Shown here in pieces: positions 1 to 64,000 of a stretch of 64,000 nt of DNA; the first letter of the stretch is position 1; the number at the start of each line of letters is the position of its first letter. The position numbers were made by a program, and so were the translations under genes. The notes below the pieces were generated by a model that did not search any database, was not told where the DNA came from, and saw nothing but the letters and a program-made list of their open reading frames with translations. Where the stretch lies: positions 124,001-188,000 of the forward strand of contig NZ_RDSK01000001.1 of assembly GCF_003722075.1 (NCBI RefSeq), in the 5' to 3' direction. This stretch comes from Methanohalophilus sp. RSK. GTDB lineage: Archaea > Halobacteriota > Methanosarcinia > Methanosarcinales > Methanosarcinaceae.

Positions 1-193
1 ACCTGTACTTTAGACGCTCTTTTCCAATGCATACATATTCCATGAATTCAAGCACATATCCGCCGAGAAAAACCAATTGTCCCCTAACCATCCCTTCTGA
101 ACGACTGAATTCCTTGTAATCAACATATCTATCCATAATGAAATCAGAATTGCGAATCAATTCTTCTATTGATTCAAAGTACTCAGAAATCAC
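1..193 (-). CDS. TumE/DUF6516-like toxin, partial
   Basis: This is the first 64 codons of a minus-strand gene that runs off the left edge. It starts at GTG (193-191), which overlaps the TGA of the upstream 91-residue gene by four bases, so the two are translationally coupled. The peptide begins VISEYFESIEELI and contains FLGGYVLEFMEYVCIGKERL, which resembles the N-terminal half of TumE/DUF6516 toxins (strand-rich start, then an LEF-x-E-x-V motif). The family call rests on this partial match. The coupled two-gene layout in a region full of toxin-antitoxin loci supports a toxin role. Confidence 0.5.
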   Translation of the reverse strand, partial: MISEYFESIEELIRNSDFIMDRYVDYKEFSRSEGMVRGQLVFLGGYVLEFMEYVCIGKERLKYR

Positions 194-465
194 CACTTTG
201 AAATCACCGATTGTGCCTGATCCAACTGTGTTTTAAGAGTCTCAAGACCCTTCAACAGCCCCCACCATTCAAAAAAATCCTGTGAATCCCCGAGGTCCCC
301 GTTTTCAAATTCTATACAAAATCGGGACGACGGCATATTGTACCTGTCTTCAAAAACAGCAATTTCTTTTTCTGCCAGGCGGATCTTTGCCCGCAGCAGA
401 AGAATCTCCTTTTCCAGTGACTCTTTTACAACAGGTAATGCATCATCTGAGATTGCGACTTCCAT
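190..465 (-). CDS. Small acidic protein, putative antitoxin partner of the TumE-like toxin
   Basis: A 91-residue protein I do not recognise by family. The first 40 residues are predicted to be strongly helical and charged, and the rest contains an FEWWGLLKGLETLK stretch followed by another helix, so a mostly coiled or helical fold is likely. It lies directly upstream of the partial TumE-like gene with a GTGA start-stop overlap. Small size, helical N-terminus and coupling to a toxin-like gene are the reasons for calling it an antitoxin. There is no visible DNA-binding motif. Confidence 0.45.
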   Translation of the reverse strand: MEVAISDDALPVVKESLEKEILLLRAKIRLAEKEIAVFEDRYNMPSSRFCIEFENGDLGDSQDFFEWWGLLKGLETLKTQLDQAQSVISKW

Positions 466-577
466 AATAGGAAATATACGTACTCAAATTAAAGGTTTTG
501 TGGCAGATAAGTAATACTGAAAACCAGGATAGTTTTTAAGTAGCAGTGATGCGGATTCCAGTCTACAGGATTAAAGC

Positions 578-832
578 TTAGGCAACGGCAATTTCTCCGA
601 GATCATCTATTGTATGGTTGCCAAGGGGTGGAATAGGCAGATTTCGACGCAATCTTAAAATGAGCCACTCCTCGATGATTTCCTCCAGGTTCTGGCGGCA
701 CTCTTCAAGGGACGTACCAGTTGCCCATACCCCTTCCAGTTCAGGTATCTCTCCATAGTAAGGCTCCTCTTCATCTTCAATTATCTCATATTTGGCTCTT
801 TCAAGGGCTGCCTGTATATATTCGATCAACAT
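578..832 (-). CDS. HicB-family antitoxin, orphan
   Basis: 84 residues with the HicB partial RNase-H-like fold: an N-terminal strand, then EDEEEPYYGEIPELEGVWATG, then the SLEECRQNLEEIIEEW helix. HicB proteins neutralise the HicA mRNA interferase. No HicA reading frame lies on either side (467-577 and 833-990 are empty), so this copy is an orphan. A second, frame-broken copy of the same gene lies at 1515-1625, which suggests an old tandem duplication or loss of intervening toxin genes. It could act as an antitoxin in trans or be a relic. Confidence 0.8.
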   Translation of the reverse strand: MLIEYIQAALERAKYEIIEDEEEPYYGEIPELEGVWATGTSLEECRQNLEEIIEEWLILRLRRNLPIPPLGNHTIDDLGEIAVA

Positions 833-935
833 GGACTTTATATCTCAAGCAATTATCCCTTTGGGGATTGCATATATCAGATATTTAGTAATTATCCTCA
901 TTTAGAAGTAGACTGGCAATCCTCAATGGATGGAC

Positions 936-970
936 ATTTATATGTATAGGTGCCTATAGTATCCTATAGA
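936..970 (+). promoter_or_regulatory. TATA box and palindromic operator of the relBE-like operon
   Basis: An archaeal TATA-like ATTTATAT at 936-943 is followed at once by a perfect inverted repeat TATAGG-TG-CCTATA (945-958). CCTATAG is then repeated directly at 963-969. Overlapping palindromes just downstream of a TATA box fit autorepression by the antitoxin encoded 45 bases further on. The binding role is inferred. Confidence 0.55.
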
Positions 971-1014
971 CTAATATCACAACGTCTCTGCAATCGGTGC
1001 AAAGGAGAATCAAA

Positions 1015-1245
1015 ATGGCAACTACTATCTGTGTGGATCCACAAACAAAAGAAAATCTAAAAAGTCTAAAAAAATATCCAAAAGAGTCCTTTAATTCTGT
1101 AATCGAGAGATTAACCAGAATGGCAATCGATGAGGATGAACTAAGCGATGAAGCTATTCAGGACATTGAAGAAGCTTTGGAAGACATCAAAATGGGTAGG
1201 ACCTATAGTGAAGATGAGGTCAAGAAAGAGCTTGGTTTGTTATGA
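1015..1245 (+). CDS. RelB-like / DUF7557-type antitoxin
   Basis: A 76-residue antitoxin. The start ATG at 1015 is chosen because a good ribosome site (AAAGGAG, about 1000-1006) sits upstream of it; the in-frame codon at 997 has none. The N-terminus (MATTICVDPQTKENLKSLKKY) is a ribbon-helix-helix-like strand and helix. The tail (DIKMGRTYSEDEVKKELG) is the toxin-wrapping segment typical of RelB/DUF7557 antitoxins. It overlaps the next gene by four bases (ATGA), so the pair is one operon, probably autoregulated through the palindrome at 945-970. Confidence 0.75.
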   Translation: MATTICVDPQTKENLKSLKKYPKESFNSVIERLTRMAIDEDELSDEAIQDIEEALEDIKMGRTYSEDEVKKELGLL

Positions 1246-1514
1246 GTTACGCCGTAATCTATACAAACAAATCACTGAAACAGTTGAAAAAACTATCTAT
1301 AACTGTAAGTGAGAGCATAATCAGTTCAATAGACGAATTAAAAAACGATCCCTATTGTAACATAAAAAAATTGAAAGGCACAGGTAAACAACCTTTGTAT
1401 TCTCACCGGGTTGGGGAATATAGAGTCATCCTGACAATCGAAAACAACAGAATGCTGATATTTATTGTAGAAGTTGGGGATCGTAAAACAATCTATAGGA
1501 AATATCAATCCTGA
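1242..1514 (+). CDS. RelE/ParE-family toxin
   Basis: 90 residues with the RelE/ParE layout: an N-terminal strand and helix (YTNKSLKQLKKL), a central KLKGTGKQPLYSHRVGEYRVI and a final strand IFIVEVGDRKTIYRKY. The pattern of conserved basic residues (K in KLKG, R in HRVGEYR, R near the end) is that of ribosome-dependent mRNA interferases of the archaeal RelE group. It is translationally coupled to the antitoxin by an ATGA overlap. Size and motifs are complete, so the toxin is probably active. Confidence 0.8.
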   Translation: MSYAVIYTNKSLKQLKKLSITVSESIISSIDELKNDPYCNIKKLKGTGKQPLYSHRVGEYRVILTIENNRMLIFIVEVGDRKTIYRKYQS

Positions 1515-1625
1515 GATGATTTCCTCCAGGTTCTGACAACACTCTTCAAAACAAATACCCATTGCTTGAAACACTTTCCAGTTCAGGTATCTCCCATAGT
1601 AGGGCTGTTCTTCAGACTCTCCAAA
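1515..1625 (-). pseudogene. hicB remnant
   Basis: On the minus strand this stretch is a diverged copy of 673-783 in the HicB gene. It keeps EEQPYYG and EECCQNLEEII, but the middle is out of frame because one base is missing (GGGAGATACC against GGAGAGATACC). There is no start and no HicA neighbour. It begins right after the stop codon of the RelE-like toxin, so the relBE-like pair may have been inserted between, or next to, two hicB copies. Confidence 0.7.
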
Positions 1626-1644
1626 AAATTGGATCCAAAAAAAC

Positions 1645-1657
1645 ATTATATATTTAT
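1645..1657 (+). promoter_or_regulatory. TATA box of rubrerythrin
   Basis: ATTATATATTTAT lies about 55-65 bases before the rubrerythrin start, within a very AT-rich leader, as expected for an archaeal TBP site. It abuts the 3' side of the hicB remnant. Confidence 0.5.
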
Positions 1658-1710
1658 CATTCAAACCACATAAAGAACAATTCATAAAAAAACATCTGGA
1701 GAAACAAATC

Positions 1711-2295
1711 ATGAAAAAGACTGTAGAAAACCTATCAAAAGCGTTTGTCGGCGAAAGCCAGGCCAGAAACCGATATACAATTTATTCCAAAGTTGCTAAA
1801 AAGGAAGGTTTCGAGCAAATTGCCGATCTATTTCTCCTCACCGCAGAGAATGAAAGAGAGCATGCAAAATGGAGTTTCCGTCTGATCAATGAGTTGAAAG
1901 AAAAAAGCGGGGAATCCTTCGATGCCATTGCAATTCAGGCTGATGTTCCGAATGACTACGGCACAACCGCCGAGAACCTGAAAGCCGCGATCAACGGTGA
2001 GGACTACGAAACCACCAGCATGTATCCTGAATTTGCACAGACTGCTGAAGACGAGAACCTGCCTGAGGTCGCAGCAAGGCTCAGAGCCATCGGCAAGGCT
2101 GAAATGCATCACAAAGAGCGGTTTGAACAACTTCTCCGGGAAGTGGAAAACGAGACCGTTTTCAAAAAGGAAAAGCAAGTCGAATGGGTCTGCCGCAAAT
2201 GTGGTTATGTACACAGAGGACCCGAACCTCCCGAAGAATGTCCTTCATGCGACCATCCCTACAACTATTTCGAGAGAAAGTGCGAAGAGTATTAA
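1711..2295 (+). CDS. Rubrerythrin
   Basis: 194 residues, a complete classical rubrerythrin: peroxide reduction in the cytoplasm of anaerobes. The N-terminal four-helix ferritin-like domain carries the diiron ligands (ENEREH around residues 46-51, EMHH around 131-134). A C-terminal rubredoxin-like knuckle has C161, C164, C177 and C180 (CRKC and CPSC). The start ATG has GGAGAAAC upstream. It has its own TATA box and ends at a strong hairpin, so it is monocistronic. It is an intact stress gene inside a region of decayed toxin-antitoxin loci. Confidence 0.95.
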   Translation: MKKTVENLSKAFVGESQARNRYTIYSKVAKKEGFEQIADLFLLTAENEREHAKWSFRLINELKEKSGESFDAIAIQADVPNDYGTTAENLKAAINGEDYETTSMYPEFAQTAEDENLPEVAARLRAIGKAEMHHKERFEQLLREVENETVFKKEKQVEWVCRKCGYVHRGPEPPEECPSCDHPYNYFERKCEEY

Positions 2296-2389
2296 GGTCA
2301 TATCCTGAACAAAACACATTCATCCCCTCTGTGTTTTTCATGGCCAAAATCACATTGGGGATTTCTTCTTCCTTAAAATAATAGATAAC

Positions 2390-2433
2390 CCGGAAGATTG
2401 TAGAAGGCAAATTCGCCATTCTACAACTTCCGG
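2390..2433. terminator. Bidirectional hairpin between convergent genes
   Basis: A long near-perfect hairpin: CCGGAA (2390-2395) pairs with TTCCGG (2428-2433), and TTGTAGAA (2398-2405) pairs with TTCTACAA (2419-2426). GGC/GCC closes the inner loop. T-rich sequence follows. It lies between convergent rubrerythrin and the SIMPL gene, and probably ends or stabilises both transcripts. Confidence 0.65.
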
Positions 2434-2475
2434 ATTTCTGTTTTTGTGGCAGTTCTAATCAATTTCTCAAAAAGC

Positions 2476-3222
2476 TTACTGAACAATATATGTGACCTGA
2501 ACAGACATTGAAACCTTTGACTCTCCCGGCTCAATTGGTGTTGCCGGTTCTTCAGCAGCATCCATTGCCAAACTCTCTTCATAATATGTTCTTGGCTGTG
2601 TACCATCACTTATAGATGATGACTTCACGCCTACGATCTCCACACCCAGATTATCAGCCAGTGTCTCGGCTTTGGATGACGCATCGGCCACAGCTTCGGT
2701 GATCAGTTCCTCATGCAATTCTTTCTGTTTGTCATCAGATATGCTAAAAGAAACCCCGCCGATCTGATTTGCTCCTGCAGATGCAGACCTGTCAATAATC
2801 TCTCCGAGGATATCGAGGTTTGTAGTGGTAATCTGCACACTATTGGAAGCCGAATATCCTTCAATTGTCCGTGTCCCTTCTCCATAATTGTATTCAGGCC
2901 TCACAGAAACATGTGATGTCCGGATATCTTCCTCCTCCAGGCCGAGACCTTTAAGTTCCTCGATAACCGCATTCATGATGGCTGAATTTTCCTGACTCGC
3001 TTCTTCTGCAGTGGGAGCCATGACTTCTGCACCAATGTTCAGGGTTGCAGTGTCGGGCACAACCATCATTTCCGCATTTCCATTCATCTGCAGAGTGTTT
3101 TCTGAATCACTGTCAGATCCGCCGACCGATCCTGCATATAACGTCGCTGCCATTAGCACCAGCACTACTGAAAGTGCAATGATGATGTAATATGACTTCT
3201 CTTTATTATTTTCCTGGGACAT
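2476..3222 (-). CDS. SIMPL domain (DUF541) membrane-anchored protein
   Basis: 248 residues. A single N-terminal membrane segment (about residues 10-32, YYIIIALSVVLVLMAATLYA) is followed by an extracellular SIMPL/DUF541 domain starting at LQMNGNAEMMVVPDTATLNIG. It continues through the family's conserved region (NYGEGTRTIEGYSASNSVQI and ADASSKAETLADNLGVEI). SIMPL proteins are periplasmic or surface proteins in bacteria and archaea; their biochemical role is not settled. It is transcribed alone, convergent with rubrerythrin. Confidence 0.85.
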   Translation of the reverse strand: MSQENNKEKSYYIIIALSVVLVLMAATLYAGSVGGSDSDSENTLQMNGNAEMMVVPDTATLNIGAEVMAPTAEEASQENSAIMNAVIEELKGLGLEEEDIRTSHVSVRPEYNYGEGTRTIEGYSASNSVQITTTNLDILGEIIDRSASAGANQIGGVSFSISDDKQKELHEELITEAVADASSKAETLADNLGVEIVGVKSSSISDGTQPRTYYEESLAMDAAEEPATPIEPGESKVSMSVQVTYIVQ

Positions 3223-3619
3223 TTAATCCTCTCCTTTATTCATACAATAGATGTACCGGCAGGTATTAAAAAATTGGCTAAGGTTCGAATTCGTTCGAAG
3301 TTAATCAAAAGAGACAGGTAGAGAAAACCCCCTCTCTGCTCAGGTATTTCAACTTTTAGAACAGGATTCTCAGGGCTAGTTGACATAAACCGTCTCATGA
3401 ATGAAAACAGCCATGCTTATATAACAGAACTAATATTTTTGTGACATCATCAGGTGAACGGGACCGGTCTAAAAACATCATGTACCCCAATACACCACAA
3501 TCCCATCTATTTTCTCCGGTCCCTTTCACCCGCTTATATCGCTCTTCTTCCAGTCCCATATCCTCTCAGGTTGATATCAGGTGTATGCTTATTACTGTGA
3601 CAAGTTTTCTGCAGAGTAA
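3223..3619. other. Non-coding stretch upstream of the SIMPL gene
   Basis: About 400 bases without a convincing gene. The first part is the promoter region of the SIMPL gene. On the minus strand a 55-codon frame (about 3398-3562, beginning MGLEEERYKRV) has a weak ribosome site but matches nothing I know. It may be debris belonging to the ATPase fragment that starts at 3620. Confidence 0.3.
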
Positions 3620-3811
3620 TTATATCTGTAACATATCTGCCAGAGCAATCAGAATCACTTTCTCTTCCTCTGCAATCTCCTGCATCCGGGGAGTAAAACC
3701 TGCCCGGCTTATCAGGGCGAAATGTTCCTGGCTTTCAGGATACCAGTCCACAAACCTGACCATTTCCTTCAGGGAATAGTACACATCCGGTCCAACCTTT
3801 TGCACTTCCAT
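3620..3811 (-). pseudogene. C-terminal fragment of a DUF234-type archaeal ATPase
   Basis: 63 residues ending in QEHFALISRAGFTPRMQEIA and then VILIALADMLQI. This is the last segment of the C-terminal DUF234/nuclease-like domain of archaeal AAA ATPases (full proteins are about 450 residues). The ATPase part is missing. Two more fragments of the same end are at 4455-4562 and 8276-8485, so a family of such genes has been eroded here. Confidence 0.6.
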
Positions 3812-3854
3812 TATTTGAGATGTTGTAAGTCTTTTTGTCGAAAGAGGTATATAC

Positions 3855-3872
3855 TATCTTACTTGTAAGATA
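3855..3872 (+). promoter_or_regulatory. Palindromic operator before the AbrB/MazE-like gene
   Basis: A perfect inverted repeat with 8-base arms, TATCTTAC-TT-GTAAGATA, lies 14 bases before the preferred start of the AbrB-like gene. MazE/AbrB proteins bind such dyads as dimers, so autoregulation is likely. Its position argues that translation begins after it, not at the upstream in-frame TTG (3835). Confidence 0.6.
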
Positions 3873-3885
3873 TATGGGGCATTTT

Positions 3886-4149
3886 ATGACTTTAATAGAT
3901 GTAAAAAGTGTGACTGTCAGCAAAAAAGGGCAAATTACCATTCCCGGCGCATACAGAAATTCCGGTATGAAGATAGGCGACAAAGCAGCCGTTTTTGTGT
4001 ATGACGACCACATTGAGATTCGACCTTTGTCTTTCATCGAAGAAGGATTAAGTTGTGCTATCGCTTCCCAGGAATCCCTTTCAAAAGAATGGGACACTCC
4101 TGAAGAAGATGCTGCCTGGGATCATTTGAAAGACTATCTGGGGAAGTAA
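3886..4149 (+). CDS. AbrB/MazE/SpoVT-family antitoxin
   Basis: 87 residues from the ATG at 3886; in-frame ATG 3874 and TTG 3835 are alternatives, but the palindromic operator lies between them. VTVSKKGQITIPGAYRNSGMKIGDKAAVFVYDDHIEIRPL is the swapped-hairpin AbrB DNA-binding domain. The acidic tail (WDTPEEDAAWDHLKDYLG) is the toxin-inhibiting segment of MazE-type antitoxins. The gene for its toxin partner follows after three bases but is frameshifted, so this may be an antitoxin that has outlived its toxin. Confidence 0.8.
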   Translation: MTLIDVKSVTVSKKGQITIPGAYRNSGMKIGDKAAVFVYDDHIEIRPLSFIEEGLSCAIASQESLSKEWDTPEEDAAWDHLKDYLGK

Positions 4150-4152
4150 TCG

Positions 4153-4475
4153 ATGATTTATAAAGGAAATATAGTTATAATTCCTTCCCCTTTACAGACA
4201 ATAACAATAGCAAACTCAGACCGGCGATCGCTGTTTCTGATCAGATGAGGCGGGACGTGATACTGTGCCAGATCACATCCAGAAAACCTGCGGACAATTG
4301 TGCTGTCTATGTTTCAGATAGCGATCTATCTGAAGGCTCACTTCGCCAGGGTAGCTGGGTTCGGGTGAACAAAATATTCACAATGGAGTCCAGCAATGTC
4401 CTTAAAATAATTGGAAATGTTCATTTGTACAAACAAAAAGAAATTCAGAATAAGTTATTGAAACTTTTCCTGTAA
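4153..4475 (+). pseudogene. MazF/PemK-family toxin, frameshifted
   Basis: The ATG at 4153 gives MIYKGNIVIIP, the standard MazF beginning, and then leaves frame. One base is missing near 4183-4187 (CCTTCCCC where CCTTTCCCC restores the frame). The -1 frame continues as SFPFTDNNNSKLRPAIAVSD and DVILCQITS, the hallmark MazF motifs, and runs to the TAA at 4475. MazF toxins are sequence-specific mRNA endoribonucleases. Loss of the toxin beside an intact antitoxin is a common decay state. A sequencing error at the C-run cannot be excluded. Confidence 0.8.
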
Positions 4476-4562
4476 GTCTTTATCTGCCAGACCAATCAGG
4501 ATCACTCTTTTTTCCTCTGTGACCTCCCGCATTCGGGGAGTAAAACCTGCCCGATTCACAAA
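4455..4562 (-). pseudogene. Second DUF234-type ATPase C-terminal scrap
   Basis: The minus strand reads VNRAGFTPRMREVTEEKRV followed by ILIGLADKDLQEKFQ and a TAA. It is closely similar to the fragment at 3620-3811 over about 34 residues. It overlaps the 3' end of the MazF pseudogene in convergent orientation. No upstream ATPase sequence remains. Confidence 0.6.
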
Positions 4563-4858
4563 TTTACGGAACATGTTTATTATGATTGTGCTTCGTATAT
4601 TGATAATGGTACTGATGGTGAACCCCCTCCCTTATGAAAAAAGGCTTCCTGCTTCTTCTCTTTTCCTAACGGACACAGGTCCACAGGCATCCGGATTAAA
4701 TGTCATATTTGCTGTAGCACTGACCGCGGGTGCACCGTTCATTATAAGGAGAAAGGGTGAAGTGTTCCAAATCAGGAACACTTACACATCTTTAGCAATA
4801 ATTTTATCCGCATACTCGCAAGCCACAGGCAGCCTTACTAAATTCCCGGTATAGGTCA
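4563..4858. other. Gene-free stretch with possible IS-end debris
   Basis: No credible gene. The segment around 4640-4695 (GGCTTCCTGCTTC, then ACAGGTCCACAGGC) resembles the hairpin-flanking sequence at 40342-40395 and may be a decayed IS200/IS605-type end. The last 20 bases before 4859 would be the target-derived guide of the adjacent TnpB element if its right end is placed correctly. Confidence 0.35.
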
Positions 4859-4869
4859 TCTGACATACT

Positions 4870-4890
4870 CCCACGACTAAATTGCGTGGG
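4870..4890 (-). ncRNA. Right-end stem-loop, 3' part of the putative TnpB guide RNA (omega/reRNA)
   Basis: CCCACG (4870-4875) pairs with CGTGGG (4885-4890) around a 9-base loop, overlapping the last codons of tnpB. In TnpB systems the guide RNA scaffold is made from the tnpB 3' end and the IS right end, with the guide just outside. Here the guide would be read from 4858 downward (TGACCTATACCGGGAATT). The RNA itself is inferred from family knowledge. Confidence 0.5.
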
Positions 4891-5929
4891 GTTCTACGGT
4901 TGATTGCTTTCTAATCATTGCCGCTTTGGGGATACCAGTATTCCCCTTTGCTACATCACTTTCTGTAGCAAATCGAACTATGTTTGGAGATAATGCAATG
5001 TTGAAAGCTGCATTAACATCCGCATGTTCAACGTGTCCACAAGAAGGACACTGGAAGTTTTTGCCATTTCTGTCCCCTATATGACCGCATCTGCTACATG
5101 ATTGAGAAGTGTATGCAGGGTCGATATAAGCGATAGGAACTCCAAGTAGTTTGGCTTTGTATTCTATCATCATTTGGAACTGATAGAAAGACCAACTATT
5201 CAAGGAATAACGGAATGACTTTGCTTGTTTCTTGTTCTTACGGATGCCCTTGAGTTCTTCGAGCTTGATTCCGTAACCATTTTCATAGGCATTACCCACT
5301 ATCTTCTTGCTAATTTTGTGGTTAATGTCTCGGACGATTCTACTTTCACGGTTTTTGAGTTGTTTTACTTTTCGATATTTACCTCTCTTTTGTAGATTTT
5401 TACGGATATGTTTGTATTTTTCATGAATATATTGTCCTGATTTACCGAGTTTCATAATTTTTCCAGTATCAGTAGATGCCACGACTGCTATATGACCTGT
5501 AGTATTTCGGTCTACTCCTAACCATTCTGTAGCTTCATATTCTGAATTTTCTTTGTGGGTTACAGAAACAAAGAGATATTCGTTATCTACTTCAATCTGA
5601 TTGATAGTGTCGAAGTAGATGGGGATTTCATGATTAAATTCCAATTTCAATGCTGTTATTTTGATAATTTGTGATGTAGGAATATACTGGATTCCCTGTT
5701 TAGGGATTGTTAATTTAACCTTATTGATACGTTTTATCTTCTTATTACGTCCGTATTTACGAATAATCTGATTGCTCATCACTGATTTTAATCCGAATTG
5801 TTTTACATCTTTGGAACTGAATTTATCTGAATGCGGATGATGCTCTAATACATAGTGGGCTACTTGTTTAGCCTTTTTTAGTTCATCGGAAAAATCTCGA
5901 TGATGCTTGATTTTGTATGTGAGTATCAT
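4877..5929 (-). CDS. tnpB: TnpB RNA-guided endonuclease
   Basis: 350 residues, within the usual TnpB range. The RuvC catalytic acids are all present: D140 (LGVDRNTTG), E225 (IKLEELKG) and D304 (HADVNAA). The inserted zinc knuckle has C278, C281, C294 and C297. By these criteria it should be an active nuclease. Its start overlaps the tnpA stop (ATGA). It ends in TAG, the only TAG stop I find on an intact gene here; in a pyrrolysine-decoding host that stop could be partly read through into the right-end hairpin. Confidence 0.93.
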   Translation of the reverse strand: MILTYKIKHHRDFSDELKKAKQVAHYVLEHHPHSDKFSSKDVKQFGLKSVMSNQIIRKYGRNKKIKRINKVKLTIPKQGIQYIPTSQIIKITALKLEFNHEIPIYFDTINQIEVDNEYLFVSVTHKENSEYEATEWLGVDRNTTGHIAVVASTDTGKIMKLGKSGQYIHEKYKHIRKNLQKRGKYRKVKQLKNRESRIVRDINHKISKKIVGNAYENGYGIKLEELKGIRKNKKQAKSFRYSLNSWSFYQFQMMIEYKAKLLGVPIAYIDPAYTSQSCSRCGHIGDRNGKNFQCPSCGHVEHADVNAAFNIALSPNIVRFATESDVAKGNTGIPKAAMIRKQSTVEPHAI

Positions 5930-6327
5930 TTATTTTTCTGATCCTCAATGTATTTTTTAACCGTTTTTTCCGAAATGTGACCTACAGATTCACAATAGTA
6001 GCTTCGAGTCCATAATGTCGGGAGTCTAGTTCTCATTTCTGAAAATTCTTGTCTTAAAATACGAGATGTATAACCCTTCAATTGTTGAACAATCCAATGA
6101 GGACTCATTGTAGGTGTAGTTTTCACAAATAGATGAACGTGGTCGGGCATTATTTCCATTTTTTCAATGGTTACTCCTATTTCTTCTGCTTTATTATAGA
6201 GAAGTTCCTTTAAACGTGCTTCAATCTCATTTTCTAAAACATTGCGTCTATATTTAGGACACCATATTAAATGAAAACCAATGTTATACACCGTTGTATT
6301 GCTATGTTTCCATCTCTCTGTTGCCAT
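5926..6327 (-). CDS. tnpA: IS200/IS605 Y1 transposase TnpA
   Basis: 133 residues, full length for TnpA. The HUH motif is at H63-V-H65 (MPDHVHLFVK). The catalytic tyrosine is Y126 in KKYIEDQ, with the helper Q130. This enzyme cuts and joins single-stranded ends folded as hairpins. It is translationally coupled to tnpB. With both catalytic motifs intact, and subterminal hairpins at both ends, the element is probably still mobile. Confidence 0.93.
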   Translation of the reverse strand: MATERWKHSNTTVYNIGFHLIWCPKYRRNVLENEIEARLKELLYNKAEEIGVTIEKMEIMPDHVHLFVKTTPTMSPHWIVQQLKGYTSRILRQEFSEMRTRLPTLWTRSYYCESVGHISEKTVKKYIEDQKNK

Positions 6328-6396
6328 GATAATGTATTATACGTCTGACATCTATATAACATTTGTGATTAACTAAATGAGCGGGGTACGATTCAT

Positions 6397-6416
6397 CCTA
6401 TGACTAAAGTCATAGG
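6397..6416. repeat. Left-end hairpin of the IS element
   Basis: A perfect palindrome, CCTATGACT-AA-AGTCATAGG, 70 bases upstream of tnpA. It is the expected TnpA recognition hairpin. Related CTAAAGACT hairpins recur at 40323-40345 and 40524-40546. Confidence 0.7.
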
Positions 6417-6646
6417 CTTTTTCTACCCCTACGCCCCATTAGTCGTAAACCGTCCTTCGTTTAAATATATGTTAATATATTTCACATAAATTGTTTGGGT
6501 TTTGGCTGTAAATGTTGTGGAAATAATGGAGGGCTGAGGTGCAATAACATTGAACACAAAACACGGTATTTCAGGTATATCGTGAAGTATCAGAGGTGCT
6601 TGTCAGCCGGCCGGACAAATTTTAATTGACATTCAAGCCCTTGCCA

Positions 6647-6865
6647 TCAGGGAGGGTTGGTTGACATTTCGTCAATTGAGACAAACTGATCCTTTTCTTC
6701 CAGACGCTTGTACATCCGGTCCATGAATTTCTCCCTATCAATCAAATCCATCATGCGTGTAAGAATATCGCTATAGGTCTCTCCCTTATGACCATAGTTT
6801 TTCAATCTGTCTCTTATTGCTTTTGTTGTGGGGATAGTCGTTGCGTGGTTAATGTGTGTGCTCAT
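6647..6865 (-). CDS. DUF7557/RelB-like antitoxin, orphan
   Basis: 72 residues: STHINHATTIPTTKAIRDRL, then YGHKGETYSDILTRMMDLIDR, then a charged tail (YKRLEEKDQFVSIDEM). This is the ribbon-helix-helix-like antitoxin type common in archaea and is related in design to the gene at 1015. No toxin frame follows (6441-6646 is empty on both strands) or precedes it. A 14-base sequence (TTTAATTGACATTC) occurs on both sides of the gene, at about 6618 and 6919. The flanks may therefore be a duplication left by an insertion. Confidence 0.65.
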   Translation of the reverse strand: MSTHINHATTIPTTKAIRDRLKNYGHKGETYSDILTRMMDLIDREKFMDRMYKRLEEKDQFVSIDEMSTNPP

Positions 6866-7030
6866 GTGTCCTATCTCCTATCGATTATTAGACGTGTCAA
6901 CTAATTCTCCCGGATGAATGTTTAATTGACATTCAGGTCCCTTCTGTAAAGGTTGTGTAGTTGACCCTTTGTGCGATATTAAAGCAGTAACTTAGCATGA
7001 TACAAAATTATCCGCACATCTGAACGGATT

Positions 7031-7417
7031 TCAGGCAGCCACAGCCATCGTGCCAGAACTTGTAGATGGCAACTTCATCTCATTTGCCCCGGTAATCGAT
7101 AATTTTAATGGCAATTCACGATTTCGTTTAGAAACTTCCAATAATAGTTTAATATTGATAGATTCTTCTGAAACCTTGATATCTGCCCTGATCTGTTTAA
7201 GATTCTTCATGTCATATTTGGAAATTCCAAATCTTTTGGCTGCATCAAGTATTTCAATCCCGACAATCGAATTGTCCATTCCAACATCCAATAAAACACC
7301 ATCAATTTCTATAGAGGACTTGTACTGGACTCCTTTTGAAAATGCAAAAAAACTATCGTTGAGTGAGTCATAATCCCAGTAGTCGCTCTTACTATTGATA
7401 TTAATCACTTTTTTCAT
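7031..7417 (-). CDS. DUF2283-family protein, likely antitoxin
   Basis: 128 residues. The N-terminal 70 match DUF2283: YDSLNDSFFAFSKG, then IDGVLLDVGMDNSIVGIEIL and DAAKRFG. The C-terminal half (IRADIKVSEESINIKLLLEV) is less typical and may be a toxin-binding or DNA-binding addition. DUF2283 genes commonly follow small DUF4258-like toxin genes. Here the start lies inside the 3' end of such a gene (17-base overlap), so the pair is probably a type II toxin-antitoxin operon with the toxin first. Confidence 0.6.
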   Translation of the reverse strand: MKKVININSKSDYWDYDSLNDSFFAFSKGVQYKSSIEIDGVLLDVGMDNSIVGIEILDAAKRFGISKYDMKNLKQIRADIKVSEESINIKLLLEVSKRNRELPLKLSITGANEMKLPSTSSGTMAVAA

Positions 7418-7730
7418 CTTCTCTCACTCTTCTGTTTGCACGCTGTTTGTATGAAGTAACCAATGAAATCTCAAATGGATTTAATCGTTTAATGGATAAA
7501 ACAATAATTAAGTCGTATACAACATCTATCGTATAATGTACTTTAAATTTTCCCTCATCTTGGATTAAGATGCCTACCGGTGTCTGATTTGCTATAACAT
7601 CATATATATCGTCAATTTCACTAAAATAATAACTTAATCGTGCTTCCCACCGTTTAATGAAATGAGCAGTATAATGCAGTTGGGATTTGTCAATGTTTGC
7701 TAAACATTCTATGAAAGTATAGAGGTCCAT
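7401..7730 (-). CDS. DUF4258-like putative toxin
   Basis: 109 residues from the ATG at 7730; an in-frame GTG at 7772 would add 14 residues and neither has a clear ribosome site. The core HYTAHFIKRWEARLSYYFSEI followed by DDIYDVIANQTPVGILI, and later VHYTIDVVYDLIIVLSI, has the strand-helix plan of DUF4258 RelE-like toxins, with H and R residues near the start of the domain. Coupling to the DUF2283 gene supports this. I cannot separate DUF4258 from BrnT-like families by eye. Confidence 0.5.
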   Translation of the reverse strand: MDLYTFIECLANIDKSQLHYTAHFIKRWEARLSYYFSEIDDIYDVIANQTPVGILIQDEGKFKVHYTIDVVYDLIIVLSIKRLNPFEISLVTSYKQRANRRVREDEKSD

Positions 7731-7966
7731 TTGTGGCACGTATATCCTCGCAATTATTTTCTGCTTCCACACAATACAGATGCTGTTTGTCCGGACAGTA
7801 CATATTCAGATAGCTTTTCATTCTCTGTACGATATCACAGCTATACTGGATTGTAAAACAAACGTTCTCTTCAATTCAGTTAAATTAAGCATTATGGGTA
7901 CATTTGTTCACACGTTATTAATATTATGTGAATGAAAATGGACATGAGATATGTTCCTGTGCGGTC

Positions 7967-8156
7967 TCACCTGCTATAAGCAATCCTGTCCAGTTTCCTG
8001 GAACCCTCCGGCGTATAGTAAGCCTCCCCACAGGTATCACACACATAGGCAGATACTCTCAAAGACACACATTCCCCATCCGCTTTTTTGATTTCCACCT
8101 CAATGTTTTTCTAAACCAATCTGCCCTGGCAGAAATTACAACTGTCCGGTAACATA
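7967..8156 (-). pseudogene. YgiT/MqsA-type zinc-finger antitoxin, frameshifted
   Basis: The ATG at 8156 reads MLPDSCNFCQGRLV (the first CxxC) and then meets TAG. Removing one T from the GGTTTAGA run near 8111-8118 restores an open frame: RKTLKVEIKKADGE, then AYVCDTCGEAYYTPEGSRKL and a TGA at 7967. The double CxxC and CGEAYY motifs are diagnostic of MqsA/YgiT zinc fingers. The family is usually encoded next to MqsR- or DUF4258-type toxins, and none is adjacent now. The apparent UAG is a product of the frameshift, not a pyrrolysine codon. Confidence 0.75.
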
Positions 8157-8275
8157 TAGATTCATATCTTCTGGATTGCCCAAATAGTCTTTGTCTGGCA
8201 GGAATTCCTGGCTAATCAGATAAGGATTGATTTCATACATTATTGTCTGCACAATAATTATTGTAACAATAAAAA

Positions 8276-8485
8276 GTGAGTTCATCAACAGGCAGGCAGA
8301 ACCCGCTGGTAGATGTCGGTGTCCTGCAATCCCTTATCGATAAATCCCGGTTTGTTGACTGGTATAACAGGGAGAGATCGGAATACTTCATGGTCGTTTC
8401 CAAATCCGGATTCACAGAACAGGCCCGGAAGTTTGCAGAAGAACATGATTTTGTACTTCACAAACTGGCAGACATGCAGATCTGA
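8276..8485 (+). pseudogene. Third DUF234-type ATPase C-terminal fragment
   Basis: The last 45 residues, SRFVDWYNRERSEYFMVVS and then SGFTEQARKFAEEHDFVLHKLADMQI, match the C-terminal segment of DUF234-type archaeal ATPases and the fragment at 3620-3811 (VDWYPESQEHFALIS). The ATPase domain is absent. It is on the opposite strand to the other two fragments, so they are not one broken gene. Confidence 0.6.
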
Positions 8486-8588
8486 TTTAAACCACTATAA
8501 ACCTGTTTTAAAAGTTTATCGACTATACACGATAAATTCCTGCAAATTTGTCGAATATAGTCGACAAAATGTGTAGACATAATCTGTA

Positions 8589-9122
8589 TTATCTCGCCCG
8601 ATTGTACCATCGCACAGCACCCACCATACAGATCATAATCCCGAAAATTTCCGATACAAAAACCATCGATATGGCCGGATCATAGCAGTTGGAGAACACG
8701 TGCAGCAGGTAATCCAGAAATCCACCTGCAATCTTATCGGCAGGGAAACCCCAACCCATAAACGGCCAGAACAAAACTTCGGGAGTCTGCCACATCGAGT
8801 CTTCCAGTAAATGCAAAACTGCTGCAGGGGGCAATACCAATAAGAAATTTGCTCGCCACTTCTGCCATATCAAAACAATGATGAGGCCAACCAGTATCCA
8901 GAATATTAAGGTATGGGCAAATATCCTGCCGCTTGCCAGGGAATCTGCCAGTAAAAACCGGCCCAGCGGCTTGTCGATCAGGTCTGGCAGCAGTGCTCCG
9001 ATCGCCACAAAACCATAATTGACCTTGCCCTGCAACCCGGGCAGCCATCGCTCTGCCAGATAGAAGGCAAGTAAGGTCAGTCCCATATGGCCAAACACAA
9101 ACATTGGTAGGGGAATGATCAA
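8589..9122 (-). CDS. YdjM-type membrane metal-dependent hydrolase
   Basis: 177 residues with about four membrane segments. Family PF04307 motifs are present: an early GHMGL, GALLPDLIDKPLG in the first third, a conserved AHTL and HLLEDSMW in the middle. These His and Asp residues are the proposed metal ligands at the membrane. The substrate of this family is unknown. The start is TTG 9122 or ATG 9104. It is transcribed alone, divergent from the DUF1616 gene. Confidence 0.75.
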   Translation of the reverse strand: MIIPLPMFVFGHMGLTLLAFYLAERWLPGLQGKVNYGFVAIGALLPDLIDKPLGRFLLADSLASGRIFAHTLIFWILVGLIIVLIWQKWRANFLLVLPPAAVLHLLEDSMWQTPEVLFWPFMGWGFPADKIAGGFLDYLLHVFSNCYDPAISMVFVSEIFGIMICMVGAVRWYNRAR

Positions 9123-9296
9123 TAGATGTGTTTAAGATTACGGTTATTGTCTGATTTTCAATTTTATAGGACTTCTATCCCTCTCTCACTGTATTGAAAA
9201 TTAGTTTCCCGGCTACAATATGAATTATATACCTGTTGACCGAATAATATTTAAACATTGTAACATTTGATTCTGCAATCAATTTGAGGGTACATA

Positions 9297-10190
9297 TTGG
9301 CGGATATAAAAAAAATCCCTGTTGACATACAAATTGTCGTAGGCCTGGTACTCCTGACGGCAGTATTTATTCTCATTCCCCAGCTCAGTGATTCGGCCAT
9401 ACGTACCGTTTTGGGCCTGCCCATGGTATTGTTCCTGCCGGGTTATGCCCTGATTGCCGCCCTGTTTCCCAAAAACGATGATCTGGATGGTATTGAACGT
9501 GTGGCTTTGAGTTTTGGCCTGAGTATTGCAGTGGTGCCTCTGATAGGCCTGGGCTTGAACTACACACCCTGGGGTATCCGTCTGTTGCCTATCCTGATCT
9601 CATTATCCATCTTCACAATAGGTATGTGTATCATAGCCGTGGTGCGCCGCTCCAATCTACCCGAGGAAGAAGCATTTTACGTTCCCCTAAGGCAATCCTA
9701 CGAATCCCTCAAAAATGAATTCCACTCCGAATCCCAGTCCCGGCTGGATAAGGCACTAACAATAATTCTGGTAATTTCGATCCTGGCCTCGGTAGTGACC
9801 CTGATCTATGTGGTAGTAACTCCGAAACAGGGCGAACAGTTCACCGAATTCTATATCCTGGGCTCAGGAGGGATGGCGGATGATTACCCTGTCAATTATA
9901 CTCTCGGAGACAGTGGAAAGGTAATTATCGGTGTGGTAAATCATGAATATGAGGATGTCAATTATACGATTGATATACAATTGGAGAATCAATCCCTGCA
10001 AACCATACAAGAGGTAAACCTTGAGCATAACCAGACCTGGGAGCAACCTGTTACGGTAACCCCTCCGTTTAACGGCACGGACATGAAACTGCAGTTCTTG
10101 CTGTACAAGGACCAGAATTTCACAGAATCCTACAGGGACCTGCATCTGTGGATCAATGTATCGGAGGATACAAATGACTCCTGGCAATGA
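9297..10190 (+). CDS. DUF1616 membrane protein
   Basis: 297 residues. Four membrane segments lie in the first 115 and another near residue 160, followed by an extracellular beta-rich domain with several Asn-x-Ser/Thr sites. GLPMVLFLPGYALIAALFP is the DUF1616 signature, and WGIRLLPILISLSIFTI follows. DUF1616 genes are typical of halophilic and methanogenic archaea and often lie in surface-glycosylation clusters, which fits this position. The start is TTG, with TTGAGGG just upstream. It overlaps the next gene by 17 bases. Confidence 0.8.
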   Translation: MADIKKIPVDIQIVVGLVLLTAVFILIPQLSDSAIRTVLGLPMVLFLPGYALIAALFPKNDDLDGIERVALSFGLSIAVVPLIGLGLNYTPWGIRLLPILISLSIFTIGMCIIAVVRRSNLPEEEAFYVPLRQSYESLKNEFHSESQSRLDKALTIILVISILASVVTLIYVVVTPKQGEQFTEFYILGSGGMADDYPVNYTLGDSGKVIIGVVNHEYEDVNYTIDIQLENQSLQTIQEVNLEHNQTWEQPVTVTPPFNGTDMKLQFLLYKDQNFTESYRDLHLWINVSEDTNDSWQ

Positions 10191-11001
10191 TTTATTTGAA
10201 AAAATTTTTGGAATTAAGGAGTATAGGGATTTTATCCTTACGATTGTTCCTATATTGCTTATAATGGCAGCTGAACTATTGATTTTTGCCGATCAAAGTT
10301 ATTTTGCCATATGTCTGCATGCATGTCTTCTTGTAGGGTTGCCTTTAGCTTCTGTTTATTTTGAAAATGAGAAACTGACACTGATATTCCAGGCACTGAT
10401 CTTGTTGCCCCTTTTGAGACTTGTCAATATCTCCATGCCCATTTTCTTTGAGACTACTTTATATCTCTTCATATTCACCTATGCTCCCCTGGCTATTCCT
10501 GTGTTTCTGGTAACTATGCACCAGGGTATTGATATATGGTTTTTGAAAATTAAAGGGGTTAATAGAAAATGGCTTTTTGCCTATGTAATTGGCGCACTTA
10601 TTTTATCTCTGGGTATTGCAGAGGCGCAATATCATGTTATTTCAAACAGCTATCTGATACCGGATATTTCTCTTATTAATATATTGAAACTTTCTCTTGT
10701 AATGGTACTCTTTGTGGGTCTTATAGAAGAACTAATTTTCAGGGTTATATTGCAGACCCGGCTTGAACAAACTTTTGGAATATGGCCTGGTTTGATAGTA
10801 ACAAGTCTTTTATTCGGTGTTATGCACTCTGGTTATGGTACGATTTATGAAGTTTTGGTAGCTTCTATTGCAGGATTATTGATTGGATATATTTTCATAA
10901 GGACTAGAAATCTTACTTTAATAGCCCTTATTCATGGTTTTGTTAATGTATTCCTGTTTGGAATTATACCACATCTGGGTCCAACCCTTGGATTAATCTA
11001 A
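10174..11001 (+). CDS. CPBP-family intramembrane protease
   Basis: 275 residues with about eight hydrophobic segments. The Abi/CPBP active-site motifs are present: EELIFRVILQTRLEQ (EExxFR), then GVMHSGYG and finally ALIHGFVNVF. The start at 10174 has a good GGAGG six bases upstream, inside the end of the DUF1616 gene, so the two are coupled. These proteases process prenylated or membrane peptides. A role in surface-protein or glycan maturation is a guess from context. Confidence 0.8.
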   Translation: MTPGNDLFEKIFGIKEYRDFILTIVPILLIMAAELLIFADQSYFAICLHACLLVGLPLASVYFENEKLTLIFQALILLPLLRLVNISMPIFFETTLYLFIFTYAPLAIPVFLVTMHQGIDIWFLKIKGVNRKWLFAYVIGALILSLGIAEAQYHVISNSYLIPDISLINILKLSLVMVLFVGLIEELIFRVILQTRLEQTFGIWPGLIVTSLLFGVMHSGYGTIYEVLVASIAGLLIGYIFIRTRNLTLIALIHGFVNVFLFGIIPHLGPTLGLI

Positions 11002-11094
11002 ATGTTGGCTGATTCATATTTGCAGATGAATAATGCTTAGAAAGAAGATAGTTGCTTTTTAGTTAGCAAAAAATAATTAATAAAAAAGTTAAAA

Positions 11095-11364
11095 TCATAC
11101 TATTTCTGCAACTTTGAATACGACAATTGCGGTAAATGCTACAAGCAAAGGTGCAATTCCCATATTAAGAGAGCAGTTCAAAGCAGAATCCCATTTTTTT
11201 GACGCGGACAATATTTCCTTGGCTGATAATAACAGTATGAGTGCAATTACTGCCAGCACTCCGTATTCTGGCAGACCAGTCCATGTAGTCATTGAAATTA
11301 CACTAGTTGTTGACGCCGCACTGGTTGCTGATACTGCACTGCTTGAAATTGCGCTTGTAAGCAT
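11095..11364 (-). CDS. Small two-segment membrane protein
   Basis: 89 residues from the ATG at 11364 (an upstream in-frame start at 11418 is less likely). A Ser/Thr/Ala-rich N-terminus (SSAVSATSAASTTSV) precedes two hydrophobic helices, YGVLAVIALILLLSAKEIL and GIAPLLVAFTAIVVF, separated by a short basic loop. I know no function. It lies just downstream of the PGF-CTERM protein on the same strand. Confidence 0.5.
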   Translation of the reverse strand: MLTSAISSSAVSATSAASTTSVISMTTWTGLPEYGVLAVIALILLLSAKEILSASKKWDSALNCSLNMGIAPLLVAFTAIVVFKVAEIV

Positions 11365-11483
11365 AATGTTTTCTCGTACTCTATATATTGAGTTTATTAT
11401 TATTAAAGTGTTACTCATCTTGCTTTCTGGAATAATATTGTATCGTTAAAGAAGATGGAGGTATATATATCTGCATTTCCTCA

Positions 11484-13013
11484 TTATACTTTCCTCCTTC
11501 TCAAAAGCCCTGCTACTGCCAGCAATCCTGCAATGGCAAAGATGCCTTCAAATCCAGGGATTCCTTTATCTTCTTCCTGTGCAGTTACTGTGATCAGGTC
11601 TGTCTTCTCCACAACATCGACTCCACCTTCGCCTTCAACTGTCAGTACAACAGTGTAGGTGCCGGGTTCTTCATAGGTGTGTGTTGGGTTTGTTTGTGTG
11701 GATGTGTTCCCATCACCGAATTCCCACTGCCAGGAGTCAGCATTATCTGCCTCTGCTGTAAAGGTGACTTCCAGGGGACTCTGGCCTTCTACAGGAGTTG
11801 CTGAGAAGTCAGCTTCAATTTCTATAGGTTTTGTTTCCTGTGTGGCAGATGTATCAGCAACGATTGCAAAACTGGAGAATCCTTCGGTATTTGCTGTGTA
11901 GTACACCTTGTCCCCATCTTCTCCTGTCATTGTGGTTGGCAGTTCTGTCCATCCACTTTCCATGTCGCCTTTAGAAATTATAGTTAGATCTTCTCCTGTC
12001 ATTGTGGTTGGCAGTTCTGTCCATTCTGTGGTGTATCTCATCAATCTGATACTTGAAGTATCCACATCATTTTCATCCAGCCAGGTCTTATTCACACTGA
12101 AGGAGATCGTGGCATCCTCAATCACATCGTCATAGAGTCTTGAACCTATCCATATGTTAATGTTGCTGTAGAGGAGTCCGGGTGGCTGGGCATCAACCAG
12201 TGTAGAGGTGTCTTTGAGTACCTCAACTAGCACACTGGTATAGCCTGCATTGATCAGCGGGGTAAAAGTGATATTTTCCACCGGTCCGCTGCCTTCAGCG
12301 AAGCTGTAATCTGCCTTCATATCGTTGCCAATGTACTGACTGTCCACGCCTTTGGATTCAACGTTTTCATAGGGTTCTGCACTTATAGCAGCTCCACTGC
12401 CACCATCAGCACTGGTCTTGGACTCTTCTTCTGTTGAGGTACCACCGCCACCTGAAGGATTCAAGGTGATGGTTTTTGAATCTCCTGCTACAGTTACTTT
12501 GAATTGTCCTGGAGGAATGCTGTTTGTGTTATATTCTCCTTTAAATTCACCGTTTTTAACGTCTATATTCTGAGAAGCTGTAATTGTAAGATCTACAGAA
12601 CTTGTTCCAGGTGCAGCCTGACCGTCAATTTGTATATCATAGGTTCCAGAAGGCACATTTGACTGGGATACGATTGGCACACCTGATGATGCATCTGCAC
12701 TTTTTTTGATCCAGAGTAGCATTTTGACCCGCACATTCAGGTCCTCGGCTCCCTCTGCCCTTACTGTAAAAGTATTGGATCCCTTTGGAATTTCTACATC
12801 ATTGATGCGGTATTCGTATTCCCTGTCTTCTACTGACACGGTCTTGGTAAATTCCACATTGGCTTTTACCGAGTCTGCAGAAGATGTGCCATTTATTGTG
12901 ATCTCATCTCCCACGGTCGGATTTGAAGGAGATACTTCAAAAGCAGAGGCTGTGGAAATTCCCAGTATCAAAGTTATAAACAGTAATAATATACATTTAT
13001 TCAATCGTTTCAA
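11484..13013 (-). CDS. PGF-CTERM surface protein with PGF-pre-PGF and PKD domains
   Basis: 509 residues. A signal peptide (1-24, cut after ASA) is followed by beta-rich Ig-like repeats. A PGF-pre-PGF domain spans about residues 220-390. A PKD domain (WEFGDGNTSTQTNPTHTYEEPG) follows, then a C-terminal IPGFEG-helix-RRRKV, the PGF-CTERM signal for archaeosortase A and lipid anchoring. Many N-x-S/T sites make it a plausible substrate of the glycan locus next door. An internal repeat of WTELPTTMTGED inserts about 24 residues into the PGF-pre-PGF domain. Confidence 0.9.
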   Translation of the reverse strand: MKRLNKCILLLFITLILGISTASAFEVSPSNPTVGDEITINGTSSADSVKANVEFTKTVSVEDREYEYRINDVEIPKGSNTFTVRAEGAEDLNVRVKMLLWIKKSADASSGVPIVSQSNVPSGTYDIQIDGQAAPGTSSVDLTITASQNIDVKNGEFKGEYNTNSIPPGQFKVTVAGDSKTITLNPSGGGGTSTEEESKTSADGGSGAAISAEPYENVESKGVDSQYIGNDMKADYSFAEGSGPVENITFTPLINAGYTSVLVEVLKDTSTLVDAQPPGLLYSNINIWIGSRLYDDVIEDATISFSVNKTWLDENDVDTSSIRLMRYTTEWTELPTTMTGEDLTIISKGDMESGWTELPTTMTGEDGDKVYYTANTEGFSSFAIVADTSATQETKPIEIEADFSATPVEGQSPLEVTFTAEADNADSWQWEFGDGNTSTQTNPTHTYEEPGTYTVVLTVEGEGGVDVVEKTDLITVTAQEEDKGIPGFEGIFAIAGLLAVAGLLRRRKV

Positions 13014-13174
13014 TGGTGAACACCTTTTATTGATATACTATACTCTCTTTTTCTACTAGCAGTCTATATTTGTGATGTACAAAAAACTATCGAATATTTG
13101 TAATTCACAGACCAAAACCTAATATCAATTGGATACATCAAACTTTACAGAAAATGAAACCCGAGGATACTGAA

Positions 13175-14035
13175 ATGGATGTAAAAAAGGCCGTAATACC
13201 GGTGGCGGGGCTGGGGACCCGTTTTTTGCCGGTAACAAAATCAATGCCCAAGGAAATGTTGCCGATCATTGATACTCCTGTGATCCATTATGTGGTACAG
13301 GAAGCCATCGAGTCCGGAATTGATGACATCATATTTGTAACCGGGCGCAACAAGCGGGCGATCGAGGATTATTTTGACGGCTGTCCTGAACTGGAGATGC
13401 ATCTGCAGAATCGGGGCAAGTATGACATGCTGGAAATGGTTCAGGAGATCTCCTCAATGGTGGACATTCACTACATCCGCCAGAAGGAACCCAATGGATT
13501 GGGAGATGCCATAATGACCGCCCGCAAACATGTTAGTGGGGATCCTTTCGCAGTGCTGCTGGGGGATGATATTATCGTCAATGAGAAACCCTGCACACGT
13601 CAGCTGATCGATGTCTTCCGCAAATACGGCCGCTCCACAATCGCGGTGGAGGAAGTGCCACAGGACAAGGTCAGCAGTTACGGAATAATAAGCGGCAGTC
13701 CTGTGGATGACCATCTCTATGCCCTGGATGATATCGTGGAAAAACCCTCTGTGGAGGAGGCTCCCTCCAATATCGGTGCCATCGGGCGATACGTTTTCAC
13801 TCCGGAGATCTTCGATTGCATAGAGCAGACCTCCAAAGGTGTGGGTGGCGAGATCCAGCTGACCGACGGGATCCGGTTGCTCAATGATTCACAGAAAGTC
13901 TATGCTCACCAGTTCACCGGCCAGCGTTATGACTCCGGCAACAAGGTGGAGTATGTGAAGGCTGTACTGGATTTTGCCCTGAAGGATGAAGGGATGAGGG
14001 ACGAGATCCTGGGGCATTTGGAGAAGCTGGGCTGA
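13175..14035 (+). CDS. galU: UTP-glucose-1-phosphate uridylyltransferase
   Basis: 286 residues from the ATG at 13175, which has GAGG eight bases upstream; the in-frame ATG at 13154 has none. VIPVAGLGTRFLPVTKSMPK is the nucleotide-binding signature of GalU-type pyrophosphorylases. LLGDDIIV (metal-binding), VEKP and GRYVFTPEIF follow in order. It makes UDP-glucose, the entry point for UDP-sugars used in the N-glycan locus to its right. Confidence 0.92.
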   Translation: MDVKKAVIPVAGLGTRFLPVTKSMPKEMLPIIDTPVIHYVVQEAIESGIDDIIFVTGRNKRAIEDYFDGCPELEMHLQNRGKYDMLEMVQEISSMVDIHYIRQKEPNGLGDAIMTARKHVSGDPFAVLLGDDIIVNEKPCTRQLIDVFRKYGRSTIAVEEVPQDKVSSYGIISGSPVDDHLYALDDIVEKPSVEEAPSNIGAIGRYVFTPEIFDCIEQTSKGVGGEIQLTDGIRLLNDSQKVYAHQFTGQRYDSGNKVEYVKAVLDFALKDEGMRDEILGHLEKLG

Positions 14036-14078
14036 AGGGGTTACTGATTTTATGGGGATATATTCCCCTGCAGCAAAT

Positions 14079-14260
14079 CAGGACTTTTTTGCTAAAAGCC
14101 TCATATTCCCATTCCTCTTTTTTGAAATCAATAGATAGGCTTCGGCAAGAAGTAGTAATCCAATGCACGCAGCTGTGATATTGATAATTACAGGGTACTG
14201 CCCTCCAAATCCATCAGTTGAAGTGTGCCTGGACAATATTCTCGCATAAGCCGCCCTCCT
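14079..14260 (-). pseudogene. C-terminal membrane-protein remnant
   Basis: The minus strand reads a start-less frame ending GFGGQYPVIINITAACIGLL followed by LAEAYLLISKKRNGN and a TGA at 14079. It is one hydrophobic helix plus a basic tail, like the anchor of a surface protein. No start codon or upstream domain is present. It is probably a leftover 3' end. Confidence 0.35.
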
Positions 14261-14325
14261 AAATATACATAAATTTATACAAACTCATGTTTTTAGGTAT
14301 GAAACTATCACGTTTCATGTTTAAT

Positions 14326-14570
14326 TTATCTGCAAATTAGATTTATGATTCCAATGTGCAGTGTATATCCTGCCAGCAGCAGGTAGATGAGTCCCCGGAT
14401 TGCAAAGGTCCAGCCTGCCGGGCAAAGAGGTTGGGATAAGCTGCTGATACCTCACCTGTATTGAGCCCATTGATCGGGAGAGCATTGGCCAGCGCATTGG
14501 CAATAACCATTGCTGAGAAAGTTACTGTGGTGATTATTTTGATGATTAAACTGCTTTTGTTCTTCTCCAT
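14326..14570 (-). pseudogene. TspO/tryptophan-rich sensory protein-like gene, broken
   Basis: The ATG at 14570 gives MEKNKSSLIIKIITTVTFSA and NALPINGLNTGEVSAAYPNLFA. A frameshift near 14425 moves the rest (AGWTFAIRGLIYLLLAGYTLH) to another frame, ending at a TAA at 14326. The order of motifs matches the N-terminal third of archaeal TspO-like membrane proteins (usual length about 250). The gene is therefore both frameshifted and truncated. Confidence 0.65.
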
Positions 14571-14887
14571 TTCCTACCCTCTTCCCATACACATCAAATA
14601 TGTAGGCTTATATTATAGATATTGCAAGTTTAACTTTAATAGTCATCTACTTTCTTACTATTTTTGTGACAAATCCAATTGTATATTACTTCAGCAATTA
14701 GCGAATTTTTATTTTTAATTTTATGAGTTTTCCGATGGTTGTATGTGCACCAGTTTATGGGTCAGAGTTATGATTTCTGTAATCAGTTGGAGTATGTTTT
14801 AGCAGTTTTGAATTTGACCTGAAGGATTAAGGGAAGAAAAATTGAGGCACATGGAACAGGTCACAAAATATACTTTGACTGTCCATG

Positions 14888-15556
14888 TTATATACAATCA
14901 CCGTATGCAATAAAAGAATAGTTGAGTCCAAACAATTTCTCATTATGGATATGACCTTCTGGAAAGAGTTCTTGTATTTCTTTTCTATTCAATAATCTGA
15001 CAGACTTAATTACTTCTTCTGCTTTATCCTTATCAGGCGTTCTCTTCATATGTCCTAAATTAAAACGCTGAATTAATCGAACTCTTAAACCAAATGGCAA
15101 ATATTGGAAACATGGGATTAAGAAATGAGGCTCGAACGGGAAATAGTAATTTGGAGTTTGTACGAAATATTGTTTTCCAACCCTTAAGATTTCAAGGGCC
15201 ATTTTTCTTTGGTCATCGTAAGTTCCTACGTGTTCGATTACAGAATTTGAAAATACGATATCAAAAGAGTTATCAGAATATTCACTTAAGTCTCTTGCAT
15301 CTCCGGACACTGCTTCTATGTTATTATAATTACTCTCGTTTGCTGACAAATTTAGGACTTTTATTGAATAGTCAGGGTCATCAGCAAAACCCATCATTTT
15401 CCAGAATGTAGCAGTGCCACCGATATCTAGAATAGATATTGGTTTTTGTTTTGGAATAATATCTTTGAAAAGTGCAATTCTTTTTAGTCTTAATTTCGTA
15501 ACAAAAGAATCTTCTTTATTGACGTTTGTTAATTCTTTAAAACTGAGCTTTTTCAT
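14888..15556 (-). CDS. Class I SAM-dependent methyltransferase
   Basis: 222 residues. Motif I is ISILDIGGTATFWKM, motif II/III is GDARDLSEYSDNSFDIVFSN and the post-motif is SNSVIEHVGTYDDQ, a Methyltransf_11-type fold. QTPNYYFPFEPHF is typical of sugar or lipid-linked methyltransferases in polysaccharide loci. It is divergent from the epimerase at 15773. A role in methylating a glycan sugar is inferred from position. Confidence 0.75.
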   Translation of the reverse strand: MKKLSFKELTNVNKEDSFVTKLRLKRIALFKDIIPKQKPISILDIGGTATFWKMMGFADDPDYSIKVLNLSANESNYNNIEAVSGDARDLSEYSDNSFDIVFSNSVIEHVGTYDDQRKMALEILRVGKQYFVQTPNYYFPFEPHFLIPCFQYLPFGLRVRLIQRFNLGHMKRTPDKDKAEEVIKSVRLLNRKEIQELFPEGHIHNEKLFGLNYSFIAYGDCI

Positions 15557-15772
15557 ATTTTGACTTATAATTCAATATTTAAAAATTCATCGCTAATACC
15601 AACATTATTTTTGCCTTCTATCATTTTAATATGGCACTTATTCCGGATAAAAAAAGAAATATTTCTAATTATTTTTTATACATTGCTACCTAAAAAGACA
15701 AATATAAGTTAATTCATTCACATTTATGCTTTTCAACGGATATGATATTTACATTGCATAATAAGGAATTTC

Positions 15773-16726
15773 ATGAGTGATAACAAAAAAATACTGGTAA
15801 CAGGTGGAGCAGGTTTCATAGGTAGCCATCTAGTGGATAGTTTAATGGAACAGGGCAATGAGGTTACGGTTTTTGACAATCTCAGTTCCGGCAATCTTGA
15901 ATTTATTGAAAAATACATGGATAAACCTAATTTTTCATTTATTGAAGCTGATTTGCTGGACCCAAAGGAGATTGAAAGAGCCTGCGGTGACATTGATCTG
16001 GTCTACCACGTCGCAGCCAATCCCGATGTCCGGCTGGGTGCGGAAAATACAAAGGTACATTTCGACCAGAATATTCTTACTACCTATAATCTGCTGGAGG
16101 CCATGCGTAAGAATAATGTAGAGAATATTGTTTTCACCTCTACATCCACTGTGTATGGAGAAGCAAAAGTCATTCCCACGCCAGAAGATTATGGGCCACT
16201 TGTGCCAATTTCCCTGTACGGAGCCTCTAAACTTGCAAGTGAGGCGCTGATCACATCATACTGCCATACGTTTGATATGAACTGCTGGCTATTTCGTTTT
16301 GCCAACATTATTGGAAGCCGCAGTAATCACGGTATAATCTTTGATTTTATAAGGAAACTAAAAGACAATCCAGAATCCCTGGAAATCCTGGGAGATGGCA
16401 AACAATCCAAGTCCTACCTCCATGTTACACAATGTGTGGAAGCCATTCTTTTCGTGGTGAAAAATGCAAAAGGTGTAGATTCTGAAAACGTGAACATATT
16501 CAATATTGGTTCAGAGGATACCATCAGTGCCACTGAGATCGGTGAGGCCGTGGTAGAGGAAATGGGCCTGGCAGATGTTACATTCAATTATACCGGAGGC
16601 CCACGCGGCTGGAAAGGCGATGTACCGAAAATGCGCCTTGCTGTGGAGAAACTTAAAAATCTGGGCTGGAAACCGGGAATAGATTCCGAGGAAAGTGTAA
16701 GCCAGACGGTCAGGGAATTGCTTTAA
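15773..16726 (+). CDS. NAD-dependent sugar epimerase/dehydratase
   Basis: 317 residues, an extended short-chain dehydrogenase. GGAGFIGSH near the N-terminus binds NAD, and the catalytic SLYGASK (Y-x3-K) follows with TSTSTVYGE before it. DPKEIERACGDIDLVYHVAA is typical of UDP-glucose/galactose 4-epimerases, and that or a related UDP-sugar epimerisation is the likely reaction. It stands at the start of the main plus-strand glycan cluster, 2 kb from galU. Confidence 0.85.
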   Translation: MSDNKKILVTGGAGFIGSHLVDSLMEQGNEVTVFDNLSSGNLEFIEKYMDKPNFSFIEADLLDPKEIERACGDIDLVYHVAANPDVRLGAENTKVHFDQNILTTYNLLEAMRKNNVENIVFTSTSTVYGEAKVIPTPEDYGPLVPISLYGASKLASEALITSYCHTFDMNCWLFRFANIIGSRSNHGIIFDFIRKLKDNPESLEILGDGKQSKSYLHVTQCVEAILFVVKNAKGVDSENVNIFNIGSEDTISATEIGEAVVEEMGLADVTFNYTGGPRGWKGDVPKMRLAVEKLKNLGWKPGIDSEESVSQTVRELL

Positions 16727-16802
16727 CAATCCATAAAATATCGAATATAAGTTAAGTTGTGTAATACTTCATAACATTTTATCAGTCTACTTATTGTAAC
16801 AA

Positions 16803-18272
16803 ATGCCCCTCAAAAATATTTTATCAAACATTTTATCTATAGAAGAGGTAAAAAGGCAAAGTATTGCCAATTTTTTTAGTCAGATAGTTCTCACTTTTGT
16901 GGGCTTTTTGAGTACAATGTATTTTGCTCACAAGCTTGGTTCTTCTGTATTGGGTTCTTATTTTCTTTTTACTTCTTATTTTGGGATTATCAACCTCTTT
17001 TCAGATGGTGGTTTTGGTGGTGCAGCAATAAAACGTATCAGTGAGGGGGAAGAACAAGACGCTTATTTCACGGCATTTATTGTGACTAGGACATTTTTTG
17101 CTGTATTAATCATTGCTATAATACTTGCTTTTGAATCATATTTCCAGATAGAGGGGCAGATCATTAATTGGCTTATATTGGCAATTATCATGTCATTATT
17201 TTATAGTATTACATCCGGCGGGATTGCGGGTCAATCCAAGATGGGAATTGCTGCGGTGGGTACAACCACCCAAAATTTATCCCGTATTTTCATTCAGGTT
17301 ATTGCTGTACTCTTTGGGTATGGTATAGGAGGCCTTGTAGGGGGATTTATTGCAGGGTTTGTTATTGCAACACTTATCCAGTTCAAATTTTTAGATCTCA
17401 AATGTGTCTCTTTTGAATGGAGGCATGTTGTAAACCTTATGTCCTTTTCTTTCTGGTTATTTCTGACATCTGCAGGAATAATTCTGTATTCCAATGTTGA
17501 TGTTGTAATGATTGGTTACTTCCTTGAGGAAGCTGATGTAGGCGTATACAAAGTTGTGTTCCAGTTCACAACGATTGCAATATTGATGGTTTCGGCAATC
17601 CGTACAACTCTCTGGCCAAAGGTTAGCAGGTGGGGCAAGATAGATGATACTGAATCTATAGAAAAATCTCTCTCACGTGGCCTGACATTTTCTCTTCTTT
17701 TCGCAGTTCCTATCATTGCTGGAGGGATATTATTAGGGGAAAGAATGCTTTACTTTTTCTATGGAGCAGGATTTGCATGGGGTTACACAACACTAATTCT
17801 CCTCTTTTTTGCCCAGCTGACAAACGTATTTCAATCATTGTTTGTAATGTTTCTGGGTGCTCTTGATCACCAGCGTGAAGCCTTCTATGCTACTGCGGTA
17901 TCATGCATCGCAAATGTGGCTCTAAACGTTATACTTATTCCACTTATGGGAATTGAAGGAGCGGCCATTGCTACGATTGTAACTATGGCTCTCAACTCAA
18001 TTTTGGCAATGCATATACTTTCGAATATCATAAATGTAAGAATAGACACAGGATCGACTTTGAATATTTTGAAGGCTACAGCTGCGATGTTACTTTTTGT
18101 AGGCTTCTATTCATATGTGGTTACAATCACAAACGTCTGGCTTACCTTGATCCCGGTTGCAATTGGTGCTATGGTATATGGTCTTTTGATATTGAGACTT
18201 GATCCCGGCATTTATAGAGACTTAAAAGATATTTCAAATCGATTGAATCTTCCCTGGCCCAGTATGCTTTAA
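16803..18272 (+). CDS. Wzx-type oligosaccharide flippase
   Basis: 489 residues with about 12-14 hydrophobic segments and the polysaccharide-biosynthesis/MATE-like start (SIANFFSQIVLTFVGFLSTM). Family members move lipid-linked oligosaccharides across the membrane; here the expected cargo is a dolichyl-phosphate glycan for AglB. GMEGAAIATIVT-type C-terminal motifs (GIEGAAIATIV) are present. It sits between the epimerase and manC. Confidence 0.88.
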   Translation: MPLKNILSNILSIEEVKRQSIANFFSQIVLTFVGFLSTMYFAHKLGSSVLGSYFLFTSYFGIINLFSDGGFGGAAIKRISEGEEQDAYFTAFIVTRTFFAVLIIAIILAFESYFQIEGQIINWLILAIIMSLFYSITSGGIAGQSKMGIAAVGTTTQNLSRIFIQVIAVLFGYGIGGLVGGFIAGFVIATLIQFKFLDLKCVSFEWRHVVNLMSFSFWLFLTSAGIILYSNVDVVMIGYFLEEADVGVYKVVFQFTTIAILMVSAIRTTLWPKVSRWGKIDDTESIEKSLSRGLTFSLLFAVPIIAGGILLGERMLYFFYGAGFAWGYTTLILLFFAQLTNVFQSLFVMFLGALDHQREAFYATAVSCIANVALNVILIPLMGIEGAAIATIVTMALNSILAMHILSNIINVRIDTGSTLNILKATAAMLLFVGFYSYVVTITNVWLTLIPVAIGAMVYGLLILRLDPGIYRDLKDISNRLNLPWPSML

Positions 18273-18425
18273 TTCTGTTTACAAAAAATATATGGAATAA
18301 AATACAATAGCCTCTAAAATTATTGGCATTATTGAAACTTAGAAAATCTATATTTGCAAATGATTTTTATCATATGTACAAGTATAATCCTCCATCTTTA
18401 ATATTCCAATACCTGGTGAAACAAC

Positions 18426-19796
18426 ATGAAGTCCATCATTCTTGCAGGAGGCTCAGGCACCCGTCTCTGGCCGCTAAGCAGAGAGCATTATCCGAAACAG
18501 TTCCTGAAAATTGGGGAACATTCCCTTTTTCAGCAGACTTTCCTGCGCTGCTGTGAAGTATCTGATGTATCGGAAATATTCGTGGTTACCAACAAGGACC
18601 AGAAATTCTATGTCATTGGTCAGATACAGGAATTGGGTTACGATTTTCCCAGAGAGAATGTACTCATTGAGCCTGAAGGCAAAAACACTTTGCCTGCAAT
18701 CTGTTTTGGGATGAAAGAGATTCAAAATCGGTTCGGTCCGTCTAATGTAGGCATCTTCTCTTCTGATCATGTGCTGGATTCCGGGGCCATGCAAACGATC
18801 TCAGATGCCGAATCCCTGGCAGATGATGGCTATCTTCTAACTTTTGGTATTCAACCCGCATCCCCGAATACCGGTTATGGGTACATTAAACCTGCTGAAA
18901 GTCTGGGTATTGGCATGCAAGTTTCCGAATTCAGAGAGAAACCCGATGAAGAGACTGCTCGCAGATACATTGAGGAAGGCTGTCTCTGGAACAGCGGGAT
19001 GTTCCTATTCAATACGGAAACCTTCTTCAGTGAACTGGCAAAGGCCACACCTGAAATCTATGAATCATTTGAACAAAACGAGGATATCAACCAGATTTAT
19101 GCAGAAATTCCTTCCATATCCGTGGACTACGGTATCATGGAAAAATCACAGAAGGTGGCCGTAGTACCTCTGCAATACAAGTGGAGTGATCTGGGAAATT
19201 TTGCTGCCCTCTATGATGAACTGGATAAGGATTCGGATGATAACGTGGTGTACGACTGCGAATTTCTGCCTCTGGATTCCCAGAAGAATCTGGTACATTC
19301 CAGAAGTGGGAAACTTGTCTCCCTTATCGATATAAATGATATGGTAGTGGTTGATACTCCGGATGCCCTGCTGATAAGTCCTAAAGAGAGCAGCCAGAAG
19401 GTCAAGCAGATTGTAAATCAACTCAAGGAAAAAAAAGATTCACGTGCCAAAATCGGGCAGACGGTGTATAGGCCCTGGGGTTCCTATACAGTCCTCGAAT
19501 CTTCTGATAACCACGTGATCAAAAAAATCATGGTTATGCCAGAGCAGAAACTCAGTCTCCAGCTACATTATCACAGAAGTGAGCACTGGGTGGTTGTGAC
19601 AGGTATGGCGGAAGTGCATGTCAATGGTGACGATTATTTTGTCAGACCCGGGGAAAGTACCTTTATCCGTGCAGGGGAAAGACACCGGCTGGGCAATCCG
19701 AGCAGGATCCCGCTGGAGATAATTGAGGTACAACTTGGGGAATATGTGGCAGAGGATGATATTGTCAGGTTTGATGACGTGTATGGGCGGGAGTAA
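18426..19796 (+). CDS. manC: Mannose-1-phosphate guanylyltransferase / mannose-6-phosphate isomerase
   Basis: 456 residues, full length for the bifunctional type II enzyme. The N-terminal nucleotidyltransferase has GGSGTRLWPLSREHYPKQFL and, later, FREKP. The C-terminal cupin phosphomannose isomerase has YRPWGSYTVL, LQLHYHRSEHWVVV and PGESTFIRAGERHRL. It makes GDP-mannose from fructose-6-phosphate via mannose-6- and mannose-1-phosphate, together with a phosphomannomutase not seen here. GGTGA upstream supports the start. GDP-mannose feeds the Gmd gene that follows. Confidence 0.93.
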   Translation: MKSIILAGGSGTRLWPLSREHYPKQFLKIGEHSLFQQTFLRCCEVSDVSEIFVVTNKDQKFYVIGQIQELGYDFPRENVLIEPEGKNTLPAICFGMKEIQNRFGPSNVGIFSSDHVLDSGAMQTISDAESLADDGYLLTFGIQPASPNTGYGYIKPAESLGIGMQVSEFREKPDEETARRYIEEGCLWNSGMFLFNTETFFSELAKATPEIYESFEQNEDINQIYAEIPSISVDYGIMEKSQKVAVVPLQYKWSDLGNFAALYDELDKDSDDNVVYDCEFLPLDSQKNLVHSRSGKLVSLIDINDMVVVDTPDALLISPKESSQKVKQIVNQLKEKKDSRAKIGQTVYRPWGSYTVLESSDNHVIKKIMVMPEQKLSLQLHYHRSEHWVVVTGMAEVHVNGDDYFVRPGESTFIRAGERHRLGNPSRIPLEIIEVQLGEYVAEDDIVRFDDVYGRE

Positions 19797-19856
19797 AGTA
19801 TATTTGTATCAAGTCCTATTAATCGTAAAATTATAATTTTACAAAGGAGTGGAATT

Positions 19857-20894
19857 TTGCCAAAAGTTGCTTTAATAACCGGAATCACAGGCCAGGACGG
19901 GGCCTATCTTGCAGAATTTTTACTGGATAAAGGCTACATCGTGCACGGGATTAAAAGAAGGTCTTCTTCATTCAACACCGCACGTATTGACCATCTTTAC
20001 AAGGACCCTCATGAGAGGAATGTGAACTTCTATATGCATTACGGGGATCTGACCGATTCCACAAATCTAATCCGGATAATTCAGGAAACCCAGCCGGATG
20101 AGATCTATAACCTGGCTGCTCAGAGTCACGTGCAGGTATCTTTTGAGACCCCTGAGTATACCGCAAATTCAGATGCAATAGGTTCCCTGAGGCTGCTGGA
20201 GGCTATCCGGATCCTTGGTATGGAGAAAAAGGTGAAGTTTTATCAGGCTTCTACCAGTGAATTGTACGGCAAGGTTCAGGAAATCCCCCAGAGTGAAACC
20301 ACTCCTTTCTATCCGCGAAGTCCCTACGCTGCTGCGAAATTGTATGCTTACTGGATCACGATAAACTACCGTGAAGCCTATGGAATGTATGCGTGTAATG
20401 GGATACTTTTCAATCATGAGTCTCCTATAAGGGGTGAGACTTTTGTCACAAGGAAAATTACGATGGCTGTGGCAAACATCAAGAAAGGCTTGCAGGAGCG
20501 GCTATATCTTGGTAACATGGATGCCAAACGTGATTGGGGTTTTGCTGGGGATTATGTCAAAGCCATGTGGTTGATGTTGCAGCAGGAAGAACCTGAGGAT
20601 TTTGTCATAGCAACCGGGGAGACGCATTCGGTCAGGGAATTCGTGGAACTTGCGTTCAGGGAAGTCGGGATTGATATTGAGTGGAAAGGTGAAGGTGTGG
20701 ATGAAGTGGGGGCGGATCGTGTGACTGGAAGGGTTCTTGTTGAGATTGATCCGCGGTATTATAGACCAACTGAGGTGGAGCTTTTGATAGGTGATCCCTC
20801 TAAAGCCAGGGAGAAACTTGGTTGGAACTCAAATGTTGGGTTTGAAGAACTTGTTAATATGATGGTAAAAGGAGATATGGGCAAACTTCTTTGA
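19857..20894 (+). CDS. gmd: GDP-mannose 4,6-dehydratase
   Basis: 345 residues, starting at TTG with a strong AAAGGAGTGG before it. [20 protein letters not shown] binds [15 protein letters not shown], the catalytic T-S-E triad (ASTSELYG) and [15 protein letters not shown] (Y-x3-K) are all in place, as is [17 protein letters not shown]. The product, GDP-4-keto-6-deoxymannose, is the common precursor for the reductase at 24086 and the fucose synthase at 31054. Confidence 0.95.
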
Positions 20895-21008
20895 TTTTGA
20901 TTTATTTGAGATGTAATATCTGTATGCAGACAAATAATTTTGCGTAAGACGATACCTTAAAGAATGTCGTAGTTTATTCTATTGTAAAAAGAACCAAGGA
21001 TATATTAC

Positions 21009-22199
21009 ATGTTAAAAAAAACAATTAAAAATATTTTACCATCATCAATTAAAAAAGTATATTTATTTTATAAATACAAACCAATAATTAATTATTACAA
21101 CTCGAATAATGAAAAAAACGTTTTAGTATCTTATATAGTTCCACCATTTAAATCAAAAGCTCCTAATTATAGACATACAAACTACATTGAAGCTATAAAA
21201 ATAGCGGAAACTTTTAGGGATTTAGGTTTCAATGTAGATATTTATAATTATAATTTTGAGAGAACTATAGATTATTCAAAGTACTCAGTAGTTTTTGGTT
21301 TTGGAGATCCTTTTGTTGGTAGTTTTTACAATAGGGATCATGATATTGTTACGATATATTATGGTACAGGTATGCATATCTGTTGGCAAAATCACAATTC
21401 TCTCTCTCGTATAAAAGAAGTTTATTACAAAAAAAAGAAATGGTTGCCTGAATCTGGAAGAATTGTAGAAAAAGCATGGTCTATTCAAACGAGCATAGTA
21501 GATGCAATTATAACTTTGGGCAATGATGAGGTCTTAAAAAGTTATAGGATGTTTTTTGATGGGGATATTTACAATATACCAGTCACATATTACAATATTA
21601 TTGATGTCAAAAAAGTTGAATCTTTTATAGTAAATAAAGATTATAGTGAGGCAAAATATAATTTTATATGGTTTGGGAGTTCTGGTTTGATACATAAGGG
21701 GCTTGATTTAGTACTTGAATACTTTCACCAACATCCAAATCTCCATCTTCATGTATGTGGGCCTATAGACAATGAACCAAGATTCAAAAATCTTTATTAT
21801 CGAGAACTTTATGAATCTCCAAATATTCACACCCATGGATTTGTGAATTTAAAATCTGAACTTTTTTTGAGTTTGATGCGCAAAAGTTTGTTTGCTATTT
21901 TTCCATCTTGTTCTGAAGGCGAATCAGGTTCAGTTGTCAATTTAATGGCACAAGGTATGATTCCAATTGTAACAAAAAATGCAGGCATAAAAATTAAAGA
22001 TTTTGGCTATTTGATACCTAGTATTGATATTGATTCTATAGATGAAACAATTAATAAGGTTTTATATGAAAACGAAAATGATCTTATGGCAAAATCCTAT
22101 AAATGTTTCAAAAATACCAGAAGGACTCATTCTATTGAATCTTATTCATGCCAACTTAAAAGTGCTTTAGAGGATATTTTGGAAGGGTGCATTATATGA
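21009..22199 (+). CDS. GT-B glycosyltransferase (GT4-like)
   Basis: 396 residues. The C-terminal half is a GT4-type nucleotide-sugar domain: FIWFGSSGLIHKGLDLVLEY, LHVCGPIDNEP and FPSCSEGESGSVVNLMAQG (the E-x7-E region is degenerate). The N-terminal acceptor domain is unusual and very Tyr/Asn/Lys-rich. Base composition is markedly more AT-rich than gmd before it, which suggests transfer. The stop overlaps the next start (ATGA), so 21009-24063 is a coupled three-gene unit. Confidence 0.75.
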   Translation: MLKKTIKNILPSSIKKVYLFYKYKPIINYYNSNNEKNVLVSYIVPPFKSKAPNYRHTNYIEAIKIAETFRDLGFNVDIYNYNFERTIDYSKYSVVFGFGDPFVGSFYNRDHDIVTIYYGTGMHICWQNHNSLSRIKEVYYKKKKWLPESGRIVEKAWSIQTSIVDAIITLGNDEVLKSYRMFFDGDIYNIPVTYYNIIDVKKVESFIVNKDYSEAKYNFIWFGSSGLIHKGLDLVLEYFHQHPNLHLHVCGPIDNEPRFKNLYYRELYESPNIHTHGFVNLKSELFLSLMRKSLFAIFPSCSEGESGSVVNLMAQGMIPIVTKNAGIKIKDFGYLIPSIDIDSIDETINKVLYENENDLMAKSYKCFKNTRRTHSIESYSCQLKSALEDILEGCII

Positions 22200-22963
22200 A
22201 GTGTAACATATGTGCTTGTGCAAGTAATTTTGTTTTTAAAGCAAAGATATTAGATAAATATTGGGTGGATTATTACTTTTGTCCAAATTGTGGATTCTTA
22301 CAAACTGAACCCCCATACTGGTTGAAAGAAGCTTATTCACAATCAATAAATAGTTCTGATACTGGATATATGAGAAGAAATATTTCGTTATCTAAGCAAG
22401 TTACTATATTATTATCATTATTTTTCAATTCACAAAATGGGAAATTTGTTGATTATGCAGGAGGTTATGGTGTTTTTGTTCGTTTAATGAGGTATATTGG
22501 TTTTAATTATTATTGGCAAGATAAATACACAGAAAATCTTTTTGCAAAAGGGTTTGAATGGGATGGTGAAAAAGCGGATGCTCTTACAGCATTTGAATGC
22601 TTTGAACATTTTGAAAAACCATTGGATGATCTTGAAGCAATGCTTTCCATTTCAAGAAATATCATTTTCACAACGGTACTTTTGCCGGACCCGATACCAA
22701 AACCTACTGAATGGTGGTATTATGGACTTGATCACGGGCAACACATTTCATTTTATTCAAAAAAAACATTTGTTTACATATCTGAAAAATTCGGTTTAAA
22801 TTATATAGATCTTGGGCACACACAACTGTTGACAGAAAAAAACATTCCTCAAAGTGCTCAAATATTACTAAAATTTCACTTACTTGGTTTTCACAAGTTA
22901 TTAGGAAGTAGGTTGAAGAGCAAAACTTGGTCTGACTATTTGCAAAGAAGTGAGAAATTATGA
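22196..22963 (+). CDS. SAM-dependent methyltransferase with N-terminal zinc ribbon
   Basis: 255 residues from the ATG at 22196. An N-terminal CNICACAS and CPNCGFLQTE (two CxxC pairs) precedes a Methyltransf_23-type domain (FVDYAGGYGVFVRLMRYIG, then ALTAFECFEHFEKPLDDLE). WWYYGLDHGQHISFYSKKTF is characteristic of sugar C- or O-methyltransferases in polysaccharide clusters. Overlaps on both sides (ATGA) couple it to two glycosyltransferases. The likely substrate is a nucleotide or lipid-linked sugar. Confidence 0.75.
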   Translation: MKCNICACASNFVFKAKILDKYWVDYYFCPNCGFLQTEPPYWLKEAYSQSINSSDTGYMRRNISLSKQVTILLSLFFNSQNGKFVDYAGGYGVFVRLMRYIGFNYYWQDKYTENLFAKGFEWDGEKADALTAFECFEHFEKPLDDLEAMLSISRNIIFTTVLLPDPIPKPTEWWYYGLDHGQHISFYSKKTFVYISEKFGLNYIDLGHTQLLTEKNIPQSAQILLKFHLLGFHKLLGSRLKSKTWSDYLQRSEKL

Positions 22964-24063
22964 AAGTACTTTATGATCATCAAACATTCACTAACCAAAA
23001 TTACGGCGGTATATCCCGTTATTTTTGTGAACTGTTCAACGAATTTAACAATATTAAAGACATTGATACATTATATTCGATTCGCTTTTCAAATAATCAT
23101 TATCTTACAACATCTACATCAGTTCCTCATTATAATTTCATTCCGTATTTTGAGTTTCGTGGCAAGAAACTTTTGATTAATTTATTGAACAAGCAGTATT
23201 CTATAAAAAAGTTGCAGGATGATGATTTTGATGTATTCCATCCAACATACTATGACCCTTATTTTTTAAAATATATAGGCGACAAGCCTTATGTCTTAAC
23301 GGTTTATGATATGATTCATGAAAAATACCCAAAAATATTTTCAGAAAGAGATAATACGGCAGCAAATAAAAAAAATTTAATTAAAAATGCATCGAAAATT
23401 ATTGCAATATCTGAAAATACAAAAAAAGATATAATTGATATATATGGTGTGTCTGAACATAAAATAAAGGTTGTATATCTTGCCAGTTCTCTGCGGTTAA
23501 GTAACCCTTTGAATGCCTACGATTTATGTAATATTTATGGAATAAATAAGCCATATATTCTTTATGTAGGTAGTAGGTCCAAGTACAAAAATTTTAAAAT
23601 ATTGTTCAATTCATATGTAAACAATTTTTCAGGTGAGTTTGATTTAATTTGTTTCGGTGGTGGTAAATTTAATAGCAATGAATTAGAAAGTATTAATAGT
23701 AATATTACTTGCAATATAATACAATTGCATGGTTCAGATGATTTACTTGCTTCATTATACAAACATGCATTTTGTTTTGTTTATCCTTCAATTTATGAAG
23801 GATTTGGTATACCACCTCTTGAAGCAATGTCAGTGGGCTGTCCTGTAATTGCAAGTAATGTTAGTTCGATTCCAGAAGTAGTTGGTGATGCAGCTATACT
23901 ATTCAACCCTCATTCAGAAGATGAATTGGCTGCTGGTATTAAATCATTGTACAATAATCCTACAAAAAATAATTTGATAATACGTGGGTTTGAACAAGAA
24001 AATAAGTTCAGCTGGGACAAAACGGCTAATGAAACATTGGACGTCTATAAAAGCATTATTTAA
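22960..24063 (+). CDS. GT4-family glycosyltransferase
   Basis: 367 residues. The N-terminal domain contains [20 protein letters not shown], the usual acceptor-side start of the RfaB/GT4 type. The C-terminal domain carries [15 protein letters not shown], then [20 protein letters not shown] with the E-x7-E nucleotide-sugar motif and [15 protein letters not shown]. Mannosyl or rhamnosyl transfer is usual for this subgroup, but specificity cannot be read. It is AT-rich and coupled to the methyltransferase upstream by ATGA. Confidence 0.88.
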
Positions 24064-24085
24064 CCAATAAAAGGAGTTATTCTTC

Positions 24086-25036
24086 ATGTATAAATACCTT
24101 ATAACTGGGGCAAATGGATTCTGTGGCAGACATATTGTAGAAGTTTTAAATCATGAAAGCAACAAAGTATATGGTGTTTCTCGTTATATTCCTGATGAAC
24201 TCATATTATGTTATCCAGAGGTGACGTATGAACAATGCAACCTTATGGATCACACTTCAGTATTCAATTTACTGAAAAGGGTCAAACCTGATTATATATT
24301 TCATTTAGCAGCTGAAAGTTCGGTAGCATCAAGTTGGAAAAGTCCAATCAACATATTGAATAATAATATTCAATCTCAAATAAATATTTTTGAAGCTGTG
24401 CGTGAGCTTGAATTACCTACTCGAATATTGGTTGCGTGTTCTTCTGAAGAATATGGATTAATCAATGAATCTGATTTACCTGTAGATGAAAAATGTAATT
24501 TCAATCCACTTAGTACATATGCTGTAAGTAAAGTATCTCAGGATATGCTAGCTTATCAATACTACAAAAGTTATAATATGGACATTGTCCGCGTACGGTC
24601 CTTTAATTTAACTGGTCCGGGTCGCCCTCACACTTATGCACTTAGCTCTTTTGCCTACCAGATTGCAAAAATAGAAAAAAATATATCAAAAAATATGATG
24701 TTAGTTGGGAACTTGGATGTTACAAGAGATTATACTGATGTAAGGGACGCTGTGAAAGGTTACTATAAAATAGCGTTAGAAGCAAAGCCAGGCACTGTAT
24801 ATAATCTCTGTTCAGGAAAAGCATATAATCTTAAAGATTTGCTTAATATTTTAATCTCATTTTCGACTACAGAGGTAAATGTAGAGATAGATAGTTCAAA
24901 ATACAGGCCATCCGATTTACCAATAATGTTGGGTGACAATACAAAGATTAAAACTGAAATCGGTTGGATTCCTGAAATTGACATCCATACGTCATTGAAT
25001 GATTTACTCAACTATTGGAGGAACTATAAAGTTTAA
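24086..25036 (+). CDS. GDP-6-deoxy-4-ketohexose reductase (RMD-like)
   Basis: 316 residues, an extended SDR with LITGANGFCGRHIVEVL, HLAAESSVASSW, SSEEYG and PLSTYAVSKVSQDML (Y-x3-K). NLTGPGRPHTYALSSFAYQI and DVTRDYTDVRD are features of GDP-4-keto-6-deoxymannose reductases that make GDP-D-rhamnose, as opposed to Fcl epimerase-reductases. AAAGGAG lies upstream of the start. With gmd it would complete a GDP-rhamnose pathway. A GDP-mannose dehydratase-like function is the alternative. Confidence 0.75.
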   Translation: MYKYLITGANGFCGRHIVEVLNHESNKVYGVSRYIPDELILCYPEVTYEQCNLMDHTSVFNLLKRVKPDYIFHLAAESSVASSWKSPINILNNNIQSQINIFEAVRELELPTRILVACSSEEYGLINESDLPVDEKCNFNPLSTYAVSKVSQDMLAYQYYKSYNMDIVRVRSFNLTGPGRPHTYALSSFAYQIAKIEKNISKNMMLVGNLDVTRDYTDVRDAVKGYYKIALEAKPGTVYNLCSGKAYNLKDLLNILISFSTTEVNVEIDSSKYRPSDLPIMLGDNTKIKTEIGWIPEIDIHTSLNDLLNYWRNYKV

Positions 25037-26243
25037 TTATTTTAGAGGTGATGATTTGGGTTATAACCCAAGTTACAGATTACATCAGGGAATGCAACAG
25101 ATTGGAATGACTTCTAATATGTTGGTACAAAACAAAAGTAGTTGTGATAATTCTGTAATTGGGCCAAAATTTAATTTTTGGAATAAACTTTCGGGTGTCC
25201 GTTATCTTGCAGATCGTTTTCCTCTTCAAATGTACAGGGGATTTCAGAACACTCCCTGGAGTCCTCAATGGCTCCCCAACAACATACATAAGAAAATCGA
25301 CCAGATAGATCCTGACATTGTACATTTGCATTGGATTTGTGGAGGTTTTGTTCCCATTAGGCAAGTTGCTAAAATAAAGCAACCCATTGTATGGACTCTC
25401 CATGATATGTGGGCTTTTACTGGTGGATGTCATTATAATGACACATGTGATAAATATAAGCAAGAATGTGGCGGTTGTCCGCAGTTGGGTTCCAACAGTG
25501 AAAACGATTTAAGTAATTGGGTGTGGAAACGCAAAAAAAAGTATTGGGATGATTTGGATTTTACTGTTGTTACGCCCAGTAATTGGTTGGCAGAATGCGC
25601 ACGATCCAGTTCTTTATTCGATGATAAAAGAATCGAAGTGATTCCAAATGGTCTTGATCTTCAGAAATACAAACCTGTTGATAAAGAGGAAGCAAGAAAG
25701 GCTTTGAATCTTCCACAGGATAAGAATCTGATCCTCTTTGGGGCAATGAATTCAACGAAAGATAAGAGGAAAGGCTTTCAATATTTGAAGTCTGCAATAA
25801 ATATGCTTTCTGAAGATTTAGAATTTGAAGCGATTGTTTTTGGTAATTCCGATAGTGATGATCAATTAGATATCCCGGTTAATTATCTGGGTAGAATCCC
25901 CGATAACATGTTGACCTCTGTCTACTCTGCAGCGGATATGTTTGTAGCTCTTTCTCTGCAAGACAATTTGCCAAATACGGTAATGGAAGCCCTTGCCTGT
26001 GGAACACCATCTGTTGCCTTTGATATTGGTGGGATGTCAGATATGATCGTGCATAAGGAAAATGGTTATTTAGCTAAACCATTTGATACGGAGGACCTGG
26101 CAAAGGGTATAGAGTGGGTTGTTGAGAGTGATCAAAGGAAGAAATCTTTAAGTGAAAATGCAAGGAAACATGTTGAAGGTAATTATGAACTAAAAAATAT
26201 TGCACAAAGGTATGGGGAATTGTATTCTATTATTCACAGTTGA
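24999..26243 (+). CDS. GT4 glycosyltransferase with a replaced N-terminus
   Basis: A near-copy of the glycosyltransferase at 29784 (roughly 80 percent identical by eye from YRLHQGMQQIG onward). The first 20 or so residues of that paralog, including the [12 protein letters not shown] loop, are missing. Here the frame is continuous with DNA from the 3' end of the reductase gene (in-frame ATG 24999 lies inside it) followed by NYFRGDDLGYNPS. The C-terminal domain is complete: [27 protein letters not shown] and [16 protein letters not shown]. It is probably inactive or uses an internal start. Confidence 0.75.
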   Translation: MIYSTIGGTIKFNYFRGDDLGYNPSYRLHQGMQQIGMTSNMLVQNKSSCDNSVIGPKFNFWNKLSGVRYLADRFPLQMYRGFQNTPWSPQWLPNNIHKKIDQIDPDIVHLHWICGGFVPIRQVAKIKQPIVWTLHDMWAFTGGCHYNDTCDKYKQECGGCPQLGSNSENDLSNWVWKRKKKYWDDLDFTVVTPSNWLAECARSSSLFDDKRIEVIPNGLDLQKYKPVDKEEARKALNLPQDKNLILFGAMNSTKDKRKGFQYLKSAINMLSEDLEFEAIVFGNSDSDDQLDIPVNYLGRIPDNMLTSVYSAADMFVALSLQDNLPNTVMEALACGTPSVAFDIGGMSDMIVHKENGYLAKPFDTEDLAKGIEWVVESDQRKKSLSENARKHVEGNYELKNIAQRYGELYSIIHS

Positions 26244-26699
26244 ACTTCGGGAAATTATGTCCGAAGATTTGTTTCAACGTTGGTTTTTCTGAAATGATTA
26301 GCTCAGATTAAAAAAGAAGATAAAAGTCAATATTATAGAATCTTCATTGAGAAGCCAACAACAAACACAGGCAATTTTATTGCTTGATATTCCGGAAAAT
26401 ACCCTATCCTTATACATACAAAAGTGGATAGGATAATAGCAAACAGTATATGTCTTTCGTATTTCATCTACTGGAAGTTTGTCTCAAAATCAGCGAAATC
26501 GATGTTATGTACAACAAAAGCTCTTTCATGAGGTACCCATCTATTTGATATTTATATTATAAACAATTCTTACAATGTGTTCTGAAAGATATGCTTCAAA
26601 ATATGATTTGATTATATTGAATAAAATCTCTAATATATGAAGGCAAAATATGTGTACATAATAAGCCATGATTTATTATATTTGATGTGAGTTACAATC
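26244..26699. other. Gene-free AT-rich gap in the glycan locus
   Basis: 456 bases with no frame that looks coding on either strand. A minus-strand frame beginning MKYERHILFAIILSTFVCI (about 26336-26470) has one hydrophobic segment but no ribosome site, and may be gene debris. The gap follows the damaged glycosyltransferase copy, so a lost gene is likely. Confidence 0.3.
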
Positions 26700-27872
26700 A
26701 TGAGTTCTAAAAGGATATTGATATATTCTCCAAATATCGGAGGCCATCGGCAAGTTTACTGTAATGTAATTGCTAACTGGGCACTTGAATCCAATATGAA
26801 GGTATTACTTTACATTGGAAATGATTGGTGTAATGGCGAAAATGGAAGTTCACAAAGTTCTCCTTATATTGATATATACAAAAATAATGATGATGTGTCT
26901 ATAATAGATGGGGTACAGAAACCTTTTCTAATGAGTGATTCGGAATTATTGCTGAATTTGGAATCAAAATTGCATCCAGATTTTATTTTTGCTATAAGTG
27001 GAGATGAATTCAATCATTCTTTGCCAGCAATAGTAAAAAGTTTTCTAAAACCCAAAAAGCACATTTCGAATTGGGCTGGTATTTTTATTTCCTGTTACTG
27101 TTATCCAGATTCTGATAATTGGTTGAAGAAAAGAATACTAAAATTTGCCTTGAAGCAAAAGTTAAAACATTTTGATGTAAAGTATTGGTTGGATGAATAT
27201 TTTGTAAAAAAGAAACATGGCAAAAATTCTTTGTGGGTGCCAGACATATCTAAAAGTTTCAATTTTAAAAGAATAGAGGATACTAGCGAATTAAAATTAT
27301 ATTCTGTCATTGATAATTTTATGGAAAAGAATAAATTCAAAGAGGTTTTACTTTTTTTCGGAAGGGATTTCAATCGCAAAGGTTTTGGCTTTCTTGTGGA
27401 ATTAGCATTAGATGACGATCAATTTGTGATATTGAGAACTGGGGACTCAGTTGAAAGTGATGAAAATCGAGAACTTATGGATAAAATGGATGCATTAGAA
27501 AAGGAAGGGCGTCTCCTAAACATCAATCAATTTATTAAAAGTCCTGCTTTAGTTGAAAAAATATTTAATACTACTAATTTCATCCCTCTTCCTTATAGAA
27601 ATCACTATAGTTCAAGTGGTGTAATGCTCCAAGCTATGGAATTCAAAAAACCTGTGATAGTCCCTGATGTTGGTCTGATGGGTAAAAGGGTAATTGACAA
27701 TAACGTAGGTTTAACATATAAACATAAAGATTATAGTGATTTTAAAGAATCTGTCTATATGATGCAGAAATCTTATAATGAATATATCAATAACGTAATT
27801 TGTTTTTACAACCAATTTAGTAAAGAGAACATATTTAGCCATTTAGATATTATGCTCAATAATAATGATTGA
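26700..27872 (+). CDS. Putative glycosyltransferase (GT-B type)
   Basis: 390 residues. It starts ILIYSPNIGGHRQVYCNVIA, the Gly-rich loop of GT-B enzymes. The C-terminal part has EVLLFFGRDFNRKGFGFLVE, then FIPLPYRNHYSSSGVMLQAM and FKKPVIVPDVGLMG, matching the donor-binding side of GT4 proteins but with the E-x7-E motif not obvious. It is AT-rich. The stop overlaps the upstream frame of the next gene. Specificity is unknown. Confidence 0.7.
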   Translation: MSSKRILIYSPNIGGHRQVYCNVIANWALESNMKVLLYIGNDWCNGENGSSQSSPYIDIYKNNDDVSIIDGVQKPFLMSDSELLLNLESKLHPDFIFAISGDEFNHSLPAIVKSFLKPKKHISNWAGIFISCYCYPDSDNWLKKRILKFALKQKLKHFDVKYWLDEYFVKKKHGKNSLWVPDISKSFNFKRIEDTSELKLYSVIDNFMEKNKFKEVLLFFGRDFNRKGFGFLVELALDDDQFVILRTGDSVESDENRELMDKMDALEKEGRLLNINQFIKSPALVEKIFNTTNFIPLPYRNHYSSSGVMLQAMEFKKPVIVPDVGLMGKRVIDNNVGLTYKHKDYSDFKESVYMMQKSYNEYINNVICFYNQFSKENIFSHLDIMLNNND

Positions 27873-27888
27873 TTTACATGGATTTAAC

Positions 27889-28800
27889 ATGAAACTTGCC
27901 CCAATAGCCCTATTCGTTTATAACAGGCCAGATCACACCCGAAAAACCCTTGAGAGTTTGATGGGAAACCCCGAATTTGCGGATAGTTTGCTTTATATCT
28001 TCTGTGATGGTGCAAGAAGTGAAAAAGATAAGGAATCTGTCCAATCTACACGTGAATTAATCCGCTCTTATAAACTTGAGAATGCCAACATTGTTGAAAA
28101 TGAGCAAAATAAAGGTCTGGCAAGATCAATTGTAGGTGGCATAAATAATATATTGCAGGAACATGACCGACTAATTGTACTGGAAGATGATTGTGTTCCT
28201 GCCCCTGATTTTTTGCATTTCATGAATGCCTGCCTTTCTCATTATGAATCAGATGAAAAAATCATGAATGTTAGCGGTTACACGCCACCTATAGAAATTC
28301 CGGAAGATTATCCGTATGATATCTATTTTTCTTATCGATTTTCATCCTGGGGATGGGGTACATGGAAACGGGCTTGGAATTATTATTCTAATGACCCGGG
28401 TATATTGAAAGTTATTGAAAATTCAAGACCGTTAAAGAAGAAAGTAGATTGTGCAGGGTTGGATTTATATCCCATGTTAAGGAGGCAAGTTTATGGCAAA
28501 CTCAATTCCTGGGCTGTTTTTTGGGCCATAAATATAATAATTGAGGATGGATTGTCGATCAATCCTGTAAGGTCCAGAATAATGAATATAGGGCATGATG
28601 GTAGTGGCACACATTGTTCTTCGGATTCGAAATATAATGTTAAAATTAACAAGGAAAAGACCAGTAATTTGTCTTTCCCTGAAAAGGTTGTTCCTGATAA
28701 GGAGATTATAAAAGCCTATAAAGATTTCCATTCAGGAACTTTGTTCAAGAAGGTCTTATACGTTTGCTATCACAAATTTGGAAGATATATCAATATTTAA
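27889..28800 (+). CDS. GT-A glycosyltransferase (GT2-like)
   Basis: 303 residues from the ATG at 27889 (MKLAPIALFVYNRPDHTRKT). A GT-A fold is shown by LESLMGNPEFADSLLYIFCDG, NKGLARSIVGGINNIL and the metal-binding RLIVLEDDCVPAPDFL. SSWGWGTWKRAWNYY is characteristic of the HlpA/GNT-I-like group in surface polysaccharide loci. No membrane segments, so it acts on lipid-linked sugars at the cytoplasmic face. Confidence 0.8.
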   Translation: MKLAPIALFVYNRPDHTRKTLESLMGNPEFADSLLYIFCDGARSEKDKESVQSTRELIRSYKLENANIVENEQNKGLARSIVGGINNILQEHDRLIVLEDDCVPAPDFLHFMNACLSHYESDEKIMNVSGYTPPIEIPEDYPYDIYFSYRFSSWGWGTWKRAWNYYSNDPGILKVIENSRPLKKKVDCAGLDLYPMLRRQVYGKLNSWAVFWAINIIIEDGLSINPVRSRIMNIGHDGSGTHCSSDSKYNVKINKEKTSNLSFPEKVVPDKEIIKAYKDFHSGTLFKKVLYVCYHKFGRYINI

Positions 28801-28882
28801 CCGGATGAAATTAGATTGGATGGCAATATATGCATGTCAGTTTTCAAAATATCTCTTGCAAACTCATAGTTTCTTATCTATA

Positions 28883-29575
28883 TCAATTACTTTTTATAAA
28901 CGAAAACTCTTGATTGTTGTCAGATATTGAACTGATTTTGTATGAACAAGCAATCAGCTTGTTGATAATATCTAATGTGTCATCTAATGTAAAAGGATGA
29001 AAACGATGATGGAACTCGATTAATATTTGCCCGGGATATATGTTTTTGTAAAGCATATCTGGTATGACTTCATATTCCGCACCCTCAATATCCATTTTTA
29101 AGATATCTATATTTTTATGGTCCAATCGGTCCATTATGCTATCAACGGTTTCAACCTTTACTTTGATGGGTTTATTGGAATTGTTGTTTTTTTCTACTAA
29201 AGAATATGATACATGGCTTGTGTTTTTTGGAGGAAAAAATTCTAGCATTCCATTTGCTGAACCAACTCCTATGGGGTGAAGAATAAATTGATCTATATTT
29301 TTGTTTTTTACAAATTCAATTGCTTTCGGTGTAGGATCAAATCCATGAACCGTTACATTTTTGCCTTTAATCAATGCTTCATCCCAGGAAACATCTTCTC
29401 CTATCCCCATAGAATAAATCACACTTTGGCTATCAATATTTTCTGGGCAAAAGGCCCAACCACCATATTTTGATCCTAAATATTCTATCTGGCAATTGGC
29501 CATATTTTTCTTATATTCTTTAAATTTGATAATTTCTTTTATTTTTAAAATTATATTATTAAATAATCTGCTCAT
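28883..29575 (-). CDS. FkbM-family methyltransferase
   Basis: 230 residues. VIYSMGIGEDVSWDEALI is the SAM-binding start, VHGFDPTPKAIEFV holds the acidic motif II and NIDILKMDIEGAEYEVI is the FkbM hallmark (LKMDIEGAE). These enzymes O-methylate sugars. It is transcribed against the glycan operon, between the GT-A gene and the intact GT4 paralog, so it may come from an independent insertion. Confidence 0.85.
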   Translation of the reverse strand: MSRLFNNIILKIKEIIKFKEYKKNMANCQIEYLGSKYGGWAFCPENIDSQSVIYSMGIGEDVSWDEALIKGKNVTVHGFDPTPKAIEFVKNKNIDQFILHPIGVGSANGMLEFFPPKNTSHVSYSLVEKNNNSNKPIKVKVETVDSIMDRLDHKNIDILKMDIEGAEYEVIPDMLYKNIYPGQILIEFHHRFHPFTLDDTLDIINKLIACSYKISSISDNNQEFSFIKSN

Positions 29576-29783
29576 TTGAATCCTCTGCGTATTTTTATTA
29601 TGGTTGATATTATGGCAATTAATATGTGATTGCTACTTAAATTTCTAGGTGTATAGCAATCAGTCAACCGAAAAGTAATTTGGAATACTTTCAATGCCTA
29701 ATTGGTACAGGTTTTAACCCAAGAATTATATATCACTTTATAAGTTCATATGGTATACAGTTACTAAAAAGTTTGTGAAAACT

Positions 29784-31034
29784 ATGAAACCCCTTCTTAT
29801 CAGTACATCAGACCTTCAGGGTGGTGCCGCCAGAGCAGCTTACAGGCTACATGAAGGACTTCAGCAAATTGATGTTCCATCAAAAATGTTGGTGCAGAAA
29901 AAGACGGGTACTGATTGTTCTGTAATAGGTCCGAAGTCAAATCTAAAAGGTCCAAGGGCATCGAGCTGGAATTCAATGGCTGTTATACGTTACATATTGG
30001 ATCGCTTGCCTCTGGCATATTATGATTTTCGTAATTTCAAGGAAATGGACTGGAGTCCCCAGTGGCTTCCCAACAATATACACAAGAAAATTAACAAGCT
30101 GGATCCTGATGTTGTGAATCTTCATTGGGTATGCCAGGGCTTTATGCCTGTTCAGGAGATTGCTAAAATAAAGCAACCTCTTGTGTGGACTCTCCATGAT
30201 ATGTGGGCTTTTACTGGCGGGTGTCACTATAATGGTACCTGCGATAGATACAAAGACCTCTGTGGTAGTTGCCCTCAGCTGGATTCCGATAGGGAGGGGG
30301 ATTTGAGCAGGTGGGTATGGGGTCGCAAAAAGAAATATTGGGATGACCTGGATTTTACTGTTGTCACACCCAGCAATTGGCTTGCAAACAGTGCACTTTC
30401 CAGTTCTTTATTTGAGAATAAAAGAATAGAAGTCATCCCAAACGGTCTTGATCTTCAGAAATACAAACCTGTTGATAAGGAAAAAGCAAGAAAAGACTTA
30501 AATCTTCCAATGGATAAGAATTTGATTCTTTTCGGGGCGATGAACTCCACTAATGATACAAGGAAAGGTTTCCACTATCTAAAATCTGCAACCAGTATGC
30601 TATCTGAAGATTTGGAATTTGAAGGTATTGTATTTGGCAACTCAGGCAAAGGCGACCAGGTGGATATTCCAATCAACTATTTAGGAAGATTGCCGGATGA
30701 TCTGTTAAATTCTGTATATTCGGCAGCTGATGTATTTGTAGCTCCTTCTGTACAGGACAACTTGCCAAACACTGTAATGGAAGCTCTGGCATGTGGTACT
30801 CCCTGTGTAGCTTTTGATGTTGGTGGCATGTCAGATATGATTGTTCACCGGGAAAATGGTTATTTGGCCAAACCATTCGATGTGGATGATCTTGTAAGAG
30901 GTTTGGAGTGGGTTGTTGGAAACGACCAAAGAAAACAATACTTAAGTGAAGCTGCTAGAAAATATGTTGAAGATAATTTCGAACTAACTCATATTGCCCG
31001 AAAATATACAGACTTATATTCTGAAATATGTTAA
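29784..31034 (+). CDS. GT4-family glycosyltransferase, intact paralog
   Basis: 416 residues from the ATG at 29784 (29775 also possible). [20 protein letters not shown] is the acceptor-side Gly loop. [19 protein letters not shown] with a Cys cluster ([11 protein letters not shown]) follows, then [13 protein letters not shown] and [25 protein letters not shown] with the donor-site E-x7-E. The copy at 24999 lacks the first 20 residues. The pair flanks a 3.5 kb block of other genes, consistent with duplication followed by insertion. Confidence 0.88.
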
Positions 31035-31053
31035 ACATACCTGGGGATTTTCA

Positions 31054-31989
31054 ATGGATAAAACTGATAAGATTTACATAGCAGGCCATCGAGGAATGGT
31101 GGGCTCGGCAGTAAAACGAAACTTAGAATCAAAAGGCTACACAAATCTGATATGTCGCACCCACAGCGAGCTCGACCTCACCGATCAACAAGCAGTCAAT
31201 GAATTCTTCGAATCTGAAAAACCTGAATATGTATTCCTGGTAGCCGCCAAGGTAGGTGGGATTCTGGCAAACAGTACGTATCCTGCAGAATTCATATACG
31301 ACAATTTGATGATTGAGGCAAATATCATCCATGCTGCAAAGAAATATGGAATTAAAAAACTCCTGTTCCTCGGTTCATCATGCATCTATCCCAAATTTGC
31401 CCCGCAACCCATGAAAGAGGAATATCTTCTGACAGGAGAGCTCGAAGTTACCAATGAGGCATATGCAGTTGCTAAGATTGCAGGTATTCGATTATGCAAA
31501 CACTACAACCAGCAGTATAATACAAACTTCATCTCGGTAATGCCTACAAATCTTTACGGCCCCAATGACAATTTTGATCTTGAAACTTCTCACGTAATGC
31601 CTGCTCTTATACGCAAGTTCCATGAAGCAAAAATAAATAAAGAGCCCGAAGTTACTATCTGGGGAAGCGGCTCTCCCAAACGCGAATTCCTTCATGTGGA
31701 TGATATGGCTGATGCCTGTGTTTATCTGATGGAAGACTATGACTATACGGATATTGGTGAGTTTGTAAATATCGGTACCGGGAAAGATCTCTCCATCAAG
31801 GAACTTGCAGAACTGATAAAGGATGTGGTGGATTATGAAGGTGATATCATTTATGATTCCTCCAAACCCGATGGTACTCCGCGTAAATTGTTAGATGTAA
31901 GCAGGCTGAATGGCCTTGGCTGGAAGGCCAATATTTTACTCAGGGATGGAATCATTCAAACATATGAATGGTACAAAGGGACAATGTGA
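31054..31989 (+). CDS. fcl: GDP-L-fucose synthase
   Basis: 311 residues from the ATG at 31054 (GGGG eight bases before). [20 protein letters not shown] is the NADP loop and the WcaG signature. [16 protein letters not shown] and [15 protein letters not shown] (S, Y-x3-K with the conserved Cys) supply the epimerase and reductase residues. [20 protein letters not shown] and [11 protein letters not shown] follow. With Gmd it makes GDP-L-fucose. Having both this and the RMD-like reductase means two 6-deoxyhexoses may be present in the glycan. Confidence 0.92.
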
Positions 31990-32036
31990 TCATTATTCCA
32001 GTATTTAATATTATAACATAGTAGATGGCGAAATAA

Positions 32037-32903
32037 ATGACCTCACAACCTCTCATATCTGTAATTGTAGCCGTGTACAATGGTGCCAAAACCCTGCAGC
32101 GCTGTATAGATAGTGTAGCAGGGCAGACCTATCCTAATAAAGAGCTTATAATCATTGATGGTGGATCCACGGACGGTACTCTGGAAATCCTGAAAACCTG
32201 CAATGACAAAATCGCTCACTGGAAATCAGAACCCGATGATGGTATTTACAATGCATGGAATAAAGGATTAGACCATGTCAAAGGAGATTGGATCTACTTT
32301 TTGGGGTCTGATGATCATCTCTGGGAAACTACAGTATTTGAAGAAATAGTTCCATATCTTAGCAGGGCCGAATCCGAGAGGGTACGGTTGGTTTATGGCC
32401 AAGTAGCTAGGGTGACAGGGGATAATGAGGTTTGCTGTGTGGACGGTAACCCCTGGGATTATACCCGAAGAGGTATCGTTGTGGACGGGATATGTACCTT
32501 TACCCATCAGGGAATGTTCCACCATCGCAGTTTATTTGAAACCTATGGAAGATTTGACGAGTCCTTCAGGATTGCAGGTGATTATGAGTTACTTCTCAGG
32601 GCCTTTAAGGAAGGTGGGGATGCTCTTTTCGTAAAAGGGTTGATTGTGGCAGGAATGCAGACAGGAGGGGTAACTGGGAATTGTACCAATCTGGTAAAGG
32701 AAACTGCCAGAGCCCGGAGGAATCATCACCTGAGGGTCATAACTGTTCCCTGGCTTATATCATATGGCTGGGCTATATGCTATCCGGTATTGGATTCTCT
32801 GATAGGGGCCAAACACACCAGATCACTGGTAAATTTCGGGAAAAAATTCGTTGCAGATATGTCCTGCAAAAAAGATGCTATTTTGCGGCGCAACAGTGAC
32901 TGA
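32037..32903 (+). CDS. GT2-family glycosyltransferase
   Basis: 288 residues. ISVIVAVYNGAKTLQRCIDS opens a GT-A fold. IIIDGGSTDGTLEIL and GDWIYFLGSDDHLW (a DxD-like metal site) are GT2 hallmarks, and FTHQGMFHHRSLFE is typical of the WcaE/colanic-acid type. Soluble apart from a possible C-terminal hydrophobic patch. It is the last sugar-transfer gene before the long leader of aglB. Confidence 0.9.
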   Translation: MTSQPLISVIVAVYNGAKTLQRCIDSVAGQTYPNKELIIIDGGSTDGTLEILKTCNDKIAHWKSEPDDGIYNAWNKGLDHVKGDWIYFLGSDDHLWETTVFEEIVPYLSRAESERVRLVYGQVARVTGDNEVCCVDGNPWDYTRRGIVVDGICTFTHQGMFHHRSLFETYGRFDESFRIAGDYELLLRAFKEGGDALFVKGLIVAGMQTGGVTGNCTNLVKETARARRNHHLRVITVPWLISYGWAICYPVLDSLIGAKHTRSLVNFGKKFVADMSCKKDAILRRNSD

Positions 32904-33020
32904 CAAATACAGGATTTTACTGAAATATTCGGGTTTCAGTTCTAATCTCTTTCTGAAAATTTAATTGGGTGCAATTTGTGGACATAACTATTGCAATAAA
33001 TAGCAACACGTCTGATAATA

Positions 33021-33030
33021 TTTATATATC
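33021..33030 (+). promoter_or_regulatory. TATA box upstream of aglB
   Basis: TTTATATATC lies in the 294-base gap between the GT2 gene and aglB, about 170 bases before the GTG start. It implies aglB has its own promoter and a long leader. Nothing else recognisable is in the gap. Confidence 0.4.
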
Positions 33031-33197
33031 GTTCAGTATTGTAATACATTGAATATTTACAAGGTAGCTTCCCATTAAAAATATAAGGCTAAATGATTGT
33101 TTATTCCATATTCTAGATATGAAATTTCATGGAATTAATTGGTGAGTGGCTATTGTGAGATTACAAACTGGAATATGAAACTAATATAATTAAAGAT

Positions 33198-35720
33198 GTG
33201 ACTCATGCTTTCAATTCAGAATACCCCAAATTCATTAATGTGAGTGAAAATATGACCGGTGAAACTAAAAAGACCAAAATAATCAATGCCCTGCCTTTTG
33301 GGTTGGGAGTGGCTATTTCATTCCTGATAGCATTTTATATTAGAACTGTGCCAAAGGCAGGCGTATTCCTTTCAAACGGTTTTGTACGCTTCGGTGGAAA
33401 CGATCCCTGGTATCACTTGCGGAATGTGGAATCCATTCTGCATAACTTCCCAAATATGCTATGGTTTGATGCATATACCCAATATCCAGAAGGGACACAT
33501 CAAATATTTGCGCCTCTTTTCGATATGCTTCTTGCAACAATAATATGGATCCTTGGATTTGGAAATCCCAGCCAGGACCTGACCAATACCGTATGTGCAT
33601 ACTATCCTGCATTTCTGGGTGCACTTGTAGTGATCCCGACATATTTTGTAGCAAAGTGGCTATTTGATCGCAGGGTTGGATTGCTTGCAGCTTTACTGGT
33701 TGCAATTGCACCGGGACAGTTTCTCTCAAGATCGATAATAGGATTTAATGATCATCACATTGCAGAGACACTATTCACAACAGTAGTTGCAATGTTTTTG
33801 ATAATGACTTTGAAGGTCCTGAGGGAGCATCCAGTAACATTTGAGAATATAAAGAATCGGAATTTTGAATCACTGAAACACGTTTTACCGTATATCGTAC
33901 TTACCGGTCTGGCTCTGGGTGCTTATTCACTTGCATGGTATGGTGCAGTTTTCTTCAGTTTCATAATTGGCTTGTACATAACTGTTCAGCACATCGTGGA
34001 CCATATGCATGGTAGGTCTACTGATTCTCTGGCAATCGTTGGAGTAATTATTTTTGCACTTCCTTTAATAATTATATTAATGGTTCCTGAATTATCTTCT
34101 AAATCAATTACGATAAAGGGGCTGATTGGTGGCATTGTTGCATTCCCGATAATGAGTTTGATATCAATTGAATTTAATAAAAGGAATATGAGAAGATATT
34201 ATTATCCTCTATCACTTGCAATCTTATTTTTTGCTTCTGTAATTTTTGCAAAATATTTTTCACCATCGATTTACGATTTGGTTTTAAGGGTAGCAAGTTA
34301 TTTCACATGGGAAGGCGGCGCCCTCACAATCGCAGAAGCCTCCCCTCTCCTGATGAGTGGTGGACAGTTCACTCTGCAACCCCTCTGGTACAACTTTGCT
34401 CTGGCAGGTATTCTCTCCTTCTTCGCCCTGGCAATCCTGGCCTACATTGCCATCTATCGGCATAACAACCGGGAGCAGACCTTCCTGATTGTCTGGTCCG
34501 TGATGATCATCTGGGCCATGCTGCAGCAGAACCGTTTCGCCTACTACTACTCGGTCAATGCAGCCATCCTTTCGGCTTATCTGGGAATCAAAGTGCTGGA
34601 CCTGGCAGGCTGGAAAGATATCAAGAGCCCCTTTGCCGAAGCGACATCCAGTATAAGCGACTGGTTCAAACAGATCAAACCGGTCCATGCAGTTGCTCTT
34701 GTACTGGTGGTGCTGGTACTGGCCTATCCGTCCTATGATCTTTCCACACAACAGAATCAGGGTACAGGTGGACCCAATGGTTACTGGATTGAGGCTACCC
34801 AGTGGATGAAATACAATACACCCGATCCAGGTCTGGATTACTATGAAAGTTATGAGCAACCTCCTGAAGGTGAACTTTTCCCTTATCCCGATGAAGCCTA
34901 CGGTGTAATGTCCTGGTGGGATTACGGTCACTGGCTTGAAGTCATCGGCCACAGGATACCCAACGCCAACCCCTTCCAGCAGGGTGTTGGTGGCCGCCGT
35001 GGCAGTATGGATGAAGAGAACAAACCCGGTGCATCAACCTTCTTCACCGCCCCCTCTGAAGCAGAGGCCACAGCAGTACTGGAAGCCGTACATCCCGACC
35101 CTGACAAAGCAGGGGCACGTTACGTAGTCTCCGATGTGGAGATGGCCACCGGCAAATTCTATGCCATGGCTGCCTGGACTCTGGATACCGATAATTACTA
35201 TGTGCAGGCCCAGACTGCCCAGGGCACCCAGACTGTACCCGGAGAACGTTATTTCAATACAATGGAAGCCCGGCTGCACATCTTTGATGGTGATGGTCTT
35301 GAGCAGTATCGTATGGTGCATGAGACCCCTGCAGCCAATACCGCTGAGAGTGGCTACAAGCAGGTCTACAATGCCCTCTTTGGCGGCAATATTGAAGTGG
35401 TGAATACCGGTTATGTGAAGATCTTCGAGTATGTGGACGGTGCCACTATCACAGGACAGGCACCTGCAGGTGAAAAAGTAACCATCACAAATACCATACG
35501 TACCACTACCGGCCGGACTTTTGAGTATTCCCAGTCCACCACGGCCACAGATGGTACCTATGAATTCGTAGTGCCCTATTCAACTGAAGGACCAATGACA
35601 GGCCAGACACAGTTTGATACCGCACCCACAGGTTCCTACAAAGTTTCCTTCGGGGATACCACTGAATCCGTGCGGGTAAGTGAATCGGCTGTTTTGAATG
35701 GTGGGGAAATAGAGGTTTAA
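33198..35720 (+). CDS. aglB: Dolichyl-phosphate oligosaccharide-protein glycotransferase AglB (STT3)
   Basis: 840 residues from GTG 33198 (ATG 33252 is an alternative). It has about 13 membrane segments. The first external-loop motif is GGNDPWYHLRNVE (catalytic D). FNDHHIAETLFTT supplies the second acidic site. The catalytic WWDYG is near residue 574 (VMSWWDYGHWLEVIG), and DVEMATGKFYAM matches the archaeal DxxMxxxKF sequon-recognition motif. A C-terminal beta-rich domain follows. It transfers the glycan to Asn-x-Ser/Thr of secreted proteins and closes the glycan locus. Base composition rises sharply in GC from about 34300 on. Confidence 0.95.
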   Translation: MTHAFNSEYPKFINVSENMTGETKKTKIINALPFGLGVAISFLIAFYIRTVPKAGVFLSNGFVRFGGNDPWYHLRNVESILHNFPNMLWFDAYTQYPEGTHQIFAPLFDMLLATIIWILGFGNPSQDLTNTVCAYYPAFLGALVVIPTYFVAKWLFDRRVGLLAALLVAIAPGQFLSRSIIGFNDHHIAETLFTTVVAMFLIMTLKVLREHPVTFENIKNRNFESLKHVLPYIVLTGLALGAYSLAWYGAVFFSFIIGLYITVQHIVDHMHGRSTDSLAIVGVIIFALPLIIILMVPELSSKSITIKGLIGGIVAFPIMSLISIEFNKRNMRRYYYPLSLAILFFASVIFAKYFSPSIYDLVLRVASYFTWEGGALTIAEASPLLMSGGQFTLQPLWYNFALAGILSFFALAILAYIAIYRHNNREQTFLIVWSVMIIWAMLQQNRFAYYYSVNAAILSAYLGIKVLDLAGWKDIKSPFAEATSSISDWFKQIKPVHAVALVLVVLVLAYPSYDLSTQQNQGTGGPNGYWIEATQWMKYNTPDPGLDYYESYEQPPEGELFPYPDEAYGVMSWWDYGHWLEVIGHRIPNANPFQQGVGGRRGSMDEENKPGASTFFTAPSEAEATAVLEAVHPDPDKAGARYVVSDVEMATGKFYAMAAWTLDTDNYYVQAQTAQGTQTVPGERYFNTMEARLHIFDGDGLEQYRMVHETPAANTAESGYKQVYNALFGGNIEVVNTGYVKIFEYVDGATITGQAPAGEKVTITNTIRTTTGRTFEYSQSTTATDGTYEFVVPYSTEGPMTGQTQFDTAPTGSYKVSFGDTTESVRVSESAVLNGGEIEV

Positions 35721-35812
35721 GGCCTCTATTCTCCATTTCTCTACTTTTCCTGAATTCCTTTTTTTTGTTGTCGATAAACAACCTTATATGCCTGCAAAGG
35801 CACCTTCAGACC

Positions 35813-36007
35813 ATGAATGCAGGCACTAACAGAAAGAATATCAAGCCAGGGCTAAACGTAGGAATCGTTTTGAAGAAGGATCAGAAGAGTGGCAAGATTA
35901 CCAGAGGTATTGTCAAAAGAATTCTCACCAAATCCCCGTCTCATCCCCATGGAATTAAAGTACAACTGGAGGATGGTAGTGTTGGAAGGGTGAAGGAAAT
36001 TTATTGA
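35813..36007 (+). CDS. YwbE-family protein
   Basis: 64 residues from the ATG at 35813. NRKNIKPGLNVGIVLKKDQK, then SGKITRGIVKRILTKSPSHP and HGIKVQLEDGSVGRVKEI, is the complete YwbE/DUF2196 domain, a small KOW-like beta barrel of unknown function found in bacteria and methanogens. It follows aglB by about 90 bases and is unrelated to glycosylation as far as known. Confidence 0.85.
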   Translation: MNAGTNRKNIKPGLNVGIVLKKDQKSGKITRGIVKRILTKSPSHPHGIKVQLEDGSVGRVKEIY

Positions 36008-36185
36008 TACTGGGTCATTTGTTGTATTTTTGATCGAATACAACAAAGCCAGGAACTCTTTTATCAAGTTTGACTGTCAACGTTGGATTAAAGCAGCAAA
36101 AGTGCTATATAGTTATGTTTGTGTATTTATTAATTATCAATTGATATCAACTAGGTATTGAATAATAAGAAGGGGGAGATTACTT

Positions 36186-36464
36186 ATGAATATGACACCA
36201 CCGTTAAATAAACAAAGCCGTTCACCTACTTTGAATACCATCAAAATGGTAGAAGGAACCCTACAGAATATGGATGAAAGCATAATATCTGTTGGCGAAC
36301 TTAAAAGGAAATTGCCCAAACAGGTCAATCATAATACACTCACGACCATTCTGGAATATCTGGAAGAAAGCGATAAGATTGCAGTAAGTATCAAAGGTAT
36401 TACCTGGATACACAATGATCACCCCGGGCTCAACAAAGCGATATCTCGAGGCATTGAGCTATGA
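36186..36464 (+). CDS. Winged-helix putative antitoxin
   Basis: 92 residues. TLQNMDESIISVGELKRKLP and then HNTLTTILEYLEESDKIAVS, followed by IKGITWIHND, has the helix-turn-helix and wing pattern of small archaeal DNA-binding proteins. A good purine-rich site (AAGGGGGAG) precedes it. It overlaps the next gene by four bases (ATGA). The pairing with a RelE-like protein suggests it represses the operon and neutralises the toxin. Confidence 0.6.
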   Translation: MNMTPPLNKQSRSPTLNTIKMVEGTLQNMDESIISVGELKRKLPKQVNHNTLTTILEYLEESDKIAVSIKGITWIHNDHPGLNKAISRGIEL

Positions 36465-36817
36465 AAAAGGTTCGGATAGTCCTCATCGACAACGCAGCTG
36501 ATAGTTATCATTGGTTGCAAGAGAAGGCATCCGACTCCAAAGTTGAAATGGCTATTGTGGAAGCAATCCGAAACAAAACCGATATTCTCAAAAGGGATAT
36601 ACACTATGGGCAACCCATAAGTAAAAAACTGATTCCTGATACATATCTCAAAAATTATGGCATAACGAATCTATTCCGGCTGGAATTGCCTCATTTTTGG
36701 AGATTACTATATACACTAAAAAAAGATCCAGACAGCAGTAATTCTATTCTTGTGATGATTGTAGACATTGTTGATCATGCTGCCTATGACAAATTGTTTG
36801 GCTATCAGAAGAAATAA
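36461..36817 (+). CDS. RelE-superfamily toxin-like protein
   Basis: 118 residues. The core DIHYGQPISKKLIPDTYLKN, YGITNLFRLELPHFWRLLYT, then VMIVDIVDHAAYDKLFGY, matches the archaeal RelE-like group in which N-L-(F/W)-R/K-x-x-L-P-x-x-W-R-L-x-Y-T and D-H-x-x-Y-x-x-x-F-G-Y are conserved. It is coupled to the winged-helix gene. This is an intact toxin-antitoxin candidate lying between the glycan locus and the leucine genes. Confidence 0.7.
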   Translation: MKKVRIVLIDNAADSYHWLQEKASDSKVEMAIVEAIRNKTDILKRDIHYGQPISKKLIPDTYLKNYGITNLFRLELPHFWRLLYTLKKDPDSSNSILVMIVDIVDHAAYDKLFGYQKK

Positions 36818-36892
36818 GGCGCACATTGCATACAACTACAATCAGCATAATTCGCTATCTACAAATAATATATACGAGGTATCCCTAAGCAG

Positions 36893-37387
36893 GTGAGAGG
36901 ATTGGACAAAGTGATTAAAGGTAAAGCATGGATCTTCGGTGACGATGTGGACACCGATGTAATAATCCCGGGTAAATACCTGCGCACCACCGATATGCAG
37001 GTCTTTGCCGATCATGCCATGGAAGGCATCGACCCTGATTTTTCAAACAAAGTATCCCCCGGCGACATCATTGTTGGCGGCAATAATTTTGGCTGTGGCT
37101 CCTCCAGGGAACAGGCTCCCCTGGCGCTCAAACATGCAGGTGTGGGCTGTGTGGTTGCCAGATCCTTCGGACGTATCTTTTTCCGCAACTCCATCAATGT
37201 AGGTCTGCCATTGATAGAGGCGGATGTGGAATGTGAGGAGGGTGAGGAGGTCGAAGTAAATCTCTCTGAAGGTGCCATTAAAGTGGGTGACAGGACCTAT
37301 AAAGGCCAGCAACTTCCTGATTTCCTCCTGGAAATACTGAGTGACGGCGGGCTTGTCGAGCATCGTAAAAAACAACAGCAGGGCTAA
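36893..37387 (+). CDS. leuD: 3-isopropylmalate dehydratase small subunit (LeuD/HacB type)
   Basis: 164 residues from GTG 36893 (TTG 36902 is possible). [19 protein letters not shown] and [20 protein letters not shown] are the swivelling-domain signatures, with YLRT marking the LeuD/HacB type. [15 protein letters not shown] follows. It works with a large subunit encoded elsewhere to isomerise isopropylmalate, or homocitrate in the coenzyme B pathway. It is the first gene of a three-gene operon with DUF7714 and the dehydrogenase. Confidence 0.88.
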
Positions 37388-37391
37388 ATCC

Positions 37392-38240
37392 ATGATATTC
37401 CCTCAAGAATACAAGCATGTGGGTGTAACCCATATCCATCCGGATGAGGATTCAAAAGAACCCATCTATTTTCTGACCCACTACATGCTTGTGGAGAAAT
37501 GTAATGGGAACAAATGGCTCTATCAGGTGGAACACAGCGGTGAAGACCTGCTGCGTAAAGCCGAATCTGTGAACTTAATCGCAAAACCTGCAAACATTGT
37601 CAGTTTCCCTGAAAAACTCAATATAAAGAACCGCTCCCTCCTGATTCAAAAGGCTGCAGAATTGTGTAAAAACGGTATAACCACGGTCATCTTTACGGGT
37701 ATCGATAATCATGTGACTTTTGTCCATGAACCTGCACCCTCAGCAATTCTGGAACTTGAGATAATGGATATCGCGCCCCCCTATCCATCCTGGCTGACCG
37801 ATGTGGTGCGCCGGCTAGAAACATCGGGTCTATTCGGCGATCTCACAATCACGTTCAAAGAAAACACGATTGATCTGACCCGCTTCAGTGGTCCTGATAC
37901 GGTCTTCCCCTGTTCTTCCTCGGGTCTTGAAGGCAAATGTCTGGATAATGATATAATCGAAAAACCCGGCTCGTTACTTGTGGGTTGTGAAATATCCCGC
38001 TCTCTCTTCGAATCGCGCTTTCCGGGTCTGGAATATGAGTTTATAAGTCTCTGCCCCTTCACCAGTGATATCGTCAGACCCACGGGCCCGTTCATCGCCC
38101 GCTGTTGCAGGGCTGAGAATGTAGGTCAGGTTACCATCAATGGTTATCCTGGCGCAACCGTGCACTGGGGCGCTTGCGAATTTGATGTGGCAAACATGAT
38201 CAGGGAACTTGTGGACAGGATCAGGAAGGATTACGCATGA
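37392..38240 (+). CDS. DUF7714-type conserved methanogen protein
   Basis: 282 residues from the ATG at 37392, four bases after leuD. It begins MIFPQEYKHVGVTHIH and continues with DEDSKEPIYFLTHYMLVEK. TGIDNHVTFVHEPAPSAILE and PGATVHWGACEFDVANMIRE are distinctive stretches. Eight cysteines are scattered but form no obvious cluster motif. It is known from methanogen genomes between leucine-type genes, function unknown. The ATGA overlap with the dehydrogenase says it is made together with the leucine or 2-oxoacid elongation enzymes. Confidence 0.6.
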   Translation: MIFPQEYKHVGVTHIHPDEDSKEPIYFLTHYMLVEKCNGNKWLYQVEHSGEDLLRKAESVNLIAKPANIVSFPEKLNIKNRSLLIQKAAELCKNGITTVIFTGIDNHVTFVHEPAPSAILELEIMDIAPPYPSWLTDVVRRLETSGLFGDLTITFKENTIDLTRFSGPDTVFPCSSSGLEGKCLDNDIIEKPGSLLVGCEISRSLFESRFPGLEYEFISLCPFTSDIVRPTGPFIARCCRAENVGQVTINGYPGATVHWGACEFDVANMIRELVDRIRKDYA

Positions 38241-39232
38241 AACTGGCTGTAATTGAAGGGGATGGTGTGGGCAAAGAGGTAATTCCTGCGGCATTGCAGG
38301 TACTGGATTGCTTCGACCTGCCCTTAGAAAAAATCCCTCTGGAACTGGGTTACGGTAAATGGGAAAAGACCGGTCAGGCAATCACGGATACAGATCTTGA
38401 AATCCTGAAAGATTGTGACTGTATCCTGTTCGGAGCGGTTACAACACCGGCAGATCCAAATTACAAGAGTGTGCTGCTGACCATCCGCCGGGAGCTGGAC
38501 CTCTATGCCAATATACGGCCCTTAAAACCCATAAAGGGAATAAAAGGTGCCACAGGCAACACAGATTTTGATATCCTGGTGGTGCGGGAAAACACCGAAG
38601 GCCTGTATTCCTCCATCGAGGAAGTGGGTACGGATGAGGCCTGGAGCAAGCGTATTATCACACGTCGGGCCTGCGAGCGGATTGCACAAATAGCCTGTGA
38701 ATATGCCGCCAAACGAGACAATCATCTGACCATTGTTCATAAATCCAATGTGATCAAGGCGGATTCCCTGTTCCTCAATACCTGCAGGGATGTTGCCCAA
38801 TCCCACAATGTAATTCACGATGCCATGCTGGTAGATGCCATGGCATATGATATGGTGCGCTCCCCTGAAAAATACGATGTGGTGGTGGCTCCCAACCTCT
38901 ACGGGGATATCCTCAGTGATCTCGGCGGGGCGCTTGTAGGAAGTCTGGGTTTGCTGCCCAGTGCCAATATTGGAGAAAAACAGGCTTTTTTTGAACCGGT
39001 ACACGGCAGTGCTCCCGATATTGCAGGTAAGGGTATAGCCAATCCGATTGCGGCCGTACTTTCAGTGGCCATGCTGCTGGACTGGTTGGATAGACCTGAA
39101 CAGGCCCGCATTGTCAGGGAAGCGGTGGAGGCTTCCATTAATGAAAACATAAAGACTGCTGATCTGGGTGGCAACTCTACAACAGCAGAAGTAACAGAAT
39201 TTCTGGTGCACTACGTGCGATCCCATTGCTGA
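38237..39232 (+). CDS. leuB: 3-isopropylmalate / homoisocitrate dehydrogenase
   Basis: 331 residues. KLAVIEGDGVGKEVIPAALQ is the start of the isocitrate/isopropylmalate dehydrogenase family. RRELDLYANIRPLKPI, VVRENTEGLYSSIEE and the NAD-binding NLYGDILSDLGGALVGSLG, then EPVHGSAPDIAGKGIANP, are complete. The family splits into LeuB and AksF (coenzyme B side-chain synthesis) and I cannot decide between them by eye. It is coupled to DUF7714 by ATGA. Confidence 0.9.
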   Translation: MKLAVIEGDGVGKEVIPAALQVLDCFDLPLEKIPLELGYGKWEKTGQAITDTDLEILKDCDCILFGAVTTPADPNYKSVLLTIRRELDLYANIRPLKPIKGIKGATGNTDFDILVVRENTEGLYSSIEEVGTDEAWSKRIITRRACERIAQIACEYAAKRDNHLTIVHKSNVIKADSLFLNTCRDVAQSHNVIHDAMLVDAMAYDMVRSPEKYDVVVAPNLYGDILSDLGGALVGSLGLLPSANIGEKQAFFEPVHGSAPDIAGKGIANPIAAVLSVAMLLDWLDRPEQARIVREAVEASINENIKTADLGGNSTTAEVTEFLVHYVRSHC

Positions 39233-39235
39233 TTC

Positions 39236-39440
39236 TCAGGTCACGCCCAGCAGGGAGGCAATTCCCTTCTCTGTTACCACGGCGCTTCCTCCGCCAATCC
39301 ACATCATTATCACAAAATCGGTAGCTGCTGCCAGAGGGTGGCCCCCGTCCACAACCCGTATCATAAGAGCAGATATAATGGCATGGATGAAGTGAACATG
39401 TCCTGCATAAGTTGACTTGAGGTAGAGAATAGGTTTCTAC
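39236..39440 (-). pseudogene. C-terminal fragment of an unknown membrane protein
   Basis: The minus strand reads KPILYLKSTYAGHVHFIHAI, ISALMIRVVDGGHPLAAATD and FVIMMWIGGGSAVVTEKG, ending in TGA at 39236. Upstream the frame is closed by TAG and no start is present. Two hydrophobic helices and a Gly-rich turn suggest the end of a transporter. I do not recognise the family. Confidence 0.45.
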
Positions 39441-39489
39441 AGAGCCCGTAAAATACTATTATTTATAAATAATCCAGCAAATTGGCAAA

Positions 39490-40194
39490 TCAGCTCTTGA
39501 TCCGTGTACCCACACGTTCTCCTTCGACAGGTTCACTCTTTATTTTTTCCTGCATTACGACTTTGTAAATATCCCCTTCGCTGGATCCATCCATAACGAT
39601 TGTTTCGATATTACATCTCTCGATTATTTTTGCAGCCAGGGGGTCGACAGGGGATTTTGAACCGGCTTTCATTTCGGTGGACATTACCACATCAAGCAGT
39701 TCTTTGGGACTCATCACATCAAATTTTTGAGCATCTGGGGATGTTGTCGGATCTTTTGAATATACGCCGTCCACAGAAGTTGCAATCACCATCAACTCAG
39801 CTCCCAGATACTCGGCAAGTACAGCGGATACCGTATCTGTGGTCTGTCCCGGGATTACCCCTCCCATTACAATGATTTTGCCGGAGGACAGGGCAAGTTC
39901 TGCATCCTTATAATTCAAAGGAGGCTCCGGGTATGCATGTTTGCCAAGTGCGGCTATCAGGAGTTGTGCGTTGAGACGGGTTACATCGATCCCTATAAAA
40001 TCACAGGTGACCTCATTAGCACCGACCTGCCTGGCAGTTTCTATGTACTGGCGGGCGGCAACACCCCCACCGGTCACGACTACCACGGAATGTTCTTTTG
40101 AAAGCTCTTCCAGCATGTCGGCGTATTTTGCGAACCTCTCTGGATCCAGGTCCCTGGCAAGAATGGATCCGCCTATTGATATTACTACTAGCAT
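39490..40194 (-). CDS. pyrH: UMP kinase, archaeal type
   Basis: 234 residues. VVISIGGSILARDLDPERFA opens the amino-acid-kinase fold. VVVTGGGVAARQYIETAR, GVIPGQTTDTVSAVLAEYLG (phosphate and UMP binding) and VYSKDPTTSPDAQKFD are in place. It phosphorylates UMP to UDP and so also supplies the UDP-sugars of the glycan locus. Monocistronic. Confidence 0.93.
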   Translation of the reverse strand: MLVVISIGGSILARDLDPERFAKYADMLEELSKEHSVVVVTGGGVAARQYIETARQVGANEVTCDFIGIDVTRLNAQLLIAALGKHAYPEPPLNYKDAELALSSGKIIVMGGVIPGQTTDTVSAVLAEYLGAELMVIATSVDGVYSKDPTTSPDAQKFDVMSPKELLDVVMSTEMKAGSKSPVDPLAAKIIERCNIETIVMDGSSEGDIYKVVMQEKIKSEPVEGERVGTRIKS

Positions 40195-40279
40195 GAATGG
40201 TCCTCCGGATATTGTTCAGAAGTATTATATAAATATACTATATGCAAAAGGTGGATGTGACGAATACAGCCTTTTTGTA

Positions 40280-40560
40280 AAAAAGATTTGTTGAGGCTGC
40301 ATTTTCCTACCTTCGTGAACTACCCCTGAGCTAAAGACTCAGAGGCTTCCTGCTTCATCCTTTGAACTCATGTTCACAAGTCCACAGACCTTTCCCCTCG
40401 TCCCGAGGGTGCCTTAACATCGTAAGTATTGGTACGATTCAATGGACTATATACTTTTCTGTATTTCTGGTATCGATTCTGAGTTAAAGGAAGTTATTAA
40501 ATCAGGGGTAAGGACGCTTATATCCTCTGGGCTAAAGACTCAGGGGTTTTACGCTGTGTT
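40280..40560. repeat. IS200/IS605-like end pair or miniature element
   Basis: No gene between pyrH and the ferredoxin. Two related hairpins sit about 200 bases apart: CCCCTGAG-CTAAAGA-CTCAG at 40323-40341 and CTGGGCTAAAGACTCAGGGG at 40527-40546. Both share GCTAAAGACTCAG and resemble the left-end hairpin of the IS at 6397. The interval has no transposase. A palindrome-associated miniature element or a pair of solo IS ends is the likeliest reading. Confidence 0.5.
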
Positions 40561-40706
40561 CTATAAATGGTATGCCTGATACAATCGCTCTATGCCCAAA
40601 ACCCGGGCATCTGAAGAACAGGTAGTGGTTATGTAGTAGATTCCCTCTTCAGACATAGGATTGGCCCGGCAAAGTTGTTCAAAAAAGTAAAGAGAAAATG
40701 GAATAA

Positions 40707-40883
40707 TTATTCCACTGTTATTGCTTCGGTTGGACAGACGTCCACGCATGCACCACAGTCTACACACTCTTCAGCGTCTACGACTGCAATGTTTTCATCG
40801 CTCATTGAGATTGCTTCAGAGGGACATTCGTCCACACATGTTCCGCAACCTACACATTCGTCAACATTGATTACTGCTACCAT
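40707..40883 (-). CDS. 2[4Fe-4S] ferredoxin
   Basis: 58 residues (ATG 40883, TAA 40707), with AGGAGAG upstream. Two CxxCxxCxxxCP motifs, [12 protein letters not shown] and [12 protein letters not shown], each bind a [4Fe-4S] cluster, as in clostridial-type ferredoxins used as electron carriers in methanogenesis. Highly acidic (D/E-rich), as expected in a halophile. Complete and monocistronic. Confidence 0.93.
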
Positions 40884-41105
40884 ATCTATCGACTCTCCTG
40901 TTAATTTTTGATGTCTTAATAGACTTCAATCTATCATTGAACAACTAAAATAAAAAGTTATCGATTAGGATTTATAACATCTTGTTTCGCCCTACTTTGA
41001 ATGAGTAAAGGAAGATTGCAGAACCTTTTTACTTTAACAGACATATTTATTTTGGATGAATGCAATGATATTGTAAACACACTCTCAATTTGGGTATATG
41101 ATAGA

Positions 41106-41660
41106 ATGAAAGATGAAAAAGCAATTTCTCCTGTTGTCGGCATCATGTTAATGATTGCCATAACCATTGTTCTTGGAGTCACTCTGATTTTCTTTGCCAC
41201 AGCCTTTGAAATGCAGGAACCTGCGCCTTTTGTGGCTCATTCAAGCGGGGAACTGGTACGCAAAGGGGGTGCAGATGTACAGAAGACAGATCAAAGAGTA
41301 TATTTGTATCATGAAGGCGGAGATCCAATTGATGTATCTGATATTGAAATTGTTGTATCATTTGATAAGAATGATAAAGTGGGAACACTCCATAATTTTC
41401 CTATAGAAGGAGATGACCCCAATCCAACTTCCGAATATGTAAGTGGTGATGATGTATTCGATAATAGTCATAACTCAATAGAAGGGTCTATTGGAACGGG
41501 AGATGTTGATGATGATGGCATGTGGTCCACAGGGGAATATGTGATGTTCAGAATTTCCAATACTGCAGTTTCTCTTAATTCTGGAGATATTGTTTATGTT
41601 AAAATCATACATACGCCCACCAACACAGTAATCATGGAAGAAACTCTGACCGCTTCCTGA
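41106..41660 (+). CDS. Archaeal type IV pilin-like protein
   Basis: 184 residues from the ATG at 41106; the upstream in-frame codon at 41001 is rejected because MKDEKAISPVVGIMLMIAIT is a textbook class III signal (cut before ISPVVG). The hydrophobic helix AISPVVGIMLMIAITIVLGV assembles pili after processing by a prepilin peptidase. The C-terminal domain is acidic and beta-rich, with a DVDDDGMWSTGEYV calcium-like loop. Likely surface pilus or adhesin subunit. Confidence 0.85.
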   Translation: MKDEKAISPVVGIMLMIAITIVLGVTLIFFATAFEMQEPAPFVAHSSGELVRKGGADVQKTDQRVYLYHEGGDPIDVSDIEIVVSFDKNDKVGTLHNFPIEGDDPNPTSEYVSGDDVFDNSHNSIEGSIGTGDVDDDGMWSTGEYVMFRISNTAVSLNSGDIVYVKIIHTPTNTVIMEETLTAS

Positions 41661-41715
41661 CACGCATAATATCCCATCCAATATCTTTTTAATAGGAGGA
41701 GCTTTAGGGAAAGCC

Positions 41716-43917
41716 ATGAGCACCCCTGACAATTATATCCAGTATTTCCCCCTGGAGCAATGTTATCCCAACCAGAAGGACGCAATGGAGAAGATTCACC
41801 GCTCCCTGCTGGAGGAAAATCTGGTGCTTTTTGAAGGAGCCTGTGGGACCGGGAAGACCCTGAGTGCTCTGGTTCCGTCGTTGCATGTGGGAAAACAATT
41901 GGGCAAAACCGTGTTCATTGCCACGAATGTCCACCAACAGATGTTACAGTTCATAGATGAGGCCCGCCAGATTAAACTATCACATGATATCAAGGTCCTG
42001 GTTTTCAAGGGTAAGATGGGCATGTGTCCCCTGAAACAGGGCTATGATGAATGCGAGGCCAAGCGGGACAATACCTACGATCTCATGGAGATCGAAAAGG
42101 AAATCATTCTCAAAAAACAGGAATCAAAGGCTGCCTGGGACGAGTATAAATCCTCGGGGGAAGCAGCTCATGCTTCTCTGAGGGATGCGATTGATGAAGA
42201 ACGGGAAAAGCTCGAGGAAAAAGCAAGTTCCCTGAGGAAACGTTCATGTGATCCCCTGTATGAGGTTTTAAGGGCAGAGGATGAAAAATTCCAGAAGTGG
42301 CTTTTCCAGGATGTACGCGATCCAGAACAGGTCAATGATTACGCAGCTGAAAACGGGATGTGTGGCTATGAACTTCTCAAGCGGGAGTTGAAAAATGCTG
42401 ATCTTGTCATAGGTAATTTCCATCATGTCCTCAATGATATGATTTTTTCCACAATGCTGCGCTGGATGGACAAAGAACCCGAAGATATTATTGCGATATT
42501 TGATGAAGCCCATAATATAGAAAATGCTGCCAGGTCCCATTCATCCATTACTCTGGCCGAACATACCATTGAAAGTGCCCTGGCTGAACTCAATGCCAAT
42601 GAAAAAAGTGATCTTTTCACCTCCATGCCGGTTGAGGACGTGGAAGCCGTACTCTCCATCCTCCTGGAAGTGGTCAGGGATACCTATGATAACCGTTTCA
42701 AGTTCGGGGAACGCCAGCGGGTGGGGCGCAACTGGTATGATATACGCATAAGTGACCCCTATGAAAGAAATGATGTGGTCTATGCCCGTTTTATGAGGCG
42801 GATGAAAGAGACCGGTTATGGGGAGGAAAAACAGGTACAGGAATTGCTCGGGATTGCTGCTGAAGTGGGAGGTCTACTGGATAATGCCTATCATGAACAG
42901 TACAAACAGGGCCAGACCCCGATCCTGAAAAGATCCCACTTAAAACCCACAGCAGAATTTTTCTCCCAGTATCTTAAACTCTCCAACAACGAAAATTATT
43001 ATCCGGTACTCAATGTCCGCCGGGATCAGGGCGGGGAGATCTACGGCAGGCTGGAATTGTTCACCTGTATCCCTAAAAACGTTACAGGTCCGCTGCTGGA
43101 TTCGATCTACTCGGCAATCCTGATGTCTGCAACCCTGCGTCCCTTCGATATGATCAAAAGCACGCTGGGTATCACGCGGCAGACATGCGATCTGGTCTAT
43201 GGTCTGACCTTTCCCGAAGAACACAGGTTGACTATCACAGTATCCGTGCCTCCCCAGTATTCGCGTATAAGGGACGACCCCCAGAACCTCCAGATACTGG
43301 AACAGGTGTTACAGGACACGATTGAAAATGCCGGGGGCAATGTGATCATCTTCTTCCCGAATGCTTTTGAGGCAAAACGCCATTTCCGCAAATTCGATGG
43401 CGTGCTTGGTGTCGAACTGTTCCTTGATGAAACCGGTGTATCTGCTCAGGATATACGCAAGCAATTCTTCCAGATTGGAGAACAGGGAGGCAAAGCTGTC
43501 CTTTTCACCTATCTCTGGGGTACCCTCAGTGAAGGAGTGGATTACAGGAATGGCCGGGGTCGGGTTGTTGTGGTGGTCGGTGTAGGTTATTCGGCCCTGA
43601 ATGACAGGATGCATGCGGTGGAATCTGCCTATGATCATGAATTCGGTTATGGTGCCGGGTGGGAGTATGCGGTACAGGTTCCCACGATACGCAAGATCAG
43701 ACAGGCTATGGGCAGAGTGGTACGTTCACCGGCCGATTACGGTGTCAGGATACTGCTGGATGGCAGGTTCATGACGGATTCGGCTAAAAGACTGGGAAAA
43801 TATTCGGTATACCCCTCATTTCCCGAAGATGAGAGGAAGGAATTCCTTGATGTGGAAGCAGGGAAAGTGAAATATTCCCTGCTCAATTTCTTTTCGGACA
43901 TGGAAGAGCTGTCCTGA
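41716..43917 (+). CDS. XPD/Rad3-family Fe-S DNA helicase
   Basis: 733 residues. Walker A is GACGTGKT (41-48) and the DEAH box is 263-266 (IFDEAHNIE). Four cysteines between them (C104, C113, C178, C216) match the XPD [4Fe-4S] domain. MSATLRPFDMIKSTLG, WGTLSEGVDYRNGRG and IRQAMGRVVRSPADYG are helicase domain 2 motifs. It unwinds DNA 5'-3' in repair. Start ATG follows AGGAGG with an AGGGAAAGCC spacer. Confidence 0.92.
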   Translation: MSTPDNYIQYFPLEQCYPNQKDAMEKIHRSLLEENLVLFEGACGTGKTLSALVPSLHVGKQLGKTVFIATNVHQQMLQFIDEARQIKLSHDIKVLVFKGKMGMCPLKQGYDECEAKRDNTYDLMEIEKEIILKKQESKAAWDEYKSSGEAAHASLRDAIDEEREKLEEKASSLRKRSCDPLYEVLRAEDEKFQKWLFQDVRDPEQVNDYAAENGMCGYELLKRELKNADLVIGNFHHVLNDMIFSTMLRWMDKEPEDIIAIFDEAHNIENAARSHSSITLAEHTIESALAELNANEKSDLFTSMPVEDVEAVLSILLEVVRDTYDNRFKFGERQRVGRNWYDIRISDPYERNDVVYARFMRRMKETGYGEEKQVQELLGIAAEVGGLLDNAYHEQYKQGQTPILKRSHLKPTAEFFSQYLKLSNNENYYPVLNVRRDQGGEIYGRLELFTCIPKNVTGPLLDSIYSAILMSATLRPFDMIKSTLGITRQTCDLVYGLTFPEEHRLTITVSVPPQYSRIRDDPQNLQILEQVLQDTIENAGGNVIIFFPNAFEAKRHFRKFDGVLGVELFLDETGVSAQDIRKQFFQIGEQGGKAVLFTYLWGTLSEGVDYRNGRGRVVVVVGVGYSALNDRMHAVESAYDHEFGYGAGWEYAVQVPTIRKIRQAMGRVVRSPADYGVRILLDGRFMTDSAKRLGKYSVYPSFPEDERKEFLDVEAGKVKYSLLNFFSDMEELS

Positions 43918-43955
43918 CACATATATATATGATTGTGAATTAGTTCCAAGGTACC

Positions 43956-44915
43956 ATGATCGAGATCACATCCCCTTCAAGGCTGCACCTCTCCCTGATC
44001 GATCTCAATGCTTCCCTGGGCCGGGTTGATGGAGGAGTGGGGGTTAGTCTGCAATATCCCCACATTCATCTTACCGCTGAAAAAAATGATCATGTGGAGA
44101 TTAACGGCAGCTCATTATTATACGACAAAGTGCAAGCTGCGATTTCTGCCCTGCTGCCTGAAGGAGAAGGGATCAATATCTATCTTGATGAGGATATGCC
44201 TGCCCATGTAGGTCTGGGTTCGGGCACACAGGTGGCTTTGTGTACTGCGGCTGCGATCAACGAGCTCTTCGAACTGGGCCTTTCGGTCAGACAGCTGGCC
44301 CAAAAAGTGGGCAGGGGTGGTACTTCCGGCATTGGTGTGGCGGCTTTTGAGGAAGGAGGTTTCCTTGTGGATTGCGGACATCGTTTCTCTGATAAAGGCG
44401 CCTTTTCTCCCTCCTCTGCCAGTCCGGCACCGCCCGCTCCGATAGTTTTCAGGCATGATTTTCCGGACTGGCCCATAGTGCTGGCTCTTCCTGACAGGCA
44501 GGGAGCGCATGATGCCCAGGAAGTGGATATTTTCAGGCAGGTCTGTCCTGTACCCCTGGAGGATGTACAGGCGATCTCCCACATCGTTCTGATGCAGATG
44601 ATTCCGGCGGTTATTGAAAATGATATTGAGAATTTCGGCAGTGCACTTGACAGCCTGCAGACGCTGGGCTTCAAAAAACAAGAGATCTCCCTGCAGAGCC
44701 AGCAGGTGCGGGATGTAATTGAACAGATGAGACTTGCCGGCACCCATGGTGTCGGGATGAGTTCCTTTGGGCCTGCAATATGTGGTTTTGTTGAGAATGA
44801 AAATCAGGGGAAACGTATTGTCCGGGAAATGCAAAACTTCCTGGATGAGAATATAGGGGGTAAGGTTTTACTTACAACTCCCAATAATACCGGTGCGGAT
44901 ATCAGGATGGATTAA
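43956..44915 (+). CDS. mptG: Beta-ribofuranosylaminobenzene 5'-phosphate synthase
   Basis: 319 residues, GHMP-kinase-like. ITSPSRLHLSLIDLNASLGR begins the fold, PAHVGLGSGTQVALCTAAAI is the phosphate-binding motif and GRGGTSGIGVAAFEEGGFLVDCGH is the family signature. It joins p-aminobenzoate-type precursors with PRPP in tetrahydromethanopterin synthesis, so it marks a methanogen. A TATA-like ACATATATATATG lies just upstream. Confidence 0.92.
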   Translation: MIEITSPSRLHLSLIDLNASLGRVDGGVGVSLQYPHIHLTAEKNDHVEINGSSLLYDKVQAAISALLPEGEGINIYLDEDMPAHVGLGSGTQVALCTAAAINELFELGLSVRQLAQKVGRGGTSGIGVAAFEEGGFLVDCGHRFSDKGAFSPSSASPAPPAPIVFRHDFPDWPIVLALPDRQGAHDAQEVDIFRQVCPVPLEDVQAISHIVLMQMIPAVIENDIENFGSALDSLQTLGFKKQEISLQSQQVRDVIEQMRLAGTHGVGMSSFGPAICGFVENENQGKRIVREMQNFLDENIGGKVLLTTPNNTGADIRMD

Positions 44916-44917
44916 CC

Positions 44918-45871
44918 TTGAATGTGAAAACCTGGTTTGCAGATATTGAAATCAATGAAGATGGAAGTGTGGCTGACTGCAGGCCATGTAGTCAGGATGT
45001 GCAGCAGCTGGCAGAAAGATTGCTTGTCTTTCAGGCAGATCCCAAACAAATCCCGCCGGCACGTTTTGATCCGGTTCAAAATGCCATTGAATGCGGTTTT
45101 GCAGCAGGGGAAACTGAATATTATTCCCTGTTGCAGCAAACCTGTATTGCAGCCACGCGGCTTAAGATAAAGAATTCCTATTCTCCGGATTTGCGAATTA
45201 TCCATGCTGTGGAAGCACTGGATGATATTGATGAAGCGGCCAACCTGCTTGCTGAGAGATTGGGCATATGGTACGGCGAACATTTCCCCGAAGCAGGCAT
45301 GCTAACCGAAAATCTGGCCAAATTCGTAGCCGAAAACGGGCTCAGGCAGGATTTACAGCAGGATTCGCAGTTCCATGAGGCTGCCCGTTCGTCGGTGGGT
45401 ATGGAAATGGACGCAGAGGACGGAGCTATCATAAAGGCTTTTGCAGCGGACCTCACTTCTCTGTATGAGAGGCGGCATGTGATAGAAGCCTATATTCACA
45501 AAAACATGAAGCAACTCGCTCCCAATCTGGATGAGGTCGCAGGAGCCAATCTGGGTGCTCGATTGATCAGTATGGCCGGGGGGTTGCAATCTCTCTCCCG
45601 GATGCCGTCAAGTACCATTCAGGTGATGGGTGCAAACCAGGCATTATTCAAACATCTCAGAGGCAAGGCTTCTTCTCCCAAACACGGTATTATTTTCAAT
45701 CATCCACTGATCAAGAATTCCCATCCCAAAATCCGGGGCAAAATGGCCCGTGCTCTTGCTTCAAGCCTGAGTATCGCAAGCAGGGTGGATGCTTTTTCCG
45801 GTCAGTTGAATCCCACAATTAAAGAAAAACTGGATCGTAAGGTCCGGTCCATCAAGGGGGGGAGCAAATGA
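44918..45871 (+). CDS. nop5: Nop5/Nop56-58-like C/D box sRNP protein
   Basis: 317 residues, TTG start at 44918 (GTG 44924 possible). An N-terminal fibrillarin-binding domain is followed by a coiled coil and the Nop domain: ANLGARLISMAGGLQSLSRMP, STIQVMGANQALFKHLRG and HGIIFNHPLIKNSHPKIRGK. It scaffolds C/D guide RNAs with L7Ae and fibrillarin for 2'-O-methylation of rRNA and tRNA. Its stop overlaps the fibrillarin start (ATGA), the usual archaeal arrangement. Confidence 0.93.
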   Translation: MNVKTWFADIEINEDGSVADCRPCSQDVQQLAERLLVFQADPKQIPPARFDPVQNAIECGFAAGETEYYSLLQQTCIAATRLKIKNSYSPDLRIIHAVEALDDIDEAANLLAERLGIWYGEHFPEAGMLTENLAKFVAENGLRQDLQQDSQFHEAARSSVGMEMDAEDGAIIKAFAADLTSLYERRHVIEAYIHKNMKQLAPNLDEVAGANLGARLISMAGGLQSLSRMPSSTIQVMGANQALFKHLRGKASSPKHGIIFNHPLIKNSHPKIRGKMARALASSLSIASRVDAFSGQLNPTIKEKLDRKVRSIKGGSK

Positions 45872-46551
45872 AGGTCAAAACCTTCCATGAATACATTTTC
45901 ACGCTACAGCAGGGCAAGAAAAGATTCCTTGCCACCAGAAATCTTTCTCCCGGCTCGCAAGTGTACGGGGAACGCCTGGTGCAGGTTGAACAGGCAGAGT
46001 ACCGTATCTGGGAGCCCAAAAGAAGTAAACTTGCGGCAATGCTGCTCAAAAAACTTCCTTCGCCCTTCACAACCACTTCAAAGGTGCTTTACCTGGGCTC
46101 GGCCACAGGTACCACTGTCAGTCATGTTTCGGATATTGTGCATCAGGGAGTGGTCTATGCAGTGGAATTCTCCCCCCGTACAATGCGGGACATGTTGCCT
46201 ATCTGTGAAGAAAGGCCAAATATAATCCCTCTGCTTGCCGATGCTTCCAAACCGCAATCCTATGCAAATGTTGTGGAGCCTGTTGATGTTATCTTTCAGG
46301 ATGTCGCCCAGCCGGACCAGGCATCCATTGCCCTGTCCAATGTGCAGCACTTCCTCAAACCCGGCGGTTACCTGTTGATGAGCATCAAGGCCCGGAGTGT
46401 GGATTCAACTGCAAAACCCGATACTGTTTTTAAACAGCAGCTCATAACATTACTGGAGCAAGATAATTCAAAATTGGAACTTGTCAAGAAACAGAAACTT
46501 GCACCGTTCCATATCGATCATCTCGGCGTAGTTGTAAAAAAGACTGAATGA
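45868..46551 (+). CDS. flpA: Fibrillarin-like rRNA/tRNA 2'-O-methyltransferase
   Basis: 227 residues. VLYLGSATGTTVSHVSDIV is the SAM-binding motif, YAVEFSPRTMRDMLPICEER and VDVIFQDVAQPDQASIALSN follow and KPGGYLLMSIKARSVDSTAK completes the fold. It is the catalytic subunit of the C/D box RNP and is coupled to nop5. Full length for the family. Confidence 0.95.
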   Translation: MKVKTFHEYIFTLQQGKKRFLATRNLSPGSQVYGERLVQVEQAEYRIWEPKRSKLAAMLLKKLPSPFTTTSKVLYLGSATGTTVSHVSDIVHQGVVYAVEFSPRTMRDMLPICEERPNIIPLLADASKPQSYANVVEPVDVIFQDVAQPDQASIALSNVQHFLKPGGYLLMSIKARSVDSTAKPDTVFKQQLITLLEQDNSKLELVKKQKLAPFHIDHLGVVVKKTE

Positions 46552-46560
46552 GGTTTGCAC

Positions 46561-46797
46561 GTGGCAGATCAGGAGGAATTGAGATAGGGGCTGGGCAAAT
46601 ATTTCGGTGTCTGTCCATCGTATCATCATTCCAGGGCCTGTTTATGCAAGAATTGTTCGTCCTATCCGGGTGAAGGTTATATGTTCTGTGCACGGGGTCC
46701 TGTATCCGGTGAGGCCCGGCAGGGCTGCAGGTGTAAGGACTGTTATGTCTATCATCAGTTTGCGCTTGAAGGGGATTATTTTTGCAGGCGGGAATGA
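46561..46797 (+). CDS. DUF2769 Cys-rich protein with an in-frame UAG
   Basis: From GTG 46561 the frame reads VADQEELR, then TAG (46585-46587), then GLGKYFGVCPSYHHSRACLC, KNCSSYPGEGYMFCARG and CRCKDCYVYHQFALEGDYFC to a TGA. The MFCARG and paired CxxC motifs are those of DUF2769, small putative metal-binding proteins of archaea. No ATG, GTG or TTG start lies between the UAG and the domain. Either UAG is read as pyrrolysine, it is a nonsense mutation, or CTG 46591 initiates 14 bases after an AGGAGG (46571-46576). Confidence 0.55.
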
Positions 46798-46800
46798 ATT

Positions 46801-47220
46801 ATGAACAAAAATACAATAATTGTGTTAATTTGTGTACTGGGAACTCTGACTCTGGCCGGATGTGTACAGCAGGAGGCTGACAACACCACACCACAAACTG
46901 AAAAATGTGAGTTTTCCGATGTTTCTGCAGCAGAGGCATTCAATATGATTGAGACAGGGGATATTTTCATCCTGGATGTACGCACCCAATCCGAATATGA
47001 TAACGGCCATCTGGAGGATTCCCACCTGATCCCTGTTTCTGAACTTGAAGGTCGGTTGGACGAGGTACCTTCGGAGACTGCGATTCTTGTCTACTGTCGC
47101 AGTGGCAGACGGAGTGTAACCGCCTCGAATATCCTTTTGGATGCGGGTTACTGTGATGTGTATAATATGGAAGCCGGTTTTAATGAATGGCGTTCTGGCG
47201 GCTACCCTTACGAGGAATAA
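46801..47220 (+). CDS. Rhodanese-domain lipoprotein
   Basis: 139 residues. A lipoprotein signal (LTLAGC, lipid-modified C21) is followed by a rhodanese domain with the active-site loop CRSGRR (C99). ILDVRTQSEYDNGHLEDSHL is the conserved early motif. It would carry sulfane sulfur or act on thiosulfate at the outer face of the membrane. It begins three bases after the DUF2769 stop, so the two are probably co-transcribed. Confidence 0.85.
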   Translation: MNKNTIIVLICVLGTLTLAGCVQQEADNTTPQTEKCEFSDVSAAEAFNMIETGDIFILDVRTQSEYDNGHLEDSHLIPVSELEGRLDEVPSETAILVYCRSGRRSVTASNILLDAGYCDVYNMEAGFNEWRSGGYPYEE

Positions 47221-47259
47221 AACCCAATCTTTTTTACTTATTCTCTCCTTTTTACATAC

Positions 47260-48096
47260 ATGTTGTATGATGAGATTGACTGGGGAGAAATCTGGATCGA
47301 GCAGATGAAATTGCATAACGAGGCAGATGAACAGGTTCAACAGCCGGATCGCTGGGGAACCTATGAAAATGCCAGACGTTTCTGGCAATCCTCCCGCAAA
47401 AGTGGTAAACGGCTGGAAAAAACCCTCAAGGACATCCAGCATGACAGCGATTCCCGGATACTGGACATCGGTGCCGGTCCGGGTTCAATGGCAATTCCCC
47501 TGGCGCAAAGGGTGTCCCATGTAACTGCAGTGGAGCCTGCTGACGGCATGACAGCAGTCCTGAAGGAAAATATCGAACATTACAATCTTGACAATGTGAC
47601 ATGTATCCAGAAAACCTGGGAGGATGTAGCCGTTGAAGAACTGGATTCTCCTTATGATGTGATTGTAGCGTCCTATGCTTTGCATGTCCCCAATATCAGG
47701 GAGGCTATTGAAAAGATCCAGCAGGTAAGCAATGGCAAAGTTTACATCTACTGGTTTGCAGGCCCGACCTCCTGGGATAAGAATTATTCACGTATCTGGC
47801 CGCAGTTGCATGGCAGACAATATCATCCCTCTCCCAAATGTGATGTGCTCTATAATGTGCTCTATAGCATGGGGATCTATCCGGACATGGAAAATTTTGA
47901 GTTGACACATGAAACCCGTTTTTCTTCCCTGGATGAGGCGGTGGAGCACTACAAACCTCATTACAAGATTGGCAATAAGCAGCAGGAACAGATACTGCGC
48001 TCCCATCTGGAACAAATACTGGAAAAAGAAGGGGACGAGCTGGTCCAGGTGGGTCGCTCGTCAAGGGTAAAAATGTCGTGGGATAATTCCCACTGA
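47260..48096 (+). CDS. Class I SAM-dependent methyltransferase
   Basis: 278 residues. RILDIGAGPGSMAIPLAQRV is motif I, VTAVEPADGMTAVL motif II and PYDVIVASYALHVPNIREAI motif IV. An N-terminal extension (EIDWGEIWIEQMKLHNEADE) is typical of a methanogen group of uncharacterised methyltransferases. The substrate is not predictable. It is convergent with purH, with six bases between the stops. Confidence 0.8.
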   Translation: MLYDEIDWGEIWIEQMKLHNEADEQVQQPDRWGTYENARRFWQSSRKSGKRLEKTLKDIQHDSDSRILDIGAGPGSMAIPLAQRVSHVTAVEPADGMTAVLKENIEHYNLDNVTCIQKTWEDVAVEELDSPYDVIVASYALHVPNIREAIEKIQQVSNGKVYIYWFAGPTSWDKNYSRIWPQLHGRQYHPSPKCDVLYNVLYSMGIYPDMENFELTHETRFSSLDEAVEHYKPHYKIGNKQQEQILRSHLEQILEKEGDELVQVGRSSRVKMSWDNSH

Positions 48097-48101
48097 TTTT
48101 T

Positions 48102-49718
48102 TCAATGCAAAAAGTGCCTCATTCCGGTAAATACCAGTGAGACTCCCAGCCGGTTGGCGGTGTCTATAACTTCGTTGTCCCGGATGGAGCCACCAGGGGA
48201 GATAATATATTTGATATTGTTCTCGGCGGCATGGATGATGCTGTCATCGAAGGGGAAGAAAGCATCGGAGGCCAGGACAGATTCTGCAAAGATACTCTTG
48301 CAGTACTCCTCAAAGTCCATTTCAGGCTGTTCCCTGTCATAGATTTCTTTCAGGTTCTCCCGGGCTTTGGTGGCACAGAGTTTGCGAATGGAATCCACCC
48401 GGTTGGGCTGACCGGCTCCCATAGCCAGCATCATGTAGCATCCATCCTCATATTCCCAGGACAGATTTACAGCATTGGATTTGGTGCATTTGCAGGCTGC
48501 AATACAGAATTCGGACAGGCTCTTTTTTTCTTTGGGATACTCGGTGTCAGTGACGCATTCCCATTTATCGTACAATCCGATATTGCGGGACTGCTTGAGC
48601 ATTCCGCCTGCAATATACTTGTAGGTAAATTCTGCATCAAAGGATTCGTTGAGTGAAGGCAGCTCCAGCAGGCGCAAATTCTTGCTCTTATTCTTGAGGA
48701 ACTCCAGTGCATCGTGTTTGAATCTCGGAGCGATAATGATCTCTACGAACTTGCCCTTGAGGAATTTGGCAGATTCGAGATCCATCGGGACATTGGTGCA
48801 TATGATACTTCCAAAGGCGGATATCGGATCACCGTCCCATGCAGCTTTCAGGGCCTGCAGGAGTGTGTTGCCGGTTGCCAAACCACAGGGATTATTGTGT
48901 TTGACGATACATACTGCAGGTTTTTCGTGCCCCAATTCCTTAACGGTCTGGAGGGCGTTGTCCCCATCAACATAATTATTGTAGGAGAGTTCCTTGCCGT
49001 GCAGCTGATGGCAGTTTGACAGGGACGGCCCCTCTATTTCCGGCTGGGGGAAGAACATTGCATCCTGGTGCCAGTTCTCCCCATAGCGCAGGGTGGTTCC
49101 ATTTGTGAAATTAAGCCGCAGGGTATCTTCTCCCAGTAAGGTGCGACTTAAGTATGTATCAATTGTACTGTCATAGTTTGCAGTATGGCGGAACGCCTTG
49201 ACTGCCATTTTTTCCCGGGTTTCCTGTGAGATTGCTCCGCTTGAGCGCAGTTCTTTGAGGATATGTCCGTAATCTTGCGGGTCACTCAACACTGTAACAG
49301 ATTTGTAGTTCTTGGCAGCTGACCTGAGCATGGAGGGGCCGCCGATATCAATGTTCTCGATGGCTTCCTCCAGATTAACTCCATCCCTGGATATCGTTAT
49401 CTCGAAGGGATAGAGGTTTACGACCACCATGTCGATAAGTTCGATGGAAAGGTCTTCAGCGTCGCTGACGTGTTCCGGATTTTCCCGCAGGCAAAGCAGG
49501 CCACCGTGTATCTTTGGGTGGAGTGTCTTTACCCTGCCTCCCATCATCTCGGGAAATCCGGTGATCTCTGATACGTCAATTGTTTCTATTCCTGCATCCC
49601 GGAGCATACGTGCCGTGCCTCCGGTTGAAATGATCTCTACATCAAGTTGTTTGAGCCCGCGTGCAAAATCCACTATTCCCGTTTTGTCAGAAACGCTCAG
49701 CAATGCCCTTTTTACCAA
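48102..49718 (-). CDS. purH: Bifunctional AICAR formyltransferase / IMP cyclohydrolase
   Basis: 538 residues, full length. The N-terminal methylglyoxal-synthase-like cyclohydrolase has ALLSVSDKTGIVDFARGLKQ, ISTGGTARMLRDAGI and GGRVKTLHPKIHGGLL. The C-terminal transformylase has RYGENWHQDAMF, CIVKHNNPCGLATG and SVLASDAFFPFDDSI. It performs the last two steps of purine synthesis. Many methanogens use PurP/PurO instead, so the bacterial-type fused enzyme is of interest, though it is known in Methanosarcinales. Confidence 0.94.
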   Translation of the reverse strand: MVKRALLSVSDKTGIVDFARGLKQLDVEIISTGGTARMLRDAGIETIDVSEITGFPEMMGGRVKTLHPKIHGGLLCLRENPEHVSDAEDLSIELIDMVVVNLYPFEITISRDGVNLEEAIENIDIGGPSMLRSAAKNYKSVTVLSDPQDYGHILKELRSSGAISQETREKMAVKAFRHTANYDSTIDTYLSRTLLGEDTLRLNFTNGTTLRYGENWHQDAMFFPQPEIEGPSLSNCHQLHGKELSYNNYVDGDNALQTVKELGHEKPAVCIVKHNNPCGLATGNTLLQALKAAWDGDPISAFGSIICTNVPMDLESAKFLKGKFVEIIIAPRFKHDALEFLKNKSKNLRLLELPSLNESFDAEFTYKYIAGGMLKQSRNIGLYDKWECVTDTEYPKEKKSLSEFCIAACKCTKSNAVNLSWEYEDGCYMMLAMGAGQPNRVDSIRKLCATKARENLKEIYDREQPEMDFEEYCKSIFAESVLASDAFFPFDDSIIHAAENNIKYIISPGGSIRDNEVIDTANRLGVSLVFTGMRHFLH

Positions 49719-49805
49719 AAAATCACCAAGTCAGGTTGTAAGATATTACTAATAAAGGTTCTGGTTTGTCTTTTTTGTGCTCTTTTTACTATTGGGGAGT
49801 CAATC

Positions 49806-50257
49806 TCATATTTTCCCTTTACTAAGGACAATTCCATAATGGTATGGTTTAAGGTCATATGTCAGGGGACTTTTGAACCCTGAGGATATAGCCCATTCTA
49901 TGCATTTTTCTGGCTCTTCCACATTAAAATATTGGATAGAATAATATAATCTACACTTTTGTCTTCAAGACCGCTGCCGTCTGATACAAAATCACGAAGC
50001 ACTGATTCAATATTGCTCAAATTTTCCACTTTTGCCTTCTGTTCTGTAATCTCTATCATTTCTGGCTCTATATCGATGGCGTAGACTTTCCCCTTTATTA
50101 TCTTTGCAGCTGGAATTGTAAAGGTTCCGTAACCACAACCAAAATCGGCTACATCCGCAATTTTATCGTTCAAACCCAGTTTTTCAAGGACCTCATCTGC
50201 TCTAAAAAACCCTTCCCATACATTTTCATCGGGCATTCCGCATTCTTTTATTTTCAT
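49806..50257 (-). pseudogene. SAM-dependent methyltransferase with internal deletion
   Basis: The first 110 codons are a normal methyltransferase start (VADFGCGYGTFTIPAAKIIK, VYAIDIEPEMIEI, VDYIILSNIL). The frame then stops. In another frame the C-terminal end follows at once (EEPEKCIEWAISSGFKSPLT, YDLKPYHYGIVLSKGKI, TGA at 49806). About 40 residues that normally lie between are gone. An internal deletion with frame change is the simplest explanation. Confidence 0.7.
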
Positions 50258-50277
50258 TTTTCCAGTCCAGAATCTGC

Positions 50278-50715
50278 TTACAATATATCTTGGTGTTTCT
50301 TAAATCTCTTTGAAAATTTTGCAAGAGATTCGCCACGAACATGGATAGAAAATTCAGAAAAGTAGCCAAAGGGTGTTGTATGGACCTCTATTCCCTTATT
50401 TTCCAATTTTTCTTTAATTTCAGAAATAATTTGCGATGCGAATTCAGGGGAAGATGTACTTGATGAGAGATGTGCAAAAGAATGCAAAATGATTCCTTCT
50501 TTATTCACTTTATTAAGGTACCACTTAAAATTTTTCACAGGATTTTTTATTATCTTGTTTTTTTTCTCTTCGTCCTCTAATTCAACATGTATGAAAACAA
50601 CTGCAGTAGTTTCTATTTTTTCTTCTTCTTTTATGTCTTCTACGTTTTCTAGGGTCTTACTAAAAGTGTCAAACCAAAAATATTCGGTATCAAATAGTAA
50701 AAAGTGTTGGGGCAT
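50278..50715 (-). CDS. Stand-alone threonyl-tRNA editing-domain protein
   Basis: 145 residues from the ATG at 50715. FLLFDTEYFWFDTFSKTLEN, TTAVVFIHVELEDEEKK, GIILHSFAHLSSSTSSPEFA and VHTTPFGYFSEFSIHVRGE match the archaeal ThrRS N-terminal editing domain (DTD-like fold), with the H-S-F-A-H-L-S-S and P-F-G-Y motifs. Free-standing copies hydrolyse mischarged Ser-tRNA(Thr). The extreme N-terminus is a few residues altered and abuts the divergent HdrD-like pseudogene, so the junction at about 50720 may be recombinational. Confidence 0.7.
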   Translation of the reverse strand: MPQHFLLFDTEYFWFDTFSKTLENVEDIKEEEKIETTAVVFIHVELEDEEKKNKIIKNPVKNFKWYLNKVNKEGIILHSFAHLSSSTSSPEFASQIISEIKEKLENKGIEVHTTPFGYFSEFSIHVRGESLAKFSKRFKKHQDIL

Positions 50716-50728
50716 CTGTCCTGTCAAC

Positions 50729-51769
50729 ATGGTTACAGAAGATAATCGTTTTACTCCACAGGGAAAGATTGAATCCCTTGCAAAGGATAGTTGCAGGTGA
50801 GAAACTGACATCGGATGAGATGGATAACATTTATCTTTCCACACGCTGCAGAGCCTGTGATGATGTCTGTCCGGTAGACATCCCTATTACTGATATCATA
50901 CAGTATGAACGGCAATTGCTGGCACAACAGGGAAAAGAACCTGCCAAAACCACAGCGATCTCTAAGAACATTATCGAACGTAACAGTCCCGGTGGTATGG
51001 ATCCTTCAACAAGGTTTTATGAGTTACAGATGATCTTGAAATTGCCGAAAATTCCGAGATCGCCTATATGACAGGTTGTTGGATTGCACACAGCCAGCCG
51101 GACATAGCCAGATCAACTATCCGCCTGCTCAATCAGGTTGGTATCAAGCCGATGCTTCTGAAAGATGAGAAGTGCTGCGGTCTTTTCCTCATAGACAATG
51201 GTCATCTTGAGGAGGCAGCCGTGCATGCAAAGAAATTCGTAGATTACATTGAATCACTGGGAGTGAAGAAGGTTATAGTTTCATGCCCCGGTTGCTATCT
51301 GGTTCTGGGTCGTGAGTATCCTAAACTCTACAGGGAGTTGAACTTTGAGGTCGAGCATTCTCTAAACCTGTTCAGGGATTTGATAAATGATGGTACTCTC
51401 AGACCAAACAATATTGATTATACTGTTGCGGTAAGAGATGCCTGTCCTCTGAAGCAATCAAAGGATATATCAAGGGATATCCTTTCCAGCATGGATGTGG
51501 ATATCAAAGAACTTTTTGATGGAAAACATGTTTGCTGTGGAGGACCTGCCGGCCTTAAACCCAACTTCCCGGAAATATCATCGGATATTGCCATGTTGTC
51601 GGTTAAGAACTATAAAGAGAAGGCCGATATGCTGGTTTCTTATTGTCCTTTCTGCATGCATCATATAGGTGGTGTTTGTAAATCAAAGGATGAAGAACTG
51701 AATATGAAAGACATTTCAGTTTTGCTGGCAGAAAGCATATTTGGAGATGTCAAGGAGATGGAATCATGA
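50729..51769 (+). pseudogene. HdrD/HdrB-like Fe-S (CCG-domain) protein, two frameshifts
   Basis: Three frames together give one protein: MVTEDNRFTPQGKIESL, a shift near 50778, then QRIVAGEKLTSDEMDNIYLS with STRCRACDDVCPVDIP, a shift near 51015-51025, then EIAYMTGCWIAHSQPDIARS to the end. Two CCG motifs survive (DEKCCGLF with SCPGC; HVCCGGPAGLKPN with SYCPFCMHHI). These bind the noncubane [4Fe-4S] clusters of heterodisulfide-reductase-type subunits. Residues are well conserved, so the decay is recent, or the assembly has errors. Confidence 0.75.
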
Positions 51770-52096
51770 AAGTAGGTTTAATCAGATGTATGCAAACAGA
51801 GGATATGTGCCCTGCAACAACAGATTTCAAAGTAATGAAGGAGAAAAAACTTGCATTCAAAGATGTTGAGGGCGAAATTGAAGTGATAGGTGTTGTTTCA
51901 TGTGGTGGCTGCCCTGGAAAGAAAGCAGTTCCGAGGGCTGCTGAAATGGTCAGACGAGGAGCCGATACAATTGCTCTTGCTTCTTGCAACCAGAGGTAAT
52001 CCAATAGGGTTTGCCTGTCCGCATGCTGAGCAGATGAAAGCAGCAATCAAAAAGAAAATAGGTGATTCGATACGATTAATCGATTATACTCATTAA
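51766..52096 (+). pseudogene. CGGC-domain protein, frameshifted
   Basis: The ATG overlaps the HdrD-like stop. MKVGLIRCMQTEDMCPATTD and VIGVVSCGGCPGKKAVPRAA (the CGGC motif) are followed by ALASCNQR and a premature stop. The next frame continues RGNPIGFACPHAEQMKAAIK to TAA at 52096, the known CGGC-domain end. One indel near 51990 explains it. It belongs to the same broken operon as the HdrD-like gene. Confidence 0.75.
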
Positions 52097-52213
52097 TTGA
52101 TAATCACAAATGTAATTAAACCTATTTAGATAATGATATGATGCTGTAGCGGTCAGGGAAGAGATGCAATTTATCTGATTGAAAAGATTTACTTGAAAGC
52201 AGTCAACCACTGA

Positions 52214-52246
52214 ACCCCCGGACCTTAGGCGTGGGAGTATGTCAGA
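52214..52246 (+). repeat. Solo IS200/IS605 right end
   Basis: CCCCCGGACCTTAGGCGTGG followed by GAGTATGTCAGA. The last 17 bases (CGTGGGAGTATGTCAGA) are identical to the right end of the IS at 4859-4875 in reverse orientation, and the CCCC...TTAG part is also similar. No transposase is near. It is either the relic of an excised or deleted element or a short guide-RNA-like remnant. Confidence 0.65.
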
Positions 52247-52255
52247 GAGATAGAG

Positions 52256-52633
52256 TTATACTTTTTGTTGTGCTTCTTTTTTAAATGTCCACTTCATTAA
52301 AGGTATCATTGCATCTCTAACTTCAATACCGTCCTCTGTTAATGAATATTCAACTCTTGGAGGTATTTCTGCAAAAGCTTCCCTTTCGATGAGTCCGAAA
52401 TCTTCTAACTCTTTCAGCCTGTCTGCCAATGTTTTAGGGCTTATGTTACCCAAATTCTGTGTGATTTCATTGAATCTTATTTTTTTTCTGTTTCCGATGG
52501 CGCAGATAATCAACAATGCCCATTTTTTACTGATTACATTGATAACACCATCTAGAGAGCATAAACAAATTTCTTCCCCTCCCTTTTTTGCGCATTGAAT
52601 GTTTCCACAGTGATTATTACTTTCTTTCTTCAT
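52256..52633 (-). CDS. HxlR-family transcriptional regulator
   Basis: 125 residues from the ATG at 52633 (GAAGGA upstream; an earlier ATG at 52651 is possible). A Cys-rich N-terminus (CGNIQCAKKGGEEICLC) precedes the HxlR winged helix: SKKWALLIICAIGNRKKIRF, NLGNISPKTLADRLKELEDFGLI and PPRVEYSLTEDG. HxlR proteins often sense redox or reactive aldehydes; the extra cysteines could be the sensor. It is divergent from the Cys/His-rich gene at 52735. Confidence 0.85.
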   Translation of the reverse strand: MKKESNNHCGNIQCAKKGGEEICLCSLDGVINVISKKWALLIICAIGNRKKIRFNEITQNLGNISPKTLADRLKELEDFGLIEREAFAEIPPRVEYSLTEDGIEVRDAMIPLMKWTFKKEAQQKV

Positions 52634-52711
52634 AGTTTGTTCCTTCTCCATTATTACCTATGTTTGTATAAACTTGAGATTTTAAATACTTTCTAATTAA
52701 TAGGTAGTATG

Positions 52712-52724
52712 TAACTTAAAGTTA
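52712..52724. promoter_or_regulatory. Palindrome in the HxlR divergent promoter
   Basis: TAACTT-A-AAGTTA, a perfect 6-base-arm inverted repeat, immediately precedes the GGTGAG ribosome site of the Cys/His-rich gene in the 101-base divergent gap. It is a good candidate operator for the HxlR protein. Confidence 0.45.
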
Positions 52725-52734
52725 GGTGAGAAAT

Positions 52735-53001
52735 ATGTGTTGCGAACAAGAAAGACATCATACAAATATGTGTTGCGAACAAGAAAGACATCATACAAAT
52801 ATGTGTTGCGGACAAGAAAAACATCATACAAATTTTGGGCACTTGAACCATGTTTCCGTTGGTGACTGTGGATGCGGACATTCGTTCCGTCGTTTTGTAT
52901 CTGCTAAAGAAAAGCAAGAGTTTCTGGAAGATTATAAGGATCAACTTAAGAAGGAACTTGATGCAGTAGATGAACATCTCGGAGAGATCAAAAGAAAATG
53001 A
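52735..53001 (+). CDS. DUF5320-like Cys/His metal-binding protein with triplicated N-terminus
   Basis: 88 residues. The N-terminus is an 11-residue unit repeated three times (MCCEQERHHTN, twice, then MCCGQEKHHTN), encoded by three 33-base direct repeats from 52735 to 52833. Each unit begins with ATG. Then comes VGDCGCGHSFRRFVSAKEKQ and a C-terminal coiled coil (FLEDYKDQLKKELDAVDEHL). CC, HH and CGCGH suggest soft-metal binding. GGTGAG precedes the first ATG. Relatives (DUF5320) carry one such start, so the tandem expansion is unusual. Confidence 0.7.
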   Translation: MCCEQERHHTNMCCEQERHHTNMCCGQEKHHTNFGHLNHVSVGDCGCGHSFRRFVSAKEKQEFLEDYKDQLKKELDAVDEHLGEIKRK

Positions 53002-53091
53002 AAACATGTTCCTTTCTGAAAGAACATCAATTTGTTACCTTATTTAATCAAGAGTTATTTAAAAATTCATGATCAAGAGTTTTAAAAACAG

Positions 53092-53931
53092 ATGATGAAC
53101 AAATTGTGTTTAATAGATGATGCAGACTACGATACTGCAATTAAAGTGGAAGGGCTTAGTAAAAAGTATGATAATGTCCAGGCGGTTGCAAACGTAGAGT
53201 TTGAAGTGCGGTCTGGAGAAATTTTTGGATTCTTAGGACCAAACGGTGCAGGTAAGACCACAACCATCAATATGCTTACCGGTCTGGCACTTCCAGACAC
53301 AGGGACAATCCATATCGACGGGATCGATTGTACAAAAAAGCCACGTGGAGCCCAACACCTTATAGGAGTGGTCCCGGATGAAAACAACCTGTATCCAGAG
53401 TTGAGTGGCTTTGACAACCTCTGTTTCTGTGCCGCTCTTTATGGCATGAGCAAGAGCGAACGCCAGGCAAGAGCTAGGGACCTGCTGGAAGCCTTCGATT
53501 TAGCTAAGGCAGCCAGCCGCAAGTTCGACAGCTATTCAAAGGGCATGAAGCGTAAGCTCACCATTGCTGCCGGAATAATCCATAAACCCAAAATTTTATT
53601 TCTGGATGAACCCACCACTGGTATTGACGTAGCCAGTGCAAGACATTTGCGTAATCTCATTAGAGACTTGAACAGGAATGGAACGACAATATTTCTGACT
53701 ACTCACTATATTGAGGAGGCAGAGCAGCTTTGCAATCGCATCGCTTTTATCGTTTCAGGTAACATTGTTCGTGTAGATTCTGTTGAAAATCTGGTACAGC
53801 CTATACAGGGAAAGCATGTAATACAGATTGCATGCTCGAATTATTCTAATGATTTACAAAATAAGCTCGTTTCTGGAGGATTATTAATATACAGGAAATT
53901 AATCAGGAAAGGAAATAAGGCATTACCATGA
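53092..53931 (+). CDS. ABC transporter ATP-binding protein (DrrA/CcmA type)
   Basis: 279 residues. Walker A is GPNGAGKTTT, the signature is YSKGMKRKL, Walker B is ILFLDEPTTGID and the switch is LTTHYIEEA. DrrA-type ATPases are usually 300-330 residues; here the C-terminal domain ends early and the ABC-2 permease normally next to it is absent. Instead the start of a DUF318 permease overlaps the stop (ATGA). A fusion of unrelated halves by recombination, or an unusual transporter, are both possible. Confidence 0.8.
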   Translation: MMNKLCLIDDADYDTAIKVEGLSKKYDNVQAVANVEFEVRSGEIFGFLGPNGAGKTTTINMLTGLALPDTGTIHIDGIDCTKKPRGAQHLIGVVPDENNLYPELSGFDNLCFCAALYGMSKSERQARARDLLEAFDLAKAASRKFDSYSKGMKRKLTIAAGIIHKPKILFLDEPTTGIDVASARHLRNLIRDLNRNGTTIFLTTHYIEEAEQLCNRIAFIVSGNIVRVDSVENLVQPIQGKHVIQIACSNYSNDLQNKLVSGGLLIYRKLIRKGNKALP

Positions 53932-54428
53932 ATGCTGTTGTCCTTCTCATTAATGGTACGGCCCTGGCAGGTATTCTAGTTGCATTTATGGATGATCAGG
54001 AAAAAGCAATTCTCTCAATCAAAATTGCATTTAAGGGTTTCATGCAAATCCTGCCTGTGACATTGATCATACTGATTGTGATTGCTTTGCTCCTTGGTTT
54101 TGTTTCCCCTGATAACTTATCCGGATTTATTGGGCAACAGTCAGGATTAGGCGGTATTTTGTTAATCGGGGTTGCAGGGGCTATTATGCATATTCCCGCA
54201 ATACTTTCATTTCCTCTGGCCGCTTCTTTGCTCGAAAAAGGTATATCTTATACCGCAGTGGCCGCTTTGATCACAACTTTGACAATGATTGGTACGGTTA
54301 CATTACCTCTGGAAATCCGGCAACTGGGCAAAAAATTTGCACTGCTTCGAAATGGAATAAGTTTTGTTATTGCCATTGTTATTGCTTTAATTGTGGGTGT
54401 GGCAATGGAGGCAACGTTATGGCAATAA
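53928..54428 (+). CDS. DUF318/COG0701 permease, first half
   Basis: 166 residues with five hydrophobic segments. FKGFMQILPVTLIILIVIAL and IGVAGAIMHIPAILSFPLAA match the first repeat of DUF318 permeases, whose members include the organoarsenical exporter ArsP. Full-length permeases have two such halves; here the second is the next gene. It overlaps that gene by ten bases and the ATPase by four. Confidence 0.75.
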   Translation: MNAVVLLINGTALAGILVAFMDDQEKAILSIKIAFKGFMQILPVTLIILIVIALLLGFVSPDNLSGFIGQQSGLGGILLIGVAGAIMHIPAILSFPLAASLLEKGISYTAVAALITTLTMIGTVTLPLEIRQLGKKFALLRNGISFVIAIVIALIVGVAMEATLWQ

Positions 54429-54952
54429 GTTCCCAGATCAGCAATCAGCAGAACCTTAAAGATTGGATTTCTCTTGGAATTGTATTGTTGATTGCCTTTG
54501 TGGTTCTCAAAATATATCCTTTCAAAATCGGGAGTGTAATTGAATATTTCTGGCAATATACGATGGAAATGGTTCTAATTCTCCCGGCAGTTATGTTGAT
54601 AATGGGGCTTTTTTCAGTATATGTTTCTAATAATATGATAGAGAAATATCTTGGCAAATATGCTGGGATAAAGGGCATATTTCTATCATTTTTCCTGGGT
54701 TCTTTACCTACAGGTCCCTTGTATGTTGCTTTCCCTATAGCATCTCATCTGCTGGAAAAGGGGGCTCGCGTATCCAATGTCATAATCTTCCTCTCGGCCT
54801 GGGCATGCCTGAAGATTCCACAGGAATTGATGGAGTTTCAGTTTTTAGGCTGGAAATTTATGTTTTTGAGGTTATTTTTTACTGTAATTTTGGTAATCAT
54901 AATGGCTAAAATCATTGAATATTTTTTTGGAATTACTGATGATAGGTTATAA
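54419..54952 (+). CDS. DUF318/COG0701 permease, second half
   Basis: 177 residues with five to six hydrophobic segments. MIEKYLGKYAGIKGIFLSFF, LGSLPTGPLYVAFPIASHLL and FLSAWACLKIPQELMEF match the second DUF318 repeat, including its conserved SxPxGP/L motif and the intramembrane Cys in AWACLKIP. GGAGG precedes the ATG. The two halves probably assemble. The first repeat copy (54955) begins three bases after its stop. Confidence 0.75.
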   Translation: MAISSQISNQQNLKDWISLGIVLLIAFVVLKIYPFKIGSVIEYFWQYTMEMVLILPAVMLIMGLFSVYVSNNMIEKYLGKYAGIKGIFLSFFLGSLPTGPLYVAFPIASHLLEKGARVSNVIIFLSAWACLKIPQELMEFQFLGWKFMFLRLFFTVILVIIMAKIIEYFFGITDDRL

Positions 54953-54954
54953 TA

Positions 54955-55237
54955 TCAGCCTTTCAGTCCCGTACAAATTTCACCACAGGACATACCTCTA
55001 TACATTTGCCGCAGTGGGTGCACTTATCTCCTATATAGGCAATTTTGTTTTCGATCCGGATTGCGTTGCGAGGACATTTGCCTATACATACCCCGCAACC
55101 CGTACAGCCCAAGGCCCGGCGTATGGAGTTTTCCGTATCCTTGAGAAGTTTTCCGGCATCGGCTTTGGAAGATGCCCTGACTCTTACTGAACCTGTGGCA
55201 AAGACCTGCGCTGTATCTTTTTTCCGGGTGATCATTG
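54955..55237. repeat. Repeat copy A: 3' end of a ferredoxin-domain gene
   Basis: 283 bases about 96 percent identical, by eye, to 63639-63921. On the minus strand it encodes the last 90 codons of that gene ([44 protein letters not shown], stop at 54963) with no start of its own family. It begins three bases after the permease stop. It is best read as a duplicated gene end, not as an independent ferredoxin. Confidence 0.85.
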
Positions 55238-55341
55238 TTTAATATTATATTGCACGTTAGATGCAAAAGTTATATAAGCATGTATTTTTAATTTTATTAA
55301 CATCACAAAAACATATGAAGTTTTATCTGGGGAGTAATTTT

Positions 55342-55614
55342 ATGGGATATAAAAAGGAAATTGTGGATTATAGGACCATTTGTGCCATATCTTCAAGACT
55401 AAGAATTAATATTATTATATTATTGAAAGATAGGCCAATGACAGTTACTGAACTATCAAGAGAACTTAATATTGCCAAATCTACAGTTCATGACAATATT
55501 TCTATATTGATTGACACTGATATTGTGTCTCGTTCGGATGATGGTCACAAGTGGGTATACCATGAACTCACTCCGGAAGGAGAGTATTTAATAAGATATT
55601 ATGAAATAGTCTGA
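55342..55614 (+). CDS. Winged-helix (ArsR-like) regulator
   Basis: 90 residues from the ATG at 55342, which has GGGGAG seven bases upstream. ISSRLRINIIILLKDRPMTV, TELSRELNIAKSTVHDNISI and LTPEGEYLIRYYEIV form an ArsR-like HTH_20 winged helix. It has no Cys metal site. It is the first gene inside module 1, and 290 gene-free bases (55615-55905) follow before the protease gene, whose promoter it may control. Confidence 0.75.
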   Translation: MGYKKEIVDYRTICAISSRLRINIIILLKDRPMTVTELSRELNIAKSTVHDNISILIDTDIVSRSDDGHKWVYHELTPEGEYLIRYYEIV

Positions 55615-55905
55615 TTATGTGTTGGTATTCTTGATATTATCAGTAATCTGTTCATAAGAGATTTTTTCCGGTCTTAATTCCTAAATATACTGCTGTTAGA
55701 GTTTAGACTATTTGTATTGATTCTCTAGGAAAATTTGTTCGTTTTTTACGAACGAATTCGACTATGTTATATTGTTAGTCAATATTAGTTTAATTGCTCT
55801 TGACAATTAGTATGTACTAATACATTTGAAAACTAAACATAGAATAAATCTTGTATTTAATATTTTAATACTTTGTGTCGGGAGAAATTAAGGGAGTGAA
55901 ATATA

Positions 55906-57132
55906 ATGGGAAAACTTAACCTAAAGAATATGTGCACAATCAGTACAATAGTTGCGTTTGGACTGTTTATTGTGTGTTTATCTCCATCTGTATCGGCAAT
56001 GTCAGATAATTCAAATGTTGTGACTTTAAATAACGCAGAAGAAGTTGCGGCATATTATGTGCAATATGTACCGGTCTTCATGCCGAGTATGTCAGATTGG
56101 GAAGATGCAACTGTAAAATATTCAACTACCTTTTATGATATCGATGGCAACAAGTCTGCTTTTTCATTTGATGTAATTGACAATGGTGAGTATGCGGGTT
56201 ATATTCTTGTTTCAGCTACAAGAGATAACTACCCGATTCTTGAATTTTCAGAAGGAAGCATTCCAAATGATGTGGCTGAATTTCAATCAAAATCCATGGT
56301 GCAAGCATCTGAATATGCTGTAGAAAACAATTTAAGAATCTGTAAAGCAAAGCCTTTGTATCTGGGAGGTACCTTTTATTATATTGAATACTCTTTAATT
56401 GATTCAAGTGGTAATGTTTCAGACAAAGTTGTTGTGGATTTGATAACTTCTCAATCAATATCTCCTGCAAAATTATCTAACTTTTCCTCTGTAAACACAA
56501 ATTCAGTTGATTTTAACAATGAATTATTACAGCAGAATAAAGTAGAAGCAGCAAATGAATTGTGGAATTCTTTGGAAAATAGAATGGATAGTGGTAATCT
56601 AACTCCTGATGCTATGAAATCTTCCAGAGGTCTGGGTTGGGTTGATGATGTACCTGCCTATGAATGGTATAGGGGTTGTTCCCCAACAGCTTCTGCAATG
56701 GTTTTGGGCTATTGGGATACACAGGGTTATCCAGATTTTACCAACAATGAAACATTGCTAATAGATGAACTGGCAGATGCTATGAATACAGGTTCTGGTG
56801 GGAATACAAGTATGTCAAATATTCCTATAGGTATAGAAGATGTTTGTGAAGATTACGGCTACAATGATTTCGAGTCATCAAATGAATATTATGTGACATG
56901 GAGTGAAACAAAATCTGAAATTGATGGAGATAGACCATTTGTCCTGTCGGTTTTTGATGGTGGTGTGGGTAGTGGTCATTCTAAACCTTATAACAACCAT
57001 AGTGTAACTTGTATTGGTTACAGTGATTATACCGAAGATTATGTATTTATACATGATACATGGGATGAAAATACACATCATATTGCTTTTGATAATTGGG
57101 ACCGTGCACATGCAACATGGGTGATACCTTAA
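55906..57132 (+). CDS. Secreted C39-like cysteine peptidase
   Basis: 408 residues. A signal peptide (about 1-31, ending SVSA) is followed by an N-terminal domain resembling streptopain-type propeptides (AYYVQYVPVFMPSMSDWEDA, GEYAGYILVSATRDNYPILEF). The peptidase domain starts at about 248: catalytic C258 in WYRGCSPTASAMVLGYWD, H365 in NHSVTCIGY and D384 in HDTWDENTHH. This is a papain-fold C39-type triad. A purine-rich GGGAG precedes the start. It ends in a terminator hairpin. Confidence 0.85.
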   Translation: MGKLNLKNMCTISTIVAFGLFIVCLSPSVSAMSDNSNVVTLNNAEEVAAYYVQYVPVFMPSMSDWEDATVKYSTTFYDIDGNKSAFSFDVIDNGEYAGYILVSATRDNYPILEFSEGSIPNDVAEFQSKSMVQASEYAVENNLRICKAKPLYLGGTFYYIEYSLIDSSGNVSDKVVVDLITSQSISPAKLSNFSSVNTNSVDFNNELLQQNKVEAANELWNSLENRMDSGNLTPDAMKSSRGLGWVDDVPAYEWYRGCSPTASAMVLGYWDTQGYPDFTNNETLLIDELADAMNTGSGGNTSMSNIPIGIEDVCEDYGYNDFESSNEYYVTWSETKSEIDGDRPFVLSVFDGGVGSGHSKPYNNHSVTCIGYSDYTEDYVFIHDTWDENTHHIAFDNWDRAHATWVIP

Positions 57133-57140
57133 TCACCCAT
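57117..57140 (+). terminator. Hairpin terminator overlapping a stop codon
   Basis: ATGGGTGAT (57117-57125) pairs perfectly with ATCACCCAT (57132-57140) around a 6-base loop, followed by TTTT. The TAA of the protease gene lies at the loop, so the hairpin contains its last codons. It should lower read-through into the next gene. Confidence 0.7.
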
Positions 57141-57160
57141 TTTTGATTATAGGTGGTTTG

Positions 57161-57919
57161 ATGTGGCATTCCAAACGAATCTTTACAATTCTGATTGTAT
57201 TCATTTGCACTAGTTTATTTTTCATAACTACTGCATATTCTGAATCTATTGGAGAAGACGACGTAGTTGGTCCGGGATTACCTCCATCTGAAATGATGCC
57301 GGAACGGTATATCCTTGACTCAATGGATGATGATAATGCCAATCATCTTTCCATGTTTCCCGATATTTCTCAATATTCTGATTGTGGAAACTATACTCGT
57401 CATACAATTATGTGTGTATGGTATTTTGATAACAAGAACTCGTTTATCAAATCGGAAGCGAATTTGTCCAGTTATCTGGTTGAATCAGGTGAAGTTGGGG
57501 TTGTGAAACTTAATATCAGTGATGAGATTAATGGAATTATTGAATCACGTGAAGATAAGAATCAATGGAGACCAACTCTTGGGCCCAAGCAGTTCAATGC
57601 TACCCGATATGTAAGTACGACAACATCCGGCTATTTTCTGGTTTATGTTCGTCCTTTTCTTGAAGAAAGAGAAGATTATTTCATTGTTTATTATGGAACA
57701 AAAGACGGTGCAGATATTGGAGATCAAAAACAGGAGTTGAAGAAATTGATAGCAAAGTCCTACTATTTTGGGAATTCGGAAGGTGGGGTTGAAGGTCTAC
57801 ATATGCATCCTGATACTTCCAAATCCCCAAACATGGTTCCTGGATTTGAATTGTTGATCTTAATAGGGTCATTTTGTTGTGCATTTATATTTAGACGTCA
57901 TCTACTCAAATTCAAATAA
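57161..57919 (+). CDS. PGF-CTERM-like secreted protein, unknown function
   Basis: 252 residues from the ATG at 57161 (AGGTGG upstream). A signal peptide (about 1-28, cut after TAYS) and an extracellular domain with two conserved-looking cysteines ([17 protein letters not shown]) are followed by a C-terminal [20 protein letters not shown] and then RRHLLKFK. That is a PGF motif, a membrane helix and a basic tail, the archaeosortase signal. I do not recognise the body. It pairs with the secreted protease 28 bases upstream. Its stop codon touches repeat copy B. Confidence 0.65.
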
Positions 57920-58077
57920 ATTTCACCACAGGACAGACCTCTATACATTTGCCGCAATGGGTGCACGTATCCCCTATATAGGCAATTTTGTTTTCGATCC
58001 GGATTGCGTTGCGAGGACATTTGCCTATACATACCCCGCAACCCGTACAGCCCAAGGCCCGGCGTATGGAGTTTTCC
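57918..58077. repeat. Repeat copy B: shorter 3' gene-end fragment
   Basis: 160 bases nearly identical to the first part of copies A and C (about four differences). On the minus strand it still encodes both ferredoxin motifs ([24 protein letters not shown]) and ends VVKFI instead of VVKFVRD. It begins exactly at the stop of the surface-protein gene. Together with A and C it brackets two gene modules. Confidence 0.85.
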
Positions 58078-58244
58078 TGTTCTTTTTCAGATTAACCAGT
58101 TGGTTATGCGGGATTCTGTCAGAAATCTCTATGGAATTTGTAGTTACCTGGCTGAATTAAGAAAACTTTATGTATCGTTATGTTTATCCAAACATATCGC
58201 CACATGTTATGGAATTAAAACACTTTCATCATAGGGGAACTCTC

Positions 58245-59327
58245 ATGCATAAAAAATTCAGGTATATTCTATTGATATTTGTGATCTTGTTTGCTGTATG
58301 CACAAGCGCATGTGTTGATCAAGAGGACGTTTCTGCGCAGAGCACAAGATCGATAACTGATATGGCGGGAAGGACAGTTGAAATCCCGGCTGAGGTTGAC
58401 AGGGCAGTTGCCACTTCTCCTCCTGCAACAATGCTAATCTACATGCTGGCTCCTGATAAATTAGCAGGCTGGAATTTTATGCCTCAGGGGTCGCAAACAT
58501 ATCTGGAACCTGAGTATCAGACCCTGCCTGTGATTGGCGGTTGGTTTGGTAAGCAGGATGGAAATTATGAAACCATAATATCCATGGGTCCCGATATCAT
58601 CTTTGAAGGCTACAACAGTGGAGGGGATGTTAATTCTACCATCAATGAAAGACAGAAAAAATTCGGTACAATTCCTGTTGTGGGGATTGAATCGACAATT
58701 GATGCCATGGGATATGCAAAGTCAATCAAATTCATGGGCAATGTTCTCGGAGAAGAAGAGAGAGCAGGTCGATTGATCTCTTTTTACGAAAGAGCACTTA
58801 ACAATGTCACCGTAAAGGTCTCACAAATACCTGAAGATGAAAGGAAGAGTGTCTATTATGCAGAAGGTACCAATGGTCTGCTTACGGACCCGGAAGGTTC
58901 CCCGCACAGTCAGTTGATAGAGATATGTGGTGGTATCAATGTAGCAGAATGTCCCATTGAACAGGGTTATGGAAGATCAGAGGTGTCCATTGAACAGGTA
59001 TTGCAATGGGACCCCGAAGTTATCATCACAGGCGACCCTAATTTTTACAAAAATGTATATGAAGACCCTCTCTGGCAGGACATCACTGCGGTAAAAAAAG
59101 ATGAGGTATATCTTTTCCCAGATGCTCCTTTTTGCTGGTTTGACAGGCCACCGGGTATTAACAGGATAATCGGTATTCCCTGGACAGCTAAAGTGCTCTA
59201 CCCTCAAGAGTTCAGCGATCTTGATCTCAGGGGTCATGTAAAGGGATTCTATTCAGAGTTCTATCATTATGAACTGTCGGAAGATGAGATCGATGGGTTA
59301 TTGAACCCGGCTGCTGCATCAAAGTAA
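58245..59327 (+). CDS. ABC substrate-binding lipoprotein (iron-siderophore/cobalamin class)
   Basis: 360 residues from the ATG at 58245, with GGGGAACT upstream. The signal ends in a lipobox-like CTSAC. The class III binding-protein fold follows: ITDMAGRTVEIPAEVDRAVA, then IISMGPDIIFEGYNS, SIEQVLQWDPEVIITGDPNF and FDRPPGINRIIGIPWTAKVL. The ligand is a chelated metal, corrinoid or similar. It is the first gene of module 2 and would deliver to the permease at 61805. Confidence 0.85.
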   Translation: MHKKFRYILLIFVILFAVCTSACVDQEDVSAQSTRSITDMAGRTVEIPAEVDRAVATSPPATMLIYMLAPDKLAGWNFMPQGSQTYLEPEYQTLPVIGGWFGKQDGNYETIISMGPDIIFEGYNSGGDVNSTINERQKKFGTIPVVGIESTIDAMGYAKSIKFMGNVLGEEERAGRLISFYERALNNVTVKVSQIPEDERKSVYYAEGTNGLLTDPEGSPHSQLIEICGGINVAECPIEQGYGRSEVSIEQVLQWDPEVIITGDPNFYKNVYEDPLWQDITAVKKDEVYLFPDAPFCWFDRPPGINRIIGIPWTAKVLYPQEFSDLDLRGHVKGFYSEFYHYELSEDEIDGLLNPAAASK

Positions 59328-59363
59328 AATTTTATAAATAGTTTCAGACGAAGGTGCAATTAA

Positions 59364-60017
59364 ATGACAGATGAAGTAACTGGTAAAGCTGGGTTTCATG
59401 ACGAATATGCCGAAAATTTCGAAGATGTTGCTGCCAACATCTTTGCTCCTATATATCCTGTTATTTCGCAGCAGATAATCAACAGATGCCAGATCAGGAG
59501 CGGGACTTTCATAGATGTGGGCAGCGGACCCGCATCACTTGCGATAGCTCTCAGTAAGCTTGTCGATGGCAAGGTCTATGCAATGGATTTTTCTGAAAAA
59601 ATGCTCGCTATAGCAAAGAAAAAGATTGAATCAAGGGATTTGAATGCAAATGTGATTCCTATTTTCGGTGATATTCATGATATGCCTTTTGACGATTGTT
59701 TTGCTGACCTGGTCGTAAGCCGTGGTTCTCTATTCTTCTGGCAGAATGTGCCCCAAGCTTTCAGGGAAATATATCGTGTGCTAAAACCCGGTGGTATGGC
59801 CTATATTGGAGGCGGTTTCGGCACAGCGGAACTTAAGTCAAAGATCACACAGGCCATGGAAAAAAGGGACCCTACATGGCCACAGTGTGTCGAAAAAAGA
59901 TTGAACAAGGCCAATCTGGATTCTTTTAAAAAAGCACTGCATGTTGCTGAAATTGACCATTACAGGATAATAGATGATGAATCCGGTTTCTGGATATGTT
60001 TCAATAAGGTGGACTGA
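59364..60017 (+). CDS. SAM-dependent methyltransferase of the import module
   Basis: 217 residues. GTFIDVGSGPASLAIALSKL is motif I, VYAMDFSEKMLAIAKKKIES motif II and FADLVVSRGSLFFWQNVPQA motif IV, followed by YRVLKPGGMAYIGGGFG. It is a small-molecule methyltransferase with no membrane segment. It sits between the binding protein (36 bases) and the radical SAM gene (3 bases), so it probably acts on the same imported compound. Confidence 0.8.
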   Translation: MTDEVTGKAGFHDEYAENFEDVAANIFAPIYPVISQQIINRCQIRSGTFIDVGSGPASLAIALSKLVDGKVYAMDFSEKMLAIAKKKIESRDLNANVIPIFGDIHDMPFDDCFADLVVSRGSLFFWQNVPQAFREIYRVLKPGGMAYIGGGFGTAELKSKITQAMEKRDPTWPQCVEKRLNKANLDSFKKALHVAEIDHYRIIDDESGFWICFNKVD

Positions 60018-60020
60018 CCT

Positions 60021-61766
60021 ATGAAGTGCAACATATGTGAAATCGGCTGCGAGCTTGCAGAGGGAAAGAGTGGCCAATGTCGTATGTATATCAACAAAAA
60101 TGGTCAGATCATCGAGAGATTTCCAAACACCTACTTCACAATGTTTCCGGTTTCCATTGAGACAGTCCCCCTGCTCCATTTTTATCCGCGGGGTAAATTT
60201 CTGCAGGTTTGTACCATTGGCTGCAATTTTAAATGTGAAGGCTGCATCTCGGAGATCCTGGCATCCCGTCTTCTTTCCACTAATAAAAAAAGTGGAATTA
60301 GCAATGAGAACGTTATCAATAAAGCCCTTGATGAAGACTGCATAGGGATTGTTTTTTGTCTCAATGATCCGGCTGTCTCCTATTTTACATTCCGGGACCT
60401 TGCTAAAAAGGCCAGGCAGAACAATCTTTTGATCGGTTGCTCCACTAACGGATATTTTACAGAAAACGCATTGAAAGAACTAATCCCTTTGATTGATTTC
60501 GTAAATATCGGTATAAAGGGTTATTCAGATGAAAGGTATATTTCATGCGGTGCCAGAGGTTCCGGGCCTGTTTTCAGGAATCTGAAATTACTGAAAGAAA
60601 GTGATGTTCATGTTGAGGTTTCTACCATTTACATCAAGGGTTCAGAGGATGAAGTCATAAATTCTGCAAAATTTGTTTCCTCCCTCTCAGAGGATATACC
60701 GTTTCAGGTTATGAGGTTTGTACCTTTTGGAGATGCAGCCCCTCAGATCGAACCAACGATAAGGGAAAGTGAAGGTCTGTGTGACAAATTAACGCAATAC
60801 CTAAATTATGTGTATCTTTTCAATTCTCCGGGTACCGATCATTTGAATACGGTATGTCCAGAATGCAGTAAAATCATTTTCCAGAGGGAGTTCTTTGGTC
60901 CCATGGGCTCCCGTACTTTATCCTACCTGCCGCAGGGGGGATGTGAGTGTTCGAATCCAGCCTTTTTCAGAGGAGAAGTAAGTGAAGTTTCTCATCATGA
61001 ACCTGGATTTATGGGAGGATACAGGATCACCCGGGCTCTGGAGATGATCCATGCTATTCTTGTCTGCCTTGGGATAAAAGATGATCATAAACTTGCAGAA
61101 ATATGGGCCAATGTCATGGAAACAGGATATTTGGAGGAGCTTCATACCAGTTCTCAGGACCTTGACTCTTACTTTGATGTAATTGAGCATTTTGCCGCCC
61201 TTGCAGACAGGAAAAAGGAAGGAATGGAACTTGTGGCTTATATGAGGAAGAAACTGGATTTCATACGGTCTGTGACAAATGACATTGAAAGGCCACGGGT
61301 TTATTATTGTATGGGATATCCCCTTTTTGCACTCAATGGGGAGCGAATTGAGAATAATCTTGTTGAAGCTGCAGGCGGAGAAAGTGTAAACAAGCTGATC
61401 GACAGGGAGGGAAAACCCGGGGTTGGTATTTCTCATAATGAATTTGCAGAGATGAACCCTGTGTTCATATTCATATCAGGCTTCCTTTCAACCCCGGTTT
61501 CCGATTCATATGCCTATTGTAAAAAACATGGTCTATCTGCAGATGCCCTAAAAAACAGGAGGATATACGGTCTTCGTCCATTATGGGATTTCGGAAGTCC
61601 TAGATGGATATTGGGGCTGATGTACATAGCAAATAAGTTACATCCTGAAAAATTTAATTTTGATATTGATAAAGAGGCAAATCAGTTCTATAAAAGGTTC
61701 TATGGTGTGTCCTTTGATTCTTCAAGGCACAACAGGTCTTTTTACAGCGTTTCATCCAGGCAATGA
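60021..61766 (+). CDS. Radical SAM enzyme fused to a substrate-binding-protein domain
   Basis: 581 residues. The N-terminus has a Cys knuckle (C3, C6, C10, C20) and the radical SAM motif C68-x3-C72-x2-C75 (CNFKCEGC), as in COG1180/AmmeMemoRadiSam proteins. Further cysteines (CPECSKI, GGCECSN, about 285-325) may hold another cluster. From about residue 330 to the end the protein resembles the C-terminal half of the binding protein at 58245 (AAGGESVNKLIDREGKPGVG, WILGLMYIANKLHPEKFNFD, QFYKRFYGV) but has no signal. So it is cytoplasmic and carries its own ligand-binding module. Confidence 0.75.
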   Translation: MKCNICEIGCELAEGKSGQCRMYINKNGQIIERFPNTYFTMFPVSIETVPLLHFYPRGKFLQVCTIGCNFKCEGCISEILASRLLSTNKKSGISNENVINKALDEDCIGIVFCLNDPAVSYFTFRDLAKKARQNNLLIGCSTNGYFTENALKELIPLIDFVNIGIKGYSDERYISCGARGSGPVFRNLKLLKESDVHVEVSTIYIKGSEDEVINSAKFVSSLSEDIPFQVMRFVPFGDAAPQIEPTIRESEGLCDKLTQYLNYVYLFNSPGTDHLNTVCPECSKIIFQREFFGPMGSRTLSYLPQGGCECSNPAFFRGEVSEVSHHEPGFMGGYRITRALEMIHAILVCLGIKDDHKLAEIWANVMETGYLEELHTSSQDLDSYFDVIEHFAALADRKKEGMELVAYMRKKLDFIRSVTNDIERPRVYYCMGYPLFALNGERIENNLVEAAGGESVNKLIDREGKPGVGISHNEFAEMNPVFIFISGFLSTPVSDSYAYCKKHGLSADALKNRRIYGLRPLWDFGSPRWILGLMYIANKLHPEKFNFDIDKEANQFYKRFYGVSFDSSRHNRSFYSVSSRQ

Positions 61767-61804
61767 CCACACTTTATGAACCGATTTTAGGAAATGAGAT
61801 ATAA

Positions 61805-62866
61805 ATGTCATATGATATCGGAAGAATCACAGGTTTGAAATTGGGGATTCATAAGAGAATCTCTGAGGGTAATACACAGATATTCCTCGCATTTTTCCTT
61901 ATGATATTTCTCTTTGTACTTTCCCTTTTTATGGGAAGGTATTCAATCCCTCCACAAACTATAATGACTAACATTATTTTCTGGCTTCTATCATTAGGAA
62001 AGGTGGAGCCTTCAAATGTGGGTACTGTCATATTTCAGATACGTCTTCCAAGGATAATTGCAGCTATGCTGGTAGGGGCTGGATTATCTATATCTGGAGC
62101 TTCCTTTCAAGGCCTTTTCCGCAATCCGCTGGTATCTCCCTATATTTTAGGAGTGGCTTCAGGGGCTGGATTTGGTGCCTGCCTGGGTATCCTGATAAGT
62201 GAGAATATATTTGTTATCCAGTTAATGGCATTTTCTTTTGGAATACTTGCAGCTTTTCTAGCTTACAGCCTCAGTAAGTCCTGCAAGGCAACGGTCACAC
62301 TGGTCCTTGTGCTTTCAGGTATTATTGTAGGTGCAGTTTTCACTGCTCTGACCTCTCTGGTAAAATATGTCGCAGATCCATATGATAAACTTCCTGAGAT
62401 GGTATTCTGGCTTATGGGAAGTCTCTCATCTGTCAGGGCCGAGGATCTGATGTATGCGTCACCTGCAATTCTTGCCGGTATGCTCGTTCTCATTCTTATT
62501 GGGTGGCGCATCAATGTCATCTCTTTGGGAGAGGAAGAAGCCAGGTCACTGGGTATAGATACTATGAAAATGACAATACTGATAGTTATTTGTGCCACTC
62601 TGGTCACAACTTCTGCAATTAGTATCAGCGGTATTATTGGATGGGTAGGCCTTGTAGTACCCCATATCTCGCGGATGCTGGTTGGTCCAAGTTACAAAAA
62701 ACTGTTACCAATGTCAGTTTTCCTCGGTGCATCTTTTCTTTTGATCGTAGATGATCTCGCAAGGACATTAATGAGCATAGAAATACCCCTTGGAGTTCTT
62801 ACGGCATTGATAGGAGCACCATTTTTTGCTTATCTTTTACAAAAAAAGAAGGTTGGTTGGTCATGA
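61805..62866 (+). CDS. FecCD/BtuC-family ABC permease
   Basis: 353 residues with about ten membrane segments. IRLPRIIAAMLVGAGLSISG, ASFQGLFRNPLVSPYILGVA and ISGIIGWVGLVVPHISRMLV are the FecCD signatures, with LVVPHIxR the ATPase contact region. It is the membrane channel for uptake of siderophores, heme or cobalamin. Its stop overlaps the ATPase start (ATGA). Confidence 0.9.
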   Translation: MSYDIGRITGLKLGIHKRISEGNTQIFLAFFLMIFLFVLSLFMGRYSIPPQTIMTNIIFWLLSLGKVEPSNVGTVIFQIRLPRIIAAMLVGAGLSISGASFQGLFRNPLVSPYILGVASGAGFGACLGILISENIFVIQLMAFSFGILAAFLAYSLSKSCKATVTLVLVLSGIIVGAVFTALTSLVKYVADPYDKLPEMVFWLMGSLSSVRAEDLMYASPAILAGMLVLILIGWRINVISLGEEEARSLGIDTMKMTILIVICATLVTTSAISISGIIGWVGLVVPHISRMLVGPSYKKLLPMSVFLGASFLLIVDDLARTLMSIEIPLGVLTALIGAPFFAYLLQKKKVGWS

Positions 62867-63633
62867 TATTAAGGGTAGACAATGCTTCGTATTCGTATGG
62901 TGGCAAGGAGAATGTATTTGAGGATATTTCCTTTTTTTTAAATAAGGGTGAGACTTTATGCATACTTGGTCCCAATGGGATTGGTAAATCAACACTGCTA
63001 AAATGCCTCGGCAATGTATTGAAATTAAGTGAGGGCAGCGTCTTTATTGAGGGAAAAGACATCTCTTCGATGAGCAGAACAGAGATTGCCCAAAAGATCG
63101 GTTACGTTCCCCAGTCAGATCAATCGGTATTTCCCTTCTCTGTACTGGATTTTGTAATGCTTGGAAGAGCACCTCATCTTCCCTTCTTCTCCTCTCCTGG
63201 AGAAAAGGATCTCAATATAGCTGAGAATGCCATCAATAAAGTGGGGATATCTCATTTGAGGGATCGGCCTGTTACAGAAGTAAGTGGTGGCGAAAGACAG
63301 CTTGCTCTGATTGCAAGGGCTCTGGCACAGGAGCCGGAAATTTTGCTTCTGGATGAACCTACCTCCCATTTGGATTTCGGGAACCAGGTACGTGTTCTGA
63401 ACCTTATTGGAAGACTAACATCTCAGGGCACTTCTGTGATTATGAGCACGCACTTCCCGGACCATGGTTTTATAGGCTCTAAGAATGTAGCGATAATGCT
63501 TGAGAATGGTTTCATTGACCCGGGAACTGCTGAAGAAGTAATTACAAAAGAGAACATGGCTCTTGCATATGGTGTCGATGTAACCATCGATCATGTCAGT
63601 TCCATACAGAGAAATGTATGTCTTCCTCTTTAA
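62863..63633 (+). CDS. BtuD/FecE-family ABC ATPase
   Basis: 256 residues from the ATG at 62863. Walker A is GPNGIGKST, the Q-loop YVPQSD, the signature VSGGERQLALIARAL and Walker B ILLLDEPTSHLD, followed by STHFPDHG. It energises the permease at 61805. It is the last gene of module 2; copy C of the repeat begins six bases after its stop. Confidence 0.92.
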   Translation: MILRVDNASYSYGGKENVFEDISFFLNKGETLCILGPNGIGKSTLLKCLGNVLKLSEGSVFIEGKDISSMSRTEIAQKIGYVPQSDQSVFPFSVLDFVMLGRAPHLPFFSSPGEKDLNIAENAINKVGISHLRDRPVTEVSGGERQLALIARALAQEPEILLLDEPTSHLDFGNQVRVLNLIGRLTSQGTSVIMSTHFPDHGFIGSKNVAIMLENGFIDPGTAEEVITKENMALAYGVDVTIDHVSSIQRNVCLPL

Positions 63634-63638
63634 TTATG

Positions 63639-63921
63639 TCAGCCTTTCAGTCCCGTACAAATTTCACCACAGGACATACCTCTATACATTTGCCGCAGTG
63701 GGTGCACTTATCCCCTATATAGGCAATTTTGTTTTCGATCCGGATTGCATTGCGGGGACATTTGCCTATACATACCCCGCAACCCGTACAGCCCAGAGCC
63801 CGGCGTATTGAGTTTTCCGTGTCCTTGAGAAGTTTTCCGGCATCGGCTTTGGAAGAGGCCCTGACTCTTACTGAACCTGTGGCAAAGACCTGCGCTGTAT
63901 TTTTTTTCCGGGTGATCATTG
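63639..63921. repeat. Repeat copy C, inside the resident gene
   Basis: The same 283-base segment as copy A, here continuous with the upstream coding sequence of the minus-strand gene, so this is the source copy. It starts at TCAGCCTTTCAGTCCCG, as copy A does. Confidence 0.85.
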
Positions 63922-64000
63922 CCATCTCGTTGGTATACTTCACCTCACCGATAGCAAGCAGCATGCCGCTTTTCCTTATTTTCTCCATATCAAGGGCCGT
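63647..64000 (-). CDS. Ferredoxin-domain protein (PAPS-reductase-like C-terminus), partial
   Basis: The last 117 codons of a gene that enters from the right edge. ALDMEKIRKSGMLLAIGEVK and VFATGSVRVRASSKADAGKL form a PUA-like segment; [12 protein letters not shown] and [12 protein letters not shown] bind two [4Fe-4S] clusters. This end is typical of methanogen phosphoadenosine-phosphosulfate-reductase-like proteins, but the catalytic part is outside the window. Its 3' end is the sequence duplicated at 54955 and 57918. Confidence 0.7.
   Translation of the reverse strand, partial: TALDMEKIRKSGMLLAIGEVKYTNEMAMITRKKNTAQVFATGSVRVRASSKADAGKLLKDTENSIRRALGCTGCGVCIGKCPRNAIRIENKIAYIGDKCTHCGKCIEVCPVVKFVRD

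Follow-up and report, generated by a model that had tools for sequence, protein, structure and literature searches.

A private in-frame amber codon in a DUF2769 gene of Methanohalophilus sp. RSK as a candidate pyrrolysine codon of near-neutral type

Archaea able to decode UAG as pyrrolysine (Pyl) possess in-frame amber codons in MtmB, MtbB and MttB, which are conserved across homologs and specify a catalytic Pyl residue. Another type of amber is represented by Thg1 of M. acetivorans, for which the original report of Pyl is said to have appeared in PNAS in 2009. This amber is present in one species and replaced by a sense codon in its relatives, and it is translated with Pyl, which is not needed in Thg1 (excerpts of PMC2933860). 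According to the same excerpts, a reporter amber placed without special context in M. acetivorans gives approximately 20-30% of full-length product. UAG thus serves these archaea as a sense codon and as a stop. The same neutral route is described in work on a pipeline for the prediction of Pyl proteins, M. mahii being among the organisms covered (excerpts of PMC3639795). In ‘Ca. Methanomethylophilus alvus’, the Pyl proteins that have been predicted have lineage-specific ambers in conserved genes, in a genome where TAG terminators are nearly absent (excerpts of PMC4153887), and an amber-containing citrate synthase of M. mahii was proposed as a Pyl gene expressed by read-through (excerpts of PMC3017947).

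Here, we describe an amber at codon 9 of a small conserved gene of the halophilic methanogen Methanohalophilus sp. RSK, which belongs to the known, albeit uncommon, type of private ambers in Pyl-decoding archaea. It has in common with MtmB, MtbB and MttB the in-frame UAG in a Pyl-decoding archaeon and is unlike them in being private and in occupying a variable site. As in the case of Thg1, the host carries the pyl machinery and the amber is confined to a single lineage, one step away from a sense codon; however, the Pyl of Thg1 has been physically observed, whereas the DUF2769 case is known from sequence alone and has its amber as early as codon 9. It is like the predictions for ‘Ca. M. alvus’ in combining a lineage-specific amber in a conserved gene with a scarcity of TAG terminators, in an archaeon of another order; the excerpted account names no DUF2769 protein among its predicted Pyl proteins (PMC4153887). 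With the citrate synthase of M. mahii it shares the genus, the private in-frame amber and the proposed read-through, but that gene has additional odd changes and persists as a remnant in four congeners, while the DUF2769 gene is intact in all congeners.

The interrupted DUF2769 gene and its neighbours

The window, i.e. the whole stretch of 64,000 nucleotides under analysis (G000:C1:124001-188000), derives from the draft genome of Methanohalophilus sp. RSK (G000; 1.97 Mb, 18 contigs). It was compared with five close syntenic congeners (G002, G003, G004, G006 and G007, the latter being M. mahii; G006 and G007 are finished single-contig genomes) and with two more distant genomes of the genus, G001 and G005. 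No strain closer to G000 was present among the eight genomes of the genus search. The features of the locus are as follows.

44918-45871, plus strand: Nop5-type C/D box RNP protein (PF01798, 186.1 bits)
45868-46551, plus strand: fibrillarin-like rRNA/tRNA 2'-O-methyltransferase (PF01269, 281.5 bits; NF003276), 9 nt upstream of the DUF2769 gene
46550-46554, plus strand: GAGGT, putative Shine-Dalgarno-like site 6 nt before the GTG (sequence and upstream regions of congeners)
46561-46797, plus strand: DUF2769 gene with one in-frame TAG (translation and Pfam; start, frame and stop common to all five syntenic congeners)
46585-46587, plus strand: TAG codon 9, to which CAG (Gln) corresponds in all five close congeners, a single C-to-T difference (congener comparison)
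46591-46593, plus strand: CTG, the sole near-start between the amber and G12, the first invariant residue; a restart here is possible but unlikely (sequence)
46639-46785, plus strand: PF10967 (DUF2769) domain match (Pfam)
46801-47220, plus strand: rhodanese-domain protein with a lipoprotein-like signal, 3 nt downstream of the DUF2769 gene (PF00581, 69 bits)

The frame has a GTG start and a TGA stop, and its translation reads VADQEELR*GLGKYFGVCPSYHHSRACLCKNC...FCRRE* (complete: VADQEELR*GLGKYFGVCPSYHHSRACLCKNCSSYPGEGYMFCARGPVSGEARQGCRCKDCYVYHQFALEGDYFCRRE*, the first asterisk being TAG codon 9). Read-through would give a product of 78 residues, 69 codons being intact after the TAG. The sequence-only reading had claimed a frame continuous through codon 9, with a conserved cysteine-rich domain behind it, and both points hold: with TAG read as a residue, PF10967 matches residues 27-75 with 44.9 bits (1.7e-11; Pfam gathering score 22.8 bits), and the nine invariant cysteines (18, 27, 29, 32, 43, 56, 58, 61 and 75), along with His22-His23, are all retained in the alignment of 21 sequences. 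This set of residues suggests metal binding. Likewise in agreement with that reading, neither ATG, GTG nor TTG occurs from codon 9 up to residue 41, the position of the earliest ATG past the amber, which is located within the DUF2769 domain; among in-frame near-starts, CTG 46591 comes next. Since the position of the start codon, the frame and the end are the same in all five syntenic congeners, each with CAG in place of TAG, the stretch 46561-46797 is a real interrupted gene and no chance frame. The GAGGT motif is found upstream of the start in four of these congeners, G006 having GAGGG.

AlphaFold2 run on the 21-sequence alignment reached a mean pLDDT of 42.4 and a pTM of 0.24. The search for a solved structural relative returned none (best match at E 4.3), the NCBIfam search had no match at E ≤ 1, and a literature search for the term DUF2769 retrieved no paper. 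It should be added that G000 has a second DUF2769 gene of a different subtype (G000:C17:89734-89898, L001; 89-codon open frame, 59.9 bits), which is free of internal ambers. The order Nop5-fibrillarin-DUF2769-rhodanese is kept in other Methanohalophilus and in Methanococcoides loci, and the DUF2769 gene is therefore long established; the rhodanese-domain protein contains a lipobox-like LTLAGC, as read off its sequence.

Codon 9 is CAG in each of the five close congeners (G002, G003, G004, G006 and G007), and on this comparison the amber is one C-to-T transition, CAG to TAG. The simple origin proposed previously, from Lys (AAG), is ruled out by these CAG codons. Lys does occur at the codon-9 place in one relative, G005, where it is tolerated, and Glu in G001. 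Residues before G12 are weakly conserved and 20 invariant columns follow from G12 onward in the 21 aligned sequences; the N-terminal tail is conserved among the nearest congeners only and varies across genera. No stop was found between the aligned codon-9 place and the domain at any of the 20 fetched orthologous loci. The amber is thus private to G000, and its site lies in a variable tail. It was earlier argued that sense codons in orthologs, coupled with strong N-terminal conservation, would speak against a Pyl protein: the first part stood, every ortholog having a sense codon, and the second did not, as the tail is variable across genera.

Decoding of UAG and the distribution of TAG codons in the genus

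A check for pylT and pylS, recommended in the sequence-only reading, gave a positive outcome for both. The family model located pylS with 370 bits at G000:C1:304966-305682, and a tRNA-Pyl with anticodon CTA adjoins it (ARAGORN). The cluster consists of uninterrupted ORFs of 404, 353, 390 and 259 aa, which we take, from their order and similarity, to be pylS, pylB, pylC and pylD, the family model being used for PylS only. G000 hence carries the complete pylTSBCD set, with pylB, pylC and pylD named by order and similarity; an Rfam scan of the pyl locus yielded nothing at gathering score. Two copies of MtmB and one of MttB in G000 have exactly one in-frame TAG each, and in the sister species M. 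portucalensis the Pyl residue of MttB was detected by MS/MS (excerpts of PMC4928046). One aRF1 scored over the family cut-off in G000, and termination at UAG is therefore also expected.

The near absence of TAG stops in the window, pointed out from the sequence, was confirmed: only two of 39 conservation-filtered ORFs end in TAG, and both are shadow ORFs opposite the 509-codon gene at 11484-13013. Across the sample of five genomes (G000, G002, G004, G006 and G007) TAG terminates 26 of 1024 selected ORFs, several of which are truncations of amber genes or shadow ORFs. An archaeal code in which all TAG codons stand for Pyl was reportedly described in 2025. For the share of TAG terminators, the published values amount to about 4-5% for Methanosarcina and to 1.6% for ‘Ca. 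M. alvus’ (excerpts of PMC4153887). The 353-codon pylB is the sole ORF of more than 100 codons to be TAG-ended in all five genomes. In G000 (L063:10403-11464, minus strand) and in the copies of G002, G004, G006 and G007, its frame would, upon read-through, run on into the region shared with pylC. Feedback on the Pyl supply is possible; pylB is known to end in TAG in Methanosarcina as well (excerpts of PMC2933860).

Nonsense changes were screened in approximately 313-320 kb from each of the five genomes, with 1024 gene-genomes chosen by conservation; the automatic gene picker also admitted some shadow ORFs. Raw in-frame stops numbered 162 (81 TGA, 53 TAA and 28 TAG), and several of those inspected proved to be shadow ORFs or misalignments or to lie ahead of the true start. 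Requiring at least three reference genomes with an open ORF left 17 events (10 TAG, 5 TAA, 2 TGA), a further requirement for at least 15 codons after the stop left 13 (7, 4 and 2, respectively), and conserved residues on both sides left nine (7 TAG, 2 TAA, no TGA). The both-sides rule removed a TAA at G004 134711 that comes after a frameshift. Four events were then set aside by eye, as the stop may precede the true start (both TAA, the pylC TAG in G007 and the TAG at G007 280394), which left five TAG with neither TAA nor TGA: the DUF2769 gene described here, a TIGR01177-type methyltransferase (G000), TRM5/TYW2 (G006), PPAT (G007) and a small gene (G007). With a mutational expectation of 0.38 for the share of TAG, the chance of five out of five is 0.008 and that of seven out of nine about 0.02 (hand calculation), both suggestive only because the filters were picked after the data had been seen. 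The TAG excess itself is small, partly hand-judged and likewise suggestive only, since the raw counts run in the opposite direction and several raw events are spurious.

Outside the window, the TIGR01177-type methyltransferase on contig C1 of G000 (L067:11888-12940, minus strand) has a CAG-to-TAG change at codon 254 of a 351-codon frame, with full conservation of the sequence on both sides (references for the 351 codons: G006 and G007). On this comparison it is a second candidate for a Pyl protein, and a stronger one than the DUF2769 gene. Pantetheine-phosphate adenylyltransferase (PPAT) of M. mahii (G007:C1:270753-271217; L116:10753-11217, minus strand) carries an in-frame TAG at codon 44, where the other four genomes have GGG or GAG. 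PPAT is normally essential for coenzyme A, and the amber copy is the sole PPAT above the family cut-off in G007. Private in-frame ambers in otherwise intact genes were also noted in the TRM5/TYW2 methyltransferase of G006 (L140:14771-15589, minus strand) and in a CBS-domain protein of G004 (L091:14341-15090, plus strand); the latter was left out of the counts above, having only two references.

The citrate synthase (PF00285; loci L095-L101) is intact in G002 and G005, interrupted by one TAG in G007 and reduced to C-terminal remnants in G000, G003, G004 and G006, with no PF00285 match in G001. The G007 copy also deviates at residues shared by the intact copies, e.g. GHRVYK to GHCVYK. From this distribution, decay of the gene seems to be under way in a large part of the genus, which is at odds with the Pyl read-through proposed in the literature for M. 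mahii.

Interpretation of the amber at codon 9

Judging from these comparisons, we consider it probable that the amber is near-neutral and that UAG is read, at least partly, as Pyl in the DUF2769 protein, the residue having no special role. In one Methanohalophilus lineage, a single C-to-T change would have converted CAG (Gln) at codon 9 of this small cysteine-rich gene to TAG. The tRNA-Pyl would decode the UAG in competition with the release factor; some ribosomes would produce the full-length protein with Pyl in its tolerant N-terminal tail, and the remaining ones would be lost with a peptide of eight residues. The change would be nearly neutral, with no Pyl-specific role at residue 9. As UAG is probably decodable as Pyl here, the DUF2769 gene most likely still works; we infer translation of the UAG in its mRNA, the efficiency of this translation and a working product. 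In approximately 100 nt past the UAG no stable RNA structure was predicted (MFE z = 0.38; folding equally good in 126 of 200 shuffled sequences), and the absence of a PYLIS-like structure is as expected of a neutral amber.

An early pseudogene, in which the amber inactivated a dispensable DUF2769 gene and the rest has been too young to decay, appears unlikely. In favour of it, the stop is present in a single genome, and G000 has another DUF2769 gene, on C17. Furthermore, ambers in Methanohalophilus can also mark dying genes, since the amber citrate synthase is decay-like, and the pseudogene explanation therefore keeps some weight. Another point in its favour is M57R, a radical replacement between two invariant cysteines at a position occupied by Met or Leu in all 20 other aligned sequences, which fits relaxed constraint. 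Against this, M57R is the only suspicious change in codons that the sequence-only reading had rightly described as undamaged: translation and congener comparison revealed no further stop or frameshift, and the divergence of G000 from the other five past codon 9 is not raised (0.043/0.067/0.162 at codon positions 1/2/3, as compared to 0.032-0.055/0.061-0.081/0.157-0.261 for the others). Bases unique to G000 after codon 9 comprise one synonymous-like and one nonsynonymous change (0-8 and 1-4, respectively, in the others), and, M57R aside, the remainder of the gene is not evolving faster than in its relatives. An intact frame is weak evidence if the amber is recent. Conservation of the gene order, over-representation of ambers among the filtered nonsense changes and the decodability of UAG in G000 also argue against a pseudogene.

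A base-call or assembly error, with CAG as the true codon 9, is quite improbable. The TAG occurs in one genome only, which is a draft of 18 contigs, but a second, independent CAG-to-TAG change in a conserved gene of G000 indicates that real ambers occur, similar ambers are present in the finished single-contig genomes G006 and G007, and the DUF2769 gene is free of frameshifts. We give very little credence to a start or restart at CTG 46591, or at another non-standard codon, which would leave the amber in a leader and yield a protein of 68 residues with all invariant positions. This CTG does precede G12 and has an AGGAGG 14 nt upstream (46571-46576); the spacing is, however, unfavourable, archaea rarely use CTG as a start, and a GTG or ATG start with a Shine-Dalgarno-like site is conserved in all five congeners. 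It is scarcely credible that the amber was selected, for a Pyl role in the protein or to make its synthesis dependent on the Pyl supply (growth on methylamine): at a codon so near to the start, read-through would control synthesis of the entire protein and possibly that of the rhodanese too, but the amber is found in one genome only, is shared by none of the 20 fetched orthologs and has no conserved position.

Beyond the near-neutral amber in this one gene, we can suggest only tentatively, and with some doubt, that UAG is in practice a Pyl sense codon in Methanohalophilus, nearly purged as a terminator, so that ambers would drift into housekeeping genes (PPAT of M. mahii, the fibrillarin operon) and general translation would become tied to the Pyl supply.

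The DUF2769 gene is a short and easily assayed addition to the natural candidates for Pyl proteins other than methyltransferases. Such amber genes would be called absent or pseudogenes, which is a warning for annotation pipelines. Together with the ambers of PPAT, TRM5/TYW2, the TIGR01177-type methyltransferase and the CBS-domain protein, it turns the role of UAG in these archaea, be it stop, sense codon or both, into a question that ordinary proteomics can test in cultured species, e.g. M. mahii.

Follow-up and report, generated by a model that had tools for sequence, protein, structure and literature searches.

A five-gene cassette of Methanohalophilus sp. RSK joins a FecCD-class importer to a radical-SAM enzyme carrying a binding-protein lobe and may serve molybdenum or tungsten acquisition

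We analysed a 64 000-nucleotide window of the Methanohalophilus sp. RSK genome, in which positions 58245-63633 hold five consecutive genes, all on the plus strand (Table 1). A first-pass annotation, made from the sequence alone, had read them as a tightly spaced unit of an importer and enzymes. All five open reading frames were confirmed, in the order substrate-binding protein (SBP), methyltransferase (MT), radical-SAM/lobe fusion (RS), FecCD permease and ATPase, with an intergenic spacing of -10 to +41 nt that includes a 10-nt overlap between the permease and ATPase genes, and the content of the cassette supports the importer-plus-enzyme reading. The SBP matched Peripla_BP_2 with 71.8 bits (cut-off 27.5; E 7e-20), carries a lipobox-like TSAC within its signal sequence, and matched 4pag (3e-57) and the MolA structures 3psa/3psh (3e-22) in the PDB, and the MT matched PDB entry 3dlc over its full length (3.5e-61). 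Permease, ATPase and class III SBP occur together, as in FecCD (type II) ABC importers. The permease gene is the sole FecCD gene of the host genome (a single match), and one ModB is already present apart from the cassette importer.

Table 1. Genes of the cassette and features of the RS protein, in window positions
Feature	Position	Strand	Basis
Class III substrate-binding lipoprotein (SBP), 360 aa	58245..59327	+	Peripla_BP_2, PDB relatives, lipobox-like TSAC
Class I SAM-dependent methyltransferase (MT), 217 aa	59364..60017	+	Methyltransf_11 1e-22
Radical-SAM/binding-protein-lobe fusion (RS), 581 aa	60021..61766	+	Profiles, conservation, predicted structure
Region encoding RS N-terminal C3, C6, C10, C20	60027..60080	+	Invariant in 46 homologues
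Radical-SAM core, C68-x3-C72-x2-C75	60198..60716	+	PF04055 residues 65-217; Foldseek
Post-barrel C279, C282, C308, C310	60855..60950	+	Conservation in 46 homologues
Helical region, residues 335-419, ending in SBP linker helix	61023..61277	+	DSSP of AF2 model; joint SBP alignment
Class III binding-protein C-lobe, residues 426-561	61296..61703	+	Profiles, joint alignment, structure
FecCD permease	61805..62866	+	PF01032 300 bits
Importer ABC ATPase	62857..63633	+	ABC_tran 118 bits, 5e-34

The third gene product belongs to the radical SAM superfamily (PF04055 Radical_SAM, 38.0 bits against a cut-off of 29.5). The CxxxCxxC site noted earlier (C68/C72/C75) and further cysteines are conserved in 46 homologues: 12 cysteines are invariant (3, 6, 10, 20, 68, 72, 75, 107, 140, 279, 282 and 308) and 176, 310 and 500 are nearly so, C310 being kept in at least 90%. 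From the sequence, those behind the barrel are candidates for an auxiliary cluster or a Zn site. The four N-terminal cysteines are shared with an AmmeMemoRadiSam-type paralogue in the same genome (L002, contig C17), whose radical-SAM half has the N-terminal CxxCxxxC...C and the CPxC of RS at about 33% identity, but which is 356 aa long and lacks the lobe.

The families nearest to RS are AmmeMemoSam_rS and the YjjW/PFL activases, a kinship that favours a role in activating or modifying a protein, as PFL-activating enzymes do and AmmeMemoRadiSam proteins may do, with the lobe serving as a protein-docking module. We consider such a role very unlikely: RS scored 113.9 bits with the AmmeMemoRadiSam enzyme model (TIGR04337) against an equivalog cut-off of 220, and no glycyl-radical enzyme, AMMECR1 or MEMO gene was found in the cassette or among the recurrent operon neighbours scanned. 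In Foldseek searches, the RS barrel resembled PFL-activating enzyme and NifB, the latter similarity being at the level of the fold only, with no NifB family model among the NCBIfam matches to RS at E up to 1. No dedicated Pfam or NCBIfam model covers this radical-SAM family.

The C-terminal part of RS had been described as resembling the C-terminal half of the upstream SBP from about residue 330. The likeness was borne out, with the SBP homology beginning later, at about residues 372-384. Pairwise BLAST between the two proteins gave a weak match (22% identity, residues 377-561, E 9e-5) and Pfam alone remained below cut-off (13.7 bits), but a profile built from 74 homologous lobes scored the neighbouring SBPs at 56-104 bits, and a profile of the fusions matched only the C-terminal halves of SBPs in the PDB (best 5e-13). 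The AlphaFold model of RS (pLDDT 90, pTM 0.90) showed a class III SBP fold in this region and not a different one, with class III SBPs among its Foldseek matches (best 1.6e-12). The RS C-terminus is a genuine class III SBP lobe by homology and fold, and it carries a conserved patch (R442, E444, N457, residues 464-467 and W522-W529). It is one lobe only: the linker helix and C-lobe align to SBPs and the N-lobe is absent, so that RS has neither the two-lobe cleft nor the secretion signal of a binding protein. As noted before, no signal peptide was seen, the protein beginning MKCNICEIGC. A recent duplication of the neighbouring SBP was rejected as the source of the lobe, since the lobes group in a single clade that is separate from every SBP; judged from the sequences, the fusion has a single origin. 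Btr-type fusions of an AraC regulator with an SBP domain provide a precedent for a cytoplasmic protein with an SBP-type domain, and the Btr model was weakly matched by the cassette SBP; Btr-type fusions are regulators, whereas RS is an enzyme with a single SBP lobe.

A GTDB scan confirmed 101 RS relatives in methanogens and anaerobic bacteria, with the same partners in both, and the Methanosarcinaceae loci that we examined repeat the order SBP-MT-RS-FecCD-ATPase. Importer and MT are conserved neighbours: among 45 archaeal and bacterial loci flanked by 5 kb or more on each side, RS had FecCD nearby in 35, SBP in 37 and MT in 36, and MT lay immediately upstream of RS in 18 of 23 archaeal and 10 of 22 bacterial loci. 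RS co-varied with both partners, at r 0.77 for MT and r 0.56 for the adjacent SBP, neither value being reached in 2000 permutations. The first-pass annotation had held that orthologues without any importer would speak against its reading, and these exist in part: SBP and FecCD were both absent nearby in 5 of the 45 loci, so the association with the importer is strong but not absolute. Some RS operons lack MT, and in two loci (L091, L103) RS is accompanied by SBP only. An inserted domain in bacterial copies, considered from long tblastn spans, was rejected, as these ORFs run to about 585-652 aa and the spans owe their extra length to homology with the neighbouring SBP. Our literature searches turned up no account of the RS fusion, in agreement with the earlier statement that no described system with it was known.

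We then searched about 565 kb around 37 RS relatives for riboswitches. All of the cis-regulatory RNAs found around these loci were of the Mo/W-cofactor type (RF01055, plus two Moco-II). Of 30 bacterial loci, 10 carried RF01055, where the density of the element in the respective genomes predicts 0.83 (P 1.4e-9). It lies directly upstream, on the same strand, of seven fusion operons (L078, L080, L091, L099, L100, L103 and L110), with a Moco-II element in L108; Mo/W regulation is a feature of the bacterial relatives. ModABC genes share one operon with the fusion in L123 and L083, and further neighbours include MoeA, a split formate dehydrogenase, FmdE and DUF364, the last near 14 of 80 fusion loci. 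In Methanosarcina, second RS copies stand in divergent orientation to the genes of a V- or Fe-only nitrogenase (vnf/anf) in six of six genomes. A ModB-like gene is present in nearly all genomes carrying the RS family. The archaeal Mo/W evidence comes from species other than Methanohalophilus sp. RSK. Genomic context thus provides a strong Mo/W link for the family.

This context bears on the earlier proposal of an imported cofactor or metal chelate: a metal species is probable as the ligand, and a corrinoid or F430 is not supported, given the strong enrichment of Mo/W riboswitches and of genes for Mo, W and alternative nitrogenases. Import and radical modification of a tetrapyrrole cofactor (corrinoid, heme or F430) would suit a FecCD/BtuC-type importer with a class III SBP, the generic profile similarity to BtuC and BtuF, the lack of another FecCD gene in the host and the BchU-like O-methyltransferases near some RS loci. 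We nevertheless give it only a slight chance and rejected such a ligand, because the searched sequence around the 37 relatives yielded neither a cobalamin nor a Ni/Co riboswitch, no tetrapyrrole operon recurred around the relatives scanned, and cis-regulation and neighbours indicate Mo/W, none of them pointing to corrinoid or Ni.

Among known systems, the nearest solved SBP relative with a known ligand is MolA (molybdate/tungstate), homologous to the cassette SBP over nearly its whole length (E 3.3e-22, residues 35-342). Its BtuCD-type importer, MolBC-A (Haemophilus influenzae HI1470-1472), shares the FecCD class and the Mo/W association, but has no known radical-SAM or methyltransferase partner and takes the free oxyanion at low affinity (PMC4031551). 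The RNA class upstream of the bacterial fusion operons is that of the Moco/Tuco regulon, for which Regulski et al. (2008, PMC2408646) report Mo/W transport genes and, in an operon of S. wolfei, genes of unknown function; a term search found no mention of radical SAM in that paper. These riboswitches were described from bacteria (PMC2408646), and the archaeal RS copies must be regulated in another way. DUF364 (PF04016, heavy-metal chelation) neighbourhoods resemble RS loci in their ABC importers and published Mo, W, V and Fe transport context (PMC2954201), where a term search found no radical-SAM partner mentioned; unlike them, the cassette of the window has no DUF364. SAO and TrsS, which are selenoprotein metal systems (PMC13188914), share with the cassette the general principle of pairing an ABC importer with enzymes that act on metal or organometallic species. 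Identity with either was rejected, as no Sao/TrsS model appeared among matches of RS, SBP and permease at E up to 1.

Because relatives lie under Mo/W riboswitches and beside alternative nitrogenases, we read the cassette as an undescribed unit for enzyme-assisted Mo/W acquisition, with a probability of roughly 45%. The lipoprotein SBP and FecCD importer would take up a species containing Mo or W, which is probably not just the free oxyanion but a chelate or some other organically bound form. In the cytoplasm, RS, bearing that half of a related binding protein which faces the ligand, would hold the same imported species and, with its partner MT, alter it chemically by release or remodelling, so that the metal could pass to Moco, Wco or nitrogenase cofactor synthesis. 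We infer a Mo/W substrate in this archaeon, as well as the ligand, its binding by the lobe and the chemistry. TonB receptor genes, present in several bacterial loci, fit a bulky or scarce chelate; MolA takes free molybdate (PMC4031551), and a chelate is therefore not required. The lack of any known riboswitch or Mo gene beside the copy in the window, the five well-flanked RS copies without importer, the MT-less operons and the single ModB already present in the host count against Mo/W acquisition. A tentative and rather doubtful elaboration is that the radical-SAM barrel replaces one binding-protein lobe, so that the remaining lobe and the active site together clasp an organically bound Mo/W species, which is remodelled with MT; if true, methanogens, syntrophs and metal reducers would be using a natural Mo/W chelate that has yet to be described.

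The same operons could instead encode synthesis, RS and MT making or tailoring a Mo/W-binding metallophore or modified pterin that is secreted and re-imported by SBP/FecCD, as in siderophore operons. The enzyme genes are co-operonic with importer and TonB receptors, BchU-like O-methyltransferases lie nearby, and DUF364 has a proposed role in making flavins, pterins or siderophores (PMC2954201), but we regard this as unlikely since no exporter, NRPS/NIS synthetase or other scaffold-building enzyme recurred in the operons scanned and RS can occur with SBP alone. Quite unlikely, too, is a metallocofactor maturase with NifB-like logic, in which the lobe scaffolds a Mo, V, W or Fe-S precursor for radical building or loading and the importer only supplies metal. 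Its case draws on the NifB- and PFL-AE-like barrel, the extra conserved cysteines and the adjacency to vnf/anf, to NifDKH-like genes in one operon with RS (L076) and to HmdB-like radical-SAM genes in Desulfosporosinus, the nitrogenase-like and HmdB-like neighbours also fitting cofactor assembly; however, most RS copies adjoin the importer, away from nitrogenase genes, and the homology of the lobe is with importer SBPs, not with nitrogenase scaffolds.

Methanogenesis, syntrophic formate exchange and nitrogen fixation depend on Mo and W, which are in short supply where habitats are anoxic and sulfidic. If enzyme-assisted acquisition is true, a conserved, riboswitch-controlled unit linking uptake to radical-SAM chemistry would mean that these metals are obtained in a form not yet recognised, for the finding of which the cassette offers a concrete gene set. 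A function would then also be attached to a radical-SAM family that lacks a model of its own, and to its DUF364 and FmdE neighbours.

The cassette comprises five adjoining plus-strand genes encoding, in order, a class III substrate-binding lipoprotein (SBP), a SAM-dependent methyltransferase (MT), a 581-aa radical-SAM protein with a C-terminal binding-protein lobe (RS), a FecCD permease and an ABC ATPase. The tight spacing reported in the first-pass annotation was confirmed (−10 to +41 nt), and all five genes scored above the Pfam cut-offs (Peripla_BP_2, Methyltransf_11, Radical_SAM, FecCD and ABC_tran). That annotation had also described RS as lacking a signal peptide, which was borne out, and as resembling the C-terminal half of the binding protein from about residue 330. 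The pairwise, profile and model evidence combined identified a true relative of binding proteins, but one that starts at around residue 380 and contains the linker helix and C-lobe alone (residues ~380–561), the N-lobe being absent.

The pairwise similarity between the RS C-terminus and the neighbouring SBP was weak (22% identity, E = 9e-5), and Pfam alone remained below threshold. NCBIfam TIGR04281 matched RS at 3e-6, class III SBPs were the only PDB matches of a profile of 17 fusions (best 5e-13) and a profile of 74 lobes scored the neighbouring SBPs at 56–104 bits. In the structure prediction that the annotation had proposed (AlphaFold; 46 sequences, pLDDT 90.2, pTM 0.90), the lobe matched class III SBPs (best 4hn9, 1.6e-12, with CeuE, MolA and BtuF ranking below) and the barrel matched PFL-activating enzyme or NifB. 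Strongly conserved lobe positions include R442, E444, N457, G464-P466-G467, C500 and a WDFGSPRW loop, the counterpart in the alignment of the W-x-DRPP loop conserved in partner SBPs. Twelve cysteines were invariant in 46 RS homologues (four N-terminal, three of the radical-SAM motif, C107, C140, C279, C282 and C308), and C176, C310 and C500 were at least 90% conserved. An AmmeMemoRadiSam-type paralogue in the same genome has the same N-terminal cysteine set and C279/C282 but, unlike RS, no lobe. Since RS scored 113.9 bits against that family model (cut-off 220), it is a relative rather than a member, and no model in Pfam or NCBIfam covers the whole fusion.

The suggested search for the fusion and its neighbours in other archaea, here extended to bacteria, confirmed 101 relatives in GTDB, with recurring importer partners and with clade sampling constrained by pattern-based retrieval. 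Archaeal relatives include Methanosarcinales, Methanomicrobiales and Methanolliviera, and bacterial ones include Desulfosporosinus, Pelotomaculum, Syntrophomonas, Geobacter, Acetobacterium, Seleniivibrio and a spirochaete. The lobes formed one clade separate from all SBPs (SH-aLRT 100), indicating that the fusion arose once. It is patchily present in several genera of the host's family and in 5 of 8 genomes of its genus. Immediate kin aside, the window RS is nearest to Methanolliviera (61%, versus 50% for Methanosarcina), which suggests gain by horizontal transfer. In one relative (L126) the radical-SAM and lobe matches are separate and overlap, the lobe match containing an in-frame stop, which may reflect natural fission or decay; a full-length copy of greater divergence adjoins it on the opposite strand.

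Three copies of a ferredoxin 3' part bound the cassette and its preceding segment. In a relative that lacks the cassette (G032) there is just one copy, and related genomes differ in the combination of segments found between copies, as though blocks of genes inserted at the 3' end of the ferredoxin gene.

Features of the window and of loci (L) around RS relatives
Locus	Feature	Position	Strand	Description
Window	Cassette	58245-63633	plus	SBP-MT-RS-FecCD-ATPase
Window	RS	60021-61766	plus	
Window	Ferredoxin 3' part	54949-55237		Small 4Fe-4S; direct copies, 94–97% identical where aligned
Window	Ferredoxin 3' part	57892-58084		As preceding
Window	Ferredoxin 3' part	63633-63921		As preceding
Window	Intact ferredoxin gene	63647-63988	minus	Small 4Fe-4S
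Window	ArsP_1-type permease genes	53928-54952		Two, half-length, overlapping
L076	Desulfosporosinus fructosivorans operon	4193-7899		SBP-FecCD-ATPase-MT-NifD-like-NifK-like-NifH-like-RS
L080	Operon			Riboswitch, SBP-RS-MT
L100	Operon			Riboswitch, FecCD-ATP-DUF364-SBP-RS
L103	Operon			Riboswitch, SBP-RS
L110	Operon			Riboswitch, TonB-MT-RS-SBP-SBP-ModA
L092	TrmO_N + FmdE-like gene	9810-10610		Directly after RS
L098	TrmO_N + FmdE-like gene	9964-10722		Directly after RS
L104	TrmO_N + FmdE-like gene	10488-11333		Directly after RS
L126	Split RS	G249:C1:19689-21429		

In the related Methanosarcinaceae loci that were examined, the same order of five genes was seen again. Among loci flanked by 5 kb or more on each side (23 archaeal, 22 bacterial; ORFs called mechanically), RS had nearby FecCD in 19 and 16, SBP in 17 and 20, and MT in 20 and 16, respectively. 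The cassette's FecCD gene is the sole one in the host genome, so its adjacency to RS is not due to chance. RS distances correlated at r = 0.77 with MT distances and at r = 0.56 with distances of the nearest SBP, and none of 2000 permutations reached either value. MT matched PDB 3dlc (3.5e-61), annotated merely as a putative methyltransferase, and the nearest solved relative of known ligand for the partner SBP is MolA, which binds molybdate and tungstate.

Two tRNAs aside, Rfam searches of 37 loci (~565 kb) returned only molybdenum/tungsten (Mo/W)-cofactor elements, namely RF01055 (11 elements, spread over 10 loci) and Moco-II (two elements, both in one further locus). Given the RF01055 density of each genome itself, 10 of 30 bacterial loci carried RF01055 against 0.83 expected (exact P = 1.4e-9), and seven against 0.026 (P = 4.5e-16) had one on the operon's strand no more than about 1 kb upstream of it; because L099 and L100 are near-identical and L103 and L110 share one genome, the independent cases number about five or six and the probabilities err somewhat on the optimistic side. 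The P3 stem is present in the L080 riboswitch and absent from that of L103; if the proposal of Regulski et al. (PMC2408646) applies, this would suggest a molybdenum-cofactor type for L080 and a tungsten-cofactor type for L103. HmdB-like radical-SAM genes lie near RS in L075, L078, L082 and L110, with a Moco riboswitch preceding the HmdB-like gene and RS in L078.

The neighbouring genes point the same way as these elements. ModA/ModB were found near RS in six scanned loci, an operon in L123 reads ModABC-MT-RS, and further neighbours were MoeA, formate dehydrogenase, FmdE, TrmO-FmdE fusions and TonB receptors. DUF364, for which Miller et al. (PMC2954201) reported a context of Mo, W, V and Fe transport, occurred at 14 loci. 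No Mo gene was identified beside the window cassette. We estimate a probability of about 0.9 for the link to Mo/W as such.

In 6/6 Methanosarcina genomes, a second RS copy (L117–L122, L084) is oriented divergently from either vnfH or an anf cluster, and VnfD and AnfD beside it exceeded NCBIfam cut-offs in the scanned loci. Alternative nitrogenases are, according to PMC5328986, often regarded as backups under Mo limitation. Owing to such nitrogenase-like neighbours, a role of RS as a maturase is a serious rival to processing of an imported metal form. In L117 (5,751,492-bp contig), the second copy has an SBP-FecCD-ATPase set on its other side. The NifD-like and NifK-like proteins of L076 scored well below the nifD/nifK cut-offs and thus belong to an uncharacterised nitrogenase-like enzyme.

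Several operons include TonB receptors, and the RS neighbours showed neither a recurrent exporter nor a recurrent scaffold-building enzyme of the sort that would suit metallophore synthesis. We therefore tentatively favor, at somewhat less than even odds, the processing of an imported, organically bound Mo/W form over synthesis of a metallophore by RS and MT. By such processing, the importer would carry a Mo/W species, the RS lobe would bind it in the cytoplasm, and RS together with MT would alter it.
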